A stretch of 56,998 bases of DNA from the NCBI GenBank assembly GCA_027020665.1, contig JALUVJ010000094.1, positions 1 through 56,998 of the forward strand. Reading direction: 5' to 3'. The DNA is from Nitrospira sp. Lineage in GTDB: Bacteria; Nitrospirota; Nitrospiria; SBBL01; JAADHI01. The first letter of the stretch is position 1, and the number at the start of each line of letters is the position of its first letter. The notes under the pieces are model-generated. The model did not search any database. It worked only from the letters and a program-made list of their open reading frames with translations, and was not told the origin of the DNA. Both the position numbers and the translations under genes were made by a program. Of the stretch, positions 1 to 56,998 are shown one piece after another.

Positions 1-174
1 GTGGATGGATTGAATCACATCCGGGCGCGTGAGGTTCAGGTTTTCATTACAGCCTTCAAAAGCCGCCCCGCCAAAATCGGCCTCGGTGAGATGCCTCGCC
101 TGGATCATCGTGCCCATCGCGCCATCCATCACCAAAATCCGCTTTTTTAAAATTGATTTGATCTCTTTCGTCAT
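1..174 (-). CDS. metH: Methionine synthase (MetH), N-terminal fragment
   Basis: Partial gene that leaves the window at position 1; the first 58 codons are visible, with ATG at 174-172. The translation carries the start of the homocysteine S-methyltransferase domain of cobalamin-dependent methionine synthase: [11 protein letters not shown] near residues 15-25, then [15 protein letters not shown] near residues 40-54. The enzyme transfers a methyl group from 5-methyltetrahydrofolate to homocysteine through cobalamin in the cytosol. The cobalamin and activation domains lie outside the window, so a shorter stand-alone homocysteine methyltransferase cannot be excluded, although the [12 protein letters not shown] signature is typical of MetH. 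It is transcribed away from the tRNA-Asn gene. Confidence 0.85.
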
Positions 175-248
175 GCGTCCCTATCCCCCAATTACATCAT
201 TTACCTATTGTAACAAAGCATCGTCCGATCGGCTATCTTCCTTCTCAT

Positions 249-270
249 CCCAAATTCCGCGATTGACTTT
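249..270 (+). repeat. Dispersed GCGAT-centred palindrome, copy 1
   Basis: Half-copy of the dispersed element found throughout the window. It starts CCCAAATTCC, keeps the GCGATTGA core and has a diverged right arm. It sits between metH and the tRNA-Asn gene. The left arm is the variant seen in the perfect palindrome at 7404-7429. Confidence 0.5.
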
Positions 271-301
271 CATCATCCGGATCGATAAAATCCTCCGACA
301 T

Positions 302-377
302 TCCCCAGTAGCTCAGTTGGCAGAGCAGACGGCTGTTAACCGTCTTGTCGCTGGTTCGAGTCCGGCCTGGGGAGCCA
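302..377 (+). tRNA. tRNA-Asn (GTT)
   Basis: A full cloverleaf is visible. The acceptor arm TCCCCAG (302-308) pairs with CTGGGGA (367-373), followed by discriminator G and an encoded CCA (375-377). The D-arm has AGCTCAGTTGGCAGAGC, the anticodon loop is CTGTTAA with anticodon GTT, and the T-arm has GGTTCGAGTCC. Anticodon GTT decodes AAC and AAT (Asn). The encoded CCA end is ordinary for many bacteria. Confidence 0.97.
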
Positions 378-384
378 TTTTGGC

Positions 385-420
385 AAAGGCTGTTTTCCCA
401 AGGGGAAACGGCCTTTTTTA
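385..420 (+). terminator. Rho-independent terminator after tRNA-Asn
   Basis: Arms AAAGGCTGTTTTCCC (385-399) and GGGGAAACGGCCTTT (402-416) pair almost completely, with two G-U pairs, and are followed by a run of six T. It lies 8 bp after the tRNA CCA end, so it very probably ends the tRNA transcript. Confidence 0.85.
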
Positions 421-438
421 TTCTTTGGTGAAAACAAG

Positions 439-738
439 ATGCTCTGCATTGAAAAATCTAAAACCGGACGGAATTTTGCCATCGGCTTTCTATTGCTGGC
501 CGCCCTCGTTTTTGTGCTGCACCTGCGTGTGATGAAAACCGGCGGGGGCACGGGGGAAAGTGCGCTTTGGTTTAGTATCTTCACCCTGCCCTGGGGCGGT
601 ATGCTTCCGGAATCTTTTTTAAACTCCGAATTCTGGAAACGCTTCGCTTACTGGCTCTCTTGGGGCATGATTGTTTTGAATGCTTGCCTGTTATATCTTA
701 TTTCAGGCGGATTGCGCATCCGTCGAAGAGAGGACTGA
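439..738 (+). CDS. Small two-helix membrane protein, unknown
   Basis: A 99-residue protein that I do not recognise. It has one hydrophobic helix at about residues 14-28 and a second at about 68-90, with a basic C-terminus (GGLRIRRRED), so it is probably an inner-membrane protein with two spans. Its TGA (736-738) abuts the ATG of the next gene, which implies translational coupling with the lipoprotein hydrolase. The upstream SD is weak, and the start lies only 19 bp after the tRNA terminator, so the promoter must overlap the terminator region or expression depends on read-through. Confidence 0.6.
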   Translation: MLCIEKSKTGRNFAIGFLLLAALVFVLHLRVMKTGGGTGESALWFSIFTLPWGGMLPESFLNSEFWKRFAYWLSWGMIVLNACLLYLISGGLRIRRRED

Positions 739-1932
739 ATGCTCTCCCGGCCCCTGTGCTCTTTGTTTTCCTTAAAATCAAACGACAAAGGATGCCCGGT
801 TTTTGTATGGTTTTGTACCTTCGCCGTCTTCTTTTCGGGATGTCGCACGGCCATTCCGAAAATTTCTGTGCGCGGCATGATGATGGGTGAAGTGATTCAG
901 ACGACCGTCGATTCGGAAATTGCGCGTTATTACCTCGAAAATTATCTTCAAAACCAAGACCGGGATGAGGCACTGGATAAAAAAATCGATGCATTTTACC
1001 GGCAATATCAAAACCGTACCTTAAATCGTGATGACCTCAAAAAGATTTCGGCCGAGACTTCAACCGATTTTGCAGGACTTTTTTGGGCGGAACACCTCTA
1101 TCAAGATAAAAAAAATAGCGCACTTCAGGAAAAGTTTCATAAAAATCTGTCCGCACTGCGTGCGACGAGCCCGGCACAGGCCGTGATTGCAAACGCCGGC
1201 TGTTGCATGCTTTTGTTTGTGCCCGGTTGGGACTACGTCGCCTCCGGACCGTTTACGGGGGCGGACCTGGCACGTCCCATGCGCATCACCGCCGCATTGG
1301 GCATCGAAAGCCTTTTTATCCCCCTCAATCCCCACGGCGGCGTGGAAGAAAATGCGGATTTGATTCGTCGGGTTGTTCAAGAACAAGCCGCTCAGGAAAA
1401 AGCAATCATTCTCGTGGGCCCCAGTTCGGCGGGTCCGGCCATCCACCTGGGTCTGGCCCAAAAACACCCGCAGGAAGCCCGGCAAGCCGTCAAGGCGTGG
1501 ATTAACCTTGCGGGCATACTGCAAGGCACGCCTTTGGTGGACCATTATCAGACCTGGCCGAGATCATGGCTTTTGCAACTGGCCCTCTGGTGGAAGGGCT
1601 GGGAAAAAGACAAGGTCCTGAGCATGTCCATGAAAAGCAGCCGTGCGCGATTCAAACAACTCACCTTGCCCAAAGACCTTATTGTGATTAATTACATCGG
1701 CCTTGCGCTTTCGGGCGACATCACGGCGCTTGCGGCGGAAAACTATGCGATGCTTCGAAACAAAGGGCCAAATGACGGACTCACGCTGCTGCCGGACAGT
1801 ATTGCGCCCGGAAGCAGCACGATCGTGGCCTTGAACAGCGATCATTTTTTTAATGAAGATCCTGAAATCGAACTGAAGACGATTGCCTTGACACAGGTGC
1901 TTTTCGCACTGCTTGCATCGCAGTCAAAATAG
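739..1932 (+). CDS. Lipoprotein-like alpha/beta-hydrolase family protein
   Basis: A 397-residue protein. The N-terminus has a hydrophobic stretch ending in FFSGC near residues 31-35, which looks like a lipobox, so the mature protein would be a lipid-anchored envelope protein. The rest resembles an alpha/beta-hydrolase: LLFVPGWDY as the first strand, ILVGPSSAGPAIHLGLA as a nucleophile elbow-like turn, NDGLTLLPDSI as the likely acid region and LNSDHFF near the C-terminus as the likely catalytic His. The elbow is not a canonical GxSxG, so activity is uncertain. It is the second gene of a two-gene unit with zero spacing to the small membrane protein. Confidence 0.6.
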   Translation: MLSRPLCSLFSLKSNDKGCPVFVWFCTFAVFFSGCRTAIPKISVRGMMMGEVIQTTVDSEIARYYLENYLQNQDRDEALDKKIDAFYRQYQNRTLNRDDLKKISAETSTDFAGLFWAEHLYQDKKNSALQEKFHKNLSALRATSPAQAVIANAGCCMLLFVPGWDYVASGPFTGADLARPMRITAALGIESLFIPLNPHGGVEENADLIRRVVQEQAAQEKAIILVGPSSAGPAIHLGLAQKHPQEARQAVKAWINLAGILQGTPLVDHYQTWPRSWLLQLALWWKGWEKDKVLSMSMKSSRARFKQLTLPKDLIVINYIGLALSGDITALAAENYAMLRNKGPNDGLTLLPDSIAPGSSTIVALNSDHFFNEDPEIELKTIALTQVLFALLASQSK

Positions 1933-2060
1933 AAAACCTTGTTTCCATGGGAGGTTTTCTCTCAACGGTCAAGTCCCAAGAACGCGGCATAAAACCTTTT
2001 ACCGTAGTTCAAGATCGGTAACGGGCCAATCAAAGCAATCGATTTTCCCAACTCTTCACC

Positions 2061-4013
2061 TTAAGGCAAGCGATAACGCTGCTCCTGATACATTTTTGAA
2101 GTCCAGAGCACATGCGCCAAGGCCGTTTTTATAAACGCATCCGAATGATCTGCCGAAGCCGCCAAGGTTTTATTTTGATAAACAAAAGACTGCGGGGCTT
2201 TCCGGGGCAAAAAGACGGCAACCTTGTCACCTACCATGTAAGCAAAATGCTTTTCATATTGAAATAAAGCCCGACCGGGCACTTCTTCGGGAACCTGCGT
2301 CAGATCGCGTCCAATCATGGGATGCTCCGAGGTAATGCCCATCAAAGAAAGGAGCGTCGGCGGCAGGTCGATTTGACTCGAAATTTTTGAATAGACCGCA
2401 GGTTTGACCTCACCGCCCAAACCGGTAATCAAGGCGGGAATTTGAAAATGTTTAATGGGCACCAAGGTATCGCCGTAAACCCTGGAGTCATGATCGGCCA
2501 CGACCAAAAAAAGTGTGTTCTTCCAATACTTGGATTTTTCGGCCCGCGCAAGAAATTGTCCAACGGCATAGTCGGCATATTTTACTGCGTTTCTGCGTGT
2601 AAAAGCAGGTGTTTCGACCGGCTCAATCCGACCGTCGGGATATTCAAAAGGGGAATGGAAAGACGAAGTGAAAACGAGAGAAAAATAAGGCCCGTCTTCT
2701 TTTTCGAGCAAGCGTGTATGGGCTTTTTCAAAAAGGTCTTCATCCGAAACGCCCCATGTGCCCAAAAAAACGGGATCATCGTAGTCATTGATATCAATAA
2801 CGCGGTCAAAACCATTGCCCAAAAAGAAACGCCGCATGTTGTCAAAGTGGCTTTCGCCGCCATAAATAAATTCTGTGGTATATCCCAGGTTTTTTAAGGT
2901 CCGCGCGATGGTGTAAAATCCCGTTTGAGATTTTTCCAGCTTCACGACACTGCGAGATGGCGATGGCGTAAAACCTGCGGAAATGGCTTCAATGCCTCGG
3001 ACGGAGCGGGTGCCCGTCGCATACATTGATGTAAACCAAAGCCCTTTTTTGCTCCATTTATCCAATTCCGGGCTGAGGTCATCACCACCCAGCGTTGAGA
3101 CAAATTGCGCCCCCAAACTCTCTTCAAGCACAATCACCAGATTGGGGTGTCGATCTCTTTGAAAGGAGGGAATCTGTTGATGGAGCGAGGGGATTTCATC
3201 ATTTGTAAACGCATCGGGGGCAATCAGTGCGGCCTCTCGCACTCTTCGGATTATTTCCTCATCTTCCAATTTGCCATAAATATCCCCCTTGACTTCGTGT
3301 TTGAGATTGTAAATCGCAAACAGTACGTTATACGTTGAATTTAAAGCCAAGTCATTGACAAGGTGGTCGTTTGAAAAAGAGGCGATGCTGGGATTTGCCG
3401 GACGATGCGCAAGGTTTGAACGAATGCCCAAAAACAAAATAAGGCCGACCGCGGGGAAGGCCAACACGCGTTTGGACCACGGCCAAATGACGGCCTCATC
3501 AAATAGCCTCTTGTAGAAGCGACCGCCATAAATCGCGGTCGCCGTCATCAGTCCGGCGGCAATAAAAAGTTGGGGTTTGTAGCTTGCCCACAGGGTGCCG
3601 AACACTTCTTTGGGATAAATCAGATATTCGACAAAAATCCGGCTGGGCCGTGTATCGTATTCAACAATATAAGACGGAGTCGAAACTTCCATAAACACAA
3701 ATAAAAGACTGGAAGCCATGACCCAAAACCGGGAAAAGTTCTTGACAATGCGACGCAAGGCTCCGATGTCCGGAACCAGAAAATAAAGCACAACAGGAAG
3801 GGCTAAAAACTGAAACAACAAAATGGTATCAATCCGCACTCCGATGGCAAGCACCGACAAAATACCATCGACGGCAATAACACGATCCCATTGCCAAATC
3901 ATAAAAAGCAGGCGGGCGGTACTCAAGGCACTGAGCCCAAGCAGGTAAAGCATCAGAAAAGGCCAGACGGGACCCATTTTTCGTTTTGCTTGCAATATCA
4001 CTTGCTTAAACAT
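2061..4013 (-). CDS. LtaS/MdoB-like phosphoglycerol transferase (sulfatase superfamily)
   Basis: A 650-residue membrane enzyme. About five N-terminal transmembrane helices (residues about 15-190) are followed by a sulfatase-fold domain (about 290-610) that should face the periplasm. Metal- and catalysis-related motifs are visible: NLVIVLEES (metal Glu), YATGTRSVRGIEA (nucleophilic Thr region) and VVADHDSRVYG (metal Asp-His). The architecture matches lipoteichoic acid synthase and periplasmic glucan phosphoglycerol transferases, which move phosphoglycerol from phosphatidylglycerol. In a diderm the likely target is a periplasmic glycan or lipid, but the acceptor cannot be read from sequence. 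It is monocistronic and faces the neighbouring plus-strand genes. Confidence 0.8.
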   Translation of the reverse strand: MFKQVILQAKRKMGPVWPFLMLYLLGLSALSTARLLFMIWQWDRVIAVDGILSVLAIGVRIDTILLFQFLALPVVLYFLVPDIGALRRIVKNFSRFWVMASSLLFVFMEVSTPSYIVEYDTRPSRIFVEYLIYPKEVFGTLWASYKPQLFIAAGLMTATAIYGGRFYKRLFDEAVIWPWSKRVLAFPAVGLILFLGIRSNLAHRPANPSIASFSNDHLVNDLALNSTYNVLFAIYNLKHEVKGDIYGKLEDEEIIRRVREAALIAPDAFTNDEIPSLHQQIPSFQRDRHPNLVIVLEESLGAQFVSTLGGDDLSPELDKWSKKGLWFTSMYATGTRSVRGIEAISAGFTPSPSRSVVKLEKSQTGFYTIARTLKNLGYTTEFIYGGESHFDNMRRFFLGNGFDRVIDINDYDDPVFLGTWGVSDEDLFEKAHTRLLEKEDGPYFSLVFTSSFHSPFEYPDGRIEPVETPAFTRRNAVKYADYAVGQFLARAEKSKYWKNTLFLVVADHDSRVYGDTLVPIKHFQIPALITGLGGEVKPAVYSKISSQIDLPPTLLSLMGITSEHPMIGRDLTQVPEEVPGRALFQYEKHFAYMVGDKVAVFLPRKAPQSFVYQNKTLAASADHSDAFIKTALAHVLWTSKMYQEQRYRLP

Positions 4014-4255
4014 CCGAATAAATTCCAGCTGTTGTTATTGGCCGATTCCCCTACCGATTCCGATCCGCATAATAATGATAAAAACCCTGCCGAAAAAGCA
4101 ATCATCCATGAGATATTATTTGTTGCATCCATATCAATACCGCATTGTCGATATTTGAAAATCAATAGAGGCAAGTCGCGACCGGCCCACATTGCATCTA
4201 CTGCGCGGAATCCTATTCAGACTTTCAATGGCCTTCCCCGGATAAGACCGAAGAG

Positions 4256-4741
4256 ATGAACTCGCAAAAAAACGACATCAGGCCTTTAGGTCTCTTTGAA
4301 TCAAAAAAGAGTTTCCTGATCTCCCTTTTGTCAATGAGTGTGATCTTGGCCTTCTATCATCAATGGTATGAAATTTTGGTGAACAGGCCGCAGGATTTTG
4401 TCTCAACTTTTTATCAAAATTTCCCCCTGACGACCTTGCAATCCTTCATCAGTCTGCTGCCGCTGCTTTTTCCTTTCTATACTTTTATTGTACCGTCTTA
4501 GGTCGTGGCCGGTTTGGAAACGCTTTTTTTTGTTTGTCTTGCTTGCGATCGGAACAACGCTGCTCGAAGAATTTGTCGAATTTTACATCCCGATCAATTT
4601 TTGAGGGTACACCGCTCCGCCCTCGTTGCCTTAAAACAGGTTAAAGAAATAAGATCGCTGGGTTCGGGTCGCCTGAAATTGATGCTTTCCGACGGATCGG
4701 AACAAGATGTGAGCCGCTCTTATTCTCAGGAAACCCGATAA
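4256..4741 (+). pseudogene. Decayed membrane-anchored LytTR regulator
   Basis: Remains of a membrane-linked LytTR DNA-binding regulator. The first 81 codons (4256-4501) give two hydrophobic helices. The TM region then continues in the +1 frame from the T-rich run near 4466-4480 (VWKRFFLFVLLAIGTTLLEE) and stops at 4605-4611. The original frame resumes with DQFLRVHRSALV and GRLKLMLSDGSEQDVSRSYS, the C-terminal half of a LytTR domain. The N-terminal half of LytTR is missing. At least two frame changes plus an internal deletion are needed to explain this, so I call a pseudogene. The reading from 4505 alone would make a truncated LytTR peptide. Confidence 0.7.
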
Positions 4742-4835
4742 AAACTGCTCGGAAGAGAAGCGCAATAAAGAAGATGCGTGCAAAGACAACATTCCTGTTT
4801 GTTTATTGAAAAAAGATATGTTATAAGCTCCGATT

Positions 4836-5210
4836 ATGGTAGATAAAAGGCAGCACATCCGTGTTCCCTTCTCGGGAAAAGCGAGGCTCTCCGCCGAGGA
4901 TACCACGCCGGTTGATGTAACCATCAGCAATATGAGTCTCGGCGGTCTGCTTTTTCACACTGCTTCCGTTTTTGATTTAGGCAAACGCGTCACCATTCAC
5001 ATCAGTGGTGTTTTTGAGGAAAAAACCTTCCGGGAAATGGTCACGGGAAAGATTGTCGCCGTGCATCGCGGCCCTGCGGGCAACTCCTTCGGCATCCGTT
5101 TTTTATCCTACCTGAATGAAGAAAAGTCACCCTGCCTCTATGGCTGGGTGGACAGTCACGAAGGAAAACCCATTCCTTCCTTTTTAAGAAACAGCACAGG
5201 CGCCGTCTGA
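4836..5210 (+). CDS. PilZ domain protein
   Basis: A 124-residue single-domain protein. The signature residues for c-di-GMP binding by PilZ are present: RQHIRVPF near residues 5-12 (RxxxR) and SNMSLGGLLF near residues 29-38 ([D/N]xSxxG). It probably acts as a cytosolic c-di-GMP receptor or adaptor. Its TGA overlaps the ATG of the next lipoprotein gene (TGATG at 5208-5212), so the two are translationally coupled. No diguanylate cyclase or phosphodiesterase of the GGDEF/EAL type is seen in the window. Confidence 0.85.
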   Translation: MVDKRQHIRVPFSGKARLSAEDTTPVDVTISNMSLGGLLFHTASVFDLGKRVTIHISGVFEEKTFREMVTGKIVAVHRGPAGNSFGIRFLSYLNEEKSPCLYGWVDSHEGKPIPSFLRNSTGAV

Positions 5211-5686
5211 TGCGCGGGCTGAGCATGGGCAACGCCCAAAACGGGACATCCCTCCCAGCCTCGCTTTTGCTTGCCTGCTTCCTCAAAATCACGATTTGCG
5301 TCCTGCTGTTCCTTGCGATGTCGGGCTGCGTCCGAAACGGTTCAACCCGGCTTTCGCTGCCCAAATCACCCGTTCCCTACGATCAGGCCTGGAAAGCCTC
5401 GCTTGCCGCCAGTCGGCTTTTTTATGACCGCATTGTCATTGAAGATAAAAACAAAGGGTACTTCCAAACCCACTGGCAAACACATCAAGTCGGCGTACTC
5501 ATCGGAACCCCTGTCAAAAGAAGCCGCTTGATCGGTCGTGTGGCCAGCCAAGACCCTTTTCGCCTCGATCTTGATATGGAGCAGCAAGCCTTTTCCCTCG
5601 AGTTGGGACAGTGGGTTGCCGATCCGCCGGACAAAAAACGTCTCAACGAGATTAAGGAAAGATTGCGGGCCCGACTGCGTTTTTAG
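5210..5686 (+). CDS. Small lipoprotein, unknown function
   Basis: A 158-residue protein with a hydrophobic signal segment and lipobox LAMSGC (Cys near residue 41). The mature part of about 117 residues has no domain I recognise. The N-terminus is long for a signal peptide, so an internal start at Met6 or later is possible; the ATG at 5210 was chosen because it overlaps the PilZ stop. Neighbours are PilZ upstream and comM 23 bp downstream. Confidence 0.65.
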   Translation: MRGLSMGNAQNGTSLPASLLLACFLKITICVLLFLAMSGCVRNGSTRLSLPKSPVPYDQAWKASLAASRLFYDRIVIEDKNKGYFQTHWQTHQVGVLIGTPVKRSRLIGRVASQDPFRLDLDMEQQAFSLELGQWVADPPDKKRLNEIKERLRARLRF

Positions 5687-5709
5687 GGTGCTCTGATTTA
5701 GGGTGAACC

Positions 5710-7242
5710 ATGCTGGCGAAAATCAACAGCGCGGTATTATCAGGTGTAGACGCCCGCCTGATTGATGTCGAGATCGACTTGTCTCAGGGCCTGCCCCTGC
5801 TCTCCATCGTGGGTTTGCCGGATCTTGCCGTCAAAGAAAGCAAAGACCGGCTGCGCTCCGCCATTAAAAATACCGGCTTTCATTTTCCCGTCAAAAAGAT
5901 TACCGTCAACCTCGCGCCCGCCGACCTCAAAAAAGAAGGCTCCGCCTTTGATCTTCCCATCTCACTCGGGATTTTGGCTGCGGAAGGGGTCATCAAACGG
6001 GAGCGCGTCAAGCGCTACCTCATCGTCGGAGAACTTTCACTCGACGGCCGCATCAAAGCCATTAAAGGGGCCTTGCCCATTGCCATTCTGGCCAAGAAAC
6101 TGGGTTTGCAGGGGGTGATCCTGCCGACCGGAAACGGGGCCGAAGCCGCCGTCGTTTCCGGCGTAAAGATCTTCGGCATGGAGACCTTGCCTCAGGTTGT
6201 CGGGTTTTTAAACGGACAAAATGAACACAATGCGGTTTCCATTGATGTGCCGAAACTGTTTTCAGAAGTATCGAACGATGCCGAAGATTATGCCGAAGTC
6301 AAAGGACAGGCCCACGCAAAACGCGCCCTGGAAATTGCGGCCGCAGGCGGACACAACATCCTCATGGTGGGTCCGCCCGGTTCGGGGAAAACGATGTTGG
6401 CGAAACGTTTCCCATCCATTCTGCCGCGCATGCATTTTGAAGAATCCCTTGAAGTCACACAAGTCCACAGCGTGACGGGTCTTTTGTCGTCTGCCGTCCC
6501 GCTCTTGTTGGCGCGTCCCTTTCGTGCGCCCCATCACAGTATTTCAGATGCCGGACTCATTGGCGGCGGGCAAATCCCCCGGCCTGGGGAAGTCAGCCTT
6601 GCCCACAACGGCGTGCTTTTTTTGGACGAATTGCCCGAATTTAAACGCAATGTACTGGAAGTTTTGCGACAGCCTCTGGAGGAAGGTGAGGTCACCATCG
6701 CTCGCGCGAGCGGCTCACTAACCTATCCCGCACGTTTCATGTTGCTTGCGGCCATGAACCCCTGTCCCTGCGGCTATTTTACCGATCCGCAGCGCAATTG
6801 TGTGTGTGCTCCCAGTGCCATCCAGCGTTACCGCTCAAAAATTTCCGGGCCCTTGCTGGATCGCATCGACCTGCATATCGAAGTCCCCGCCGTGCCTTTT
6901 CGGGATCTTACGCTTGAGACGCAGGACGAAGCTTCCGACACCATTCAAAAACGCGTGCAAATCGCAAGAACTTTTCAATCCAACCGCTATCAACCCGAAG
7001 GCCTGCGCTGCAACGCCCAACTCGGCCCAAAACAACTTAAAAAACACTGCAAAATCGATGAAGCCAGCAAACGACTGGTGGAAACGGCAATGGAACGACT
7101 CGGGCTTTCCGCACGTGCCTACAATCGCATTATCAAGGTTGCACGCTCAATCGCCGATCTCGACCAACGTGAAAATATCTCCAGTGCGGATATTTCCGAA
7201 GCCGTGCAATATAGAAGCCTTGACCGAAAAATCCTTACTTGA
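5710..7242 (+). CDS. comM: ComM/YifB-family Mg-chelatase-like AAA+ ATPase
   Basis: A 510-residue protein of normal family length. An N-terminal ChlI-type domain (residues about 1-170) is followed by an AAA+ module with Walker A GPPGSGKT near 220-227 and Walker B-like [10 protein letters not shown] near 300. A Cys-rich turn [17 protein letters not shown] and a C-terminal Mg-chelatase helix domain (about 410-505) follow. ComM of Vibrio is a hexameric helicase that promotes branch migration during natural transformation; the family is very widespread, so that role is by homology only. The start ATG at 5710 begins the [15 protein letters not shown] motif that is standard for the family. Confidence 0.93.
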
Positions 7243-7253
7243 TTCAAGATAAA

Positions 7254-7278
7254 CCCACAATCAGCGATAGATTTTGCG
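7254..7278 (+). repeat. Dispersed GCGAT-centred palindrome, copy 2
   Basis: CCCACAATCA, then GCGAT, then AGATTTTGCG: a degenerate copy of the element best preserved at 38947-38971. It lies 12 bp after the comM stop. Confidence 0.6.
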
Positions 7279-7404
7279 TGAAACCGTCAAGTCGCCTGAA
7301 GGACACGGCCTTATCGGCCATTTTGGCGACCGGGGCCCACTTACCTGTACGGTGAGGCGTAAAATGACCGGTAACGCAGTATAAGCAGGCGAACCGGCGG
7401 TTTC
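7279..7404 (+). other. Intergenic stretch with possible RNA structure
   Basis: Between comM and the glycosidase-like gene. GTCGCC (7291-7296) pairs with GGCGAC (7325-7330) around an inner GGCC/GGCC hairpin (7307-7319), followed by a second arm set with ACCGGT and ACCGGC. I match it to no riboswitch family I know. It could be a leader RNA of the gene at 7522, or chance. Confidence 0.3.
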
Positions 7405-7429
7405 AAATTCCGCGATCGCGGAATTTGGG
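7404..7429. repeat. Perfect palindrome, variant of the dispersed element (copy 3)
   Basis: Positions 7405-7426 are a perfect 22-bp inverted repeat (half-site AAATTCCGCGA), with GGG following as in other copies. Read on the minus strand it begins CCCAAATTCCGCGAT, matching the left part of copy 1 at 249. It lies 96 bp upstream of the gene at 7522. Confidence 0.7.
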
Positions 7430-7521
7430 ATAAATAAAGCACTTGAGAACGCCCCGGTTTTTTGTCATGCTGATCTTATCCGTGAACTTGGCTTTTCCTT
7501 ATCAGAAGAGGAGATTGCTTC

Positions 7522-9792
7522 ATGTGGCTCAAATGGCTCCCTTGGCGTTTTTTGATTCGGCAGGTCGCCGAGGCGCACGATTTTTTAGATCCCATTGCTT
7601 TGCAATCGCGTCTGCATCGTTTTGCACAGCCCTCGGAAGTTACGGAGCCGGTCGAATTGCTTCGTGCGGGTGTACTCTTTCACGCGCGCGGGCTCATCAA
7701 TACCCGCGCGATTCAGCATAATCTCGACTGGGTCTGGCCTTTTTGGGTGGAACGCCAGTTCAACCCCCTGGATGAAGCCTTTATTCCGAGGGCGTTTTCC
7801 ATCACACACGTCAATCTCACGCACCGAAACTGGACGGCCGTCGGCCTGCCTGATTTTGACGAACTGCCCATTGTCGATGCGAGAGGGCTGGTCACGCCGT
7901 TTTTAGACGGCTGGTCCCTGGATTTTTGGGTCATGACAAAAGCAGGAAAAACACTGATTCCTTCAAAATTGGAACAGATTTCTCAGAAACTTGTGTTTGA
8001 TACCGGGCTTGCCGTCGAAACCCGGGCTGCTTCCGAGGGACTTGCCTTGAGCAGCCGCGTGGAAGTCCGGCATAATGAAGACGGGCGTTTTTGCCGCATT
8101 GCACTGCGTGCGGATGCCGAAATAGACGGCGCCCTGGTCGTCACACTGCGGCCCTACAACCCGGAGGGCGTCAGTTTTATCCATGAAGCGGCGCTTTCAC
8201 AGGATCGTTCGTTCTGGCTGGTCGATGACGACCGGCAGGTTTTGTTCAGTACACCGGTCGATCATTCCCTGTTTTCAAACTACCGCCGGGGCGACGTTTT
8301 TAGCACGCTTTTTTCCGAGACAGAACAAATTGAAATGCAATGCGATGTCGGCATGCTTACCGCCGCCGCGCTTTTCGATCTAACGCCGGGTCAAACAAAA
8401 TCCGTCGAAGTCAACATCCTGCTTGAGGAAGAAAACGAATCCCGGCACAGCCATCCCGCTTTGTCTTCGGATTCTGAAAAACCCGCCTGGGATGAGGCCT
8501 TATCGGACCATTGCGCCTTGCAGATCCCGGATCAAAAGGTCCGGTTTTTATATGATGCCGCCTTGCGGTCCATGGTGCTCCATTCACCGGAAGATGTCTA
8601 TCCCGGCCCCTACACCTACAAACGCTTCTGGTTCCGGGACGCCGCTTTTATCCTGCACGCCATGCTTTGCACGGGCTTGACCGCACGTGCCGAACGGGTT
8701 TTGGATCGTTTCCCCGCCCGGCAAACCCGCGCCGGCTACTTCCATTCGCAGGACGGGGAATGGGACTCCAACGGCCAGGCGCTTTGGATCTTAAATCGCT
8801 TTTGTGAATTGACCGGCCGTCCGCCCAAAGAAAGCTGGCGCAAATCGGTAAAAAAAGCGGGGGAATGGATCATCAAAAAACGTCATCCCGATGACCTGGA
8901 TGCCTTGCACGCCGGGCTGCTGCCCGCCGGGTTCAGTGCGGAACACCTCGGCCCGAACGACCACTATTATTGGGATGATTTCTGGGGCATCGCCGGGCTC
9001 TTGGCTGCGGACGATTTATGTCAAAAATATGAAGATCCGGTTTCAGCCGAACGTTTCCGGCACGCAGCCGCACACTTTATGGCCGCAGTGGAACGCAGTC
9101 TCAAAAAAAGCAGGGCGCTTCGCAGTTGGGACGGCATTCCCGCCTCCCCCTATCGTCGGATGGACGGCGGCGCGATCGGCTCACTCGCAGTCGGCTACCC
9201 CTTACAGCTTTGGACGGCAGACGATGTCCGGCTCCGCGACACCGTTCATTTTTTGCTGGAACATTGTTTTGTAAAGAGCGGTTTTTTTCAAGACATGATT
9301 CACTCGGGCATTAATCCTTATTTAACGCTTCATGTCGCACAAGTGCTGCTGCGCGCGGAAGATGCCCGGTTTTTTGATTTGCTGCAATCGGTCGCACAAT
9401 CGGCTTCCGCTACCGGACAATGGCCGGAAGCCATCCACCCCCGGACCGGCGGCGGCTGCATGGGGGACGGCCAGCATATCTGGGCCGCCGCAGAATGGGT
9501 TTTGATGATCCGAAACTGTTTTGTACGCGAAGAAGGACAGCGCCTCATCCTGGCCTCCGGCATTTCCGAAGAGTGGCTTAAAACAGAAAAGCCTCTTTCC
9601 TTCGGCCCCGCACCGACCCCCTTTGGTGATCTTTTTATCAGGATCAAGGCGGCAAATGGAACAGTGCGGGTGCAATGGCAAGGGGACTGGCGGAAAGATC
9701 CGCCGCGCATTGAAGTGCGACTGCCGGGCCGTGAACCGGTTTATCCTGAAAACGACACCGCAGAAGTTGTCGTCACCAAAATCGGCGATTGA
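7522..9792 (+). CDS. (alpha/alpha)6 glycosidase-like protein
   Basis: A 756-residue protein without a signal peptide, so probably cytosolic. The N-terminal half (to about residue 320) looks like a beta-rich domain. The C-terminal half looks like the six-hairpin toroid of GH15/GH63/debranching-type enzymes: PYTYKRFWFRDAAFILHAML near residues 365-384, EWDSNGQALWILNRF near 413-427 and HYYWDDFWGIAGLLAADD near 481-498. The substrate cannot be told; an alpha-glucan or a heteroglycan is possible. A good SD (AGAGGAGA) precedes the ATG. Its TGA lies inside a copy of the dispersed palindrome (9776-9799), so the last residues (KIGD) come from that repeat. A GT4 gene follows 82 bp later. Confidence 0.6.
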   Translation: MWLKWLPWRFLIRQVAEAHDFLDPIALQSRLHRFAQPSEVTEPVELLRAGVLFHARGLINTRAIQHNLDWVWPFWVERQFNPLDEAFIPRAFSITHVNLTHRNWTAVGLPDFDELPIVDARGLVTPFLDGWSLDFWVMTKAGKTLIPSKLEQISQKLVFDTGLAVETRAASEGLALSSRVEVRHNEDGRFCRIALRADAEIDGALVVTLRPYNPEGVSFIHEAALSQDRSFWLVDDDRQVLFSTPVDHSLFSNYRRGDVFSTLFSETEQIEMQCDVGMLTAAALFDLTPGQTKSVEVNILLEEENESRHSHPALSSDSEKPAWDEALSDHCALQIPDQKVRFLYDAALRSMVLHSPEDVYPGPYTYKRFWFRDAAFILHAMLCTGLTARAERVLDRFPARQTRAGYFHSQDGEWDSNGQALWILNRFCELTGRPPKESWRKSVKKAGEWIIKKRHPDDLDALHAGLLPAGFSAEHLGPNDHYYWDDFWGIAGLLAADDLCQKYEDPVSAERFRHAAAHFMAAVERSLKKSRALRSWDGIPASPYRRMDGGAIGSLAVGYPLQLWTADDVRLRDTVHFLLEHCFVKSGFFQDMIHSGINPYLTLHVAQVLLRAEDARFFDLLQSVAQSASATGQWPEAIHPRTGGGCMGDGQHIWAAAEWVLMIRNCFVREEGQRLILASGISEEWLKTEKPLSFGPAPTPFGDLFIRIKAANGTVRVQWQGDWRKDPPRIEVRLPGREPVYPENDTAEVVVTKIGD

Positions 9793-9799
9793 TTTTGGG
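9776..9799 (+). repeat. Dispersed GCGAT-centred palindrome, copy 4 (provides a stop codon)
   Basis: CCAAAATCG, GCGAT, TGATTTTGGG: a well-preserved copy. The TGA at 9790-9792 inside it ends the preceding coding sequence. Confidence 0.8.
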
Positions 9800-9816
9800 T
9801 CGTCACAAGCCCTTGA

Positions 9817-9851
9817 TTTCACTTCCCCCTTTTTCAAAGGGGGAAGTGAAA
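9817..9851. repeat. Perfect 16-bp-stem hairpin
   Basis: Arm TTTCACTTCCCCCTTT (9817-9832), loop TTC, exact inverted copy at 9836-9851. No T-run follows, so it is not a typical intrinsic terminator. C5T3/A3G5 hairpins of this kind recur in many bacterial genomes as intergenic repeats; from memory only, not checked here. Confidence 0.75.
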
Positions 9852-9874
9852 AATAAAGTGGAGATTAAAAAAAC

Positions 9875-11164
9875 ATGAATATTCTCACGATGAGCAATAC
9901 CTTCACGCCCCATGTCGGCGGCGTCGCCCGCTCGCTTGAGCGGTTTTGCGCCGAATTCAGAGCATTGGGGCACCGTGATCTTGTGGTCGCCCCCACCTTT
10001 GAAGACATGCCGGAGCATGAAGTCGATGTCGTGCGCATCCCGGCCATTCAGCATTTTAACGGCAGTGATTTTTCCGTGCGTCTGCCCATTCCCGCGCTAC
10101 TTTTCCCACAGCTTGAAAAATTCAAGCCGGATATCGTTCACGCACATCATCCCTTTCTTTTGGGCGATACCGCGCTGCGCATCGCGGCCCTGCATCAAAT
10201 CCCCCATGTCTTCACGCACCACACGCTTTATGAACAATACACCCACTACGTGCCGGGAGATTCCGAGGCCTTAAAACGCTTTGTCATTGAATTGTCAACA
10301 GGTTACGCCAACCTCTGCGACGGCGTGATCGCGCCCAGCGAAAGCATCGCGGCCCTGCTCCAAAAAAGAGGCGTCACCACGCCTGTCACGGTTATTCCGA
10401 CCGGTGTCGGGCACGCATGGTTCGTCCCGCAAGATGGCATGGCCCTAAGAGAAAACCTGGGCATTCCGAAAGAGGCCTTTCTGCTCGGACACGTGGGTCG
10501 GCTTGCGCCGGAAAAAAACCTCGGTTTTCTGACGGATGCCGTCATTCATTTCATCCAACAACACAAAACGGCACATTTTCTGGTGGCGGGCACGGGGCCG
10601 TCCGAGTCCGCCATGCGGGATCGTTTTGAAAAAACAGGGCTGGCCGACCGCTATCATCAGATCGGTCAGGTGGCCCTGGAGACCCTGGTTAGGGCCTACA
10701 ACGCGATGGATGTTTTTGTGTTTGCTTCACAAAGCGAGACACAGGGCATGGTTTTGACCGAGGCGATGGCGGCGGGCAGCCCTGTCGTCGCCGTGGATGC
10801 CTCCGGTGTGCGCGAAGTCGTCGAAGACGGCGTGAACGGACGCCTGCTTTCCGAAGAAGCCGTGGAACCCTTTTCATCTGCCATTACCTGGCTCTTCGGG
10901 CTTTCGCCTGCCAAGCGGCGCGCACTTCAAGCCGCCGCGCGGGAAACGGCGGATCGATTCTCAATTACCCGCTCAACAGATCGTGTGTTGAAACTTTATG
11001 CCGACCTCATTGCACAGGTACAGGTCAAACAGGAAATCGAAGGCAGCCATTGGCTCTCAATCTTGCCCTTGATTGAAACGGAATGGGATCTCTGGGTCAA
11101 CCGCGCGCATGCCCTGCAAAGTGCACTTCACGAAGAAAAAGGCAACAGGACGCAGGAAGCATGA
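9875..11164 (+). CDS. GT4-family glycosyltransferase
   Basis: A 429-residue GT-B glycosyltransferase. The N-terminal Rossmann domain has the acceptor-side glycine loop TFTPHVGGVARSLERF and DIVHAHHPFLLGD; the C-terminal domain has GHVGRLAPEKN and the nucleotide-sugar site SQSETQGMVLTEAMAAGSPVVA with the EX7E pattern. Similar GT4 proteins glycosylate lipids such as diacylglycerol or phosphatidylinositol, or extend glycans. The next gene starts inside its stop (ATGA, 11161-11164), which ties it to a phosphodiesterase-type enzyme and makes a lipid or phosphoglycan substrate plausible. The donor and acceptor are not readable. Confidence 0.85.
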   Translation: MNILTMSNTFTPHVGGVARSLERFCAEFRALGHRDLVVAPTFEDMPEHEVDVVRIPAIQHFNGSDFSVRLPIPALLFPQLEKFKPDIVHAHHPFLLGDTALRIAALHQIPHVFTHHTLYEQYTHYVPGDSEALKRFVIELSTGYANLCDGVIAPSESIAALLQKRGVTTPVTVIPTGVGHAWFVPQDGMALRENLGIPKEAFLLGHVGRLAPEKNLGFLTDAVIHFIQQHKTAHFLVAGTGPSESAMRDRFEKTGLADRYHQIGQVALETLVRAYNAMDVFVFASQSETQGMVLTEAMAAGSPVVAVDASGVREVVEDGVNGRLLSEEAVEPFSSAITWLFGLSPAKRRALQAAARETADRFSITRSTDRVLKLYADLIAQVQVKQEIEGSHWLSILPLIETEWDLWVNRAHALQSALHEEKGNRTQEA

Positions 11165-13536
11165 TCGGGCGAATTGAGCAATTTTTCTTAAAATTACGCC
11201 GCGCGATCAGCCGAAGCGAATGGAACGTCCGTCTGCTGAAGCTGCCCAAAGCCAAAGGCACCGAAGCCGAGGCGGGCCTTGTCCTGATTCAAATTGACGG
11301 TCTTGCCCGCCCTCAGATTGAACAGGCCCTCAAAAACCGTCACATGCCTTTTCTTAAAAAACTGATTCAAAAAGAAGACTATACCTTGCACACCCTTTAC
11401 AGCGGTCTTCCCAGCAATACGCCCGCATTTCAGGGTGAATTATTTTACGGCGTGCGCGCTTGTGTGCCTGCCTTCAGTTACCTGAATCGCCGGACCGGCA
11501 AGATTTTTCGGATGTATGATCCGGAAGTCGCCGCGACCCTTCAGGTAAAATTGAGTCAAGAAGGCGAAGGACTGCTGCAAAACGGAAGTGCGTATTCCAA
11601 TATTTTTTCAGGCGGCGCAAAAGAAAGCATCTTTTGCGCCGCAACGCTTGACTGGCGGAAAATCCTGCGTGGAAGCAGAGTCTTTTCCCTGGTGATTTTT
11701 ATCTTCTCCAATGCCTGGAGTTTTGTCCGTGTCGGCGGTTTACTGATACTGGAATTTGTCTTGGCCCTCATCGATTTTGTTCGCGGACTCATTGAAGGCA
11801 AAAACCTTTGGAAAGAGTTGCGATTTATCCCGGCCCGCGTGGCAGTTTCCATCCTGCTAAGAGAACTCGTGACCATGAATGCCATGCTGGATACGGCCCG
11901 CGGCCTTCCTGTGGTTCAACTGAACTTTCTCGGATACGATGAACAGGCCCATCGCCGCGGACCTTCGTCCGCTTTTGCACACTGGACCCTAAAAGGCATT
12001 GATGATGCGATCAAGCGGATTTGGAAGTCGGCAAAACGATCCGGGCGGCGGGACTATGAGGTCTGGATTTATTCGGATCATGGTCAGGAAACCTCCATCC
12101 CCTATAAAGTAGCGCACGGCCGGTCAATCGAAGAGGCTGTTTCCGAAATTTTTGATCCCCCGCATCACAAAACAGAAGATCAAAAAGGGGGCCACCCGCA
12201 TCGCGCACAATGGCTGGGGCTGCCGATTGATCGGTGGTGTTCCTGCGAATCGCAGCCCGCAAAGCCCCCGCTTCCGGCGGAAACAGTGGTCGCGGCCATG
12301 GGGCCGGTGGGACATATATATCCGGGCAGTGCCTCAGCTTGCGAAGACCGCTTTGCAAAAGCCAAAATGATTTTTGAAAAAACGAAAACCCCCATGGTAG
12401 CCCTTACCGCGCCGGACGGCCTTGTCCACATGATTACGGAAGAAGGGACCTTTCAGCTTCCGGAGGAGGCCGAAGCCGTTTTGGGTCGGGATCATCCTCA
12501 TATGAAACAAGTGGCCCAAGACATTGTCAATCTTTGCAAACATCCCGACAGCGGAGACTATGTGCTTTTTGGCTGGTCAAAAAAAGGCGTCTCGCTCAGC
12601 TTTGCCGGAGAAAACGGTGCCCATGCCGGGCCGGGCCCTGCTGAAACCAGTGCTTTTGCCTTGTTACCCGCCACGGCTCCCCTTCGCGTGCCTTCACAAC
12701 GTTCTCTGCGGGCGCTGGATTTGAGAGAAGACGTGCGCCAATTTTTAGGCCGGGCGCCCGCCGCATTTCCCGGCCGTCGCCGAAAGCAAAGCCGAAAACA
12801 AAAAACACTGCGCATTATGACCTACAACGTGCACAGTTGCATCGGCATGGACGGCAAACTCTCCCCCGAACGCATTGCCCGCGTGATCGCGCAGTATGAT
12901 CCGGACATCGTCGCCCTGCAGGAATTGGATGTGGGGCGCCGCCGCACGGATGCCACCGATCAGGCGGAAGCCATTGCGCGCACGCTGGAGATGGGCTTTC
13001 ACTTTCACCCCGCCATGCAGCTTGAAGAGGAAAAATACGGCGACGCCGTGCTCAGTCACCATCCCATCCGCCTGATCCGCTCGGCGCAACTGCCGCGCCT
13101 GTCGGGACGGCCTTTTCTCGAACCCCGGGGCGCGCTCTGGGTGGGGATTGAAGTGGAGGGGGTCGAATATCAACTCATCAACACGCATTTGGGCTTATCC
13201 CGGCAGGAACGCCTGCTTCAGTGCGAAGCCTTGCTTGGGCCGGGTTGGCTGGGACATGCCGATTGTCAGGCCCCCATCATTTTTTGCGGCGATTTCAATG
13301 CCGGGCCGAAATCCGGCGTGTGCAAACTCTTCGGCACCGTGCTGCATGACGCGCAGGATGTCCTGCTGAACCACCGCCCGCAAAGCACCTGGTTCGGCCG
13401 TTATCCCATCAATCGCATTGACCACATTTTTGTCGATCAAAGCATCGCGGTTCACGCCGTTGAAGTGCCTCGAACCGTGCTGACCCGAAAGGCCTCGGAT
13501 CACCTGCCGCTCATTGTTGATGTGTCTTTGCAGTAA
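11161..13536 (+). CDS. Alkaline-phosphatase-superfamily phosphodiesterase fused to EEP hydrolase
   Basis: A 791-residue two-enzyme fusion, started at the ATG overlapping the GT4 stop. Residues about 38-530 form an alkaline-phosphatase/NPP-like phosphodiesterase: metal Asp in LIQIDG, nucleophile Thr in PSNTPAFQ, YDEQAHRRGP, IYSDHGQE and a late metal His in ENGAHAGPGPAE. A hydrophobic pair at about 174-212 within this domain suggests membrane insertion. Residues about 550-790 are an endonuclease/exonuclease/phosphatase domain: MTYNVHS, VALQELD, THLGLS, CGDFNAG and SDHLP, all key residues present. EEP members cleave phosphodiesters or phosphomonoesters in nucleic acids, inositol phosphates or lipids. 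The cluster suggests lipid or glycan turnover, but this is inference. Confidence 0.8.
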   Translation: MIGRIEQFFLKLRRAISRSEWNVRLLKLPKAKGTEAEAGLVLIQIDGLARPQIEQALKNRHMPFLKKLIQKEDYTLHTLYSGLPSNTPAFQGELFYGVRACVPAFSYLNRRTGKIFRMYDPEVAATLQVKLSQEGEGLLQNGSAYSNIFSGGAKESIFCAATLDWRKILRGSRVFSLVIFIFSNAWSFVRVGGLLILEFVLALIDFVRGLIEGKNLWKELRFIPARVAVSILLRELVTMNAMLDTARGLPVVQLNFLGYDEQAHRRGPSSAFAHWTLKGIDDAIKRIWKSAKRSGRRDYEVWIYSDHGQETSIPYKVAHGRSIEEAVSEIFDPPHHKTEDQKGGHPHRAQWLGLPIDRWCSCESQPAKPPLPAETVVAAMGPVGHIYPGSASACEDRFAKAKMIFEKTKTPMVALTAPDGLVHMITEEGTFQLPEEAEAVLGRDHPHMKQVAQDIVNLCKHPDSGDYVLFGWSKKGVSLSFAGENGAHAGPGPAETSAFALLPATAPLRVPSQRSLRALDLREDVRQFLGRAPAAFPGRRRKQSRKQKTLRIMTYNVHSCIGMDGKLSPERIARVIAQYDPDIVALQELDVGRRRTDATDQAEAIARTLEMGFHFHPAMQLEEEKYGDAVLSHHPIRLIRSAQLPRLSGRPFLEPRGALWVGIEVEGVEYQLINTHLGLSRQERLLQCEALLGPGWLGHADCQAPIIFCGDFNAGPKSGVCKLFGTVLHDAQDVLLNHRPQSTWFGRYPINRIDHIFVDQSIAVHAVEVPRTVLTRKASDHLPLIVDVSLQ

Positions 13537-13542
13537 TGTCGG

Positions 13543-15390
13543 CTACGCTTTTCCTTGCAAACACTTGATTCTTTCACCCATCGGCGGCACCGCTTCCGGA
13601 TCAATGTGAACGTCAAGCAGGGTCGGCCCCCGGCGGGTGCATATTTTTTCAAAATCAAGCCGATCCCACGCTTCCCAGGAGGTGATCGTGTGAGCCGCTG
13701 CGCCCATGGCCCGCGCCATCGCGGCAAAATCGACGGGAGGCAAAATGTATCCGATGGGCTCCGCCCCGCTCATGCGCTGACCGTGTTTGACCATGCCGAG
13801 TGCGCCGTCATTCAAAATCACAAAGGTGATCGGCAGGGCTTCGCTGACAGCCACCGTCAACTCCTGGCCGCTCATCAAAAAACTGCCGTCCCCGGTGATA
13901 CAAACCACGGCTTTGCCGGGTGCCCCCAGCGCCACACCCGCTGCGGCCCCGATGCCCCATGCCATTGCTCCGTAGCCCATCCCGATGTGATACCGGCCTT
14001 CTTTTTTGATATCGAGGTGATGAATGGACCACGCCCAGGCGTTCCCCGCGTCTGCGAGAAAACGCGTCTCGGACGGGAAACGCTGCGCCAGTTCCCGCAT
14101 CAGACCTTGCGGGTTAAGTGCACCGGCCTCGGCATCACCCCTCTCAATACGCGGCGTCCTCGGTTTTGAAGACCGTTTGCCGTCTGATCCCTTCCGAGTC
14201 CGGCCTTGGAGAAAAACTTCATTGTGCTCTTTCAGCAACAAGTTCCCCTTAGCATGATCGCCCCCGCTTTTTCGCAAAGAAAATAAGAGTCGGCGAAAGA
14301 GGGCGTCCAGATTCCCCAAAACATGCAGGCGCGCTGTTGGAGAACGCAAAAAAGCTTCCGGGTTTTCGTCCACATGCACCATTTTTTCATTAAAAAGCCG
14401 CTGATCCCACCTATTTGTTGTTATTTCGTCGAGGCGTGTTCCCACGGCAAGAATGAGATCCACTTCCGGATCAAAGAGGGTCTCGCTTGCACCGGCATGG
14501 CCTGCAAAACCGAAAATACCCCGATAACGCGGATGCCGGGTATCGATACTCCCTTTGCCGGCGGAGGTCGTTATAACGGGCATGTCGAAACAATCGGATA
14601 AAGCCAAAATCGGTGCGATGGCATCTCGGCAGCCCTCTCCCACAAGCAGGACCGCGCGACGTGAACACACGAGCATCTGCAAAAGTGCCTGTAGCTGCGT
14701 TTCATCAAAGGCCTTCCCGGCACGCAGCTGCGGGACGGGGAAGGCCTGCGCTCTGTTTTCGGGCAGAGGCATCTTCATCAAGTCCGCCGGCAGACTCAAA
14801 TGAACCGGCCCGCGCGGGTGCTGAAACGCGCGCACGACGGCTTGATAAAGTTTATGCCGTACCTGTTCCGGATGAGAAACAAGGCTGTTATAGCGTGTGC
14901 AGTGTTGAAACATGCCCACCGTATCAATGGCATCACCCGAAGACTCTTGCAAAGCCAAACGGCCAAAACCCGGCAAAGCCGTCTGCGCGGTCAATACCAA
15001 CACCGGGATTTGCTCGGTATACGCAGAGCAAATCCCGGTAATCAGGTTGGTCGCCCCCGGCCCTGTTGTCGCGCAACAAACGCCGAGCTTGCCTGTTTCG
15101 CGTGCGTACCCTTCTGCCATAAAGGCCGCACCGGCCTCATGGCGGGCCACGATAAGACGCGGTCCGTCTCCGCCCGATTGAGACAGGTGACGGGCGATCG
15201 CACTCAAAAAAGGCTCGATGGCGCCTCCCGGCACGCCGAAAATAGAGTCAACCTTGAGACGCGCAAGAAAATCAACAAGGCCGTCGGCATAATTCAAATG
15301 AAGGTCGGATCGCGCTTTTGACTCAAGCGAGACCGCCGTCACTTCCTTTTGTATTAGGTCTAAATGAATGGGCTGCGATATCATTTTCAT
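13543..15390 (-). CDS. Acetolactate synthase-like ThDP-dependent enzyme
   Basis: A 615-residue ThDP enzyme with the three-domain layout of the acetohydroxyacid synthase family. The catalytic Glu region is ARHEAGAAFMAEGYAR, followed by CATTGPGATNLITGI; the C-terminal ThDP/Mg motif is GDGSFLMSGQ ending with ILNDGALGMVKHGQ. No regulatory subunit gene (ilvN) is adjacent, so it may be a catabolic acetolactate synthase or another carboligase rather than the biosynthetic enzyme. It converges on the phosphodiesterase gene with 6 bp between stops and diverges from hydB. An in-frame ATG at 15384 has better SD spacing (GAGGAG) and is an equally good start. Confidence 0.8.
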   Translation of the reverse strand: MKMISQPIHLDLIQKEVTAVSLESKARSDLHLNYADGLVDFLARLKVDSIFGVPGGAIEPFLSAIARHLSQSGGDGPRLIVARHEAGAAFMAEGYARETGKLGVCCATTGPGATNLITGICSAYTEQIPVLVLTAQTALPGFGRLALQESSGDAIDTVGMFQHCTRYNSLVSHPEQVRHKLYQAVVRAFQHPRGPVHLSLPADLMKMPLPENRAQAFPVPQLRAGKAFDETQLQALLQMLVCSRRAVLLVGEGCRDAIAPILALSDCFDMPVITTSAGKGSIDTRHPRYRGIFGFAGHAGASETLFDPEVDLILAVGTRLDEITTNRWDQRLFNEKMVHVDENPEAFLRSPTARLHVLGNLDALFRRLLFSLRKSGGDHAKGNLLLKEHNEVFLQGRTRKGSDGKRSSKPRTPRIERGDAEAGALNPQGLMRELAQRFPSETRFLADAGNAWAWSIHHLDIKKEGRYHIGMGYGAMAWGIGAAAGVALGAPGKAVVCITGDGSFLMSGQELTVAVSEALPITFVILNDGALGMVKHGQRMSGAEPIGYILPPVDFAAMARAMGAAAHTITSWEAWDRLDFEKICTRRGPTLLDVHIDPEAVPPMGERIKCLQGKA

Positions 15391-15519
15391 TGCTCCTCAA
15401 AAACAGCCGAACATATTTGAAGAAGTGCTGATTCAATCCGGGGTTGATTTTTCGAGAGACAGCATTTTTAACGTCAAGGCGCAAATTGCAGGGAATCGCC
15501 CGCTAAAATAATTCATGAC

Positions 15520-15550
15520 TTGATCAGAGCTTGCATAAAGTGCTTATATT
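15520..15550 (+). promoter_or_regulatory. Possible promoter of the hydrogenase operon
   Basis: In the 288-bp divergent gap between the ThDP enzyme and hydB, TTGATC (15520-15525) is followed after 18 bp by TTATAT (15544-15549), a fair sigma70-type pair about 130 bp before the hydB ATG. It is not supported by any conserved operator that I can recognise. Confidence 0.35.
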
Positions 15551-15678
15551 CAATGTAGCAGACAAAATGCCAAAACAGGCTATCTTCATCTTCCAAAAAA
15601 AGACGGCTTGAAAAAGAAGAAACAATATGGAAAACAAACACGCCGTGCGCAGCCCTGTTTTTATCTGAGGAAACATTG

Positions 15679-16785
15679 ATGCATACGATTGCGTCTAATA
15701 AACTCGCACAACTTTTCATCCTGCTGAAAAAGCAAGGGTATGCCGTTATCGCACCCGCGCTTCGTGATGCGGCCATCATTTATGACGAAGTGGAAACACC
15801 CTCGGATCTTCCTGTGGGATGGACAGACGCGCAATCGCCCGGAAGTTACCGTCTCAAAAAAAGGGAAGATGATGCCTATTTCGGCTATGCCGTCGGCCCG
15901 CATTCGTGGAAAAAAGTCGTGCTGCCGCCCCGCATGAAATTATGGGCGGCCCGGCGCGAGGAAAAGGGTTTCACCATTTCGGATACGACAGAAGCACCGC
16001 GCAAACTTGCGTTAATCGGCGTGCGGGCCTGCGAACTGTATGCGATGGCCATTCAAGACACGGTTTTTATTAAAGGAGATTACGTTGATCCTTTTTATAA
16101 GGCACAGCGTGAAAAGCTGTTTATCGTGGCTGTGAATTGTGCGCAGGCAGCGGAAACCTGTTTCTGCGTCTCCATGAAAACCGGGCCGAAAGCAGAGACA
16201 GCTTACGACCTTGCGCTCACAGAAGTCATTGAAAATAAGCGGCATTATTTTGTCGCAGAAGCAGGATCACGCCGGGGCGCAGCCGTTTTGGCCGCCCTTT
16301 CCACCGCAATCGCGCGCCCTGCTGAAAAAACGGCGGCCCGGCAGGTCATTCGAAAAACCGCGGCAAGCATCAAACGCACACTCGACACGGATGGCCTCAA
16401 AACCCTGCTCTATGAAAACCTGGCGCATCCCCGCTGGAATGACGTGGCGGAACGCTGTTTGACCTGTGGCAATTGCACGATGGTCTGCCCCACCTGTTTT
16501 TGCACGACGGTCGAAGAAATCACGGATCTCACTGGAGATCATTCGGAGCACTGGCGGCGCTGGGATTCCTGTTTCACGATGGATTTTTCCTTCATCCACG
16601 GCGAAGGCAGTGTGCGCAGCTCCAATAAAAGCCGGTATCGCCAGTGGATGACACACAAACTTGCAAGCTGGCACGATCAGTTCGGCAGCTCCGGTTGTGT
16701 GGGCTGTGGCCGCTGCATCACCTGGTGTCCGCCGGGCATCGACATTACCGAAGAAGTCAAGGCCATCCGGAAGAACCCCGCATGA
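15679..16785 (+). CDS. hydB: Group 3b-type [NiFe] hydrogenase, Fe-S beta subunit
   Basis: A 368-residue protein matching the beta subunit of sulfhydrogenase-type, NAD(P)-linked bidirectional [NiFe] hydrogenases. Two ferredoxin-like Fe-S cluster motifs are visible near the C-terminus: CLTCGNCTMVCPTCFC at about residues 258-273 and CVGCGRCITWCPPG at about 339-352. It should relay electrons between the small subunit and the flavin subunit in the cytosol. The ATG at 15679 follows GAGGAAACATTG; a TTG lies directly before it. The stop overlaps the ATG of hydG (ATGA), so the subunits are translated together. Confidence 0.9.
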   Translation: MHTIASNKLAQLFILLKKQGYAVIAPALRDAAIIYDEVETPSDLPVGWTDAQSPGSYRLKKREDDAYFGYAVGPHSWKKVVLPPRMKLWAARREEKGFTISDTTEAPRKLALIGVRACELYAMAIQDTVFIKGDYVDPFYKAQREKLFIVAVNCAQAAETCFCVSMKTGPKAETAYDLALTEVIENKRHYFVAEAGSRRGAAVLAALSTAIARPAEKTAARQVIRKTAASIKRTLDTDGLKTLLYENLAHPRWNDVAERCLTCGNCTMVCPTCFCTTVEEITDLTGDHSEHWRRWDSCFTMDFSFIHGEGSVRSSNKSRYRQWMTHKLASWHDQFGSSGCVGCGRCITWCPPGIDITEEVKAIRKNPA

Positions 16786-17681
16786 ATCAGCCGTCCGACA
16801 TCGGAGCGGGTTTCATGCCCGCCCCTCCCCGCAATCCGCCCGCTGGCGCGACATCCCCCTATTTGCCTTATCCTGCGGAAATTGTTGAAAAACGCCTGGA
16901 GTCCCGCGGGGTCTACACCTTCCGGCTGCGTTTTTTGGATGAAGTGCGGCACAAAAACTACGACTTCCGGCCCGGTCAATTCAACATGCTCTATATTTTC
17001 GGCGTGGGCGAAGTGGCGATTTCCATCGTCTCCGATCCGGAAATCGGCGAAACCTTGGATCACACCGTGCGCATTGTCGGTAACGTGACGGAAGCCTTGA
17101 ACCGGCTGGATGTCGGGGATGTCATCGGCATTCGCGGGCCCTACGGCAGCGCCTGGCCGCTGGAAGCGGCCAAAGGAAAAGACGTGATCATTCTCACGGG
17201 CGGTTTGGGTTGCGCACCCGTCGTTTCCGTCATCAACTACATCACAGCGCGGCGTGATGATTACGGGGCGCTCAAAATCTTTCACGGCGTGAAAACCCCC
17301 AAAGACCTGCTCTACCGCGAACGCATCCGGGCCTGGCAGAAGGATGCGCGCACGGAAGTTTACCTGACCGTCGATCACCCCGACCACGCATGGCAATACA
17401 GCGTCGGCATCGTCACCAATCTCTTCACGCAGATACAGTTGGATCTTTCAAACAGCATCGTCATGATGTGCGGACCCGGCATCATGATGCACCACGCCGT
17501 GCGGGATTTATGTTCACGCGGCATGCGGATGGATCAGCTTTATGTCTCACTGGAGCGCAACATGAAATGCGCCCTGGGTTTTTGCGGCCACTGCCAGATG
17601 GGGCCTAATTTTCTCTGTAAGGAGGGGCCGATTTTTCGCTACGACCGGATTCGGCACTGGTTTGAAACACCGGCAATTTGA
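16782..17681 (+). CDS. hydG: Group 3b-type [NiFe] hydrogenase, FAD/NAD(P)-binding gamma subunit
   Basis: A 299-residue flavoprotein of the ferredoxin-NADP reductase fold. It shows an FAD site ([11 protein letters not shown]), a nucleotide-binding loop ([16 protein letters not shown]) and a C-terminal [2Fe-2S]-type cysteine cluster [17 protein letters not shown] at about residues 266-282, as in dihydroorotate dehydrogenase electron-transfer subunits. It should exchange electrons with NAD(P)H. The start ATG at 16782 overlaps the hydB TGA. Its own TGA overlaps the hydD ATG. The first 30 residues are Pro/Gly-rich and non-conserved. Confidence 0.9.
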
Positions 17682-18463
17682 TGAATCAAAAAACCGCAAA
17701 ACCCACACTCGCAGTCTTCAAATTTGCCTCTTGCGATGGTTGTCAGTTGACCCTGCTCAATTGCGAAGACGCCCTCTTGCCTCTTGCCGACGAAATTGAA
17801 ATTGCCCATTTTTTGGAGGCCTCGAGCGCCGTTTTGCCCGGCCCCTACGATGTGACGCTGGTCGAAGGCTCAATCACCACGCCGCACGACGCACAACGCA
17901 TTCAAGAAATCCGCAAGCAAAGCAAGAAACTCATTTCCATCGGGGCCTGCGCGACCGCCGGCGGCATTCAGGCCCTGAGAAATTTTAAAAACGTGGACGA
18001 CTTTATTTCCGTCGTGTATGCCCAGCCCGGCTACATCGATACGCTCGCGACCGCAACGGCCATCAGCGAACACGTGCGCGTGGATTTTGAACTGCGCGGC
18101 TGTCCCATCGACCAAAAGCAAGTGATCGAAGTCCTCACCGCCCTGCTTCAGGGACGCAGGCCCGACATCCCCTCACACAGCCTTTGTGTCGATTGCAAAC
18201 AACGCGGCCTCGTCTGCGTCACGGTGGCGCAAGGCACGGCCTGTCTCGGCCCGGTCACGCATGCCGGATGCGGCGTGCTTTGCCCGGCCTGCGAGCGGGG
18301 CTGTTACGGCTGCTTCGGCCCGATGGAAACGCCGAATACACGCGCGCTGCGGACGACATGGGCGCGACGGGGCATGACGGATGCCGAAATTTCTCAGGCC
18401 TTCAAGGGCATCAACGCCAACGCCCCGGCCTTTCGAAAGGAACATGATGCACCAAAGCGATGA
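17681..18463 (+). CDS. hydD: Group 3b-type [NiFe] hydrogenase small (delta) subunit
   Basis: A 260-residue Fe-S subunit. The proximal cluster motif [19 protein letters not shown] is at about residues 9-27, with later ligands in [10 protein letters not shown], and a Cys-rich C-terminal region ([26 protein letters not shown]) can hold the medial and distal clusters. There is no Tat signal peptide, so the enzyme is cytosolic, as expected for group 3. A TTG lies just before the chosen ATG. It overlaps the start of hydA by about 17 bp. Confidence 0.92.
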
Positions 18464-19751
18464 CAATCGGTCGATCGAAGTCGGCGCGCTCGCACGGGTT
18501 GAAGGCGAGGGCGGGCTCGACGTGAAAATCAAAAAGGGCCGAGTCACCGAAGTCAAGCTGCGTATTTTTGAACCGCCGCGTTTTTTCGAGGCTTTTTTGC
18601 TGGAGCGCGATTTTACCGAGGCCCCGGACATTACCGCGCGCATCTGCGGCATCTGTCCCGTTGCTTATCAAATGAGCGCCAGTCACGCGATGGAAGATGC
18701 CTGCGGCATCAAAGTCGAAGGCGCGCTGCGCGATCTGCGGCGCATGATTTATTGCGGCGAATGGATCGAAAGCCACGCCCTGCATGTCTACATGCTGCAC
18801 GCGCCCGATTTTTTAGGCTACGAAAGCGGTATCCAGATGGCGAAAGACTTCCCCGATATTGTCGAACGGGGCCTGCGTCTTAAAAAAATCGGCAACGCCC
18901 TCATGACCCTTTTGGGCGGGCGTTCCGTGCATCCCGTGAATCTGCGGCTGGGCGGTTTTTACCGTGTGCCCGCCCGTGCGCAAATGCAGGCACTGAAAGC
19001 GGATTTGGAATGGGCGAAAGACGCCGCCCTTCAAACCGTGCAATGGACGGCGGCCTTTGATTTCCCGGATTTTGAACAGGATTACACCTTTGTCTCCCTG
19101 CGCCATCCGGAGGAATACCCCATCAACGCAGGCCGCATTGTTTCAAACAAGGGACTGGACATAGCCGTTCGCGAATACACAGAACATTTTACCGAAGAAC
19201 ACATCGCCCACAGCACGGCGCTGCATTCCCGTCTTGAAGGGGAGACGCTTTATTTTGCGGGACCGATGGCGCGCTACAATCTGAATTTCGACCGGCTGCC
19301 CGCTGCGGTTCAAAGCGCCGCCGAGGCCGCCGGGCTGGGGCCTGTGTGCCGAAATCCCTTTCAGGGCATCATCGTGCGCAGTCTGGAAATCCTGTACGCC
19401 TGCGAAGAAGCACTCCGCGTACTCGAAAACTATGTGCCGCCGGATGTGCCCGCCGTCGCGGTCGTGCCGCGGTCCGCGACGGGCCACGGCTGCACGGAAG
19501 CGCCGCGCGGCCTGCTGTATCATCGTTACGACATTGACGAAAACGGAAAAATTCACAGTGCGAAAATCGTCCCGCCCACGTCCCAAAATCAACGCGTTAT
19601 CGAAAATGACCTCTACCGGCTCATCCCGCAATACATTGATTTTCCGAAAAAAGCGCTGAAACACCGCTGCGAACAGGCCATCCGTAACTACGATCCCTGT
19701 ATCTCCTGCTCCACTCATTTTTTAGATCTTCGGATCAAAGAAGAGGATTAA
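18447..19751 (+). CDS. hydA: Group 3b-type [NiFe] hydrogenase large (alpha) subunit
   Basis: A 434-residue catalytic subunit. Both Ni-Fe ligand pairs are present: RICGIC near the N-terminus (about residues 62-67) and DPCISC near the C-terminus. The protein ends [13 protein letters not shown], so a maturation endopeptidase is expected to cut after the His of the CxxCxxH-like end and release about ten residues. Two start codons lie close together (18444 and 18447); 18447 has the better distance from AAAGGA. The next gene begins 3 bp after the stop and encodes the matching endopeptidase as part of a fusion. Confidence 0.93.
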
Positions 19752-19754
19752 AGC

Positions 19755-22526
19755 GTGCCGCACGCGCAGAGGGCCGATATCCGCGTCATCGGCATCGGCA
19801 ACCCCTTTCGGCGGGATGACGGTGCGGGCATTGAAGTTGCGCGGCGTTTGAAGGCGCGGCTTTCTCCGGGTATTACGGTCATCGAGCAAAGCGGAGAAGC
19901 CGCCGCCTTGATGGATGCCTGGCAAGGGGCCGAAACCGTGATCCTGATCGATGCGCTTGTTTCCGGCGCAGCGCCCGGCGCGCTGCGGTGCATTGACCTT
20001 CGGACGGAGAAACTCCCGGCCGGACTGTGCCGCGCTTCGAGCCACGCCTTGGGTGTGGCAGAGGCCGTCGCGCTGGCCCGGCAATTCAAGCAGCTTCCCG
20101 CCCGGCCCGTGCTGATCGGGATTGAAGGACAGGATTTTTCCGAGGGGACGGAATTTTCCGGGGCGGTCGCAGGGGCGATTGAAAATGCCGTCCGCTTGGC
20201 AATCGATACGGCCGGGCTTCAAGATCTTGAAGCCCGGCAACACAAAACCCAGCCGCAAAGCCTGCGAATTGTGGTTGAAGGCACGGTGCAGGGCGTTGGC
20301 TTCCGCCCCTTTGTGTACCGTTTGGCGCGCTCGCTTGACCTGAAGGGCTGGGTTGAAAACAGTCCGAAAGGTGTATTGATTGCAGCCGAAGGCAGTCCCG
20401 GCCGCCTCGATATCCTGCTCAAACGCATCCGGCGGGACGCCCCGGTGCACAGTGTCATCACAGGCATCACAAGCACCGCGCTGAAAACACAGGGGGGGCC
20501 GGATTTTGAAATCCGTCAAAGCAAAGTTTCCGGGAATAAACAAACCGGCGTCCTGCCGGATATCGCCCCCTGCAACGCCTGTCTTCAGGAATTGTTTGAT
20601 CCCCGAAACCGGCGGTACCGCTATCCCTTTATCAACTGCACGCACTGCGGGCCGCGTTTTTCCATCACCGAAGCCCTTCCCTATGACCGCGCGCGGACCA
20701 GCATGAGCCCCTTTACACTGTGCGCGGCCTGCCGCGCGGAATATCATGATCCGAATGACCGGCGTTTTCATGCCCAAGCAAATGCCTGTGCGGACTGCGG
20801 GCCGCAACCGGCCTACCTGGGGCCCGACGGGAAACCGCAATCAACAAACGAAACCGCCCTGCGTGATACCGCCGCAGCACTCCGGGCCGGGCATATTGTC
20901 GCGGTGAAGGGCATCGGCGGGTTTCATCTCATGGCGGACGCGCGAAACGAAGGGGCCGTCCTGCGCTTGCGAGAAAGAAAGAAGCGGCCCGCAAAACCTT
21001 TCGCGCTGATGTACCCGGCGTTGAAAGCTGTGTATCGCGATTGCATCGTTTCCCGGGCCGAAACGGCGCTGCTCGGCGCGCCTGCAGCTCCCCTCGTCCT
21101 GCTCCGGCGGCAAACAAGTGCCCGCATCGCGCCCGCCGTTGCGCCGGATAACCCGGACTTGGGCGTCATGCTGCCTGCTTCTCCTTTGCACCACCTGCTC
21201 ATGCGGGCACTTGGATTTCCGCTCGTCGCCACCAGTGCGAACCGTTCGGGTGAACCGATTTGCGCAAACGAGGCAGACGCGCGGAAGCGTCTCAAAGGGA
21301 TTGCAGACGGTTTTCTCATCCACAATCGCGCCATTGTCCGGCCCTTGGATGATTCGGTGCTGCGGGTCACGGCAGGCCAAACCGCGGTGCTGCGCCGCGG
21401 GCGTGGGCTGCCGCTGCTTTCGCTTCCGCTGAATGTGCCTTGCCCGCCCCTCCTGGCCGTGGGCGGGCACTTGAAAAACACCATTGCCCTGACACACGGA
21501 CGGCACATCCTCCTCAGCCCTCACATCGGCGATCTGGAATCGGCCGCCGCGATTCAACGCCGGGATCACACGATTGAAGCCCTGCAAGGTCTCCACGGCA
21601 CGCAGGCCCGCCATATTGCCTGCGACGCCCATCCCGATTATGCTTCAAGTCAATGCGCGGCCCGGCAGGGCCTGCCCCTGACACCGGTTCAGCACCACCA
21701 CGCGCACGTCGCCGCCTGCATGGCCGAGCACGGCTTAAAGGGCGAGGTCTTCGGCATTGCCTGGGACGGTGCCGGCTTCGGTCCGGACGGCACGGTGTGG
21801 GGCGGAGAATTTCTGCGGGCTTCCGCGCGATCGTTTGAACGCTTGGCCTTCCTGCGGCCCTTCCGGCTGCCGGGCGGCGAATCGGCCCAGCGCGAACCCC
21901 GGCGCGCCGCGCTGGGCTTGCTTTACGAATTGTACGGGGACAAGCTTTTTGAAACGGCCCGCTTCGCCCCGCTTGCGGCGTGTTCCTCCGCTGAAAAAAA
22001 GATCCTTCAAAGCATGCTTAAGCGAGGGATCAATGCCCCCTACACATCCGGCATGGGACGGCTTTTTGATGCGATTGCATCGCTATCGGGACTTCGGCAG
22101 GGGCCCTGTTTCGAGGGAGAGGCCGCGATGGCACTCGAATTCGCCGCCCGGAAGACCGCCGCCGAAAACCCGGATGAATCCTACGCCTTCGATCTCCGGC
22201 CCGGAATGCCTTGTTGTGTCGATTGGGCGCCCATGCTGCACGGAATCCTGCGCAATATGGAAGATGCCGTCCCGGTCAGCCGCATTGCTAAAAAATTTCA
22301 CCGCAGCCTGCTTGACATCATGGTGGCACTTGCGCGACGCTTTGCCGAAAACCGCATCGTGCTCACCGGCGGTTGTTTTCAAAACCGCATCTTATTGGAA
22401 CAGGGGGTTGCACGCCTGCGTGAAGCGGGTTTTGAAGTCTACTGGCCCCAGCAGGCTCCCCCCAATGACGGTGGCATTGCCTTGGGACAGGCCTTTGTCG
22501 CGGCGCAGCAACTCGGAGCAAAATAG
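19755..22526 (+). CDS. hypF: Hydrogenase maturation endopeptidase-HypF fusion
   Basis: A 923-residue protein joining two maturation enzymes. Residues about 9-155 are an M52/HycI-type endopeptidase: IGIGNPFRRDDGAG, LIDAL and SSHALG supply the nickel-binding Asp21, Asp66 and His97. After a short linker (about 156-168), residues about 169-923 are a complete HypF: acylphosphatase (VEGTVQGVGFRPFVYRLA), two zinc fingers (C273/C276/C295/C298 and C323/C326/C345/C348), a YrdC-like domain and a Kae1-like carbamoyltransferase with HHHAHVAACMAEH. HypF makes the cyanide-ligand precursor from carbamoyl phosphate; the peptidase trims the large subunit last. The reading frame is unbroken. The start is GTG, and hypC follows 2 bp after the stop. 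Confidence 0.92.
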   Translation: MPHAQRADIRVIGIGNPFRRDDGAGIEVARRLKARLSPGITVIEQSGEAAALMDAWQGAETVILIDALVSGAAPGALRCIDLRTEKLPAGLCRASSHALGVAEAVALARQFKQLPARPVLIGIEGQDFSEGTEFSGAVAGAIENAVRLAIDTAGLQDLEARQHKTQPQSLRIVVEGTVQGVGFRPFVYRLARSLDLKGWVENSPKGVLIAAEGSPGRLDILLKRIRRDAPVHSVITGITSTALKTQGGPDFEIRQSKVSGNKQTGVLPDIAPCNACLQELFDPRNRRYRYPFINCTHCGPRFSITEALPYDRARTSMSPFTLCAACRAEYHDPNDRRFHAQANACADCGPQPAYLGPDGKPQSTNETALRDTAAALRAGHIVAVKGIGGFHLMADARNEGAVLRLRERKKRPAKPFALMYPALKAVYRDCIVSRAETALLGAPAAPLVLLRRQTSARIAPAVAPDNPDLGVMLPASPLHHLLMRALGFPLVATSANRSGEPICANEADARKRLKGIADGFLIHNRAIVRPLDDSVLRVTAGQTAVLRRGRGLPLLSLPLNVPCPPLLAVGGHLKNTIALTHGRHILLSPHIGDLESAAAIQRRDHTIEALQGLHGTQARHIACDAHPDYASSQCAARQGLPLTPVQHHHAHVAACMAEHGLKGEVFGIAWDGAGFGPDGTVWGGEFLRASARSFERLAFLRPFRLPGGESAQREPRRAALGLLYELYGDKLFETARFAPLAACSSAEKKILQSMLKRGINAPYTSGMGRLFDAIASLSGLRQGPCFEGEAAMALEFAARKTAAENPDESYAFDLRPGMPCCVDWAPMLHGILRNMEDAVPVSRIAKKFHRSLLDIMVALARRFAENRIVLTGGCFQNRILLEQGVARLREAGFEVYWPQQAPPNDGGIALGQAFVAAQQLGAK

Positions 22527-22528
22527 GC

Positions 22529-22771
22529 ATGTGTCTCGCCGTTCCCGGCAAAATCGTTTCCGTTTCGACACCTGAAGCTTCGCCGCTGCAACGGACGGGG
22601 CAAGTGAGCTTCGGAGGCATTTTAAAAGAAATCTCGCTCGCCTTCGTGCCGGAGGCCGAGGCCGGCGACTACATCATCGCCCACGCCGGTGTCGCTATCA
22701 GCCGTGTCGATGAAGCGGAAGCCCGTCGCAACTTTGAATACTTGAGGGAGATTGACGAAAGGGGTATGTAG
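22529..22771 (+). CDS. hypC: Hydrogenase assembly chaperone HypC
   Basis: An 80-residue protein beginning MCLAVPGKIV, the invariant HypC/HybG N-terminus in which Cys2 carries the Fe(CN)2CO unit together with HypD. The C-terminal part GDYIIAHAGVAIS is also typical. It lies between the peptidase-HypF fusion and hypD in the same operon, so it likely serves this hydrogenase. Confidence 0.95.
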   Translation: MCLAVPGKIVSVSTPEASPLQRTGQVSFGGILKEISLAFVPEAEAGDYIIAHAGVAISRVDEAEARRNFEYLREIDERGM

Positions 22772-22818
22772 GGCTTTAAAATTCCGAAGCCCTACAGCAG
22801 AACATCCGATACGATCTT

Positions 22819-23898
22819 ATGAAATACATCGACGAATACCGCGACGCGAAGATCGCAAAAAAGCTGGTGCAGGCGATTGAACACCAAATCACCCGGCCTT
22901 GGACGATCATGGAAGTCTGCGGCGGGCAGACCCATGCCATTGTGAAATACGGCATCGATGCCTTGCTGCCCAAAGAAATCACGCTTCTGCACGGACCGGG
23001 CTGTCCGGTGTGCGTTACGCCGATTGAACTGATTGACAAGGCCGTGGAAATCGCTGCAGAGCCGGAGGTTACATTCTGCTCTTTCGGCGACATGCTGCGC
23101 GTGCCCGGAAGCCGGCACGATTTGTTTTGGGCCAAGTCTCAGGGCGGCGATGTGCGTATCGTCTACTCGCCTTTGGATGCGCTCAAATTCGCGCAGGAGC
23201 ATCCGGATCGCGAAGTCGTCTTTTTTGCCGTGGGTTTTGAAACGACGGCCCCGGCCAATGCCATGGTCGTCGCCGAAGCGCGGCGCCGGGCGGTCAAGAA
23301 TTTTTCCATTCTCGTTTCACACGTGCTCGTGCCGCCTGCGATTGAGGCCATTCTGTCCGTGCCGGAAAATCGTGTGGACGGCTTTCTCGCGGCGGGACAT
23401 GTCTGCACGATCATGGGTTTTGAGGAATATGAGCCCCTCGTCAAAAAATACGGCGTGCCCATGGTGGTCACGGGTTTTGAACCGCTCGATATCCTGCAAG
23501 GCATCAAAATGTGCCTGCGGCAACTGGAAGCAGGCCGCGCCGCAGTCGAAAACCAGTATGTGCGCTCGGTCAAAAAAACAGGCAACCTTCCGGCACGTGC
23601 GCTGCTTGAAGCCGTGTTTGAGATCGTGCCGCGACAATGGCGCGGTATCGGAGAAATTCCAAAAAGCGGCTTTGCTTTACGGGAGCCGTATCAATCCTTC
23701 GATGCCGAGCGGCGTTTCGGCGCGGCGGATGCCGTGGAAAATGCCGAAACCGGATGTATCAGCGGCCTGATTTTGCAAGGCTTGAAAAAACCGAATGCCT
23801 GTCCGCATTTCGGAACAACCTGCACCCCGGAGCACCCGCTCGGCGCAACCATGGTCAGCAGCGAAGGGGCCTGTGCGGCCTATTGGCGATATCGGTGA
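22819..23898 (+). CDS. hypD: Hydrogenase maturation protein HypD
   Basis: A 359-residue scaffold protein for assembling the Fe(CN)2CO group with HypC and HypE. Family signatures are visible: [17 protein letters not shown] near residues 31-47, [13 protein letters not shown] near 55-67 and a [4Fe-4S]-type cysteine set toward the C-terminus ([15 protein letters not shown]). It starts at ATG 22819. hypE, hypA and hypB do not follow; the next gene is proS on the other strand, so those genes must lie elsewhere in the genome. Confidence 0.95.
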
Positions 23899-24004
23899 CA
23901 GGACAGAAGACCGTGATGCATGTGCCTTTAAATCGTTGCAAGCAACGGCGATATCTTTTTGGATGAAAGGGAATTCTGAGCTTTGAGGGAGTTCAAACGC
24001 AGCT

Positions 24005-25732
24005 TTATTCAGATATTGGTCCATTTCCCGGCCGCATGATTGCGTCTACGACTTGATCGAGGGCAAAACCTTGTTTTTCACCGCTTTTCCGGTCTTTGAG
24101 CTCCACGATGCCGGCTTCCAGGTTGCGTTCGCTGACGACGATTTGAAGCGGAATGCCGAGCAGATCGGCGTCGTTGAATTTTACACCTGCGCGTTCCTTT
24201 CGGTCTTCAAATAAGACCTGTAGGCCTTTTGCTTCGAGTGCAGACAGTAATTGTATTGCCGCGTCCATGACCGGGGCTTTTTTTTCCTGCATGGGGATGA
24301 TTTCAACATCAAAGGGGGCAATCTGCCGGGGCCAGACAATGCCGTGTGCGTCGTGATTTTGCTCAATGGCCGCGGCGACAATGCGGGAGAGGCCGATGCC
24401 GTAACACCCCATCACAAAAGGCTGTTTTTTGCCGTGTTGATCCAGAAAGCGTGCATCCATTGTGTCGCTGTATTTTGTGCCGAGCATAAAAACATGACCG
24501 ACTTCGATGCCCCGGTCGATCACAAGCTTGCCGGGACAGCGCGGGCAGGGATCGCCCGCAATCGCGTTGCGCAGATCGGCATAGCGACTGATTTGAAAGT
24601 CCCGTCCCGCGACGGCATGTTTAAAATGTGTGTCTTGTTTGTTTGCGCCGATGATACATTCGCGTTGTGCTTTGAGTGAAAAATCGGCGAGGATGTCAAT
24701 GTCTTGCAATCCGACTGGCCCGGAAAAACCCGACGGGCCGCCCGTGACGGCTTCAACGGTTTCACGATTTGCCAAGGCCAATGTTGCTGCGCCCAGTTCT
24801 TTTTGTAATTTAATTTCATTCACGTCATGATGCCCGGCAACTAGCACGGCGACAGGTAAGTCATCGGCCACAAACAGCAGGGTTTTAACCAGCGCGTGGG
24901 CGGAGACCTTCAAAAAGGCGCAGACCTCTTCAACCGATTTTTGGCCGGGTGTGCTCACCGACGCCATTTTGGGCGGCGCTTTACGGGTTTCAGCGGAGGA
25001 GGATGTGCTTGCTTCTCTTAATTCGGCCCGCTCAACATTGGCGGCATATTCGCACCGATCACAGGATACGATGGCGTCTTCCCCCGTTTGCGCAAGCACC
25101 ATGAATTCATGCGAGGAAGACCCGCCGATTTGTCCCGTATCGGCCTCGACCGCACGAAAATGCAGTCCGATCCGGCTGAAAATCGTATGATAAGCGGCAT
25201 ACATCCTGCGATAGCTCGTTTCGGCGGCCCGGACATCCGCATCAAAACTGTAGGCATCTTTCATGAGAAATTCTCGGCCGCGCATCAAGCCAAAACGCGG
25301 ACGGATTTCATCACGAAACTTGGTTTGAATCTGAAAAAGATTCAAGGGCAATTGTTTGTAGGAGCGCACTTCGCGCCGAATCAAGTCCGTGATGACTTCT
25401 TCGTGTGTGGGGCCGAGACAAAAATCCCGGTCATGCCGATCCTGAAGCCGCATCAGTTCCCGTCCGTATTTGTCCCATCGCCCGGTTTCCTGCCACAGTT
25501 CGGCGGGTTGCAGCGCGGGCAGTAAGACTTCCTGCGCACCGGCTTTTTCCATTTCTTCCCGAACGATTTTTTCGACTTTTGAAAGCACCCGTCGCCCGAG
25601 CGGCAGCAGGGAATAGACCCCGGAGGCGACTTTTCGTATAAGTCCCGCACGCAGCATGAGTTTATGGCTGACGGTTTCGGCATCCGAGGGATCGTCACGC
25701 AGTGTGGGAATGAGCAGCTTGGAATAATACAT
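24005..25732 (-). CDS. proS: Prolyl-tRNA synthetase, bacterial type with editing domain
   Basis: A 575-residue class II synthetase that charges tRNA-Pro. Motif 1 begins after MYYSKLLIPTLRDDP, motif 2 contains TKFRDEIRPRFGLMRGREFLMKDAYSF, an inserted YbaK-like editing (INS) domain lies at about residues 220-380, motif 3 is GCYGIGLSRIVAAAIEQ, and a C-terminal anticodon-binding domain (about 470-570) follows. The start at 25732 matches the usual MxxSKLLIPT beginning and has an AGGAG upstream; an in-frame reading extends 19 codons further but lacks conservation. It converges with hypD. Confidence 0.95.
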   Translation of the reverse strand: MYYSKLLIPTLRDDPSDAETVSHKLMLRAGLIRKVASGVYSLLPLGRRVLSKVEKIVREEMEKAGAQEVLLPALQPAELWQETGRWDKYGRELMRLQDRHDRDFCLGPTHEEVITDLIRREVRSYKQLPLNLFQIQTKFRDEIRPRFGLMRGREFLMKDAYSFDADVRAAETSYRRMYAAYHTIFSRIGLHFRAVEADTGQIGGSSSHEFMVLAQTGEDAIVSCDRCEYAANVERAELREASTSSSAETRKAPPKMASVSTPGQKSVEEVCAFLKVSAHALVKTLLFVADDLPVAVLVAGHHDVNEIKLQKELGAATLALANRETVEAVTGGPSGFSGPVGLQDIDILADFSLKAQRECIIGANKQDTHFKHAVAGRDFQISRYADLRNAIAGDPCPRCPGKLVIDRGIEVGHVFMLGTKYSDTMDARFLDQHGKKQPFVMGCYGIGLSRIVAAAIEQNHDAHGIVWPRQIAPFDVEIIPMQEKKAPVMDAAIQLLSALEAKGLQVLFEDRKERAGVKFNDADLLGIPLQIVVSERNLEAGIVELKDRKSGEKQGFALDQVVDAIMRPGNGPISE

Positions 25733-25804
25733 GGGCAAGGGTCTCCTGACTAAAGGCGGAAATTTTACAGCACTTTCATCATGAATCAAAGCCTTTTGTC
25801 ATAT

Positions 25805-25829
25805 CCCAAAATCAATCGCCGATTTTGGG
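25805..25829 (-). repeat. Dispersed GCGAT-centred palindrome, copy 5
   Basis: On the minus strand it reads CCCAAAATCG, GCGAT, TGATTTTGGG: a near-perfect copy in reverse orientation, between proS and the interrupted membrane-protein gene. Confidence 0.85.
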
Positions 25830-26466
25830 CCGGGCCTCAACGCGTCTCAATCTGAAACGTGCTTGCCGGCGGGCAAGGCGGCTTTCTGCTACAGTTTAAT
25901 ATATGGCTTTGTCTTCACCCGATATCAGATGAGGATGCACATGAGTGATATTTATGCGGCCCCTATGGCGGAATTGAAGGAGTCTGTACCGCTGGAAGGC
26001 TACGGCTCCCTTGAGCGCGCCGTTTCCGGAGATTATGAATTTAACGTGGGAGACACCATTGGCGAAGCCTGGGTTAAAACCAAGGGCGCTAAGGGCACCC
26101 TTCATCTGGCTTTCTTTTTATATGTGATTGTTTATGCCGCGCTGACGGTCGGATTGGAATTGCTGTTTTCGGCTCTTGGTTTCCCGATGTCCTTCTTGCC
26201 CGGTATCGTTGTCGGTATGCTTAGCGTCCCGCTTGGCGCGGGTCTCTTTCTTTTGGGCGCACGCCGCGCGGCGGACGCGCCGCTTTCCAGCACCCGTATT
26301 TTTTATTATTTTGATAAAACCCTGCCTTTACTGGCAACCGTCGTATTGATGTATCTCTTTATCGTTTTGGGTTTTATCGTTTTTATCCTCCCCGGCATTT
26401 ACCTGAGTCTGGCCTACTACATGGCGGTCCCCTTAGTCGTGGAAAAGGGTTTGAGCCCCTGGCAGG

Positions 26467-26474
26467 CTCTGGAG
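26467..26474. repeat. Target site duplication, left copy
   Basis: CTCTGGAG at the left border of the IS, identical to 27819-27826. Confidence 0.85.
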
Positions 26475-27818
26475 GGATAGTGTCCCTATACTGCTGTAAA
26501 TTTTAAGGAGCCATCGGGGTTCCCGACTCCGTAAGATTGGTGTTTGCGACATCAACCTTAAAAGGAGGAGAACCCACGATGGCTGACTATGAGATTAACG
26601 TTTCCGAGGCCCTTTTGTCTAACTTGATGACGGAGCAGCACGGCTTGGCGCAACTGCTGGAATCCGTATTAAATCAGATCTTGGAAGCCCAGGCCTCCGA
26701 GCAAATCGGCGCTGAGCGGTATGAGCGATCCGAAGCGCGGACCGCTTACCGTAACGGCATGCGCATGAGACAACGACTCTTCAAGTCCCGCAATTCCGGG
26801 ACGGATCGTTTTCAACGGAGATTTTTTCTCGATACCAGCGCTCGGAGCAGGCCTTCGTGCTGGCGCTGATGGAGATGGTGGTGAACGGCGTCTCAAGCCG
26901 CAAAGTCACGCGGATTACGGAAGAGCTGTGCGGGGCGTCCTTTTCGAAATCCACGGTCAGCCGGTTGTGCACCGTGCTGGACGCACGCGTGCGGGCGTTT
27001 AACGAAAGACCCTTGGGATCGTTCCCCTTTCTGATCGTGGACGCCATGTACATCAAGGTGCGAGAGAACGACGCCGTCGTCTCGAAGGCGGCCCTGCTCA
27101 TGTCCGGCGTGAATGCGGCGGGAAGCCGCGAAATCCTGGGCGTGAAGGTTGGAGACAGCGAATCGTCTGCCTTTTGGTTGGACGCCTTTCGTTGGCTCAA
27201 AGACCGGGGCTTAAAAGGCGTCTCGGTCATTGTTTCAGACGATCACAACGGTCTGACGCAGGCTGCGGCCCGCTGTTTTCAAGGGGCCATCTGGCAGCGC
27301 TGCCAGGTGCATTTTACGCGCAACGTCTTGTCGCACACGGCGTCACGGCACAAAAAGGCGATGGCGGAAGGGCTCAAATCCATCCTCAACGCCGAGCGTG
27401 CCGAAGACGCCCGAAAGCGCTTTGAAACCTTTGGAGAAGCAATGGGGGACACCGCGAAAAAGGCGATGCATTGCCTTGAAGCCGGCTTGGAGGACGCCCT
27501 GGCCGTGATGGCCCTGCCTTCAAAATACCGAAAGAGATTGAAGTCGACCAACATGCAGGAGCGGCTGATTCAGGAAGTGCGGCGGCGGGAGCGCGTGATT
27601 CGTATCTTTCCGAACGAGGCCGCGGCACAACGGCTCATCGGCGCGCTCCTGGCCGAAATCCACGAAGACTGGCAGGCCCGCTGTTATTTGGACATGACGG
27701 AATTCAACGAATGGAAAGCGGAACAAAAAAACAAAAAGGACAAAACCCTTGTTCAAATAAAATGAAGCCCAAACCCGTCCTTACGGAGCCAAATTTACAG
27801 CAACTTCGGGACTTGACC
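26475..27818 (+). mobile_element. IS256-family (Mutator-type) insertion sequence, 1344 bp
   Basis: The ends are imperfect inverted repeats: the left end starts GGATAGTGTCCC and runs to GCTGTAAATTT; the right end read inward starts GGTCAAGTCCC and runs to GCTGTAAATTT. The element is flanked by the 8-bp duplication CTCTGGAG (26467-26474 and 27819-27826), as expected for IS256 transposition. It carries one transposase gene broken by a frameshift, so this copy is probably immobile without help. It interrupts the membrane-protein gene. The nearly intact duplication and host gene suggest a fairly recent insertion. Confidence 0.92.
26579..27765 (+). pseudogene. IS256-family transposase, frameshifted
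   Basis: The ATG at 26579 follows a very strong SD (AAAGGAGGAG). The N-terminal part (MADYEINVSEALL to RNGMRMRQR) is in one frame to about 26775. The reading then continues in another frame from 26776 (TLQVPQFRDGSFSTEI, then YQRSEQAFVLALMEM) to 27765. Compared with the family, about eight codons around the usual LTTRVG stretch are missing with a net frame change. DDE-type features of the family are present in the second part: FLIVDAMYIKVRE (Asp), VSVIVSDDHNGL (Asp) and WQRCQVHFTRNV, and a likely Glu near NMQERLIQEVRRRERV. As it stands no full transposase is made. Confidence 0.85.
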
Positions 27819-27826
27819 CTCTGGAG
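27819..27826. repeat. Target site duplication, right copy
   Basis: CTCTGGAG at the right border of the IS; the host gene frame resumes directly after it. Confidence 0.85.
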
Positions 27827-28017
27827 GTCTCGCGCAAGGCCGTGGGGAAACGCTGGTTTGCAGTGATGGGGCTGGGCATGTTGCTTGGCATGATCAACAT
27901 GATCGGTGTGTTTTCATTGGGCATCGGCCTGATCTGGTCCCTGCCGCTCACCCTTATTGCCTATGGCATTCTTTACCGTAATATGTTTGGTTTGGAAGCT
28001 GCGACGCTAAGCTAATC

Positions 28018-28728
28018 ATGTCCCGGATACCACTCGACACCCAATATCAAGTCGAAACCCCCGAAGGCATCGACCTGGAGGCCGCTTTGGCCGGGCCGGT
28101 GGTGCGGATTCTTGCTTATGCCATTGATTTAATCCTGCGCAGCATTGTACTCACGGTGCTCATGATCGTGCTTTTTTTTGCGGGTAAAACGGGTATGGGG
28201 TTGTTTCTGGTGCTTTCTTTTTTGCTTGAATGGTTTTATCCCGTATTGTTTGAAGTCTATGCAGGCGGGCAAACGCCGGGGAAAAAAGCCATGCAAATTG
28301 CAGTGGTGAATGACGACCTGACGCCGATTTGCTGGAGCCCCGCCCTGGTTCGCAATTTATTGCGCGCGGCGGATTTTTTCCCTTTTTTTTATCTAGGCGG
28401 GCTGATTTGCATGGCACTCGGCAGCAAATTCCAACGTTTGGGGGATTTGGCGGCAGGGTCCTTGGTGATTTATCGGGAGCCGCCAAAAGCGGCCTTATCC
28501 CTGCCGAATCGTCCGCCGCGCAGTCCGCAGCTCTCGCTTTCTTTGGAAGATCAGGTGGCCGTGATTGCGTTTACCCAACGCCACGGCCAGCTTTCCCGAG
28601 CGCGGCAGCAGGAGTTGGCTGAAATTTTGAGCGATGTGCTGCCCTGCGGTTCTGATCAGGCCGTCGGACATTTACAGGGCATCGGTATTTGGTTATTGGG
28701 GGATCGCGGTGAGACAACATCACTTTGA
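28018..28728 (+). CDS. RDD-family membrane protein
   Basis: A 236-residue protein with three to four membrane helices. Family features are VRILAYAIDLILRSIV (the Arg and Asp of the first helix), GGQTPGKKAMQIAVV and FQRLGDLAAGSLVIY (the second Asp). The C-terminal 70 residues are soluble. Its function in this operon is unknown; some RDD proteins transport ions. It begins 2 bp after the interrupted gene and overlaps the SpoIIM-like gene by 20 bp. Confidence 0.85.
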   Translation: MSRIPLDTQYQVETPEGIDLEAALAGPVVRILAYAIDLILRSIVLTVLMIVLFFAGKTGMGLFLVLSFLLEWFYPVLFEVYAGGQTPGKKAMQIAVVNDDLTPICWSPALVRNLLRAADFFPFFYLGGLICMALGSKFQRLGDLAAGSLVIYREPPKAALSLPNRPPRSPQLSLSLEDQVAVIAFTQRHGQLSRARQQELAEILSDVLPCGSDQAVGHLQGIGIWLLGDRGETTSL

Positions 28729-29662
28729 AAGACGGTATCAAAAAAGCTGGCAAGGGCTTGAGGTCGGCTTACATGATCCCAAAGCCCGGCTTGGAGCCCG
28801 TTTCCCGGAACAGTACCGCCAATTATGCCATCAATCGGCGCTGGCGAAACATCGGCGTTACAGCCCGCAATTGATTGACCGCCTCAATGCACTGGTGTTG
28901 CAATCACATCACCGTTTATATGCCCATAAAAGCAGGGACAAGTCTCAGTGGCTGCGCTTTGTGATTTGGGGTTTTCCGCGTACCTTGCGGAAAAATGCGC
29001 ATTTTGTCACCTGTGCCGTGGTCTTGTTTCTCTTGCCTGCTTTGATCATGGGCCTGCTTTGTTATTTCAATGAGGCCTTGATTTATAGTCTCATGCCGCC
29101 CGAAGCCGTGCGTCAGTTGGAGGCCCTCTATGACCCCGCAGCGCGCGTCACGGGCCGCGAACGGGAGTCGGATTCCGATTTTTTGATGTTCGGTTTTTAT
29201 ATCAAAAACAATATCGGCGTGAGTTTTAGAACCTTTGCCGGGGGCATCTTTTACGGGCTCGGGTCGGTGTTCTTTTTGGTTTACAACGGTTTATTTATCG
29301 GCGGGGCCGCCGGGCACCTCACGCAGCTCGGTTATACCGGCACCTTTTACCCTTTTGTAATCGGGCACGGGGCATTTGAACTTACGGCCATTACCTTTAG
29401 CGGCGCGGCGGGCTTAAAGCTGGGTTTTGCTTTAATCGCCCCCGGTGCCCTCCGCCGCGTGGATGCCCTGCGACATGCGGGCCGAGAGGCGGTGCACATT
29501 GTTTACGGGGCGGTTTTAATGCTGGTAATCGCAGCTTTTTTAGAAGCCTTTTGGTCTTCCGGAACGCATTGGTCCAATGCCGCGAAATACGGCGCGGGTG
29601 CGGCCTTGTGGACCTTTGTCTTGGTCTATTGGTTTTTTGCGGGAAGGACAGATGGATCTTAG
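28709..29662 (+). CDS. SpoIIM-family membrane protein
   Basis: A 317-residue membrane protein with a soluble N-terminal region of about 85 residues and five to six membrane helices. The stretches FYIKNNIGVSFRTFAGGIFYGLGS and FVIGHGAFELTAITFSGAAGLKLG are characteristic of the stage II sporulation M (DUF95) family, which in non-sporulating bacteria is found with RDD, MoxR and DUF58 genes. The GTG at 28709 lies within the 3' end of the RDD gene; no later start keeps the conserved N-terminus. Nothing suggests sporulation here. Confidence 0.85.
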   Translation: MRQHHFERRYQKSWQGLEVGLHDPKARLGARFPEQYRQLCHQSALAKHRRYSPQLIDRLNALVLQSHHRLYAHKSRDKSQWLRFVIWGFPRTLRKNAHFVTCAVVLFLLPALIMGLLCYFNEALIYSLMPPEAVRQLEALYDPAARVTGRERESDSDFLMFGFYIKNNIGVSFRTFAGGIFYGLGSVFFLVYNGLFIGGAAGHLTQLGYTGTFYPFVIGHGAFELTAITFSGAAGLKLGFALIAPGALRRVDALRHAGREAVHIVYGAVLMLVIAAFLEAFWSSGTHWSNAAKYGAGAALWTFVLVYWFFAGRTDGS

Positions 29663-31220
29663 CCGCATTAGCGTGGTCGTCCGCATGCGCAGCGCCCGGC
29701 AGGCGATTGACCTGGGTTTTGTGATGGCATGCGCCTGGTGGAAACCCCTTTTTTTGAGCTGGCTGATACCCAGCGCCTTGCTTTATTTTTTGTTGACCGT
29801 TCTTTTTCATCATCAGTCTTGGGTGGCGATTTGGGGTGTGTGGTGGTTTAAACCTTTGTTGGATCGTGCTCCGATTTATATCGCCGGCCAAGCGTTGTTT
29901 GATGTGAAAACCTCCCCCTTGCAATGCGTTAAGGCTTTGCCGCAATTATACAAAAGCGATTGCCTGCCTTGGCTCACTTGGCGCCGTTTAAGCCCAAGCC
30001 GGAGTTATGACTTGCCCGTGACCGTGCTCGAAAAGCTCAAGGGTAAAGCGCGTCAATCCCGGCTGCGGCAACTGCACCGGGAAAATGCGAATGCCGCCAT
30101 CTGCTTGACGATGGTGTGCATCCACCTTGAATGGCTGCTTACTTTGGGAGCCGTCGGTTTGGCCCTGCTCATGATACCGGAAGAAATAAACGTCGCATCG
30201 CAAGCTTGGTTTGTCCCTCAGGAAGGCCCGATGCTGTGGGTACAATCCCTGCTTTCTTATTTTGCGATGGCGTTTGTTGCGCCTTTTTACACAATGGCCG
30301 GTTTTGCCTTATATCTCAGTCGCCGGATTGATTTGGAAGGCTGGGACATTGAAATCCGCTTTCGGCATCTTGCAGCCAAACAAGCTCGTAAGCCCGCCGC
30401 CGGTCTTGCTGCGGCATGTTTGATTTGTTTTTTTGCCGGCCCCTCGTTTTTTGATCCGCCCGTTTGGGCCGCGGAAATATCCGCACAAAATAAGGGCCCC
30501 AAAAGCGGCAGCGCCTCAAGCCGCGCCCCGGAATACGAGCGTGTTAAAAAACAAATTCTTGAAATTTTGGCGGGAGACGATTTCCACAAACCTGTGATGA
30601 CGCAGGGATGGCGACTCAAAAAACGCGATGCGGAAAATCCTAATGGGGCGGCCTTGCCGGAATGGTTCATTCGTTTTGTCGAATTTTTGGAACAAAATAA
30701 TGCCGGTCCAAACCGTATCGCCGCATGGTTTGGCCGAGGCGCGCGGGTTCTGGAATTTTTAATGTGGTCGGGCCTTGCTTTTCTGACGCTCTATCTTTTA
30801 TTGCGCTATCGCGAAGGCCTTGAGGCCTTCGCGCGAAATGCCGCGGCAAAAAAACAACAAGGCCATCCGCCAAATCGGCTCTTTGCCCCGGATGTACGCC
30901 CCGAAAGTCTGCCCGAAGATGTGCCCACACAGGTGCGCAGGCTCTGGCAGCGCGGGGCGGCCCGTCCGGCGCTCAGCCTACTTTACCGCGCGACCCTCTC
31001 AAAACTGATGCACATCGGGGATTTTGTCTTTCACGAAGGCCATACGGAAGGGGAATGTCTGGCGATTGTGAAGCAAAGCGGTGAAGCAGCGCTGTGCGAT
31101 TATACGATGCGGTTGACCTTGCTTTGGCAAGCATTGGCCTATGGGCATCACGCGCCGCAATCCGAAGCGGTCGAGGCCCTGCTCACACAATGGGAGGCGC
31201 TTTTTCAGCATGGGCAATAA
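29652..31220 (+). CDS. DUF4129-type membrane protein
   Basis: A 522-residue protein with about four N-terminal membrane helices (residues about 25-230), one helix near 245-265 preceding a periplasmic-looking loop, another at about 375-395, and a soluble C-terminal part with RRLWQRGAARPALSLLYRATLSKL and HTEGECLAIV that resembles DUF4129. DUF4129 proteins accompany MoxR/DUF58 pairs and are of unknown role, sometimes linked to transglutaminase-like partners. The ATG at 29652 overlaps the SpoIIM gene by 11 bp, and the stop overlaps the next gene by 11 bp. Confidence 0.7.
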   Translation: MDLSRISVVVRMRSARQAIDLGFVMACAWWKPLFLSWLIPSALLYFLLTVLFHHQSWVAIWGVWWFKPLLDRAPIYIAGQALFDVKTSPLQCVKALPQLYKSDCLPWLTWRRLSPSRSYDLPVTVLEKLKGKARQSRLRQLHRENANAAICLTMVCIHLEWLLTLGAVGLALLMIPEEINVASQAWFVPQEGPMLWVQSLLSYFAMAFVAPFYTMAGFALYLSRRIDLEGWDIEIRFRHLAAKQARKPAAGLAAACLICFFAGPSFFDPPVWAAEISAQNKGPKSGSASSRAPEYERVKKQILEILAGDDFHKPVMTQGWRLKKRDAENPNGAALPEWFIRFVEFLEQNNAGPNRIAAWFGRGARVLEFLMWSGLAFLTLYLLLRYREGLEAFARNAAAKKQQGHPPNRLFAPDVRPESLPEDVPTQVRRLWQRGAARPALSLLYRATLSKLMHIGDFVFHEGHTEGECLAIVKQSGEAALCDYTMRLTLLWQALAYGHHAPQSEAVEALLTQWEALFQHGQ

Positions 31221-32487
31221 AAAGAGCCTCTTCTTATTTCTTTCACTGCTTGCGCTGGGCCTTTATATTTTTTTTGCGCTCTTTGAATCGTACGAAGAAA
31301 TGCAGGATGCGGGTTGGAGCCGCGCCGCGCTTCGGAATCCCTATCTTGCGGCGGAGCAGCTCTTAGGTCAGGAAGGACTCACGGTACAGAGCGAAAATCG
31401 CTTCGAAAAACTGATACAAGGGCCGGAAAACAGTACCCTGTTTATCAGCAACAGCAATCACGTGTTTTCTTCAAAACGACTGGATGCCTTGCTGCAATGG
31501 ATCAAAAACGGCGGGCATCTCATCGCCGCAGCCGCACCGCCTTCGGAAAACGACGGCGACCGCCTGCTGGATTATTTTTCAATTGAGGTGCGGAAGGTGG
31601 GTGAAACAAGCAATGCGGCCGCGGAAAACGAGGCCGCAAAAGTGCCCAAAAAGCTGAGCGAGCAACTTCGTGAGCTCAACGAAAAAATAAAACAACGCGC
31701 CTTGAATGAGCAGGAGCGTGCAATCCGCTTTGAAAAGACGGTGCATGAGCACGAACGCACCGCATTGGTGTTTGAAGGCTTGGACGTGACCTTAAACATT
31801 CATTTTTCAGCAAAGCACAGCCTGCATCACCCTTATTTGGATTGGGAAGGGGATGAGGCCGATTTCAAAGGCTTGCGCCCCTTTTATGCGGCGGGTGATG
31901 CAAGAGGCACGCATTTTATGCAGATTCGGCTTGAAAAAGGCATGTTGAGTGTGTTCTCGGATGCAAGCATTTGGCGTTCTGAAAATGTGGGGCATTTTGA
32001 TCATGCTTATTTATTGCGTGTCTTGACGGCGCATTCGAAGCACTTTGGCATTTTGTACGGCCTCAACATGCCCTCTCTTGTTACGCTGATGCGCCGACAT
32101 TTTCCGGAGTTGATTTTTTCAAGTGTGCTTTGGCTTGCAGCCTGGCTGCGGTATCGCGGGCAGCGTTTCGGCCCGGTTCGGAAAATGCAGATTGCGGTGC
32201 GGCGGTCGATGGCCGAACACGTCTTTGCCGCTGCGGCTTATCTTTGGCGTGGGGGCTGGAAGTCGCAATTGTTGCTGCCGTTGCAAAAAGAGATTGAAGC
32301 GCGTGCCCCCCGCATCTTGCCTGCCTTTTCAAACCTGGAGAAAGCAGCACGCGATGAAGGCCTCAGCCTGACAAGCGGACAATCGCCCGAAGCGATTAAA
32401 AAGGCGATGCGGACCACGGATCCGCAAACGGAAGAGGACTTTGTTGAGGCGGTTCAATGCCTGCAAAAAATAAGGAGTGCCTTATGA
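31210..32487 (+). CDS. DUF4350 domain protein
   Basis: A 425-residue protein with one N-terminal membrane helix (residues about 7-23), an extracytoplasmic DUF4350-like domain (NPYLAAEQLLGQEGLTVQSE, TLFISNSNHVFSSKRLDALLQWIKNGGHLIAAA), a charged segment predicted helical or coiled-coil at about 140-185, and a second membrane helix near 300. DUF4350 domains resemble glutamine amidotransferase folds used as partners of MoxR clusters. Function unknown. It overlaps the upstream and downstream genes by a few bases, so the operon is tightly coupled. Confidence 0.75.
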   Translation: MGNKKSLFLFLSLLALGLYIFFALFESYEEMQDAGWSRAALRNPYLAAEQLLGQEGLTVQSENRFEKLIQGPENSTLFISNSNHVFSSKRLDALLQWIKNGGHLIAAAAPPSENDGDRLLDYFSIEVRKVGETSNAAAENEAAKVPKKLSEQLRELNEKIKQRALNEQERAIRFEKTVHEHERTALVFEGLDVTLNIHFSAKHSLHHPYLDWEGDEADFKGLRPFYAAGDARGTHFMQIRLEKGMLSVFSDASIWRSENVGHFDHAYLLRVLTAHSKHFGILYGLNMPSLVTLMRRHFPELIFSSVLWLAAWLRYRGQRFGPVRKMQIAVRRSMAEHVFAAAAYLWRGGWKSQLLLPLQKEIEARAPRILPAFSNLEKAARDEGLSLTSGQSPEAIKKAMRTTDPQTEEDFVEAVQCLQKIRSAL

Positions 32488-33464
32488 GTGAAGAAGAGAC
32501 ACACATGACGTTTGAAGCCGCCCGACAATGTCTGCTGCAATTGAAAAAGCGTTTGAATGCCGAGCTACTGGGACAAGAAGCCGTGGTCGATCAAGTACTG
32601 ATTGCGCTGTTATCGAATGGACATGTCTTGATCGAGGGCGTGCCGGGCCTGGGAAAAACCCTCTTAGTGCGGACCTTAGCCGAATGTTTTCAGGGGGCCT
32701 TCAAGCGCATTCAGTTTACGCCGGATTTGATGCCCGCAGATATTACCGGCCACGTTTTGTACGATATGAAGGCCGCCCAGTTTCGCATGCGAAAAGGCCC
32801 GGTCTTTACCAACCTGCTCCTGGCGGACGAGATAAACCGCTCCCCGGCCAAAACACAGGCCGCATTGCTGGAAGTGATGCAGGAAAAACAAGTCACGCTG
32901 GAGGGCCGGGCCGCTGCGATCCCCAGTCCTTTCATGGTGCTGGCGACACAAAATCCCATCGAACAAGAAGGCACGTATCCCCTGCCGGAAGCCGAACTGG
33001 ACCGTTTTTTAATGAAGATTTTCATGGATTATCCGAATCATGCGGATGAAGTTGCGCTCACGCAGAAGATCACGACCGGGCACGCGGATGATCTCGAAGC
33101 CTTTTCGCACAACGGTGCGATTATCAGTGCGGCGCAAATTTCGGCCCTGCAAGGCTTGGCCGCCGACATTGCCGTGGATGCGCAGGTCTTTGATTATGCC
33201 GTGCGGCTGGTGCGCGCCACACGGGACAGCGCGGCCATTCAGCGCGGCGCAGGCCCCCGCGCCTGTATCGGGCTGATTCGCTGCGCCCGCGCGCAGGCCT
33301 TGCTGCACGGGTCGGACTTTGTTTTGCCGGATGACGTGAAAAACATGGCGCTTCCCGTCATGCGGCACCGCATCGCACTTTCACCCGAAATGGAAATAGA
33401 CGGCCTCAATGCCGATCAAGTCTTAGGCCCGCTTTTTTCAGCCGTGGAAGCGCCGAGAGCATGA
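32484..33464 (+). CDS. MoxR-family AAA+ ATPase
   Basis: A 326-residue ATPase with Walker A GVPGLGKT, Walker B LLADEINRSPAKTQAALLEVMQE, sensor ATQNPIEQEGTYPLPEAELDRF and the MoxR lid domain. MoxR proteins act as chaperones or metal-insertion and activation factors for protein partners, often VWA or DUF58 proteins encoded next to them. The ATG at 32484 is preceded by AAGGAG and overlaps the DUF4350 stop; it shares ATGA with DUF58 downstream. Confidence 0.93.
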   Translation: MSEEETHMTFEAARQCLLQLKKRLNAELLGQEAVVDQVLIALLSNGHVLIEGVPGLGKTLLVRTLAECFQGAFKRIQFTPDLMPADITGHVLYDMKAAQFRMRKGPVFTNLLLADEINRSPAKTQAALLEVMQEKQVTLEGRAAAIPSPFMVLATQNPIEQEGTYPLPEAELDRFLMKIFMDYPNHADEVALTQKITTGHADDLEAFSHNGAIISAAQISALQGLAADIAVDAQVFDYAVRLVRATRDSAAIQRGAGPRACIGLIRCARAQALLHGSDFVLPDDVKNMALPVMRHRIALSPEMEIDGLNADQVLGPLFSAVEAPRA

Positions 33465-34801
33465 GGCCCGCTCGTCTTTTATTGCAATGGTTGGCGGCCT
33501 GGTCTTTTTTGGCTTTCGTGCTCGTATTTTTGCGCAATGGCCTTGCCCCGGATGCGGTTCTTTTGTTGCAAATCGAGGCCCTTTGGTGGGGCTTGGGCGC
33601 CGGTTTCGGTTTAAGCATGATCCTTGATGCACTGCGCAGGCCTCAACTGAAAGCTATTACGGTCCACCGCATCTTACCGCACAATGTGGCCCTGGGTGTG
33701 GAAAACAAGGCCTGTCTGAACATTGCGAACCCCTTCGATCATCCCCTGCAAATGGATGTGACGGAGCATGTGCCCGAAACGCTTGTCGTGCCGACCCTGC
33801 CCCTAAACATTCAATTCGGCCCCGGAGAATGCAAGTCCGTTCAATATCCAATGACGCCCGTCAGGCGGGGCCGTATACGTTTTGGGCGCACCGCGCTTCG
33901 GGTGAATTCACGCCTGCGTTTTTGGCAATGGCTTATCGAGGCCGGACATGAAAGCGAGATCAGAGTCTATCCTAATTTTTCAGCCATCGCCCGTCTTGCG
34001 CCCTTGGGTTTTGAACGGCGCGTGGCCCAAATGGGCGCGCACTTGATGCCGCGTCGCGACGAAGGGCTTGCGTTTCATCAGTTGCGGGAATTCCGAGAAG
34101 GCGATGCCCTGCGCCAGATTGATTGGAAGGCGAGTGCGCGGTATGCCAAAGCGATCTCCCGCGAATATCAAGACGAACGGGATCAGGAGATGATTTTTTT
34201 GCTCGACTGCGGCCGCCGTCTGCGCAACAAAGATGACACCCTCAGCCATTTCGATCATGCCCTCAATGCCCTGCTATTGACGGCCTGTATTGCGCTGCGG
34301 CACGGGGACGCCGCCGGCATGATGAGCTTTGCGGGCGCGCCCCGCTGGCTTAGCCCCGTTAAAGGACACGGGGGCATCAATGTTTTGCTCAAGCAGCTTT
34401 ATGACTTGCACAGCAGTACGGAAAACAGTGACTTTTTGCAGGCCGCACAACAACTCATGCAGCGGCGCCGGAAACGTGCGTTGATTATTTTAATCAGCAA
34501 TGTGCGCGAAGAAGACCGTGAGGATTTGATTTCCGCCGTCCGTTTGCTTAAAAAACAACATCAGGTCGTGATTGCAAGTCTTCGAGAACACTTCCTTGAC
34601 GCCTGTTTGCGAAAAAAGGTATGCGATTTCGATGATGCGCTGCGTTACAGCGGCACGGCGGCCTTTGTTGCGCAGCGGACGAAGCTTCTCAAAAAACTCC
34701 GGGGCGAGGGTGTTGTGATTGTGGATGCCGAACCGCAGGCCTTGCATATGCATTTGGTGCAAGCCTATCTAAGGATGAAACGCGGCGGCGGGGCGATTTA
34801 A
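33461..34801 (+). CDS. DUF58 domain protein, MoxR partner
   Basis: A 446-residue protein. Two N-terminal hydrophobic helices (residues about 9-50) are followed by a beta-rich region and the DUF58 motif FHQLREFREGDALRQIDWKASAR near residues 205-227. A VWA-like C-terminal domain (MIFLLDCGRRLRNKDD, about 245-260) follows. DUF58 proteins are commonly encoded with MoxR and may be its activation targets. It starts at the ATG overlapping the moxR stop, and its TAA overlaps the stop of the convergent TPR gene by 3 bp. It is the last gene of the operon. Confidence 0.9.
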   Translation: MRPARLLLQWLAAWSFLAFVLVFLRNGLAPDAVLLLQIEALWWGLGAGFGLSMILDALRRPQLKAITVHRILPHNVALGVENKACLNIANPFDHPLQMDVTEHVPETLVVPTLPLNIQFGPGECKSVQYPMTPVRRGRIRFGRTALRVNSRLRFWQWLIEAGHESEIRVYPNFSAIARLAPLGFERRVAQMGAHLMPRRDEGLAFHQLREFREGDALRQIDWKASARYAKAISREYQDERDQEMIFLLDCGRRLRNKDDTLSHFDHALNALLLTACIALRHGDAAGMMSFAGAPRWLSPVKGHGGINVLLKQLYDLHSSTENSDFLQAAQQLMQRRRKRALIILISNVREEDREDLISAVRLLKKQHQVVIASLREHFLDACLRKKVCDFDDALRYSGTAAFVAQRTKLLKKLRGEGVVIVDAEPQALHMHLVQAYLRMKRGGGAI

Positions 34802-35943
34802 GGCTGCGCGGTGAGTGCGGCAATCGCAGCTTCTGTTTCTTCCAAGAGCCGGCTGCCGTAGGCATTGTTGGCGATTAGGAATTGTTGTATGGATTGATAA
34901 ATTGCCAGTGCTTTGGCCGGTTTGCCCAGTGCACGGTAGAGGTGGGCCTCAATAAGGCCGTGCTTGGGCCTCTTTTCTGAGGGGTCATGCTCAACAAACA
35001 AAAATAGGAGTAGTTGCAGGTGTGCTTCTGCGGCCAGGGCCGGACTTAAGGTTTTCCAGCGTTCTGCTTCCCAGTTCATCTCATAAATTTGTAAAATCCG
35101 ATCCTTGTTCCTCATTGAAATCGCGTCGCCTGCTCTGCGCATTTCATCTGCGACCCGCAGTGTCTCGGCTTCGCCCGCGCGTCCCCCTGAGTTTAAAAGC
35201 GCGGAAAGCTGGAGATCCCGAATCTCCGGCCTTGCAGTTATGTCTACAGATGAGAGTGCGATTTTGAAATGAGATTTTGCATCCAACAAGGGGCCGCGTT
35301 GAAAAAGGATCCAAAACCCCAGCATGGCGTGGGCGTATGCGTTTTGCGGATCTTCCGAAAGGGCCCAATCGTAATAAGCCCGGACTTCACCGGGGCTTGC
35401 GCGGCCGTCGCGGTATTTCAGATACATGGCCCAGCCCAAGTGGGCGATGTAGTCCGCGGCTTCTTTCCCTTTTGAAAAGGTCGCGCCGCGAAAGAGCAGA
35501 GGGGAGAGTTGATCGGCGATTTCAGAAAACCGCGTGTTTTTTTCGGTGCTGCGGATTTTTCGCATCCACAACATGGCAAGTTGTACCCGTTCGTCACGCG
35601 CGGCCCGGTTTCCGGGGTCGAGGGTGATGGCTTCGGCATAACTGTCCCAAGCGGCGGCATAGTTGCCCCGGTCACGCTGGAGGTTGCCGATTTGAATGAG
35701 TTCGGAAACCGTCTGTTGTTTTTCCCGCAAGTTTGTATAGATGCTGCTGACTTGTCCCAGGGTGATGATCAGGGACAGCACGGCGGTGATGCCGCCGACC
35801 CACTTAAGAAAGTCGCCCAGGGATTTCCATCGCCCCGGCTTTTGGGCCGTTTTGCAAAGGGGGCAAATCACGGCTTTCGGATGCAGTGCGGATTTGCACG
35901 CAATGCAGAGCCGATCCATTTTATCGGTTTGAGGGATTTGCAT
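34798..35943 (-). CDS. Zinc-ribbon, single-helix TPR protein
   Basis: A 381-residue protein. A N-terminal zinc ribbon (CIACKSALHPKAVICPLC at residues about 13-30) is followed by one membrane helix (about 46-64) and a TPR-type helical array, with LQRDRGNYAAAWDSYAEAITLDPGN as a clear TPR and further repeats to about residue 380. It may be a scaffold attached to the inner membrane; I cannot name a partner. It is on the minus strand 61 bp after the hybrid kinase gene and could be co-transcribed with it. Confidence 0.7.
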   Translation of the reverse strand: MQIPQTDKMDRLCIACKSALHPKAVICPLCKTAQKPGRWKSLGDFLKWVGGITAVLSLIITLGQVSSIYTNLREKQQTVSELIQIGNLQRDRGNYAAAWDSYAEAITLDPGNRAARDERVQLAMLWMRKIRSTEKNTRFSEIADQLSPLLFRGATFSKGKEAADYIAHLGWAMYLKYRDGRASPGEVRAYYDWALSEDPQNAYAHAMLGFWILFQRGPLLDAKSHFKIALSSVDITARPEIRDLQLSALLNSGGRAGEAETLRVADEMRRAGDAISMRNKDRILQIYEMNWEAERWKTLSPALAAEAHLQLLLFLFVEHDPSEKRPKHGLIEAHLYRALGKPAKALAIYQSIQQFLIANNAYGSRLLEETEAAIAALTAQP

Positions 35944-36004
35944 TTTTTAGGAGCCGCATTGCCCGGTGAGGACAAGCTGCGTCGTTATTCCGGCGGACTC
36001 AAAT

Positions 36005-38473
36005 TTATGCTTGTTGGTCGAGTACGGTGCGGATGCGCTGGGCCAAGTCGATGCGATGGTAGGGTTTTACAATGAGGTTCCCGGAAAAACGGTTTTCGTT
36101 ATTTTGCAGGACTGTCTCCGGATCAAACCCCGAGGTCAGCAAGACCTTAAGCGTCGGCTGCACCGCGACCGCTTTTTGCGCCAATTCGAAACCGTTCATG
36201 CCGCCCGGCATGACAACATCGCTAAAGAGCAAATCAATCTTTTCCCCCTGGCACATGATCTGAAGCGCCTGATGCGCATTATACGCCAGATGGGTTTGAT
36301 ACCCCAAACTCGTAAGGCATTTTTCCGTCAAGCGCAGTAAGACGGCTTCATCGTCAACGATCAGGACGGTTTCTTTGCCTCCCGGCATGGCAACGGGCTT
36401 AAAACGCTTTTGCGGTTTTTTGTGCGGTGCTTCCCGGGCACGCGGGAGAAAAAGACGAAAGCTTGTGCCTGCATTGGGTTTGGAAGACAGTTTGATATAT
36501 CCCCGATGCCGCGTGATAAAAGTATGAACCATCGAAAGCCCCAAACCCATGTTGTTTTTTCCCGACTGAGTCGTAAAAAAGGGTTCAAAGACATGGCGCT
36601 GCGTTTCTTTGCTCATGCCGACCCCGGTATCGCTGACCTTTAATTCAATATATTCTCCGGAAATGTGCTCCGCGCCGTGCCGGGGATGGTTTTTATCACA
36701 CACGGTATTTTTTGTTTGGATCACCAGTTTCCCGCCCTTGGGCATCGCCCGACGGGCGTTCATCACAAGGTTCAAGAGGGCATCGCTCAATTGGGTTGCA
36801 TTAATTTCCGTTGTCCAGAGGCGGTCTTCAAGCTGGTAAGAAACGTGTACTTCGGGGGTGAGGGCGCGCCGAATGAGCAGATCCATTTCCTGAATCACTT
36901 CGTTGATTTGTGTCGGTGATTTTTGTCCCTCCTGTCGACGGGAAAGCGCCAAAAGCTGACGGGTCAGGATGGCGCTATGCTCCGCAGCCACCGTTGCCGC
37001 TTCAACCCATTTTTCAGGCGCATCCATCCCTTTTACGTGCTCTTTCAAACAATCCAGATAACCGAAAATCACGGAAAGGCGATTATTAAAATCATGAGCG
37101 ATGCCGCCCGCCATTTGTCCGACCGCATCCATCTTTTGAATCTGTTGTAATTGACGCTGAAGCTGTGCGTGCGCGGCTTGCATTTGAAATGCATTGAGTC
37201 CGAAAGCCAGGTTATCCGCCAGCTTTTGAAGGCCTTGGATTGTTTCCGAATCAAAGGCATCAGGAACAAGAGCATGGATCGTTAAAACACCGAAGACCTT
37301 TTTTTCTTTGATTAGCGGCAGGGCTAAAACGGATTGGTCGCCCGTTTTTATCGCAGCCGCACGCCAAGGGCCAAAACGCTTGTCTGTGGCAATCCGTTGC
37401 ACACAGTCGGGGTGCCCCGTACGGATGGCCGTACCCGCCGGCCCGCGTCCGGCAGGACTCTCATCCCACCGCATTTTAAGCTGATCCAGATCCCCTTCTT
37501 TCCCGCCGGCTTGTGCGACGGGTGTAATCTTTTGCTCCTCATCTTGTACGGCAAAACCGACCCAGGCCCATCGATATTGTGCGAGGGTGACGATGATTTC
37601 ACAGACACGTTTTAATAAGGTCTCTTCGTCTCCGATGCGAAGGACGGCTTCATTACATGCACTGAGCGCCTCAAGCAAACGATTGCGTTTTTGTCGGGCC
37701 AGCTCGGCCAAGTGGGTTTGGGTGATGTCTTGTATCGTGCACATCATGCGTGTAATCCGACCTCGCTCATCACAGCGCGGTTCACAATATTGACGGACAT
37801 ACTTGATTCGTCCGTCAGTCATTTTCAGACGAAAAACGACATCATGAACCGATTGGGCTTCGATCAATCGGGCCAGCCATGTGCGATCATCCGGATGGAC
37901 TCTTTGCAACAGGGCTTTTAGCCCCAGGGGCTTATTTTTTGAATCCATCTCGAAAATTCGGTAGGTTTCTTCAGACCAGTTCAGGATTTTATTCAGTAGG
38001 TCGATTTCACAAGAGCCGATGTGCCGCAAGTGTTGCGCATCCGCAAGCAGGGTTTGATTTTTGATCAGCGCATCGTTGGCCTGTTTCCGGGCGAAAATGT
38101 CACGCACAATCGCTAAAAACAAAGGGGGTTGATGCTCAGATAAAAGCTGAAGGCGACCCTCTGTCGGATAAAAGCTCCCGTCTTTGCGTCGGTGGAGGGT
38201 TTGAAAACCGATTGAGTCCTGACGGCCTTCGCGCAGGGCGCGCAACCAGTGCTGAAATCGGCTTTCGGTAATATCGGTTTTGAGATCCAGGGGGGTTAGG
38301 CGTTTGATTTCCTGAGCGGTATATCCCAAGTTTTGCAAGGCCCCTTTGGAGACCTGTACAAAATGAAGATCTTCCGCGTCAAACAAAAAGATCTCATCAA
38401 AGGCATGTTCAAGCAGGCATTCCCCAAAAAGACCGGGCAGGCGATTCCTTCCGGTGTCTTGTCGATCGTTCAT
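36005..38473 (-). CDS. Hybrid sensor histidine kinase with C-terminal receiver
   Basis: An 822-residue cytosolic-looking protein with no clear transmembrane segment. In order: PAS (about 25-130), second PAS with PAC (about 155-265), GAF (about 275-420), a dimerisation domain with H-box GGIAHDFNNRLSVIFGYLD (about 467-485), a HATPase domain with VSDTGVGM and GLGLSMV, and a receiver (about 700-820) with Asp in DLLFSDVVMPG. It probably senses a small ligand or redox/light cue through PAS and GAF and passes phosphate to its own receiver. No cognate output gene is next to it; the TPR gene follows. Confidence 0.9.
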   Translation of the reverse strand: MNDRQDTGRNRLPGLFGECLLEHAFDEIFLFDAEDLHFVQVSKGALQNLGYTAQEIKRLTPLDLKTDITESRFQHWLRALREGRQDSIGFQTLHRRKDGSFYPTEGRLQLLSEHQPPLFLAIVRDIFARKQANDALIKNQTLLADAQHLRHIGSCEIDLLNKILNWSEETYRIFEMDSKNKPLGLKALLQRVHPDDRTWLARLIEAQSVHDVVFRLKMTDGRIKYVRQYCEPRCDERGRITRMMCTIQDITQTHLAELARQKRNRLLEALSACNEAVLRIGDEETLLKRVCEIIVTLAQYRWAWVGFAVQDEEQKITPVAQAGGKEGDLDQLKMRWDESPAGRGPAGTAIRTGHPDCVQRIATDKRFGPWRAAAIKTGDQSVLALPLIKEKKVFGVLTIHALVPDAFDSETIQGLQKLADNLAFGLNAFQMQAAHAQLQRQLQQIQKMDAVGQMAGGIAHDFNNRLSVIFGYLDCLKEHVKGMDAPEKWVEAATVAAEHSAILTRQLLALSRRQEGQKSPTQINEVIQEMDLLIRRALTPEVHVSYQLEDRLWTTEINATQLSDALLNLVMNARRAMPKGGKLVIQTKNTVCDKNHPRHGAEHISGEYIELKVSDTGVGMSKETQRHVFEPFFTTQSGKNNMGLGLSMVHTFITRHRGYIKLSSKPNAGTSFRLFLPRAREAPHKKPQKRFKPVAMPGGKETVLIVDDEAVLLRLTEKCLTSLGYQTHLAYNAHQALQIMCQGEKIDLLFSDVVMPGGMNGFELAQKAVAVQPTLKVLLTSGFDPETVLQNNENRFSGNLIVKPYHRIDLAQRIRTVLDQQA

Positions 38474-38629
38474 CTGCTCGGCCCTTCTTAATTGAGAATG
38501 GCGATCAGGTTAAGGAAGCTCTGTTTATTATTTCAAGACGGTGCATTGTAACCGAGTTTCAAAAAAAGGGCAATGGGGCTTATTGCATGTGTTAGAAGCA
38601 AATAGAGCTGTCCGCCTCTTTGAAATAGG

Positions 38630-38675
38630 CCTGTTGCATTGGTCCGGGAGGGTTTTCCCTGAGCAGCGCAACAGG
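38630..38675 (-). terminator. Hairpin after a decayed gene tail
   Basis: CCTGTTGC (38630-38637) pairs with GCAACAGG (38668-38675), with an inner stem AGGG-TTTT-CCCT. It lies just downstream of a minus-strand stop codon (38696-38694). There is no clean T-run, so terminator function is uncertain. Confidence 0.4.
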
Positions 38676-38946
38676 AAGCCGCGCGCAGCGGATTTAGGCT
38701 GCAGCCTTGTTCTTTGCCTCTTCCTGATCGATCAATCTCCCATTTGTATCGTAGAAGGCCAGCTTTCTTGGTCCATGAAATAGGCGAGATGCAGAAAGAA
38801 GAGACAGTTTTTTTGAAGTGGCAGACCCGTTTTGGGGACGAAGTGGTTTTGGGCGATATTCTGGGTGGTTTCAGATAAGGGGGGCATTTCTGCGGTACGT
38901 CTTTCGAAATATCTGAATGTCTCTTGGATAACAGCGAATAGGGAAA

Positions 38947-38971
38947 CCCAAAATCAGCGATTGATTTTGGG
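38947..38971. repeat. Dispersed GCGAT-centred palindrome, copy 6 (best preserved)
   Basis: Arms CCCAAAATCA and TGATTTTGGG are exact inverted copies around a central GCGAT. This is the reference copy for the family. Confidence 0.9.
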
Positions 38972-39024
38972 GGAAACGGGGACAGGGGTGAGCGATATTG
39001 GGACTTGTTGGATATAGACATGTT

Positions 39025-40056
39025 CTAAAGACCTTTGCTCACGCGTTTGACTTCGAGCGGAATTTCTCCGCCGCGGGCCAGGGCCATGAGATCCATGACG
39101 GCTTGTCTCGGGGCTTTGCCTTCAAAAAGCACATGGTGAATTTCATTGACGATGGGCATGTTCACTTGATATTTGCGGGCGAGGGCAAGCGCGGATTGTG
39201 TCGTGTAAACGCCTTCCGCCACCATCTTCATTGACTTTTGAATGGCTTCGAGTGATTTGCCCGCGCCGATTTCTTCGCCCACTTTTCGGTTGCGGGACAG
39301 ACTGCCGCCGCAGGTCAAAAAAAGATCGCCCATGCCGGATTGTCCGTAAAAGGTATTAATGTCCGCGCCCATGGCAATGCCGAGCCGGGCCATTTCGGAT
39401 AGCCCGCGTGTCAATAGAATCGCCTTTGTATTGTAACCAAAACCCAGCCCGTCCGCGCCGCCGGCGGCAATGGCAATGACATTTTTTAAGGCACCACCCA
39501 ACTGCACACCGATTAAGTCCGAAGATAAGAACATCCGAAAAAAGGGCGTAGCAAAAGCATTTTCGATGCGCAGTGCCAGTCGATGGTTTGTGCTTGCCAG
39601 AGAAACGGCCGTGGGGTCCGACTTCACCAGTTCCTTTGCGAAACTGGGCCCGGACAATACGGCAATCTGTTCGGCATTTTTTCGCGCCAGTACCTCACAA
39701 ATTACTTCGGAAACCAGCATCAGGCTTTTTCGCTCAATGCCCTTCGTGGCGCTGATAATCGGAATTTTCGGTGAGAGTTGCGGGCGCATGACGGTGAGCA
39801 CATCGCGGGATACATGAGAGGGGACAACAAAAAGCACCCAGTCGGCCCCTTCAAGTGCCTGGGCCATGTCGGAAGTCGGGACAATCGATCGATCCAGTGT
39901 GATGCCCGGCAAATAAACCGTATTTTCACGCTTTTGCCGGATCGCCTCAGTCACAGCCTGCTCATAAGCCCAAAGCGAAATCTCATGTTGATTGTGACTT
40001 AAAAGCCAAGCCAGTGCGGTACCCCAACTGCCTGCGCCAATGACGGCAATCCTCAT
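39025..40056 (-). CDS. gpsA: NAD(P)H-dependent glycerol-3-phosphate dehydrogenase
   Basis: A 343-residue cytosolic enzyme that reduces dihydroxyacetone phosphate to sn-glycerol 3-phosphate for phospholipid synthesis. It has the dinucleotide motif AVIGAGSWGTALAWLL at the N-terminus, the catalytic Lys region LGGALKNVIAIAAGGADGLG, NTKAILLTRGLSEM and GMGDLFLTC. The start at 40056 was chosen because the family begins with M(K/R)IAVIGAGSWGTA; the longer open reading upstream adds 27 unconserved residues. It diverges from pyrF across about 75 bp. Confidence 0.95.
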   Translation of the reverse strand: MRIAVIGAGSWGTALAWLLSHNQHEISLWAYEQAVTEAIRQKRENTVYLPGITLDRSIVPTSDMAQALEGADWVLFVVPSHVSRDVLTVMRPQLSPKIPIISATKGIERKSLMLVSEVICEVLARKNAEQIAVLSGPSFAKELVKSDPTAVSLASTNHRLALRIENAFATPFFRMFLSSDLIGVQLGGALKNVIAIAAGGADGLGFGYNTKAILLTRGLSEMARLGIAMGADINTFYGQSGMGDLFLTCGGSLSRNRKVGEEIGAGKSLEAIQKSMKMVAEGVYTTQSALALARKYQVNMPIVNEIHHVLFEGKAPRQAVMDLMALARGGEIPLEVKRVSKGL

Positions 40057-40130
40057 GTTTAAATCATCCTTAAATGCAATTTTTACCGCGTCAATCCGTG
40101 CGCCGCTTATCCTAGGAGCTTTGAAAATCG

Positions 40131-40982
40131 ATGTCAAGAATGCGAAAGCTTGAAGGCCCGGAAGGGCTCACAAAATTGACTTCAAAAGGCGGCTGCCGTA
40201 GTATGCGACGTGTCCGTTATTTCAACATCTTGTGCAGATCTTCTTTGAACTATCCGCCAGCAAAAGCCAAAGACCGCATTATTTTTGCCTTGGATTTTCC
40301 TTCCTTTGCCGCGGCCCGGCCCTATATCGCACAGCTTAAAACCCATGTCGGTCTTTTTAAAGTCGGCCTCACGCTGTTTATTCGGGAAGGGCTTCCGTTG
40401 TTGGACCGCATTGCGGAAATATCCGGAACCTGCAATATTTTCCTCGATTTAAAATTGTACGATACCCCCATGCAGGTCGGCAGTGCGGCGGCGGTTTTGA
40501 GTGCTCAGGTTCCGGGGCTTCGTTTTTTAACCGTGCATACCTCCGGCGGTCTGCGTGTGGTGAAAAGTGTTGTGGATGCAATGCGGGGCGATACAAAAAT
40601 CCTCGGAGTTACGGCACTGACCAGTCAAAGCCCCGCAGAAGCGGAAACCCCGGACACGGCATCTTTGCAGGCACGGGTGCTAAAACGCGCAGATCTTGCA
40701 AAAACGGCCGGGGCGGCGGGTGTTGTGGCTTCGGCGCAGGAGGCGGCGGTTTTGAAAAAACGTTTTGGAGATACACTTACCGTGGTGACGCCGGGGATTC
40801 GACCCGCCTGGGCTTTGGTGCGGCAGGATGATCAACGCAGAAAAACGACCCCGGCCGAAGCCGTCGCTCAGGGCGCGGATTATTTGGTGATCGGCCGTCC
40901 GATTTACGGAGCCGCCGATCCGATCGGCGCCGCGCAAAAAATTGCGGAAGAAATCGCCTCTGTCCCCCAAATCAGCGATTGA
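40131..40982 (+). CDS. pyrF: Orotidine-5'-phosphate decarboxylase
   Basis: Converts OMP to UMP, the last step of pyrimidine synthesis. Core motifs are IIFALDFPS, the catalytic LDLKLYDTP (the family's D-x-K-x-x-D), TVHTSGG, VTPGIRP and DYLVIGRPI. The annotated ORF gives 283 residues, longer than the usual 230-245, because the real start is unclear: an AGGAG lies 12 bp before the ATG at 40131, but the conserved region begins only near residue 47 and a TTG at 40245 would give a normal length. The C-terminus (QISD, then TGA) falls inside a dispersed palindrome copy. Confidence 0.85.
   Translation: MSRMRKLEGPEGLTKLTSKGGCRSMRRVRYFNILCRSSLNYPPAKAKDRIIFALDFPSFAAARPYIAQLKTHVGLFKVGLTLFIREGLPLLDRIAEISGTCNIFLDLKLYDTPMQVGSAAAVLSAQVPGLRFLTVHTSGGLRVVKSVVDAMRGDTKILGVTALTSQSPAEAETPDTASLQARVLKRADLAKTAGAAGVVASAQEAAVLKKRFGDTLTVVTPGIRPAWALVRQDDQRRKTTPAEAVAQGADYLVIGRPIYGAADPIGAAQKIAEEIASVPQISD
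40964..40982 (+). repeat. Dispersed GCGAT-centred palindrome, copy 7 (half, provides a stop codon)
   Basis: CCCCCAAATCA, GCGAT, TGA, with a diverged right arm. It supplies the pyrF stop codon (40980-40982), as copy 4 does for the glycosidase-like gene. Confidence 0.6.
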
Positions 40983-41217
40983 ATGAAAGCGTTCATGAAA
41001 AACCCGTCCGCTTGGTAAGATAGGGCTTCTGAAGGGCCCTCACAGCGATACCAACAAGGTGAAATAATAGGCGCAGCCTGGAAGATCTCCGGCAGATCCA
41101 AAATGATCCGGAACTTCGGGATCTTTTGGGATTGAAGGTCATTCCGAGTACATCCGCCCTCGGAAAAGACTGTCATTACGGGGGACGCTCAAGCATAAAA
41201 ACCGCTGACCCTCCCGT

Positions 41218-41238
41218 CTGAGTATTTGGAATACTCAG
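41218..41238. repeat. Short perfect inverted repeat
   Basis: CTGAGTATT and AATACTCAG around TGG. It could be a regulator site or an RNA hairpin; nothing decides which. Confidence 0.5.
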
Positions 41239-41260
41239 ATGATGAACACTTGTCCCATCT

Positions 41261-41285
41261 CCAATGCCTATCGCTGATCTTGGGG
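41261..41285 (-). repeat. Dispersed GCGAT-centred palindrome, copy 8
   Basis: On the minus strand it reads CCCCCAAGATCA, GCGAT, AGGCATTGG: a degraded copy in reverse orientation, 87 bp before the DUF3105 start. Confidence 0.5.
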
Positions 41286-41371
41286 GTCTTAAGCGGCTAT
41301 CAATTCGGGAAAGAATCTGATAGGATTTCAGGCAATTTTAATTCGTTTGTTTTACGATTTATTGGAGAGAG

Positions 41372-41932
41372 ATGATGAGAAGCATGAAATCTTTTGCCTT
41401 TGTTCTGTCTATTGTTTGGCTGTCTCTTTATAGTACGCCGAAGCTCTACGCTGAGGAGGAAACCCTTGCCGAAGACGGTCCCGGTATCAGTGTGCCCTCT
41501 TTAGGCAACCTGCACATTCCTTCCATCAGAGCGCCTCATGCGCCTTATAACAGTGTGCCGCCCACTTCCGGGCCGCATACGCATAATGTCGCCCAGTGGG
41601 GGGTCTATCGCCAACAGGTGCCGGATGAGCTTCAGGTGCACAATCTTGAGGATGGCGGAGTGATGGTTCAGTACGACTGCAGTGATTGCAAGGACCTTGT
41701 TAAAAAATTGGAGGCGCTCGTCCGCAGTTATTACAAAAAGGCCAAAGCCGAAGAAAAGAAAACGGGGCGTCGAAGTAAGTATCAGTACATTATCGTCGGC
41801 CCCTATAAAAACATCGGCAAGAAAATTGCGCTGACCGCATGGGGGAAAATAGACAAATTCGACGAATTTGACGAAGCCCGTATCCGGCGTTTTATTGAAG
41901 CCTATGTCGGAATTGACCACCACCCCAGATAA
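41372..41932 (+). CDS. Secreted DUF3105 protein
   Basis: A 186-residue protein with a Sec-type signal peptide (MKSFAFVLSIVWLSLYSTPKLYA) and predicted cleavage after LYA at about residue 27. The mature part carries the DUF3105 pattern HIPSIRAP, YNSVPPTSGPHTH and QVHNLEDGGVMVQYDCSDC with Lys/Tyr-rich helices after it. DUF3105 is of unknown function and is often exported. Either ATG 41372 or 41375 can be the start; the second has better SD spacing. A hairpin follows the stop. Confidence 0.8.
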   Translation: MMRSMKSFAFVLSIVWLSLYSTPKLYAEEETLAEDGPGISVPSLGNLHIPSIRAPHAPYNSVPPTSGPHTHNVAQWGVYRQQVPDELQVHNLEDGGVMVQYDCSDCKDLVKKLEALVRSYYKKAKAEEKKTGRRSKYQYIIVGPYKNIGKKIALTAWGKIDKFDEFDEARIRRFIEAYVGIDHHPR

Positions 41933-41938
41933 AAAATC

Positions 41939-41968
41939 GTCCTTGATGCCCGTACGGGCATCAAGGAC
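41939..41968. terminator. Strong hairpin between DUF3105 and lnt
   Basis: GTCCTTGATGCCC and GGGCATCAAGGAC around GTAC, a perfect 13-bp stem 6 bp after the DUF3105 stop. No T-run follows, so it may be an attenuating or RNA-stabilising hairpin rather than a strong terminator. It ends 12 bp before the lnt GTG and could mask that start. Confidence 0.6.
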
Positions 41969-41980
41969 ACCCTAGAAATC

Positions 41981-43561
41981 GTGACTGTTCTCAGCAGCAA
42001 GCGATTTTCCCGGATTACGCTTCCCCTGTTATCCGGATTTTTGCTGGCCTTGAGTTTTCCGCGTCCCGGCCTTTTCCCATTGGCCTGGATTGCCTTGATC
42101 CCGCTTTTTGTTGTGATTGCGGATCAAGGTCCCGCCAAGGCTTTTTTAAGCGGCTGGCTTGTTGGCCTCGTCTATTTTGGCGGCACGCTCTATTGGATCA
42201 TGCTGAGCCTTGTGCGGCATGGCGGCTTGCCTTGGCTGATCAGCTTTCTCGTTTTATTTCTGCTCGTTTCTTATCTCGCAACCTATATCGGCCTTTTTGC
42301 CGCACTCTTCCGATATGCGATCGCAGATAAAAAAAACGCCGGGCTTTTTGTTGCCCCCGTGCTTTGGGTGAGCCTGGAGTGGGCAAAAGGGCGTCTTTTG
42401 AGCGGATTCCCCTGGGCCGGTCTGGCCTATTCTCAAACCTCGTTTTTGTCGATGATTCAAATGGCTGATTTTGGCGGCATCTATATCGTGGCCTTTGTGG
42501 TGGTTTTGTGCAATCGCGCGCTTTATCTGGGATTTACCGGAAACGGCGGTCGGGCCGAGTCTCCGGTTCACATCCGTTGGCAGCCCCTTGCGGCGGGCTG
42601 CGCTGTTTTTTTGCTTGGGTTTTTTTACGGTGCGTTCCGGCTGTCCGAATCCTTTGAAGGCTCGGAAACCAAGGCGCAGATGACGATTGCCGTTATTCAG
42701 GGCAACATCCCGCAGGATCAAAAATGGGATCGCCGTTTTCAGAAACAGACCCTTGACACCTATCGGCGTCTTTCGACGGCGGCCATGCGGGACAGTCTTC
42801 GAAAGCATGATTTGATTGTCTGGCCTGAAGCGGTGTTGCCCTTTGTTTTCGGCACGGAAGCCGTTCAGGAGCAGGGGCTTCGTGACTTTGCAGCAGACAA
42901 GGGGGTGTATCTGCTCTTTGGCGCGCCGAGCATCGGCATGTCGTCTCCTGGAAAGGTGTCCTTGCGAAACAGCGCCTATTTGCTCTCGCCGGACTCCGGG
43001 CAAGCGGCGCAGCAATACAACAAGCTGCACCTTGTGCCTTTTGGCGAATATGTGCCTTTTCCCGAATTTCTTTTTTTTATCGAAAAATTTGTCGAAGGGG
43101 TGGCTGACTTTGCGCCCGGAGAGGACGCGGTGGTTTTTAAGGTGAATCAGGCCCGTGTGGGCACAGCAATCTGTTTTGAAGTCATCTTTCCTGAAATCGT
43201 GCGCCGTTTTGTTCAAAACGGCGCGACGGTAATGACCGCGATCACAAACGATGCCTGGTTCGGCCGCAGTGCCGCGCCGGATCAACATTTTTCGATGACC
43301 GTCTTCCGGGCCATTGAGCATCGCATTCCTTTTGCGCGGGCTGCAAACACCGGGATTTCGGGTTTTATTGATGCGCGGGGGCGCGTGATGCGGGAGACGG
43401 CCCTTTTTGAAGAAGCCACGGCGACCGCCACGCTGTCTTTGCGTCAACAGACCACATTGTATACACGCTGGGGTGATTTTTTTGCGGCCTTCTGTGCTAT
43501 CATCAGCATCAGTTTTCTGTGTATGACATGGATTAAGAGGAGAAAAAAAGATGCTTGTTGA
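41981..43561 (+). CDS. lnt: Apolipoprotein N-acyltransferase
   Basis: A 526-residue inner-membrane enzyme that adds the third acyl chain to the N-terminal cysteine of lipoproteins. Six or so N-terminal helices (residues about 12-225) precede a nitrilase-fold domain with the catalytic triad in order: Glu in IVWPEAVLPF, Lys in YNKLHLVPFGEYVPF and Cys in VGTAICFEVIFPE. A final C-terminal helix follows. The start is GTG; no good SD is seen except AAGGA inside the hairpin, so the start is less certain. It overlaps the prfB ATG by 11 bp. Its presence argues for a two-membrane cell envelope. Confidence 0.93.
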   Translation: MTVLSSKRFSRITLPLLSGFLLALSFPRPGLFPLAWIALIPLFVVIADQGPAKAFLSGWLVGLVYFGGTLYWIMLSLVRHGGLPWLISFLVLFLLVSYLATYIGLFAALFRYAIADKKNAGLFVAPVLWVSLEWAKGRLLSGFPWAGLAYSQTSFLSMIQMADFGGIYIVAFVVVLCNRALYLGFTGNGGRAESPVHIRWQPLAAGCAVFLLGFFYGAFRLSESFEGSETKAQMTIAVIQGNIPQDQKWDRRFQKQTLDTYRRLSTAAMRDSLRKHDLIVWPEAVLPFVFGTEAVQEQGLRDFAADKGVYLLFGAPSIGMSSPGKVSLRNSAYLLSPDSGQAAQQYNKLHLVPFGEYVPFPEFLFFIEKFVEGVADFAPGEDAVVFKVNQARVGTAICFEVIFPEIVRRFVQNGATVMTAITNDAWFGRSAAPDQHFSMTVFRAIEHRIPFARAANTGISGFIDARGRVMRETALFEEATATATLSLRQQTTLYTRWGDFFAAFCAIISISFLCMTWIKRRKKDAC

Positions 43562-44648
43562 ATTTGAAGAGAGGCTGAAAGCCATTCAAGTGGAAAGTGA
43601 ACAGCTGCGGGGGCATCTTTGACCTGGCTTCAAGCGCACAAGAAATAAAAACCCTCACAGAAGAAAGCATGTCTCAAGGTTTTTGGGATGATCCGGTCAA
43701 TGCCCGGGAAAAACTGGCCTTGAAAACCCGCCTTGAGAAACGCCTGAAACGCTGGCAGGATGTGGATCAGAATCTCGAAGAAGCGGAACTCTTGATTGCG
43801 CTGAGCCGGGAGGAAGCCGATACTTCCCTTGAGGCGGACATTGAGATGCTGATCGAAGTCTTGCGAAACAAGATCGACGCACTCACCATTGAAACGCTTT
43901 TTACCGGCGCAAAAGATTTCAACAACGCCATCCTTACCATTCATCCCGGCGCAGGCGGGACGGAATCTCAGGATTGGGCGCAGATGTTGATGCGCATGTA
44001 CACGCGATGGTTTGAGCGGCGGGCCTTTGATGTTGAAACCCTGGATCTGCAGGCTGGAGATGAAGCCGGAATAAAAACGGTCACCTTCTTGGTGAAAGGG
44101 CCTTATGCCTACGGGTATTTACGGCCAGAAGCCGGTGTGCACCGTCTGGTACGCATCTCCCCTTTTGATGCCAACAAACGGCGTCATACCTCCTTTGCCT
44201 CTGTTTTTGTTTCTCCCGAAATCCAGGACGATGTGGAGATTGAAATCGACGAAAAAGAGATTCGTGTGGATACTTACCGGGCCAGCGGCGCGGGCGGGCA
44301 GCATGTGAACAAAACCTCCTCGGCAATTCGCATCACCCATTTGCCCACGGGTTTTGTGACGCAGTGTCAAAATGAACGCTCACAACGGCAGAATAAAATT
44401 ATTGCGATGAATGTCCTCAAATCGCGGCTTTACGAATTACAGCAAGAGGAAAAACAGAAGGCCCTGGCCCAAATGACGGGCGAAAAAAGGAAATCGGTTG
44501 GGGCAGTCAGATCCGGTCTTATGTTTTTCAGCCCTATCAAATGGTCAAGGATCACCGCACAGGCATTGAAGTCGGCAATGTATCCGCCGTCATGGATGGC
44601 GATATCGATGTGTTTGTCGAAGGTTACTTAAAACGTCCTAAATCTTGA
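43551..44648 (+). CDS. prfB: Peptide chain release factor 2, with programmed +1 frameshift and an extra frameshift
   Basis: RF2 recognises UGA and UAA stop codons. The ATG at 43551 follows AGAGGAGA. After 23 codons the frame reaches CTT TGA (43617-43622) with GGGGG just upstream, the classical autoregulatory +1 shift. Translation continues as [15 protein letters not shown] in the +1 frame. The GGQ motif is intact ([18 protein letters not shown]). Near the C-terminus, however, a run of six A at 44483-44488 gives [10 protein letters not shown] where the family has [16 protein letters not shown]. One extra A would restore the normal ending (EGYLKRPKS, stop at 44646-44648). Read as is, the protein ends abnormally at 44631. 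I give the span of the restored gene. Confidence 0.9.
43611..43622 (+). promoter_or_regulatory. prfB programmed +1 frameshift site
   Basis: GGG CAT CTT TGA: slippery CTT before the in-frame UGA, preceded by a G-rich SD-like run (CGGGGG). RF2 shortage lets the ribosome slip +1, an autoregulatory loop known from many bacteria. Confidence 0.92.
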
Positions 44649-44800
44649 GTTTTCAATCCTGCGAGAAAAAAACCTCGCGCCGTCTGAGAAAGGCAAGGCG
44701 CGGAAAGATTGATCGGTTGAAGCGTACACTTCCTGTGCGCTGAGGAGGTCACTCGCTTCGTAAGGCCGTATTCCAAATGAATCGGCGGTTTTCCTACGGA

Positions 44801-47563
44801 CTAAGGATTGCGCCGGACGACGGGCACCCGCACTGAGATCCGTGTGCCTTGTCCGGGATGGGAGTCAATGTAGAAGGTGCCGCCTGCAAGTTCGACCCGT
44901 TCTTTCATCCCCAAGATCCCGATTTCTTTTCGCATCATTTGCGGCGAAGAAAAATAGCGTTTCACATCAAAACCTTTGCCGTCATCGGTCACATACAAAT
45001 GAATATGGGGGTCGTGTTTTTCGAGGGATACAATGGCCGATTCCGCTTTGGCGTGGGTTGCGATGTTGGCCAGTGATTCCTGGATGATACGAAACAGCAG
45101 GATTTCGATTCTGGCGGGCAATCGTTTGATGGTGCCCGCAATTTGCAGATGGACCTTTGTCTTGGTTTGTGCTTCGAATTCCTTGACACCCCATTTCACG
45201 GTTGCGATGAGGCCCGACTCATCGAGAATGGCCGGACGTAATTCCGCAGAGAGGCCTTTCAGGGTTTCGAGGGTTTTGCCTGTTTCCGTTTCCGCGCACG
45301 CAAGCCGCCTTTTCATTTCGGGGTCTGCGATATTGTCGTTGAGCCAGGTCAAATCTTCTTTTACCTGCGTCAAGGCGGCGCTTGAATCATTGCGTAATTT
45401 TTTTGCGATCCGGCGGCGCTCTTCTTCTTGTACATTCACGATCGCGGATGAAAGGGTCTGAAGGCGTTCACGATGCTGGCTGACAGAGTGGTGGATGATC
45501 GCATTTTCGATGCCGACTGCGATCCGGCTTGCCATTTCGGCGATGAGATCCACTTCATCTTGTGTGAATTTTCTGAAATAACGGGTTTCATCCAGAAGGA
45601 GTACGCCCGTCACCCGGTCTTTGTTGATAAGGGGTACGGCGAACAAAGAGCGTGACTTGAGGGTTTTGACCCACTTTTTTCCCACACGGGGATCTTGTGA
45701 GGCATTTTCAATGACAAAGGGGTGACGCTCGCGCGCGGTCAGCGGCACCAGATGGTTTTCATTCATTTTGAGTTCAAATTTTCGGATTGCGTCACTGTCC
45801 GGATCGGAAGCGCATGCCCCGTAATAAAGGTGGCGGCGCCCGTCTTCCAGAAAGATATAGCAGTGACTGGCGTCAATCATCTTTTTCATGGTGTTTGAAA
45901 TCGAGGAAAGCAGTTGTGCGAGATGCAGGCTTTTGGTTGCGGACTGGCCCGCCTCATTCAAAATTTCAAGCGAGGCAATGCGTTTTTGCAAAAGATGAAA
46001 GGCCTGGATTTGCTCGACTGCGTGGCCGAGGTCTTTTCCAAAGCCGGTCAGTGCGCGTGTATGGGCTTCCCCAAAAAAGGTTTTTCGGCTAAAACAAACC
46101 AATGCTCCCCAAAGGTGGTCCCCCGATTCGATGGGAATCCCCATGAAAGAGACCAGGCCTTCTTCGCCAAACAGACGTTTTTTGAGGTGTGATTTTTGCG
46201 TTTTAGCTGTCAACAGGGTTGGAACACTTTTTTCAAGCATCTTCCAGAGCAGGTGTTCTTTGGCCCCGATGCCGTGTTTTTCAATCTGTGTGTGCTGGTG
46301 TTCCGAGAGCCCTTTTCCCGCAATAAGCGCAAGTTTTTTACCGCCGGGTTGAAGCCGCAATAAACAGCCGCCTTCAATACCGAGCTGTGTAAAGGCATTT
46401 TCCAGGGCCTCTTTTAAAAGCTGGTCTTCATTCACATCGTGTTTGATGCTGTGAGACGAAACATTTTCTATCATTTTTTGTGCAAGCTGCTGCAATCCCG
46501 TGGAGAGAATTTTCCAAACAGCCTGCATCCCGTTTTTATAGGCAAGTTCGGTTTCTAAAGGGCCGATCGGCGTCATGTCCCGGGCGGTGAATGTAATTCG
46601 GGTCGGTGCGTCTTCGGTTTTTTCCAAATGGAGTTGTGCCAAAAGCAGTCTTTTGAGTCCGCCTTGTTTAACGATTTCAAGTTCGATGGGATCAATGCCC
46701 GCTTCGCTTTTTTTTAATTTTTTAACGGCACTTGTATAGGCGGCACTTGCTTTTTTTGTCAAAAGCTTGGAAAGCGGCTTGTTTTGCAAGTCTTCCGGCC
46801 TTGCATCAAAGAGGTCCGAAAAAACACTGTTGCAACATTGAATGCGCCCGGAAAGATCCAATGAAAGCTGTAGCGTAAGGCCTTCGGATACGTTTCCCAC
46901 GGGAGGGGATGCGAGCGATGACGCAGGCGGTGATGTTTCGGGGGCGGCTGCGCTTTCTGCCGAATTTATTGCAGCCTTTCCCGCGCTCAAGAGAAAAGGC
47001 AATAGCAGCTTGGCCATCATCTCAAAAACGGTTTGATCGGTGTGATCTAAGGCCTCCGGCTCAAAAAATCCGATTGAAAGGGAGCCGAGCATCTGCGATT
47101 CGGAACGGAGCGGGATGCCGCAGAAACTTTTTATACCCATGCTGCGGACGACTTGGCCGATGAAACGGCGGTCTTTGGAGAGATTGTCCGAAAAAAGAGG
47201 AGCCGTCTCGTGTGAGATAATGGTGGGAAGAGACTGCCAAGCCCGAGAGAGCTGCCCCTTTTTGATGAGATGCTCCGGAAGCCCGTGCTGAAAAAAAAGA
47301 GGCCATTCCTGCCCGGCTTCATCCCATTTAAAAAAAAGCAGGATATCCGCTTGCATGACCGTTTTAATTTCTTCCAGGAGCCGGGTGAGTATGACATCCG
47401 AATGAAGTGTGCGCTCCGGTAGATTTGAAAAAAGGGCTAAAACCGGATTTAGTTTTTCATAAAGAGCTGCAGATGCTTCATCAAGCGCTTGTGTTTTAAG
47501 GTCCCCGTTGTCATTGGAGCATGATTCATGGGATAACGACCCTTGCAGGAGTTCATCGGACAT
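44801..47563 (-). CDS. Multi-GAF HisKA_3-type kinase lacking the phosphoacceptor His
   Basis: A 920-residue protein. In order: GAF (about residues 55-195), a PAS-like region (about 225-340), a second GAF (about 375-520), a third GAF (about 535-690), and a NarL-type kinase core (about 700-915). The dimerisation box reads EEERRRIAKKLRNDSSAAL, where relatives have ...L-H-D/N...; here codon CGC at 45394-45392 places Arg724 in the phosphoacceptor position. The ATPase is normal (ESLANIATHAKA, DDGKGFD, GILGMKER). No response regulator is adjacent. It could be a pseudokinase, an allosteric partner of another kinase, or a gene starting to decay. Confidence 0.85.
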   Translation of the reverse strand: MSDELLQGSLSHESCSNDNGDLKTQALDEASAALYEKLNPVLALFSNLPERTLHSDVILTRLLEEIKTVMQADILLFFKWDEAGQEWPLFFQHGLPEHLIKKGQLSRAWQSLPTIISHETAPLFSDNLSKDRRFIGQVVRSMGIKSFCGIPLRSESQMLGSLSIGFFEPEALDHTDQTVFEMMAKLLLPFLLSAGKAAINSAESAAAPETSPPASSLASPPVGNVSEGLTLQLSLDLSGRIQCCNSVFSDLFDARPEDLQNKPLSKLLTKKASAAYTSAVKKLKKSEAGIDPIELEIVKQGGLKRLLLAQLHLEKTEDAPTRITFTARDMTPIGPLETELAYKNGMQAVWKILSTGLQQLAQKMIENVSSHSIKHDVNEDQLLKEALENAFTQLGIEGGCLLRLQPGGKKLALIAGKGLSEHQHTQIEKHGIGAKEHLLWKMLEKSVPTLLTAKTQKSHLKKRLFGEEGLVSFMGIPIESGDHLWGALVCFSRKTFFGEAHTRALTGFGKDLGHAVEQIQAFHLLQKRIASLEILNEAGQSATKSLHLAQLLSSISNTMKKMIDASHCYIFLEDGRRHLYYGACASDPDSDAIRKFELKMNENHLVPLTARERHPFVIENASQDPRVGKKWVKTLKSRSLFAVPLINKDRVTGVLLLDETRYFRKFTQDEVDLIAEMASRIAVGIENAIIHHSVSQHRERLQTLSSAIVNVQEEERRRIAKKLRNDSSAALTQVKEDLTWLNDNIADPEMKRRLACAETETGKTLETLKGLSAELRPAILDESGLIATVKWGVKEFEAQTKTKVHLQIAGTIKRLPARIEILLFRIIQESLANIATHAKAESAIVSLEKHDPHIHLYVTDDGKGFDVKRYFSSPQMMRKEIGILGMKERVELAGGTFYIDSHPGQGTRISVRVPVVRRNP

Positions 47564-47951
47564 CTTAAATCCCTTACGCGGCAGTGCGCGTTATATTCAG
47601 TGTGAAAGTTGGCCTTGAGTCCGGGATAAGTGCGGGGCATGTCCGGCTTGCGTTTTCCAGAGGAAGATCTATTTAGATTCAAAAAGGAAATAGCCGTATG
47701 TTGCGGGCTAGTTCCGGAATTTGGCATGTAAAGATTTGGAACCTTTGCCTGGAAAAAACAATGCATGACTTGACCAGCGCTTTCCGGAGTCATTTCAAAT
47801 TGATTTTAGCCGCTCACAACAGGAGCCTCTTCATGTCAGGGAACGGCCGATAAAGAGCGGAAAAGTCCACCCTTTCTGGGCGCGACACTAGCACACCTCT
47901 ATTTTAAAGTCAAAATCCGGGCAATAAGATTTTAAGGGCACTGAAGAAACT
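47564..47951. other. Non-coding stretch upstream of the GAF kinase
   Basis: A 388-bp stretch between two minus-strand genes. No plausible gene is seen. At 47763-47781 it carries CATGACTTGACCAGCGCTT, differing at two positions from 15513-15531 in the hydB upstream region. It may be a weak shared motif or coincidence. Confidence 0.45.
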
Positions 47952-49724
47952 TTAAGGCCCGGTTGAGAATGTTCTGAGTAAACTTGCGGTTTCTCCGCCT
48001 TTGCCGTCTTTTGCCGTGATTTGCCAGTTGTAACTTGTTTCGGCAATCAGGCCCCCGACATTTGAGCTCAGTGTTGTCTCGGTAGTGCCTGTCGCCGGTG
48101 AGGTCTTCCCTCCGCCGTCACATGCGACAAGCATCACGGTGCCCGCGATCAGGAAAAAGCTGGGCAGCCAAGCTCCCGGTTTTTTTCGCCAGGCTTGTGT
48201 GGCAAAGCAGAGCAGGCCGATAAAAAAGAGAGCACCGCTTGCGGCATAAACCGGCGTCTGGTGTTGTGCCGATTTTGCCACGACTGTGGGCGCGGGGCAG
48301 GATGCCGGATAGTCGTCTGTTTGACAAAGCAGCAACTCGTAGGTCAGGGGGTCGCCATCGGGATCGCTTGCCGGCAGCCATTTAAATTCGATATTGCTGC
48401 CGAGACCCGTCGCCCCGTTTTCAGGTGAAACCAGTACGGGCGCAGTGGGCGGGTTGTTTGCGCCCCCTGCGGCGAGCCCCGTGCCGGTGAGTGTCACATT
48501 TGAAAGGCTTGCGGGCGACCAGGCCGGTGTTCGGCCTGTGATCCCAGCTAGCGTGAGGATCAGTTCTCCCGTTTCAGAATCAATAATATGCAGTGTCCCA
48601 TTCACCATATCCCCAGATGACGTGCTTTCTCTGAGAACAATTTTATCCCCATCCGGCGACCAAGAAGGCTGACTGTGCTCAATCGGGGCTGTCGGTGTGG
48701 TCAAGGGAACCGATGTATTTAAACCACCCCCCGCATCAGCCCTGCTAATCCCTTTACTAGCATCAGATTGAAAGGCAATCTGCAAACCATCGGGTGACCA
48801 AGAAGGGGCAAAGCCACCCGAGACGATCAGGTTTTGACTTGCAGACGACACATTCTTCGTAAAAATATTTTTGGGATCTTGTATTGGCTGTCCGCCTGCG
48901 GGGGCTTGACGAAAAACAACGCTTTGGCTATCCGGAGCCCAGTCAGGAGAAAAAGCCTCTCCTGAAACAGAACTGACCTTCAGAACCGGACTAAATTCCG
49001 TCAAACTCAAATCAAAGAGAAAAAGTCCACCATTTGATGTGTCTCTCATCACAATTTTATTGCCATCAGGAGACCAGTCCGGCATGGTCGCACGACCACC
49101 GACGTTAATATCTGACACGAGTGTTGCGGCACCGCCTCCGCTCGGCATGCGATAAACCCCATCGCTCCGGTGAAAAGTGATCTGCGTGCCATCGGGCGAC
49201 CAGCTTGGAAAATCGTCTCCCGTGCCCAAGGTGAGAATAGATGGCGATCCTCCGCTTGTAACACCGTAAAGACTGATGCCATTTGTCGTGGCATCGTGAA
49301 AGGCGATTTTTTCTTCCTCCAGGGAAAGATTTAAAAAGGCCGTACGTACACCGGTGGTGTCCGGCCTAAAGGTCAGAGAAACTGTACAATTGCCCCCAGC
49401 AGCAATCAGGGGTGTCGCGCTGCCACAAGGCTCATCTCCGCCATTCACGTCGAGCGTGAAGGCTGAAGCCCCCTCGCCGGAGATCTTGATTTCGAGCAAC
49501 TCTCTTGCGATCGTATCCGGATTGCTAATGGTCACGGTTTGCGCTGCTGTCGCCCCCGCATCCAGGGCCTGAGAACCGAAGGGCATCAAAAAATCCGTTG
49601 CGGGCGCGATGCTGTCGCTTACGGTCAGTTCTACGGCCGATGCGGAGAAGGACGATAATAGCGCGGACAAGATGCCCGCACCGAGAAATAAAGATCGCAC
49701 TCTGAAGTTCTGGCTTGGACGCAT
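47952..49724 (-). CDS. Exported PD40 beta-propeller protein with split Fn3-like domain
   Basis: A 590-residue protein. A signal peptide (FLGAGILSALLSSFSASA) is followed by an ASH/choice-of-anchor-D-like domain (about 35-150) and PD40 (TolB-like) repeats (about 150-400) with repeated SWSPDG, DWSPDGNKI and WSPDG motifs. A C-terminal Fn3-like domain follows (PPTAPVLVSPENGATGL, SDPDGDPLTYELLL) and resumes at TSYNWQITAKDGKGGE. Between these Fn3 halves lies an insert of about 60 residues with two hydrophobic helices (ASGALFFIGLLCFATQ and WLPSFFLIAGTVMLVAC). The insert is unusual; possible lipobox-like VAC is internal and would not be processed. It may be an envelope carbohydrate- or protein-binding factor. 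Confidence 0.7.
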   Translation of the reverse strand: MRPSQNFRVRSLFLGAGILSALLSSFSASAVELTVSDSIAPATDFLMPFGSQALDAGATAAQTVTISNPDTIARELLEIKISGEGASAFTLDVNGGDEPCGSATPLIAAGGNCTVSLTFRPDTTGVRTAFLNLSLEEEKIAFHDATTNGISLYGVTSGGSPSILTLGTGDDFPSWSPDGTQITFHRSDGVYRMPSGGGAATLVSDINVGGRATMPDWSPDGNKIVMRDTSNGGLFLFDLSLTEFSPVLKVSSVSGEAFSPDWAPDSQSVVFRQAPAGGQPIQDPKNIFTKNVSSASQNLIVSGGFAPSWSPDGLQIAFQSDASKGISRADAGGGLNTSVPLTTPTAPIEHSQPSWSPDGDKIVLRESTSSGDMVNGTLHIIDSETGELILTLAGITGRTPAWSPASLSNVTLTGTGLAAGGANNPPTAPVLVSPENGATGLGSNIEFKWLPASDPDGDPLTYELLLCQTDDYPASCPAPTVVAKSAQHQTPVYAASGALFFIGLLCFATQAWRKKPGAWLPSFFLIAGTVMLVACDGGGKTSPATGTTETTLSSNVGGLIAETSYNWQITAKDGKGGETASLLRTFSTGP

Positions 49725-49799
49725 TTTTGATGCTCCGAGTAATTTAGTAATAATATTTAAATTAAATCAATGTCCATTAAAATAGTGTACCATAAGAAT

Positions 49800-50342
49800 T
49801 CACTTCGATAAAAAGTGTGTCTTGTACCAAAGCAGGGCGAGCAAGGTCTTGCTATCGACAATTTTCCCGGAGAGGGTTTTTTGATAGGCGTCATCGAAAG
49901 AGAGCGGAAACACTTCAATAAATTCACCGTCGTCAAGCGATTGCTCCGGCAGCGCACTTAAGTTTTGTCCCAGAAAAACCTCGATTTTACCACTCGAAAA
50001 TCCCACGGAATGGTAATACTTAAACAGAAAATCAAGTTGTTCGGGGCGATAGCCGATTTCCTCCGCGCACTCTCGCTGGGCGGTTTCGAGGGGTGTTTCC
50101 CCCGGATCAATGACGCCCGCCGGGATTTCCAGGGTTGTTTGTCGGATCGCAGGCCGGTATTGGCGCACAAGATACACATTGCCCGATGCGTCAATGGGCA
50201 GAATGCCGACGGCGTCGGGCGGCGTGATGATTTCCCGTTTGGCTTCCTGCCCGTCCGGTTGGCGTACGATTTGCTCTTCGGCACGCAGATAGCGGCCTTG
50301 GTAAACAACACGTTTTCGCAGGAGGGTTTCCGTAAGATCCAT
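49800..50342 (-). CDS. Nudix hydrolase, ADP-ribose pyrophosphatase-like
   Basis: A 180-residue protein with a complete Nudix box (G-VIDPG-E, then RECAEEIGY) at about residues 76-98, preceded by the RQYRPAIRQTTLEIPAG motif of ADP-sugar pyrophosphatases. It likely hydrolyses ADP-ribose or ADP-glucose. The gene follows the glucan phosphorylase by 3 bp in the same direction, which is compatible with a role in ADP-glucose turnover; that substrate is an inference from position only. Confidence 0.85.
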   Translation of the reverse strand: MDLTETLLRKRVVYQGRYLRAEEQIVRQPDGQEAKREIITPPDAVGILPIDASGNVYLVRQYRPAIRQTTLEIPAGVIDPGETPLETAQRECAEEIGYRPEQLDFLFKYYHSVGFSSGKIEVFLGQNLSALPEQSLDDGEFIEVFPLSFDDAYQKTLSGKIVDSKTLLALLWYKTHFLSK

Positions 50343-50345
50343 TAT

Positions 50346-52511
50346 TTACGGTGTGTGTTGAGTGTGTTCAGCCGTTTCGTCTGCGGTTTTTTGTCCGTTG
50401 ATTGCGGGCGCATAAAATTGTTTTGTATATTCTTTGACCGCGCGCCGCATTGAAAAAACGGGCGCAATGGTGCGGATGGTTTCCCGCATCAAGGCGGTCC
50501 AGCCGCGGGGAATATGGTCGGAGTCCCGGAGGTAATAGAGCGGGATGACTTCATGCTCCAAGATTTGATACAGGCTTTCGGCGTCGGCGGCATCGGCTTC
50601 TGCTTGGGTGTGCGCGGCTGTTCCGCCAAAGGCCCATCCGTTTGAGCCGTTATAGGCTTCCGGCCACCAGCCGTCCGGGATGCTCAGTTGCGGCACGCCA
50701 TTGAGCGCGGCTTTCATGCCGCTGGTGCCGCTGGCTTCCAAGGGGGGGCGGGGAGAATTAAGCCAAACATCCACGCCTTGCACAATGAAGTGTGCCACAT
50801 GCATTTCGTAGTTTTCGACAAAAACGATATGTCCGGCCATTTTAGAATCTTTTGCAAGGTTGTAAATCCCTTGAATCAAGTGCTTCCCAATGTCATCTGC
50901 CGGGTGGGCCTTGCCGGCAAAAATAATTTGCACGGGTCGCCGCACATTGCTCAGAATCTTTTTGAGGCGCTCCAGATCATGAAAAATAAGGTTTGCACGT
51001 TTATATCCCGCAAAACGCCGTGCGTAACCGATTGTGAGCGCATCCGGGTCAAGCAGTGTGCCGGCGGCAAGTAATTGCACGGGTTCGGCGCGGTCGCGCA
51101 TCCAAGCGACGCGAGCGCGTTCCCGGATAAAATTGAGCAGTTTCCGTTTCATTTGCTGCCGAATATCCCAAAGCGCCTTGTCCGGAATATCTGCGACTCG
51201 CTCCCAGAGGGTGACGTCATCATGGCGTTCCGCCCAATCGGGGGCGATGTAACGCCGGAAGAGCTCTATGAGTTCGGGGGCGATCCAGGTAGCGGTATGA
51301 ATGCCGTTTGTAATGGAAGTAATCGGGACGTCCTTTTCCGGTAGGTCAGGCCAGAGATGTTGCCACATTTTTCGGCTGACTTTGCCGTGAATCGCACTTA
51401 CGGCATTTCTCCACTGAGAAAGATGCATCGCAAGCACAGTCATATTGAAGGCCTCGCCCCAATTTTCCTGATGCTTGCCCAAATTCCAAAAACGGGCCTG
51501 ATCAATGCCGAGTTCGGGCCAGTAAGCGGAAAAATATTTTTCGATGAGGTGGGACGGAAAGGCATCGTGACCCGCCGGCACCGGAGTGTGTGTTGTAAAA
51601 ACCGTGCTTTTCCGGATTTTGGCGGCGGCAGCGTCAAAGGTTTCCCCTGATGCAACGCGCTCGCGAATGCGTTCCAACATTTGAAAGGCCGTATGCCCTT
51701 CATTGCAATGCCACACGGCGGGATGAATCCCCAAAGCGCGCAAAAGACGCACGCCGCCGATACCGAGCACAATTTCCTGCCTGATCCGCAAATCTTCATC
51801 CCCGGCGTACAGGCGTGCCGAAAGTTCACGATCCCAGGGTTCGTTTTGAGGAATGTTGGTATCCATGAGAAAAAGCCGGACACGGCCGACCTGCACTTTC
51901 CAAGCGGCGATGTAGATCATGCGTTGCCCTACGGGAATTTGAATAAAGGCTTCTCCTGTCGCATTAAATTGTACGGGTTCGATGGCCACACGTTGGGTAT
52001 CGAGCGGTCGATAAATGGCTTCCTGCCAGCCGTCGGCCTGGATGCGTTGATGAAAATAACCCTGCGGGTATAAAAACCCGATACCGATGAGCGGCAAACC
52101 CAACTCCCCTGCTTCTTTGCAGTGATCTCCCGCCAAAATTCCCAGTCCGCCGGAATAGATGGGCAAAGAATTGTGGAGGCCGAATTCTGCGGAGAAATAA
52201 GCGATGGGATGGTCTGTGAGTCCGGGATAGTTTTGATTGACCCAGGTGTCTTTTGTGGTGTGCAGGGAATCAAAGCGTTTTAATACTCCATCGTAGTGAC
52301 GCAGGAAGTTGGGATCTTCGACCGCTTCCTTGAGGCGTTCGGCGGTGATATCTCTCAAAATAGCAACGGGGTTGTGGTGGGTGCGATCCCAAAGTACTCG
52401 GTCCAGCATTTCAAAAAGATGTCTTGCTTCCGGATCCCAGCTCCACCAAAAGTCATACGCAAGCTCTTTTAAACGTGCAATCCGATCCGGGATTGTAAAA
52501 GTATTCGGCAT
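50346..52511 (-). CDS. glgP: Alpha-glucan phosphorylase
   Basis: A 721-residue PLP enzyme releasing glucose 1-phosphate from glycogen or maltodextrin. It shows the short (DUF3417-containing) family layout: an N-terminal RIARLKELAYDFWWSWDPEARHLFE stretch, FSAEFGLHNSLPIYSGGLGILAGDH, then the C-terminal PLP-Lys region EASGTSGMKAALNGVPQLS and DGWWPEAYNGSNGWAFG. It acts in cytosolic glycogen breakdown. Start at 52511 is chosen over 52517 because the SD AAGGAG is better spaced. No other glycogen genes are near except the Nudix gene that follows. Confidence 0.92.
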   Translation of the reverse strand: MPNTFTIPDRIARLKELAYDFWWSWDPEARHLFEMLDRVLWDRTHHNPVAILRDITAERLKEAVEDPNFLRHYDGVLKRFDSLHTTKDTWVNQNYPGLTDHPIAYFSAEFGLHNSLPIYSGGLGILAGDHCKEAGELGLPLIGIGFLYPQGYFHQRIQADGWQEAIYRPLDTQRVAIEPVQFNATGEAFIQIPVGQRMIYIAAWKVQVGRVRLFLMDTNIPQNEPWDRELSARLYAGDEDLRIRQEIVLGIGGVRLLRALGIHPAVWHCNEGHTAFQMLERIRERVASGETFDAAAAKIRKSTVFTTHTPVPAGHDAFPSHLIEKYFSAYWPELGIDQARFWNLGKHQENWGEAFNMTVLAMHLSQWRNAVSAIHGKVSRKMWQHLWPDLPEKDVPITSITNGIHTATWIAPELIELFRRYIAPDWAERHDDVTLWERVADIPDKALWDIRQQMKRKLLNFIRERARVAWMRDRAEPVQLLAAGTLLDPDALTIGYARRFAGYKRANLIFHDLERLKKILSNVRRPVQIIFAGKAHPADDIGKHLIQGIYNLAKDSKMAGHIVFVENYEMHVAHFIVQGVDVWLNSPRPPLEASGTSGMKAALNGVPQLSIPDGWWPEAYNGSNGWAFGGTAAHTQAEADAADAESLYQILEHEVIPLYYLRDSDHIPRGWTALMRETIRTIAPVFSMRRAVKEYTKQFYAPAINGQKTADETAEHTQHTP

Positions 52512-52720
52512 CGCCATGTCTCCTTCAGGATAAACACAGGGTTAAAAAATGAGCACAGTATAGCGCATGTGATTCAGTCTGTCAGGTGGAAATATCCGAT
52601 ACGGCAACTTGGGGAAACCCTGCCTGAGCAGAGCTTCCTCAAGTGATTCCTTTTCCTGCCTATTACATTTTTGTATTTGACAGGACGCCCCGGCATCGGA
52701 TATTGTTATATGCGACCATA

Positions 52721-52737
52721 TTAATCGGCGATTGAAA
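52721..52737 (+). repeat. Possible core of the dispersed palindrome, copy 9, upstream of iscR
   Basis: AATCGGCGATTGA (52723-52735) equals the core of copy 4, without the outer arms. It is flanked by GCGACC and GGTCGC and lies 20 bp before the iscR-like ATG, so it may be an operator instead. Confidence 0.35.
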
Positions 52738-52754
52738 AGGTCGCCTTTGTAATT

Positions 52755-53186
52755 ATGCTGAAACTGACAAAAAAAACAGACTATGCCTTGATGGCAATCA
52801 ACTACATGTCTTACCGAAAGCCCCATTTTTTGGCGAATACGCGGAATATTGCGGAAATCTACAATATTCCGCGCGAATTGCTGGCAAAGATTCTGCAGAG
52901 ATTGTCCAAAAAAGGCATCATTCACAGCCAAAACGGGCCAAAAGGGGGATACACCTTGCTCAAGGCGCCGGGCGACATCACTCTCGGAGAGGTCATTCGG
53001 GCCATTGAAGGCCCGATTCAAATTGTGCGTTGCATTGAAGGAGACACCACCTGCTCTCAAACAGAGCAGTGCACAATTCAAAGCCCGCTTCGAAAAATCG
53101 AACGTCAAATCGTTGATTTTCTGGATGGCATCACCATCGACAAACTGGCCAATGCGTCCGTCTCGGAAGTCTTGCACGTTACGTGA
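52755..53186 (+). CDS. iscR: IscR-like Rrf2-family Fe-S regulator
   Basis: A 143-residue winged-helix repressor. The helix-turn-helix region is [25 protein letters not shown], followed by [10 protein letters not shown] (wing). Cys93, Cys100 and Cys106 ([15 protein letters not shown]) match the three [2Fe-2S] ligands of IscR, so it likely senses cellular Fe-S status and controls the operon that follows. ATG at 52755 begins [15 protein letters not shown], usual for the family. It precedes iscS with a 110-bp gap filled by a tandem repeat. Confidence 0.88.
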
Positions 53187-53191
53187 CGTTT

Positions 53192-53286
53192 TTGGATCAG
53201 GCAAGTATTTGGATCAGGCAAGTATTTGGATCAGGCAAGTATTTGGATCAGGCAAGTATTTGGATCAGGCAAGTATTTGGATCAGG
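53192..53286 (+). repeat. Six-copy 17-bp tandem repeat between iscR and iscS
   Basis: TTGGATCAGG recurs at 53192, 53209, 53226, 53243, 53260 and 53277, each exactly 17 bp apart; the unit is TTGGATCAGGCAAGTAT. The last unit breaks after TTGGATCAGG, and the following AAGGA forms the iscS SD (AGGAAGG). The copies are identical as far as visible, so the array is probably recent or kept uniform. It lies 6 bp after the iscR stop and may vary in number between strains. Confidence 0.97.
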
Positions 53287-53296
53287 AAGGAATGTT

Positions 53297-54514
53297 ATGC
53301 TGAAATTTCCTATTTTTATGGACTATCATTCGACCACTCCGGTTGACCCGCGTGTCCTTGAAACCATGTTGCCGTATTTTTCTGAAAAATTCGGCAACGC
53401 CGCAAGCAAAAACCACGCATTCGGCTGGGATGCGGAAGAAGCTGTGGCAAAGGCGCGTGAGCAAATCGCCCATCTCATCTCCTGCAATCCGAAAGAAATC
53501 GTTTTTACCAGCGGTGCGACGGAGTCGGACAACCTCGCTTTAAAAGGCGTGGCAGGCATGTATCGTGAAAAAGGCAATCACATCATCACTGCCGTTACCG
53601 AACACAAAGCCATCCTGGATACGGCCAAACGCCTTGAAAAAGAAGGATTTGAGATCACTTATCTTCCGGTCGATTCCGAAGGGTTGATCAATCTTGAGAC
53701 CCTCAAAGCCGCCATCACGGATCAGACCCTTTTGATTTCAATCATGTTGGCCAATAACGAAATCGGCGTGATTCAGCCGATTGCGGAAATCGGTCGAATC
53801 GCCAAAGAACGCCGCGTGCTCTTTCACTGCGATGCCACGCAAGGCGTGGGTAAAATCCCCGTCAACGTCGATGAAATGGGCATAGACCTGATGTCTTTTT
53901 CAGCCCATAAAATTTATGGGCCCAAAGGCGTCGGCGGGCTGTATGTGCGACGCAAAAAACCCCGCGTGCGACTCCTGGCCATGATGGACGGCGGCGGCCA
54001 CGAACGCGGCATGCGCTCCGGTACGCTCAACGTGCCCGGCATCGTCGGTTTGGGTGAAGCTTGTGCCATCGCCGAGAGAGAAATGGCCGAAGAAGAACAG
54101 CGGCTTATGAAAATGCGTAACGAATTGCAAAATCACATTATGAACGAATTGGATGAAGTCTACATCAACGGTCATCCGGAGAAACGCCTGGCCCAAAACC
54201 TGAACATCAGCTTTGCTTATGTCGAAGGGGAGTCGCTTATGATGGGTCTGAAGGAAATCGCGCTCTCTTCCGGCTCCGCCTGCACCACCGCGACACTGGA
54301 GCCCTCTTATGTCCTGCGTGCCCTCGGCGTGGGCAGTGACTTGGCCCACTCCTCGCTTCGTTTTGGCCTTGGCCGTTTCACGACGGATGCAGAAATCGAC
54401 TATGTCGGAAAACGTGTCGTCGAAGCAGTAACGCGACTGCGCGAAATGTCCCCGCTTTACGAAATGGCCAAAGAGGGCATCGATTTAAAAAGCGTCCAGT
54501 GGACGGAACATTAG
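53297..54514 (+). CDS. iscS: Cysteine desulfurase IscS
   Basis: A 405-residue PLP enzyme that removes sulfur from cysteine as a persulfide for Fe-S and tRNA thiolation. The PLP Lys205 ([12 protein letters not shown]) and catalytic Cys329 ([15 protein letters not shown]) are present; length is the same as Escherichia IscS (about 404). The ATG at 53297 has the SD AGGAAGG 6 bp upstream and begins [15 protein letters not shown]. An in-frame upstream reading through the tandem repeat exists but encodes only the repeat peptide. Confidence 0.95.
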
Positions 54515-54551
54515 GCGGAAGACCGTATAAGGAAGGATTTGGAGGAACAAT

Positions 54552-54935
54552 ATGGCTTACAGTGATAAAGTCATCGATCATTACAACAATCCCCGCAACA
54601 TGGGGAGTTTAGACAAAAAAGACAAAAAAGTCGGTACAGGCGTTGTCGGCGCACCGGAGTGCGGGGATGTCATGAAATTGCAGTTGAAGATTTCAGGCGG
54701 CGTTATTGAAGATGCACGCTTTAAAACATTCGGCTGCGGGAGCGCCATCGCAAGTTCCAGTTTGGCCACCGAATGGGTCAAAGGCAAAACCCTTGACGAG
54801 GCCTTTCAGATTAAGAACACGGAAATTGTGAATGAGTTGAATCTGCCGCCCGTCAAAATCCATTGTTCGGTATTGGCGGAAGATGCCATCAAGGCCGCAA
54901 TTTCCGATTACAAAAAGAAAAATGAAACCGAATAA
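54552..54935 (+). CDS. iscU: Fe-S scaffold protein IscU
   Basis: A 127-residue scaffold on which [2Fe-2S] clusters are built. The three ligand cysteines are in VVGAPECGD, FKTFGCGSA and KIHCSVLA. It follows iscS by 37 bp with a strong SD (GGAGGAA). Confidence 0.96.
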   Translation: MAYSDKVIDHYNNPRNMGSLDKKDKKVGTGVVGAPECGDVMKLQLKISGGVIEDARFKTFGCGSAIASSSLATEWVKGKTLDEAFQIKNTEIVNELNLPPVKIHCSVLAEDAIKAAISDYKKKNETE

Positions 54936-54946
54936 TAGAGGCAATC

Positions 54947-55297
54947 ATGGAAACGGAAACACACTCCAAAACCGATATCACACTCACCCCGGCTGCCGTT
55001 AAAGAAGTCCTGAGCATCATCGAGAAAAAACAGCTTGGCGGCGCAGCCCTCCGGCTTTCCGTCGAAGGGGGAGGATGTTCGGGTTTAAGCTATAAACTGC
55101 ATTTCGACACCGAAATTACACAGCACGACGATACCTTCGTGTTCGACGGATTGACCGTCATTGTAGATAAAAAAAGCGGTGCACATTTAAGCGGCACAAC
55201 CCTGGATTTCAGCAAGGCCCTGGTGGGCGGCGGGTTTAAATTCCAAAACCCAAACGCCAAACAAAGCTGCGGCTGCGGAGAATCCTTTTCGACCTGA
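54947..55297 (+). CDS. iscA: A-type Fe-S carrier IscA
   Basis: A 116-residue A-type carrier. The three conserved cysteines are in GGGCSGLSYKL (about residues 41-51) and the C-terminal SCGCGESF. It transfers clusters to targets or supplies iron to IscU. It lies 11 bp after iscU in the operon. Confidence 0.95.
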   Translation: METETHSKTDITLTPAAVKEVLSIIEKKQLGGAALRLSVEGGGCSGLSYKLHFDTEITQHDDTFVFDGLTVIVDKKSGAHLSGTTLDFSKALVGGGFKFQNPNAKQSCGCGESFST

Positions 55298-55304
55298 GGT
55301 GCTG

Positions 55305-56027
55305 ATGGAGATTTTATCCCAAAAAACAGGCTCCGAGAGGGGCCCTTTTTTTGAAAAACCCGGTGTCGCACCGCCTTGCTGGAACTGTGCGTCCAATAAT
55401 GTCAAAATGTATAATTGTGTCTCATGCACCTCCATCCAGCAATTTTTGCACGACACGGATTATTTCACGATCTTTAACATCGGCTACACCCTCCATATCG
55501 ATCCGGAGAACCTGGAAAAAAAATATTACGAACTCAGCCGACGCTTTCACCCCGACTATTATCAAAACCGCTCAAAGGCTGAGCAGGAAATCAGTCTTGA
55601 AAATACGGCTTTTTTGAACAAAGCCTATCAAACGCTGAGTGATCCCTTTAAACGATGCGCCTATCTCGTCCAATTGATCGAAGGCGATAAAAATCTGCCC
55701 ACGGAGGTCCCTGCCGCACTATTTGAGGAAATTTTTGAAATTCAGGAAACCCTGGAAACCCTGCGCGATACAGATGAATCGGATGAAGCCGCCCGATCTG
55801 CATTGAAAACCGTGTTACAAAATGCTTCGGAACACATGCTGCAATTTGAGTCGGAAGAAAAAGCCCAACTGGATCACTTATTCACAAAGTGGGATGCACT
55901 CGAAACCGGGAGAAAAGAACGTGACTTTAGCGACGCGCAAAAAAAACTGCTTGTGCAAATGAAGCAAATTCTCTCACATGCCGGATATATCGACCGGATT
56001 CTCCAAGACATCAACGCAGTGCTTTAA
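55305..56027 (+). CDS. hscB: HscB-like J-domain cochaperone with N-terminal CxxC zinc motif
   Basis: A 240-residue cochaperone. Residues about 25-42 carry CWNC and CVSC (CX2CX9CX2C), a putative zinc ribbon. A J-domain follows (about 50-120) with RRFHPDYY in place of the canonical HPD loop (HPD is present), and an HscB oligomerisation domain at the C-terminus. HscB brings IscU to HscA. Typical bacterial HscB lacks the CX2C pair; eukaryotic HSC20 has a CWNC motif at the same place. The ATG at 55305 is preferred over GTG 55299 for SD spacing (GAGG). Confidence 0.88.
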   Translation: MEILSQKTGSERGPFFEKPGVAPPCWNCASNNVKMYNCVSCTSIQQFLHDTDYFTIFNIGYTLHIDPENLEKKYYELSRRFHPDYYQNRSKAEQEISLENTAFLNKAYQTLSDPFKRCAYLVQLIEGDKNLPTEVPAALFEEIFEIQETLETLRDTDESDEAARSALKTVLQNASEHMLQFESEEKAQLDHLFTKWDALETGRKERDFSDAQKKLLVQMKQILSHAGYIDRILQDINAVL

Positions 56028-56055
56028 CGCAACCCCGGTATTTAAGGATAAAAAC

Positions 56056-56998
56056 ATGGCCCGCGTCGTCGGAATTGATTTAGGAACCACCAATAGTTTA
56101 ATCGCCTACATGGACGGCGATACCCCGCGTCCCATTCCGGACGATCAGGGCCGTGCGGCCCTGCCTTCCGTCGTGGCCTTTGACACAAAAGATGCCGCGC
56201 GGCCGCCTCAGGTCGGAGAAGCCGCCAAAGAGCGTCTGCTGACACACCCTCGCGACACGGTTTATTCCGTCAAACGTTTTATGGGAAAAGGCCGCGAAGA
56301 CCTGGAAGGCGATATCCAATCAATCCCCTTCACCCTGATCGGAAAAGAAAAAGAAGCCCTTCGCATTCAAGTCGGACAAAAAAACTTCACGCCGCCCGAA
56401 ATCTCCGCCTTCATCTTAAAAGAGTTGAAACAGCGTGCGGAAACCGCGCTTCAAAGTCCGGTACAACGAGCCGTTATTACCGTGCCCGCCTATTTTAATG
56501 ACGCCCAGCGACAGGCCACCAAAGATGCAGGCCGGCTTGCGGGATTGGACGTTTTGCGGATTCTGAACGAACCCACCGCAGCCTCGCTTGCTTACGGTCT
56601 GCAAAAAGAAAAAGAAGGCATCATTGCCGTTTACGACTTAGGCGGCGGCACTTTTGATATTTCCATCCTAAAAATTAAAAACGGCATCTTTCAAGTCCTC
56701 GCGACCAACGGCGACACCCGCTTGGGCGGAGACGACTTTGATCGTCGGCTTTCAAAAGTCATTCACGAAGAAGTGCTCAAATACCACGATGTTGATCTTC
56801 ACGAACATCCAAACCTGCTTCAGGAAGCCCGACTCATTGCCGAGCAGGTGAAATGCCAACTGTCTTCGCGGGAAACAGCCGATATCCGCCTTCTGTTGCC
56901 GGGAAAAAATTACTACCATCGTCAATTCACACGGGCCGAATTTGAAAAATCGATTCAAGGGCTTATCGACCGCACGCTCGTCTCCTGCCGGCAGGCAC
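56056..56998 (+). CDS. hscA: HscA/Hsp70-type chaperone, 5' part
   Basis: First 314 codons of an Hsp70 that cuts the window end. It begins MARVVGIDLGTTNSLIAYMDG, with VPAYFNDAQRQATKDAG, LNEPTAASLAYG and VYDLGGGTFDISIL of the actin-like ATPase domain. Its position after hscB makes it the IscU-specific chaperone HscA rather than DnaK. The substrate-binding domain is not in the window. Confidence 0.9.
   Translation, partial: MARVVGIDLGTTNSLIAYMDGDTPRPIPDDQGRAALPSVVAFDTKDAARPPQVGEAAKERLLTHPRDTVYSVKRFMGKGREDLEGDIQSIPFTLIGKEKEALRIQVGQKNFTPPEISAFILKELKQRAETALQSPVQRAVITVPAYFNDAQRQATKDAGRLAGLDVLRILNEPTAASLAYGLQKEKEGIIAVYDLGGGTFDISILKIKNGIFQVLATNGDTRLGGDDFDRRLSKVIHEEVLKYHDVDLHEHPNLLQEARLIAEQVKCQLSSRETADIRLLLPGKNYYHRQFTRAEFEKSIQGLIDRTLVSCRQA

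Follow-up and report, generated by a model that had tools for sequence, protein, structure and literature searches.

Two unrelated phosphoester hydrolase folds, an alkaline-phosphatase/NPP-type (AP) domain and an endonuclease/exonuclease/phosphatase (EEP) domain, appear to be joined in one protein encoded in the window, the whole stretch of 56,998 nt analysed here from Nitrospira sp. (contig JALUVJ010000094.1 of assembly GCA_027020665.1). The gene lies directly behind that of a GT4 glycosyltransferase, which in turn follows a glycoside hydrolase-like (GH-like) gene. We therefore asked whether this fusion is genuine, whether the three genes belong together, and which substrates they might share.

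AP-EEP is a single protein conserved in two phyla

The AP-EEP frame runs on the forward strand from an ATG at 11161 to a stop at 13536 (791 aa) with zero internal stops, and its ATG shares the sequence ATGA (11161–11164, forward strand) with the stop of GT4. A longest-ORF call places the start at 11083 instead (817 aa), but it is the MIGRIE... start at 11161 that orthologues conserve. The ATGA overlap is retained in five of the six loci read, with a 16-nt gap in G019. The original prediction, a two-fold protein of 791 residues whose start overlaps the GT4 stop, is thus confirmed, with PF01663 and PF03372 matches in one frame.

That prediction would have failed had a frameshift joined two genes, or had the domains been separate in close relatives, and neither is the case. 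Intact AP-EEP occurs in four other Nitrospirota species (56–70% identity), in three further Nitrospirota (48–49%) and in one Omnitrophota MAG (42%), and the frame is intact across many independent assemblies, which rules out a frameshift or assembly artefact. The AP domain is found in 8 of 395 Nitrospirota genomes and is fused to EEP in all eight; in Omnitrophota it is present, at least partly, in 37 of 384 genomes. The search for the same architecture elsewhere, proposed with the prediction, thus recovered it in both phyla.

A few Omnitrophota copies are broken across contigs or contain stops (two TGA in G695, one in G719). Stand-alone EEP genes also occur in other genomes, some adjoining GH-like and GT4 genes of the same kinds. 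We note that a contig scan with two strict peptide patterns gave four loci and that a later search gave many more Omnitrophota copies; because the scan missed these, its silence outside the two phyla is meaningless. A phage origin was rejected, as a pattern scan of viral contigs yielded 11 pattern matches and zero relatives.

Key residues of both phosphoesterase domains are invariant

The AP domain spans residues 1–531 (11161–12753, forward strand). Pfam search matches PF01663 (Phosphodiest) to residues 254–314 only, with 41.1 bits against a cut-off of 23. Residues D46, T87, D260, H264, D306, H307 and H488 are invariant in all 14 AP domains, and we take them, from NPP chemistry, to be metal ligands and the Thr/Ser nucleophile. 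The nearest solved relative is the Xanthomonas NPP (2gsn), whose profile aligns with the D260..H264 and D306-H307 motif regions (E 2.8e-4). Only residues 252–317 align, and the window protein differs by its hydrophobic helical insert and fused EEP. The NPP alignment spans D260–H307 only, so that D46, T87 and H488 were assigned from motifs. Profile score and presumed catalytic residues together suggest a PF01663 family member. The AP-EEP model, built on a five-sequence alignment, is of low confidence (mean pLDDT 51.7) and its listed fold matches are all to EEP; because EEP fills the list, the absence of AP from it is uninformative.

A hydrophobic stretch lies inside the AP domain at approximately residues 172–212 (11674–11796, forward strand). 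Its Kyte-Doolittle maximum averages 2.1 over residues 189–207, with a weaker peak from residue 173. A peak beginning at residues 163–194 is present in 14 of 14 AP sequences, and 12 of the 14 have an extra peak starting at 215–244; in the window protein no such peak passes the threshold. The stretch is helical in the low-confidence model, and membrane association is possible.

The EEP domain comprises residues 548–791 (12802–13533, forward strand), of which 553–781 match PF03372 (Exo_endo_phos) with 81.1 bits against a cut-off of 24.5. N556, E588, H676, D711, N713, D754, D780 and H781, presumably active-site residues by analogy with APE1/TDP2 chemistry, are invariant in all nine full-length fusions. 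The key residues expected in both domains are hence intact. VIA-align superimposes the low-confidence model (five-sequence alignment) on 4ruw with Z 21.0 and rmsd 3.3 over 226 residues. Profile, predicted fold and residues all point to the EEP superfamily. The top Foldseek matches are nocturnin and TDP2, and nucleases and nucleotide phosphatases are among the best structural hits. The domain also resembles, among others, sphingomyelinases and a phosphatase of sugar phosphates (mannosyl-6-phosphatase).

The three genes belong to one module

The GT4 protein (429 aa; 9875–11164, forward strand) has both Pfam domains expected of such an enzyme, the N-terminal PF13439 (119.5 bits) and the C-terminal PF00534 (112.2 bits), and is assigned to GT4 on these profiles. 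Its best NCBIfam model is the alpha-monoglucosyldiacylglycerol synthase NF049988, matched over its full length; the score is 146.5 bits against an equivalog cut-off of 400, so the window GT4 falls outside that family. All 14 GT4s tested match this model (best E-value among the models listed, 3.3e-49).

The GH-like protein (756 aa; 7522–9792, forward strand) is predicted to consist of a beta-sandwich, an (alpha/alpha)6 barrel and a C-terminal beta domain. Across 17 members it has no Pfam family beyond single weak matches, the best being GH15 with E 0.032 in one of the 17. Its low-confidence model (five-sequence alignment) resembles (alpha/alpha)6 glycosidases and phosphorylases, aligning with 3w5n (GH78) with Z 19.7 and rmsd 3.6 over 365 residues. 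The model thus agrees with the (alpha/alpha)6 glycosidase-like gene predicted just upstream. Its invariant acids are D373, E413, D415, E474, E636, D649 and E658.

The order GH-like, GT4, AP-EEP is the same in Nitrospirota G002, G003, G007 and G019 and in Omnitrophota L030. Of 395 Nitrospirota genomes, the eight that have the AP domain are also the ones that have GH-like (at least 56% identity), although AP-EEP lies on a different contig in three of these eight. In Omnitrophota, GH-like is found in 35 of the 37 AP genomes versus 71 of 384 overall; p-values for this co-occurrence ignore kinship. GH-like is the most constant GT4 partner, all three genes are jointly absent in some relatives, and in 12 of the 30 Omnitrophota loci a single frame encodes GT4-AP-EEP. 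The three genes thus keep their order, occur together even where they are unlinked, are lost together and are sometimes fused, which shows that they are a module common to Nitrospirota and Omnitrophota. Among other genes, the 2061–4013, YifB and PilZ genes have no match beside the cluster in L019–L022, and the only relative of the TPP enzyme gene (13543–15390) near the cluster, in L020, has 27% identity. Among open-licence papers, judged by title and start of abstract, we found none describing the module.

Lipid genes accompany AP-less module loci

AP-less loci L123–L125 contain EEP, a PLD-type cardiolipin-synthase-like protein, VTT and GtrA, and L126 contains an ACP-acyltransferase, an AMP-binding/ACP/acyltransferase protein and a GT4 fused to an alpha/beta hydrolase. 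Similarly, of 13 loci with a lone EEP in Nitrospirota relatives, nine have an HKD (PLD-motif) gene next to it; six of the nine come from one genus, and one such gene was confirmed as PLD-VTT. Some neighbourhoods have trehalose- or glycogen-type genes, with a TreT domain in L123. The original prediction of a module that builds and cleaves a glycan, glycolipid or phosphoglycan stands as to the module itself; as to the product, the lipid-gene context of module loci and the GT4 match to alpha-monoglucosyl-DAG synthase favour a glycolipid.

From the observed fusion, module and lipid-gene context, we infer what the enzymes act on, in which order the two phosphoesterases work, what GT4 glycosylates and what GH-like does. 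The hydrophobic helices would keep the AP/NPP-type domain at the membrane, where it would cut a phospholipid phosphodiester. The EEP domain would act on the leftover phosphate, or on another phosphoester, to yield diacylglycerol or a lipid alcohol like it. GT4, which is translationally coupled and in some Omnitrophota fused, could then glycosylate this acceptor, and the (alpha/alpha)6 enzyme might trim, remodel or recycle the sugar. We put the chances at about even that these genes serve to make a membrane glycolipid, with phospholipid breakdown coupled to lipid glycosylation. The GT4 score well below its cut-off, the nuclease-like EEP matches and the trehalose/glycogen-type neighbours count against this route.

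A comparable logic is known from PlcP, a PF00149-type metallophosphoesterase; a match of this type is absent from the Pfam results of AP-EEP, where the phosphoesterase is AP plus EEP. As described in three papers, PlcP produces DAG that is glycosylated by the neighbouring GT4, a PlcP-Agt remodelling of phospholipids to glycolipids found in SAR11, roseobacters and Pseudomonas aeruginosa (PMC8231724, PMC4796936, PMC8528852). Compared with these accounts, the window likewise has a phosphoesterase gene adjoining a GT4 gene and a similar proposed path from phospholipid through DAG to glycosyl-DAG. It differs in that the phosphoesterase is coupled or fused to GT4, and in the ever-present GH-like partner, which PlcP-Agt logic leaves unexplained because it needs no glycosidase. 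Furthermore, no convincing Pho box was found upstream of GH-like, the best score being no higher than that of shuffles in five of five relatives' upstream regions, which argues against the simplest version of a role in phosphate starvation.

YbhP is likewise an EEP protein whose gene adjoins that of a phospholipid enzyme, a cardiolipin synthase. In contrast to that operon, named ybhP-clsB-ybhN (PMC9241728), the window has an EEP-fused AP domain in the place of PLD, plus GT4 and GH-like.

Alternative functions

The constancy of GH-like and the resemblance of its model to glycoside phosphorylases and glucosidases would fit a soluble-glycoside module for a compatible solute or storage sugar. In this module GT4 would produce a glycoside or sugar phosphate, AP-EEP would take off phosphate, and the (alpha/alpha)6 enzyme would break down the product by hydrolysis or phosphorolysis. 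The TreT-type gene in L123, genes near L030 that look stress-related and the mannosyl-6-phosphatase match of EEP point the same way. However, the conserved hydrophobic helices of AP-EEP and the recurrent lipid-enzyme partners (PLD, VTT, GtrA, ACP-acyltransferases) do not, and we give this reading roughly one chance in four.

AP-superfamily phosphoglycerol transferases are known, and LtaS/OpgB-type enzymes transfer or remove phospho-substituents. AP-EEP could act in this manner on a lipid-linked glycan or cell-surface phosphoglycan, whose chain GT4 would start or extend and GH-like would edit. GtrA-type membrane proteins in some loci and an AP-superfamily phosphoglycerol transferase gene on the same contig (2061–4013) are consistent with this, but the loci annotated contain zero polymerase or export genes and the transferase gene, as noted, is unmatched beside the cluster in L019–L022, making this function unlikely. 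Finally, nocturnin, TDP2 and the nucleotide pyrophosphatase 2gsn might suggest that AP-EEP cleaves phosphodiesters of nucleotides or nucleic acids and is linked to the sugar genes by accident. This is improbable given the sphingomyelinases also matched by EEP, and an accidental link is very unlikely because of the two-phylum linkage, the unlinked co-occurrence and the GT4-AP-EEP fusions.

Possible implications for membrane renewal

Returning to the glycolipid route, we tentatively propose a more specific form of it, in which GT4-AP-EEP, one chain in some Omnitrophota, is an assembly-line enzyme that would open the diester of a membrane phospholipid, remove the phosphate to give a lipid alcohol and glycosylate this in place. 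This would be a second, independently evolved route from phospholipid to glycolipid, with a dedicated glycoside-processing (alpha/alpha)6 partner of a non-Pfam family. The natural GT4-AP-EEP fusions offer a compact, testable enzyme, and the module would aid the annotation of proteins in Omnitrophota and Nitrospirota that now have one of three frequent but vague names, EEP, alkaline-phosphatase-family or glycosidase-like protein. If the glycolipid route is correct, a lipid role is suggested for EEP proteins adjoining PLD-type genes, and these little-studied phyla renew their membranes via folds other than those of PlcP-Agt.

The AP–EEP chain is a genuine fusion

The window is an entire contig (C94) of genome G000. 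The frame at 11161-13536 encodes, as originally predicted, a single 791-residue protein without an internal stop, and its ATG shares the tetranucleotide ATGA with the stop codon of the glycosyltransferase (GT4) gene. Pfam recognizes both Phosphodiest (PF01663; the alkaline-phosphatase/NPP-type, or AP, domain) and Exo_endo_phos (PF03372; the EEP domain) above cut-off, bearing out the two-domain architecture. The key residues claimed to be intact are invariant, in 14 sequences for the presumed metal ligands and nucleophilic Thr of the AP domain and in nine for the active-site residues of the EEP domain. The hydrophobicity noted within the first domain is borne out as a helical hydrophobic stretch present in 14/14 sequences. 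Profile comparison identifies a bacterial NPP as the nearest solved relative of the AP domain, and the structural neighbors of the predicted EEP model include sphingomyelinases and a mannosyl-6-phosphatase, but also nucleases and nucleotide phosphatases.

A frameshift joining two genes is dismissed, since intact fusions recur across genomes of two phyla. Those relatives of the window that have named records are Nitrospirota MAGs. Among 58 relatives searched (window genome included), 18 have AP–EEP matches, comprising five full-length fusions (the window genome G000, G002, G003, G007 and G019) and 13 EEP-only proteins. Nor does any AP domain stand apart from an EEP in Nitrospirota: it occurs in eight of 395 genomes searched, each time in a full-length fusion. 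These eight were aligned with the fusion of locus L030, from the Omnitrophota MAG G408. In a 384-genome sample of that MAG's phylum, the full-length profile has hits at 1e-40 in 44 genomes: 37 of them carry the AP domain, whole or in part, and seven carry EEP only. In a 54-row EEP tree, a weakly supported branch (86/62) separates the 38 fused copies from the rest, with lone Omnitrophota EEPs nearest to them, a topology in keeping with a single fusion event.

GH-like, GT4 and AP–EEP form a module

Upstream of AP–EEP lie a GH-like gene (7522-9792, 756 aa) and GT4 (9875-11164), and the three genes form a module. Their order is conserved in G002, G003, G007, G019 and L030, with the ATGA overlap retained in 5/6 loci read. 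GH-like at ≥56% identity is found in exactly the eight AP-domain genomes among the 395; nine further Nitrospirota genomes have weaker matches only (≤39% identity, some partial). In family f16, three genomes (G058, G067, G075) carry GH-GT4 on one contig and AP–EEP on another, and the fourth, G083, lacks both. G001 retains GH-like and 21 codons of GT4 and has no AP–EEP; GT4 and AP–EEP therefore seem to have been lost together. G004, G005 and G006 have neither GH-like nor the AP domain. Of the 384 Omnitrophota genomes sampled, 71 encode GH-like; among the 37 AP genomes it is present in 35, the exceptions being G448 and G492. Fisher tests of co-occurrence, which ignore kinship, give p = 2e-27 and 7e-17.

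Among the 30 best Omnitrophota AP–EEP loci, GT4 lies directly upstream in 22, of which 12 encode GT4 and AP–EEP as a single frame of ~1,200-1,290 aa (six junctions were read); the other eight show no GT4 within the 1.5 kb examined. In G772 (L120), GH-like adjoins AP–EEP with no GT4 in between. The 30 best GH-like loci have GT4 within 1.5 kb downstream in 18, an adjacent ACP-acyltransferase-like frame in nine (Pfam-checked in two genomes, the rest by look) and AP–EEP directly alongside in one; two (L104, L112) have none of the three within 1.5 kb downstream.

The glycosidase-like character claimed for the upstream gene holds at the level of fold, its low-confidence model resembling (α/α)6 glycosidases and phosphorylases in structure comparison; it belongs to no Pfam family. 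All 14 GT4s tested match the α-monoglucosyl-DAG synthase model, with the best E-value of any model, but the window GT4 scores 146.5 bits, short of the cut-off of 400, and is not a member.

Lipid-gene context

Beside lone EEPs of Nitrospirota relatives, an HKD-motif (PLD-type) gene occurs in 9/13 cases, with one confirmed PLD-VTT and six of the nine loci from one genus. Fourteen further Omnitrophota stretches were chosen around EEP-only or GH-like genes. Three (L123-L125) contain EEP, cardiolipin-synthase-type PLD, GH-like, VTT, GT4 and GtrA genes (Pfam for L123 and the L124 PLD, others by look). EEPs of this group thus often accompany a phospholipid diesterase, a place taken in the window by the AP domain. 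In five stretches (L126, L127, L128, L131, L132) an ACP-acyltransferase or look-alike sits between GH-like and GT4. GH-GT4 alone is seen in L130, L133 and L134, L129 stops ahead of any GT4, L135 has EEP without GH-like, and in L136 AP–EEP lies 1.6 kb ahead of GH-GT4.

The operon-like L126 run (1125-7404), beside GH-like, comprises the ACP-acyltransferase, a GT4 fused to an α/β hydrolase, then an AMP-binding/ACP/acyltransferase protein, and has the look of a separate, unstudied glycolipid pathway.

Neighboring genes and other loci

A second AP-superfamily enzyme, of the sulfatase family (PF00884), is encoded near the cluster at 2061-4013 (minus strand); among NCBIfam models it fits phosphoglycerol transferase I (OpgB/MdoB type) best, with a score below cut-off, and none of the clusters in L019-L022 has a match to it alongside. 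An acetolactate-synthase-type TPP enzyme (13543-15390, minus strand) adjoins AP–EEP. Two other genomes have a different TPP enzyme (27% identical in L020) near the cluster, with an aldehyde dehydrogenase gene after it: L020 (13979-17043; Pfam-checked) and L136 (13882-16889; by look). Upstream of GH-like in the same-genus relatives L020 (1576-5037; Pfam) and L019 (967-4425; by look) are circularly permuted ATP-grasp and alpha-E/transglutaminase genes.

In L060 (G328, 8210-13374), GH-like (30%) directly precedes an 897-aa protein whose C-terminal half is a GT4 and whose N-terminal half is PHP-like by eye (Pfam finds GT domains only). L061 (G274, 3560-12466) encodes distant GH-like relatives (~25%) of ~1,050 aa, secreted by look, beside transporter-like and GH1-like genes (by look). 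Elsewhere the window carries a Mutator-family transposase (26857-27765), an RDD, SpoIIM, DUF4350 and DUF58 run (28018-34801) and a carbohydrate phosphorylase (PF00343 with DUF3417; 50346-52517). The ARAGORN tRNA at 21326-21408, with an odd two-base anticodon, lies within a long protein frame, has no Rfam support at the gathering threshold and is probably false.

A candidate membrane glycolipid module

There is an even chance that the genes constitute a membrane glycolipid module. The AP domain would cut a phospholipid phosphodiester at the membrane, the EEP would open or remove a second phosphoester, GT4 would add a sugar to the lipid alcohol, and GH-like would edit that sugar; this exact two-step phosphoesterase order is proposed more tentatively. 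A module acting on soluble glycosides, for which the GH-like protein is the main argument, is a less probable alternative. The proposed glycolipid module would follow the phosphoesterase-to-DAG-to-GT4 logic of the PlcP-Agt pathway, in which PlcP supplies DAG to a GT4 (PMC8231724; PMC4796936; PMC8528852). However, the window phosphoesterase is of another type, and no convincing Pho box was found upstream of GH-like in five relatives.

The component folds are all known. Their combination did not appear in the paper listings consulted: NPP-type and EEP domains within a single polypeptide that is coupled or fused to a GT4, with an uncatalogued (α/α)6 partner, in two phyla.

Follow-up and report, generated by a model that had tools for sequence, protein, structure and literature searches.

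At positions 19755-22526 of the window (the whole stretch of 56,998 nucleotides that was analysed), a hycI-type protease gene and hypF are read as one uninterrupted frame within a hydrogenase-maturation operon, both domains being intact. This raises the question whether two maturation enzymes are indeed made as a single polypeptide and, if so, what their union means for the pathway. The frame, on the forward strand, consists of 923 codons, starts with GTG, and contains no internal stop. The sample is one draft metagenome-assembled genome (MAG) of one strain. The features of the locus, in window coordinates, are as follows:

15676-16785, + strand: HydB/ShyB-like Fe-S subunit (Fer4_22, 119 bits; sulfhyd_HydB, 162.6 bits, below the equivalog cut-off of 750)
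16644-17681, + strand: HydG/ShyC-like NAD(P)-flavin subunit (NAD_binding_1, DHODB_Fe-S_bind, FAD_binding_6; PRK08345, 218 bits); the listed ORF is extended at its start, with the true start probably near 16782
17678-18463, + strand: HydD/ShyD-like small subunit (Oxidored_q6, 82 bits; sulfhyd_ShyD, 149.5 bits)
18381-19751, + strand: HydA/ShyA-like [NiFe] large subunit, ORF extended at its start (NiFeSe_Hases; sulfhyd_ShyA, 267 bits)
19755-22526, + strand: fused maturation protein of 923 amino acids, HycI/HybD-type protease plus HypF (ORF, Pfam, NCBIfam, AlphaFold2, Foldseek)
19779-20210, + strand: protease domain, residues 9-152, ligand positions Asp22, Asp66, and His97 (TIGR00072 at 11-151; alignments to 1cfz and 5ija)
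20211-20258, + strand: linker, about residues 153-168, no in-frame ATG, GTG, or TTG (sequence; AlphaFold2)
20211-20238, no strand: 28-bp perfect palindrome GCCGGGCTTCAAGATCTTGAAGCCCGGC at the domain junction (palindrome scan)
20259-22523, + strand: HypF part, residues 169-923, with acylphosphatase, two zinc fingers, YrdC-like, and Kae1-like domains (TIGR00143; alignment to 3vth; Foldseek)
22529-22771, + strand: HypC, 80 amino acids, beginning MCLAVPG, Cys2 present (HupF_HypC, 80 bits)
22819-23898, + strand: HypD, 359 amino acids (HypD, 514 bits)

The Pfam domains of the ORF occur in the order HycI (26-151), acylphosphatase (171-253), two zf-HYPF, YrdC-like (375-549), HypF_C (564-658), and HypF_C_2 (667-912). 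A chance frame is of no concern, since each half gives a full-length match to a curated family. An AlphaFold2 model of the 923-residue chain, built from aligned relatives with and without the fusion, had a mean pLDDT of 92 and a pTM of 0.83, and its top Foldseek matches were HypF crystal structures (3vth, TMt 0.95). Judged from its sequence, the chain is a complete M52 protease plus a complete HypF in one polypeptide. The first-pass annotation had proposed that the last-acting and first-acting maturation enzymes are joined in an unbroken frame, with a short linker and no stop; the Pfam-type domain search found both families in the one ORF, as full-length domains with their catalytic residues present, and the linker measures about 16 residues.

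According to profile searches, residues 9-152 represent a full HycI/HybD-type (M52) maturation protease, with matches to PF01750 (HycI; 47.8 bits, cut-off 23) and, at residues 11-151, to TIGR00072 (109.6 bits, cut-off 47.45; model positions 2-143 of 145). The domain had been placed at about residues 9-155; its completeness stands, and its end is set here at residue 152. The metal ligands Glu16, Asp62, and His93 of Escherichia coli HybD (1cfz) align to Asp22, Asp66, and His97 of the fusion. Hence, Asp66 and His97 were rightly named as ligands before, whereas Asp21, a residue that is invariant among the aligned homologues, was off by one. The full-length domain and the aligned ligands are shared with the HycI/HybD endopeptidases (MEROPS M52; 1cfz, 5ija), and the protease part is predicted to be a nickel-dependent endopeptidase of this type. 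HycI and HybD are normally stand-alone proteins of about 150-165 amino acids, whereas here the protease forms the N-terminal part of a 923-residue chain. As in HycI/HybD systems, the neighbouring gene encodes a large subunit whose tail can be cleaved. Indeed, the fusion starts at 19755, on the same strand as the large-subunit gene that ends at 19751, in agreement with the earlier reading that it directly follows the gene whose tail it should cut. The last 19 residues of the large subunit comprise a DPCxxCxx[HR] motif and a C-terminal extension; such a processing tail should need a protease, and the HydA/ShyA-like C-terminus is the predicted substrate of the protease in the fusion. Cleavage by HycI/HybD-family enzymes normally takes place just after the His or Arg of this motif, which would give a tail of 10 residues instead of the 13 residues given earlier.

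The HypF part is likewise complete, as had been claimed for about residues 169-923. TIGR00143 (hypF) matched residues 172-916 with 781.7 bits (cut-off 466.1) over model positions 1-740 of 741, the solved HypF structure 3vth aligned over residues 165-918, and HypF profile matches together spanned residues 169-921, starting at about residue 169. Every domain of the HypF carbamoyltransferases (TIGR00143; 3vth, 3tsp, 4g9i) is present in order, the zinc-finger cysteines and the HHHAH motif are kept, and identity to the unfused HypF proteins compared was 37-58%. Unlike a stand-alone HypF, this part lacks its own start codon and is placed after the protease and the linker of about 16 residues. An internal HypF start was considered and rejected: the linker has none, and the closest GTG, at residue 173, is already within the acylphosphatase domain, in its first strand. 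HypF should therefore be produced only within the fusion.

Upstream of the fusion, on the same strand, the operon has four genes for an NAD(P)-type [NiFe] hydrogenase. Their order is HydB, HydG, HydD, HydA, with the subunit types of an NADP-type sulfhydrogenase (Hyd/Shy), so that a group 3b-like enzyme is a candidate assignment. The best NCBIfam matches for most of the hydrogenase subunits were Hyd/Shy models, all below the equivalog cut-offs, in which respect the subunits of the window differ from the Hyd and Shy sulfhydrogenases proper; a further difference is that maturation genes belong to the operon here. Indeed, hypC starts 3 bases past the end of the fusion, followed by hypD. Elsewhere in the window (26537-27765), the frame of a Mutator-type transposase appears to be split into two overlapping ORFs.

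In the rest of the draft genome (2.68 Mb, about 92% complete), neither a second HycI nor a second full HypF was found. Both functions must therefore come from the fusion, provided that the assembly is right. HypE is encoded on another contig (C81:43384-44382; 448.5 bits) and ends in LPRIC, with the required C-terminal Cys. The genome thus has hypC, hypD, hypE, and hypF but falls short of a complete hypABCDEF set: in the same draft, no PF01155 match (HypA) and no true HypB were found, the best HypB-like match (80 bits, cut-off 121) being UreG, adjoining urease genes. With no HypA or HypB found, the gene set does not account for nickel insertion, and maturation of the hydrogenase might depart from the usual way.

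Relatives carry the two genes separately. A close match to the protease domain occurred in 25 of 57 other genomes, the nearest of which share the genus and the most distant only the class; in all 25, the hycI frame was too short to hold HypF, and hypF was a separate neighbouring ORF in each of the 19 loci read. In one genome of the same genus (G003), hycI and hypF overlap by ATGA. In several relatives of the order and class (L072, L073, L074, L075, L077, and L079), a small HypA-like gene, encoding about 87 amino acids and starting MHE, lies between hycI and hypF; in the three proteins tested, the match to Pfam HypA does not extend beyond its positions 1-70, and the zinc-binding domain is missing. 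At one further locus (L076, 4184-4330; genome G032), HypF seems to open in frame with approximately the first 20 residues of a HypA-like protein, and this locus carries short RPLI[DG]AVQ repeats. At L073 (genome G017), HypF is broken over three frames, suggesting an indel-rich assembly.

A census of about 1,500 genomes, comprising 296 from the phylum of the window itself, 399 from that of Methyloversatilis (G069), 397 from that of Actinoplanes (G064), and 395 from that of G061, yielded fusion rates that are lower bounds, being counted among the matches listed. The search for this architecture elsewhere gave at least three further unbroken fusions (L051, L052, and L053); each is a single ORF of 918-922 amino acids that contains every HycI and HypF Pfam domain, in the same domain order as in the window. 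Among the matches listed, at least two (L051 and L052) belong to the 397 genomes of the phylum of Actinoplanes and at least one (L053) to the 395 of the phylum of G061; none was found in the 399 genomes of the phylum of Methyloversatilis, and no other HycI in a frame exceeding 401 amino acids was found in the 296 genomes of the own phylum. In at least eight more genomes, hycI and hypF share one frame, parted by one or two stop codons. Several candidates were rejected: 'full-length' tblastn matches in Actinoplanes, Anaerosolibacter, Clostridiaceae, and plasmids were separate neighbouring ORFs or annotated genes where visible, and no HycI match was found inside the HypF frames of L035 and L040, nor in very long HypF frames (1009-1274 amino acids; G515, G827, G749, and G908). 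A fixed, well-known annotation in many genomes, which the first-pass annotation had named as grounds for abandoning its reading, is not what was found; the architecture occurs at a rate of at least 0-2 per approximately 400 genomes among the matches listed in each of the other phyla searched, and no description of a HycI-HypF fusion was found in the open-access literature. Chains with this architecture may well be recorded in databases already.

In a HypF tree of 43 rows, the fused proteins fell in three places, requiring a minimum of three changes of state, and a single clade of all fused rows was rejected (p-AU 7.7e-8), and with it one ancient fusion shared by all. This tree implies at least three independent origins of the HycI-HypF fusion, with L051/L052, L053, and the window on separate branches. 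At the two loci checked (L051 and L053), the fusion lies in a hydrogenase operon with hypD downstream, as in the window. Unlike the window, L051 and L052 keep a GTG or ATG near the HypF start, and the L051 fusion accompanies a different hydrogenase, beside RnfC/RnfD-like genes. The neighbourhood of the latter (L051, 1171-8612; genome G903) is unusual, the fusion lying downstream of a [NiFe] large subunit and of RnfC/NuoF-like and RnfD-like genes.

At the junction itself, AlphaFold2 confidence drops below that of the rest of the chain (pLDDT near 73 at about residues 153-167), and the palindrome sits exactly at the start of the linker. In RNA it would pair into a 12-bp hairpin closed by a GAUC loop (region -34 kcal/mol, z -3.8). 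The palindrome does not look like a dispersed repeat, since the genome has just one copy even when up to 3 mismatches are allowed. Other long perfect palindromes of the window lie between the longer ORFs (7404-7427 and 41939-41968), as does a hairpin at 9817-9851; the 24-bp palindrome at 7404 recurs without change on a different contig of the genome (L048), and another perfect or near-perfect long palindrome lies at a gene border (22771-22792). In L077, palindromes at 161-188 (before hydB) and 1419-1446 (at the hydB-hydG border) have a core similar to that of the palindrome at 20211, with GGGNTTCNANATNTNGAANCCC in common. Because of its resemblance to gene-border hairpins in the window and in L077, the palindrome makes the linker look like former intercistronic DNA that is now translated.

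The likely explanation is an operon fusion of adjacent genes, giving a 1:1 bifunctional maturase of which the domains do their usual jobs independently. The gene would be translated into one bifunctional protein, the HypF part of which would carbamoylate HypE for cyanide synthesis on HypC-HypD, whereas the protease part would later cut the 10-residue tail off the adjacent large subunit, with nickel already in place. Acting independently at different steps, the two domains would gain equal production and co-localisation from the join. As to its origin, a hypA between hycI and hypF, as in order and class relatives, was probably lost first, followed by loss of the hycI stop and the hypF start between the now adjacent genes, which would have left a linker made of the hycI tail and the intercistronic hairpin. 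Such a fusion with co-production fits better than channelling, because of the short intercistronic-like linker, the unfused neighbours in relatives, and the independent fusions near different hydrogenases.

It is unlikely that an assembly or sequencing error, with a base lost or gained in the linker, masks the ordinary stop of hycI and start of hypF. This reading would accord with the origin of the window in a single draft MAG of 196 contigs, with separate genes in a sister species at a 1-base frame offset that one indel could mimic, with the perfect palindrome at the junction, and with a start/stop-like TTGA overlap at 20227-20230, although the latter lies outside the needed frames. However, two indels would be needed to recreate the TTGA arrangement, the neighbouring operon genes are unbroken, in contrast to the error-prone assembly of G017 with its HypF in three frames, the gene order at the junction is collinear with that of relatives, and the same fusion arose independently in other genomes.

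Rather improbable is a functional scaffold, in which tethering to HypF, and thereby to the HypE-HypF complex, would let the protease link tail removal with the assembly of the cofactor. Selection could lie behind the three or more recurrences of the fusion; of the four fused genes, two (window and L053) directly follow a large-subunit gene, and these same two have linkers without a start codon, so that the chain should be obligate. However, HypF acts first, carbamoylating HypE, the Fe(CN)2CO group is then assembled on HypCD, nickel is added next, and the protease comes last, nickel insertion falling between Fe(CN)2CO transfer and proteolysis (2025 review, PMC12134894). With HypCD-based assembly, delivery to the large subunit, and the insertion of nickel intervening, the two fused activities are not consecutive. 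In addition, HypF does not bind HypCDE stably in vitro (PMC12134894), the linker is short and of lower confidence in the AlphaFold2 model, and unfused genes are far commoner. The earlier proposal that the join couples cyanide synthesis to final processing on one scaffold is not retained, given the non-consecutive steps, the intercistronic-like linker, and the unfused relatives. It is very unlikely that selection tethered the protease to HypF convergently, as a bifunctional maturase forming a physical Hyp assembly line that works without HypA and HypB. The least probable reading, one ORF that yields two proteins, either because the linker is cleaved or because the mRNA is processed at the hairpin, would suit the position of this perfect hairpin exactly at the junction and the similar hairpins at gene borders, but the linker offers no in-frame start codon for translation of HypF after mRNA processing and no known protease site.

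As an operon fusion, the 923-residue chain would not amount to a new system but to known enzymes packaged in an unusual manner, and such joins are rare. Enzymes from opposite ends of the [NiFe]-cofactor pathway share one chain, repeatedly and independently, which suggests that both tolerate or gain from 1:1 production. For recombinant maturation, one such gene might serve in place of two. Furthermore, missing or mismatched proteases have been noted for the group 3b hydrogenases of Nitrospirales (PMC12342949). The fusion may bear on these odd maturation inventories, since a protease hidden inside hypF could escape annotation.
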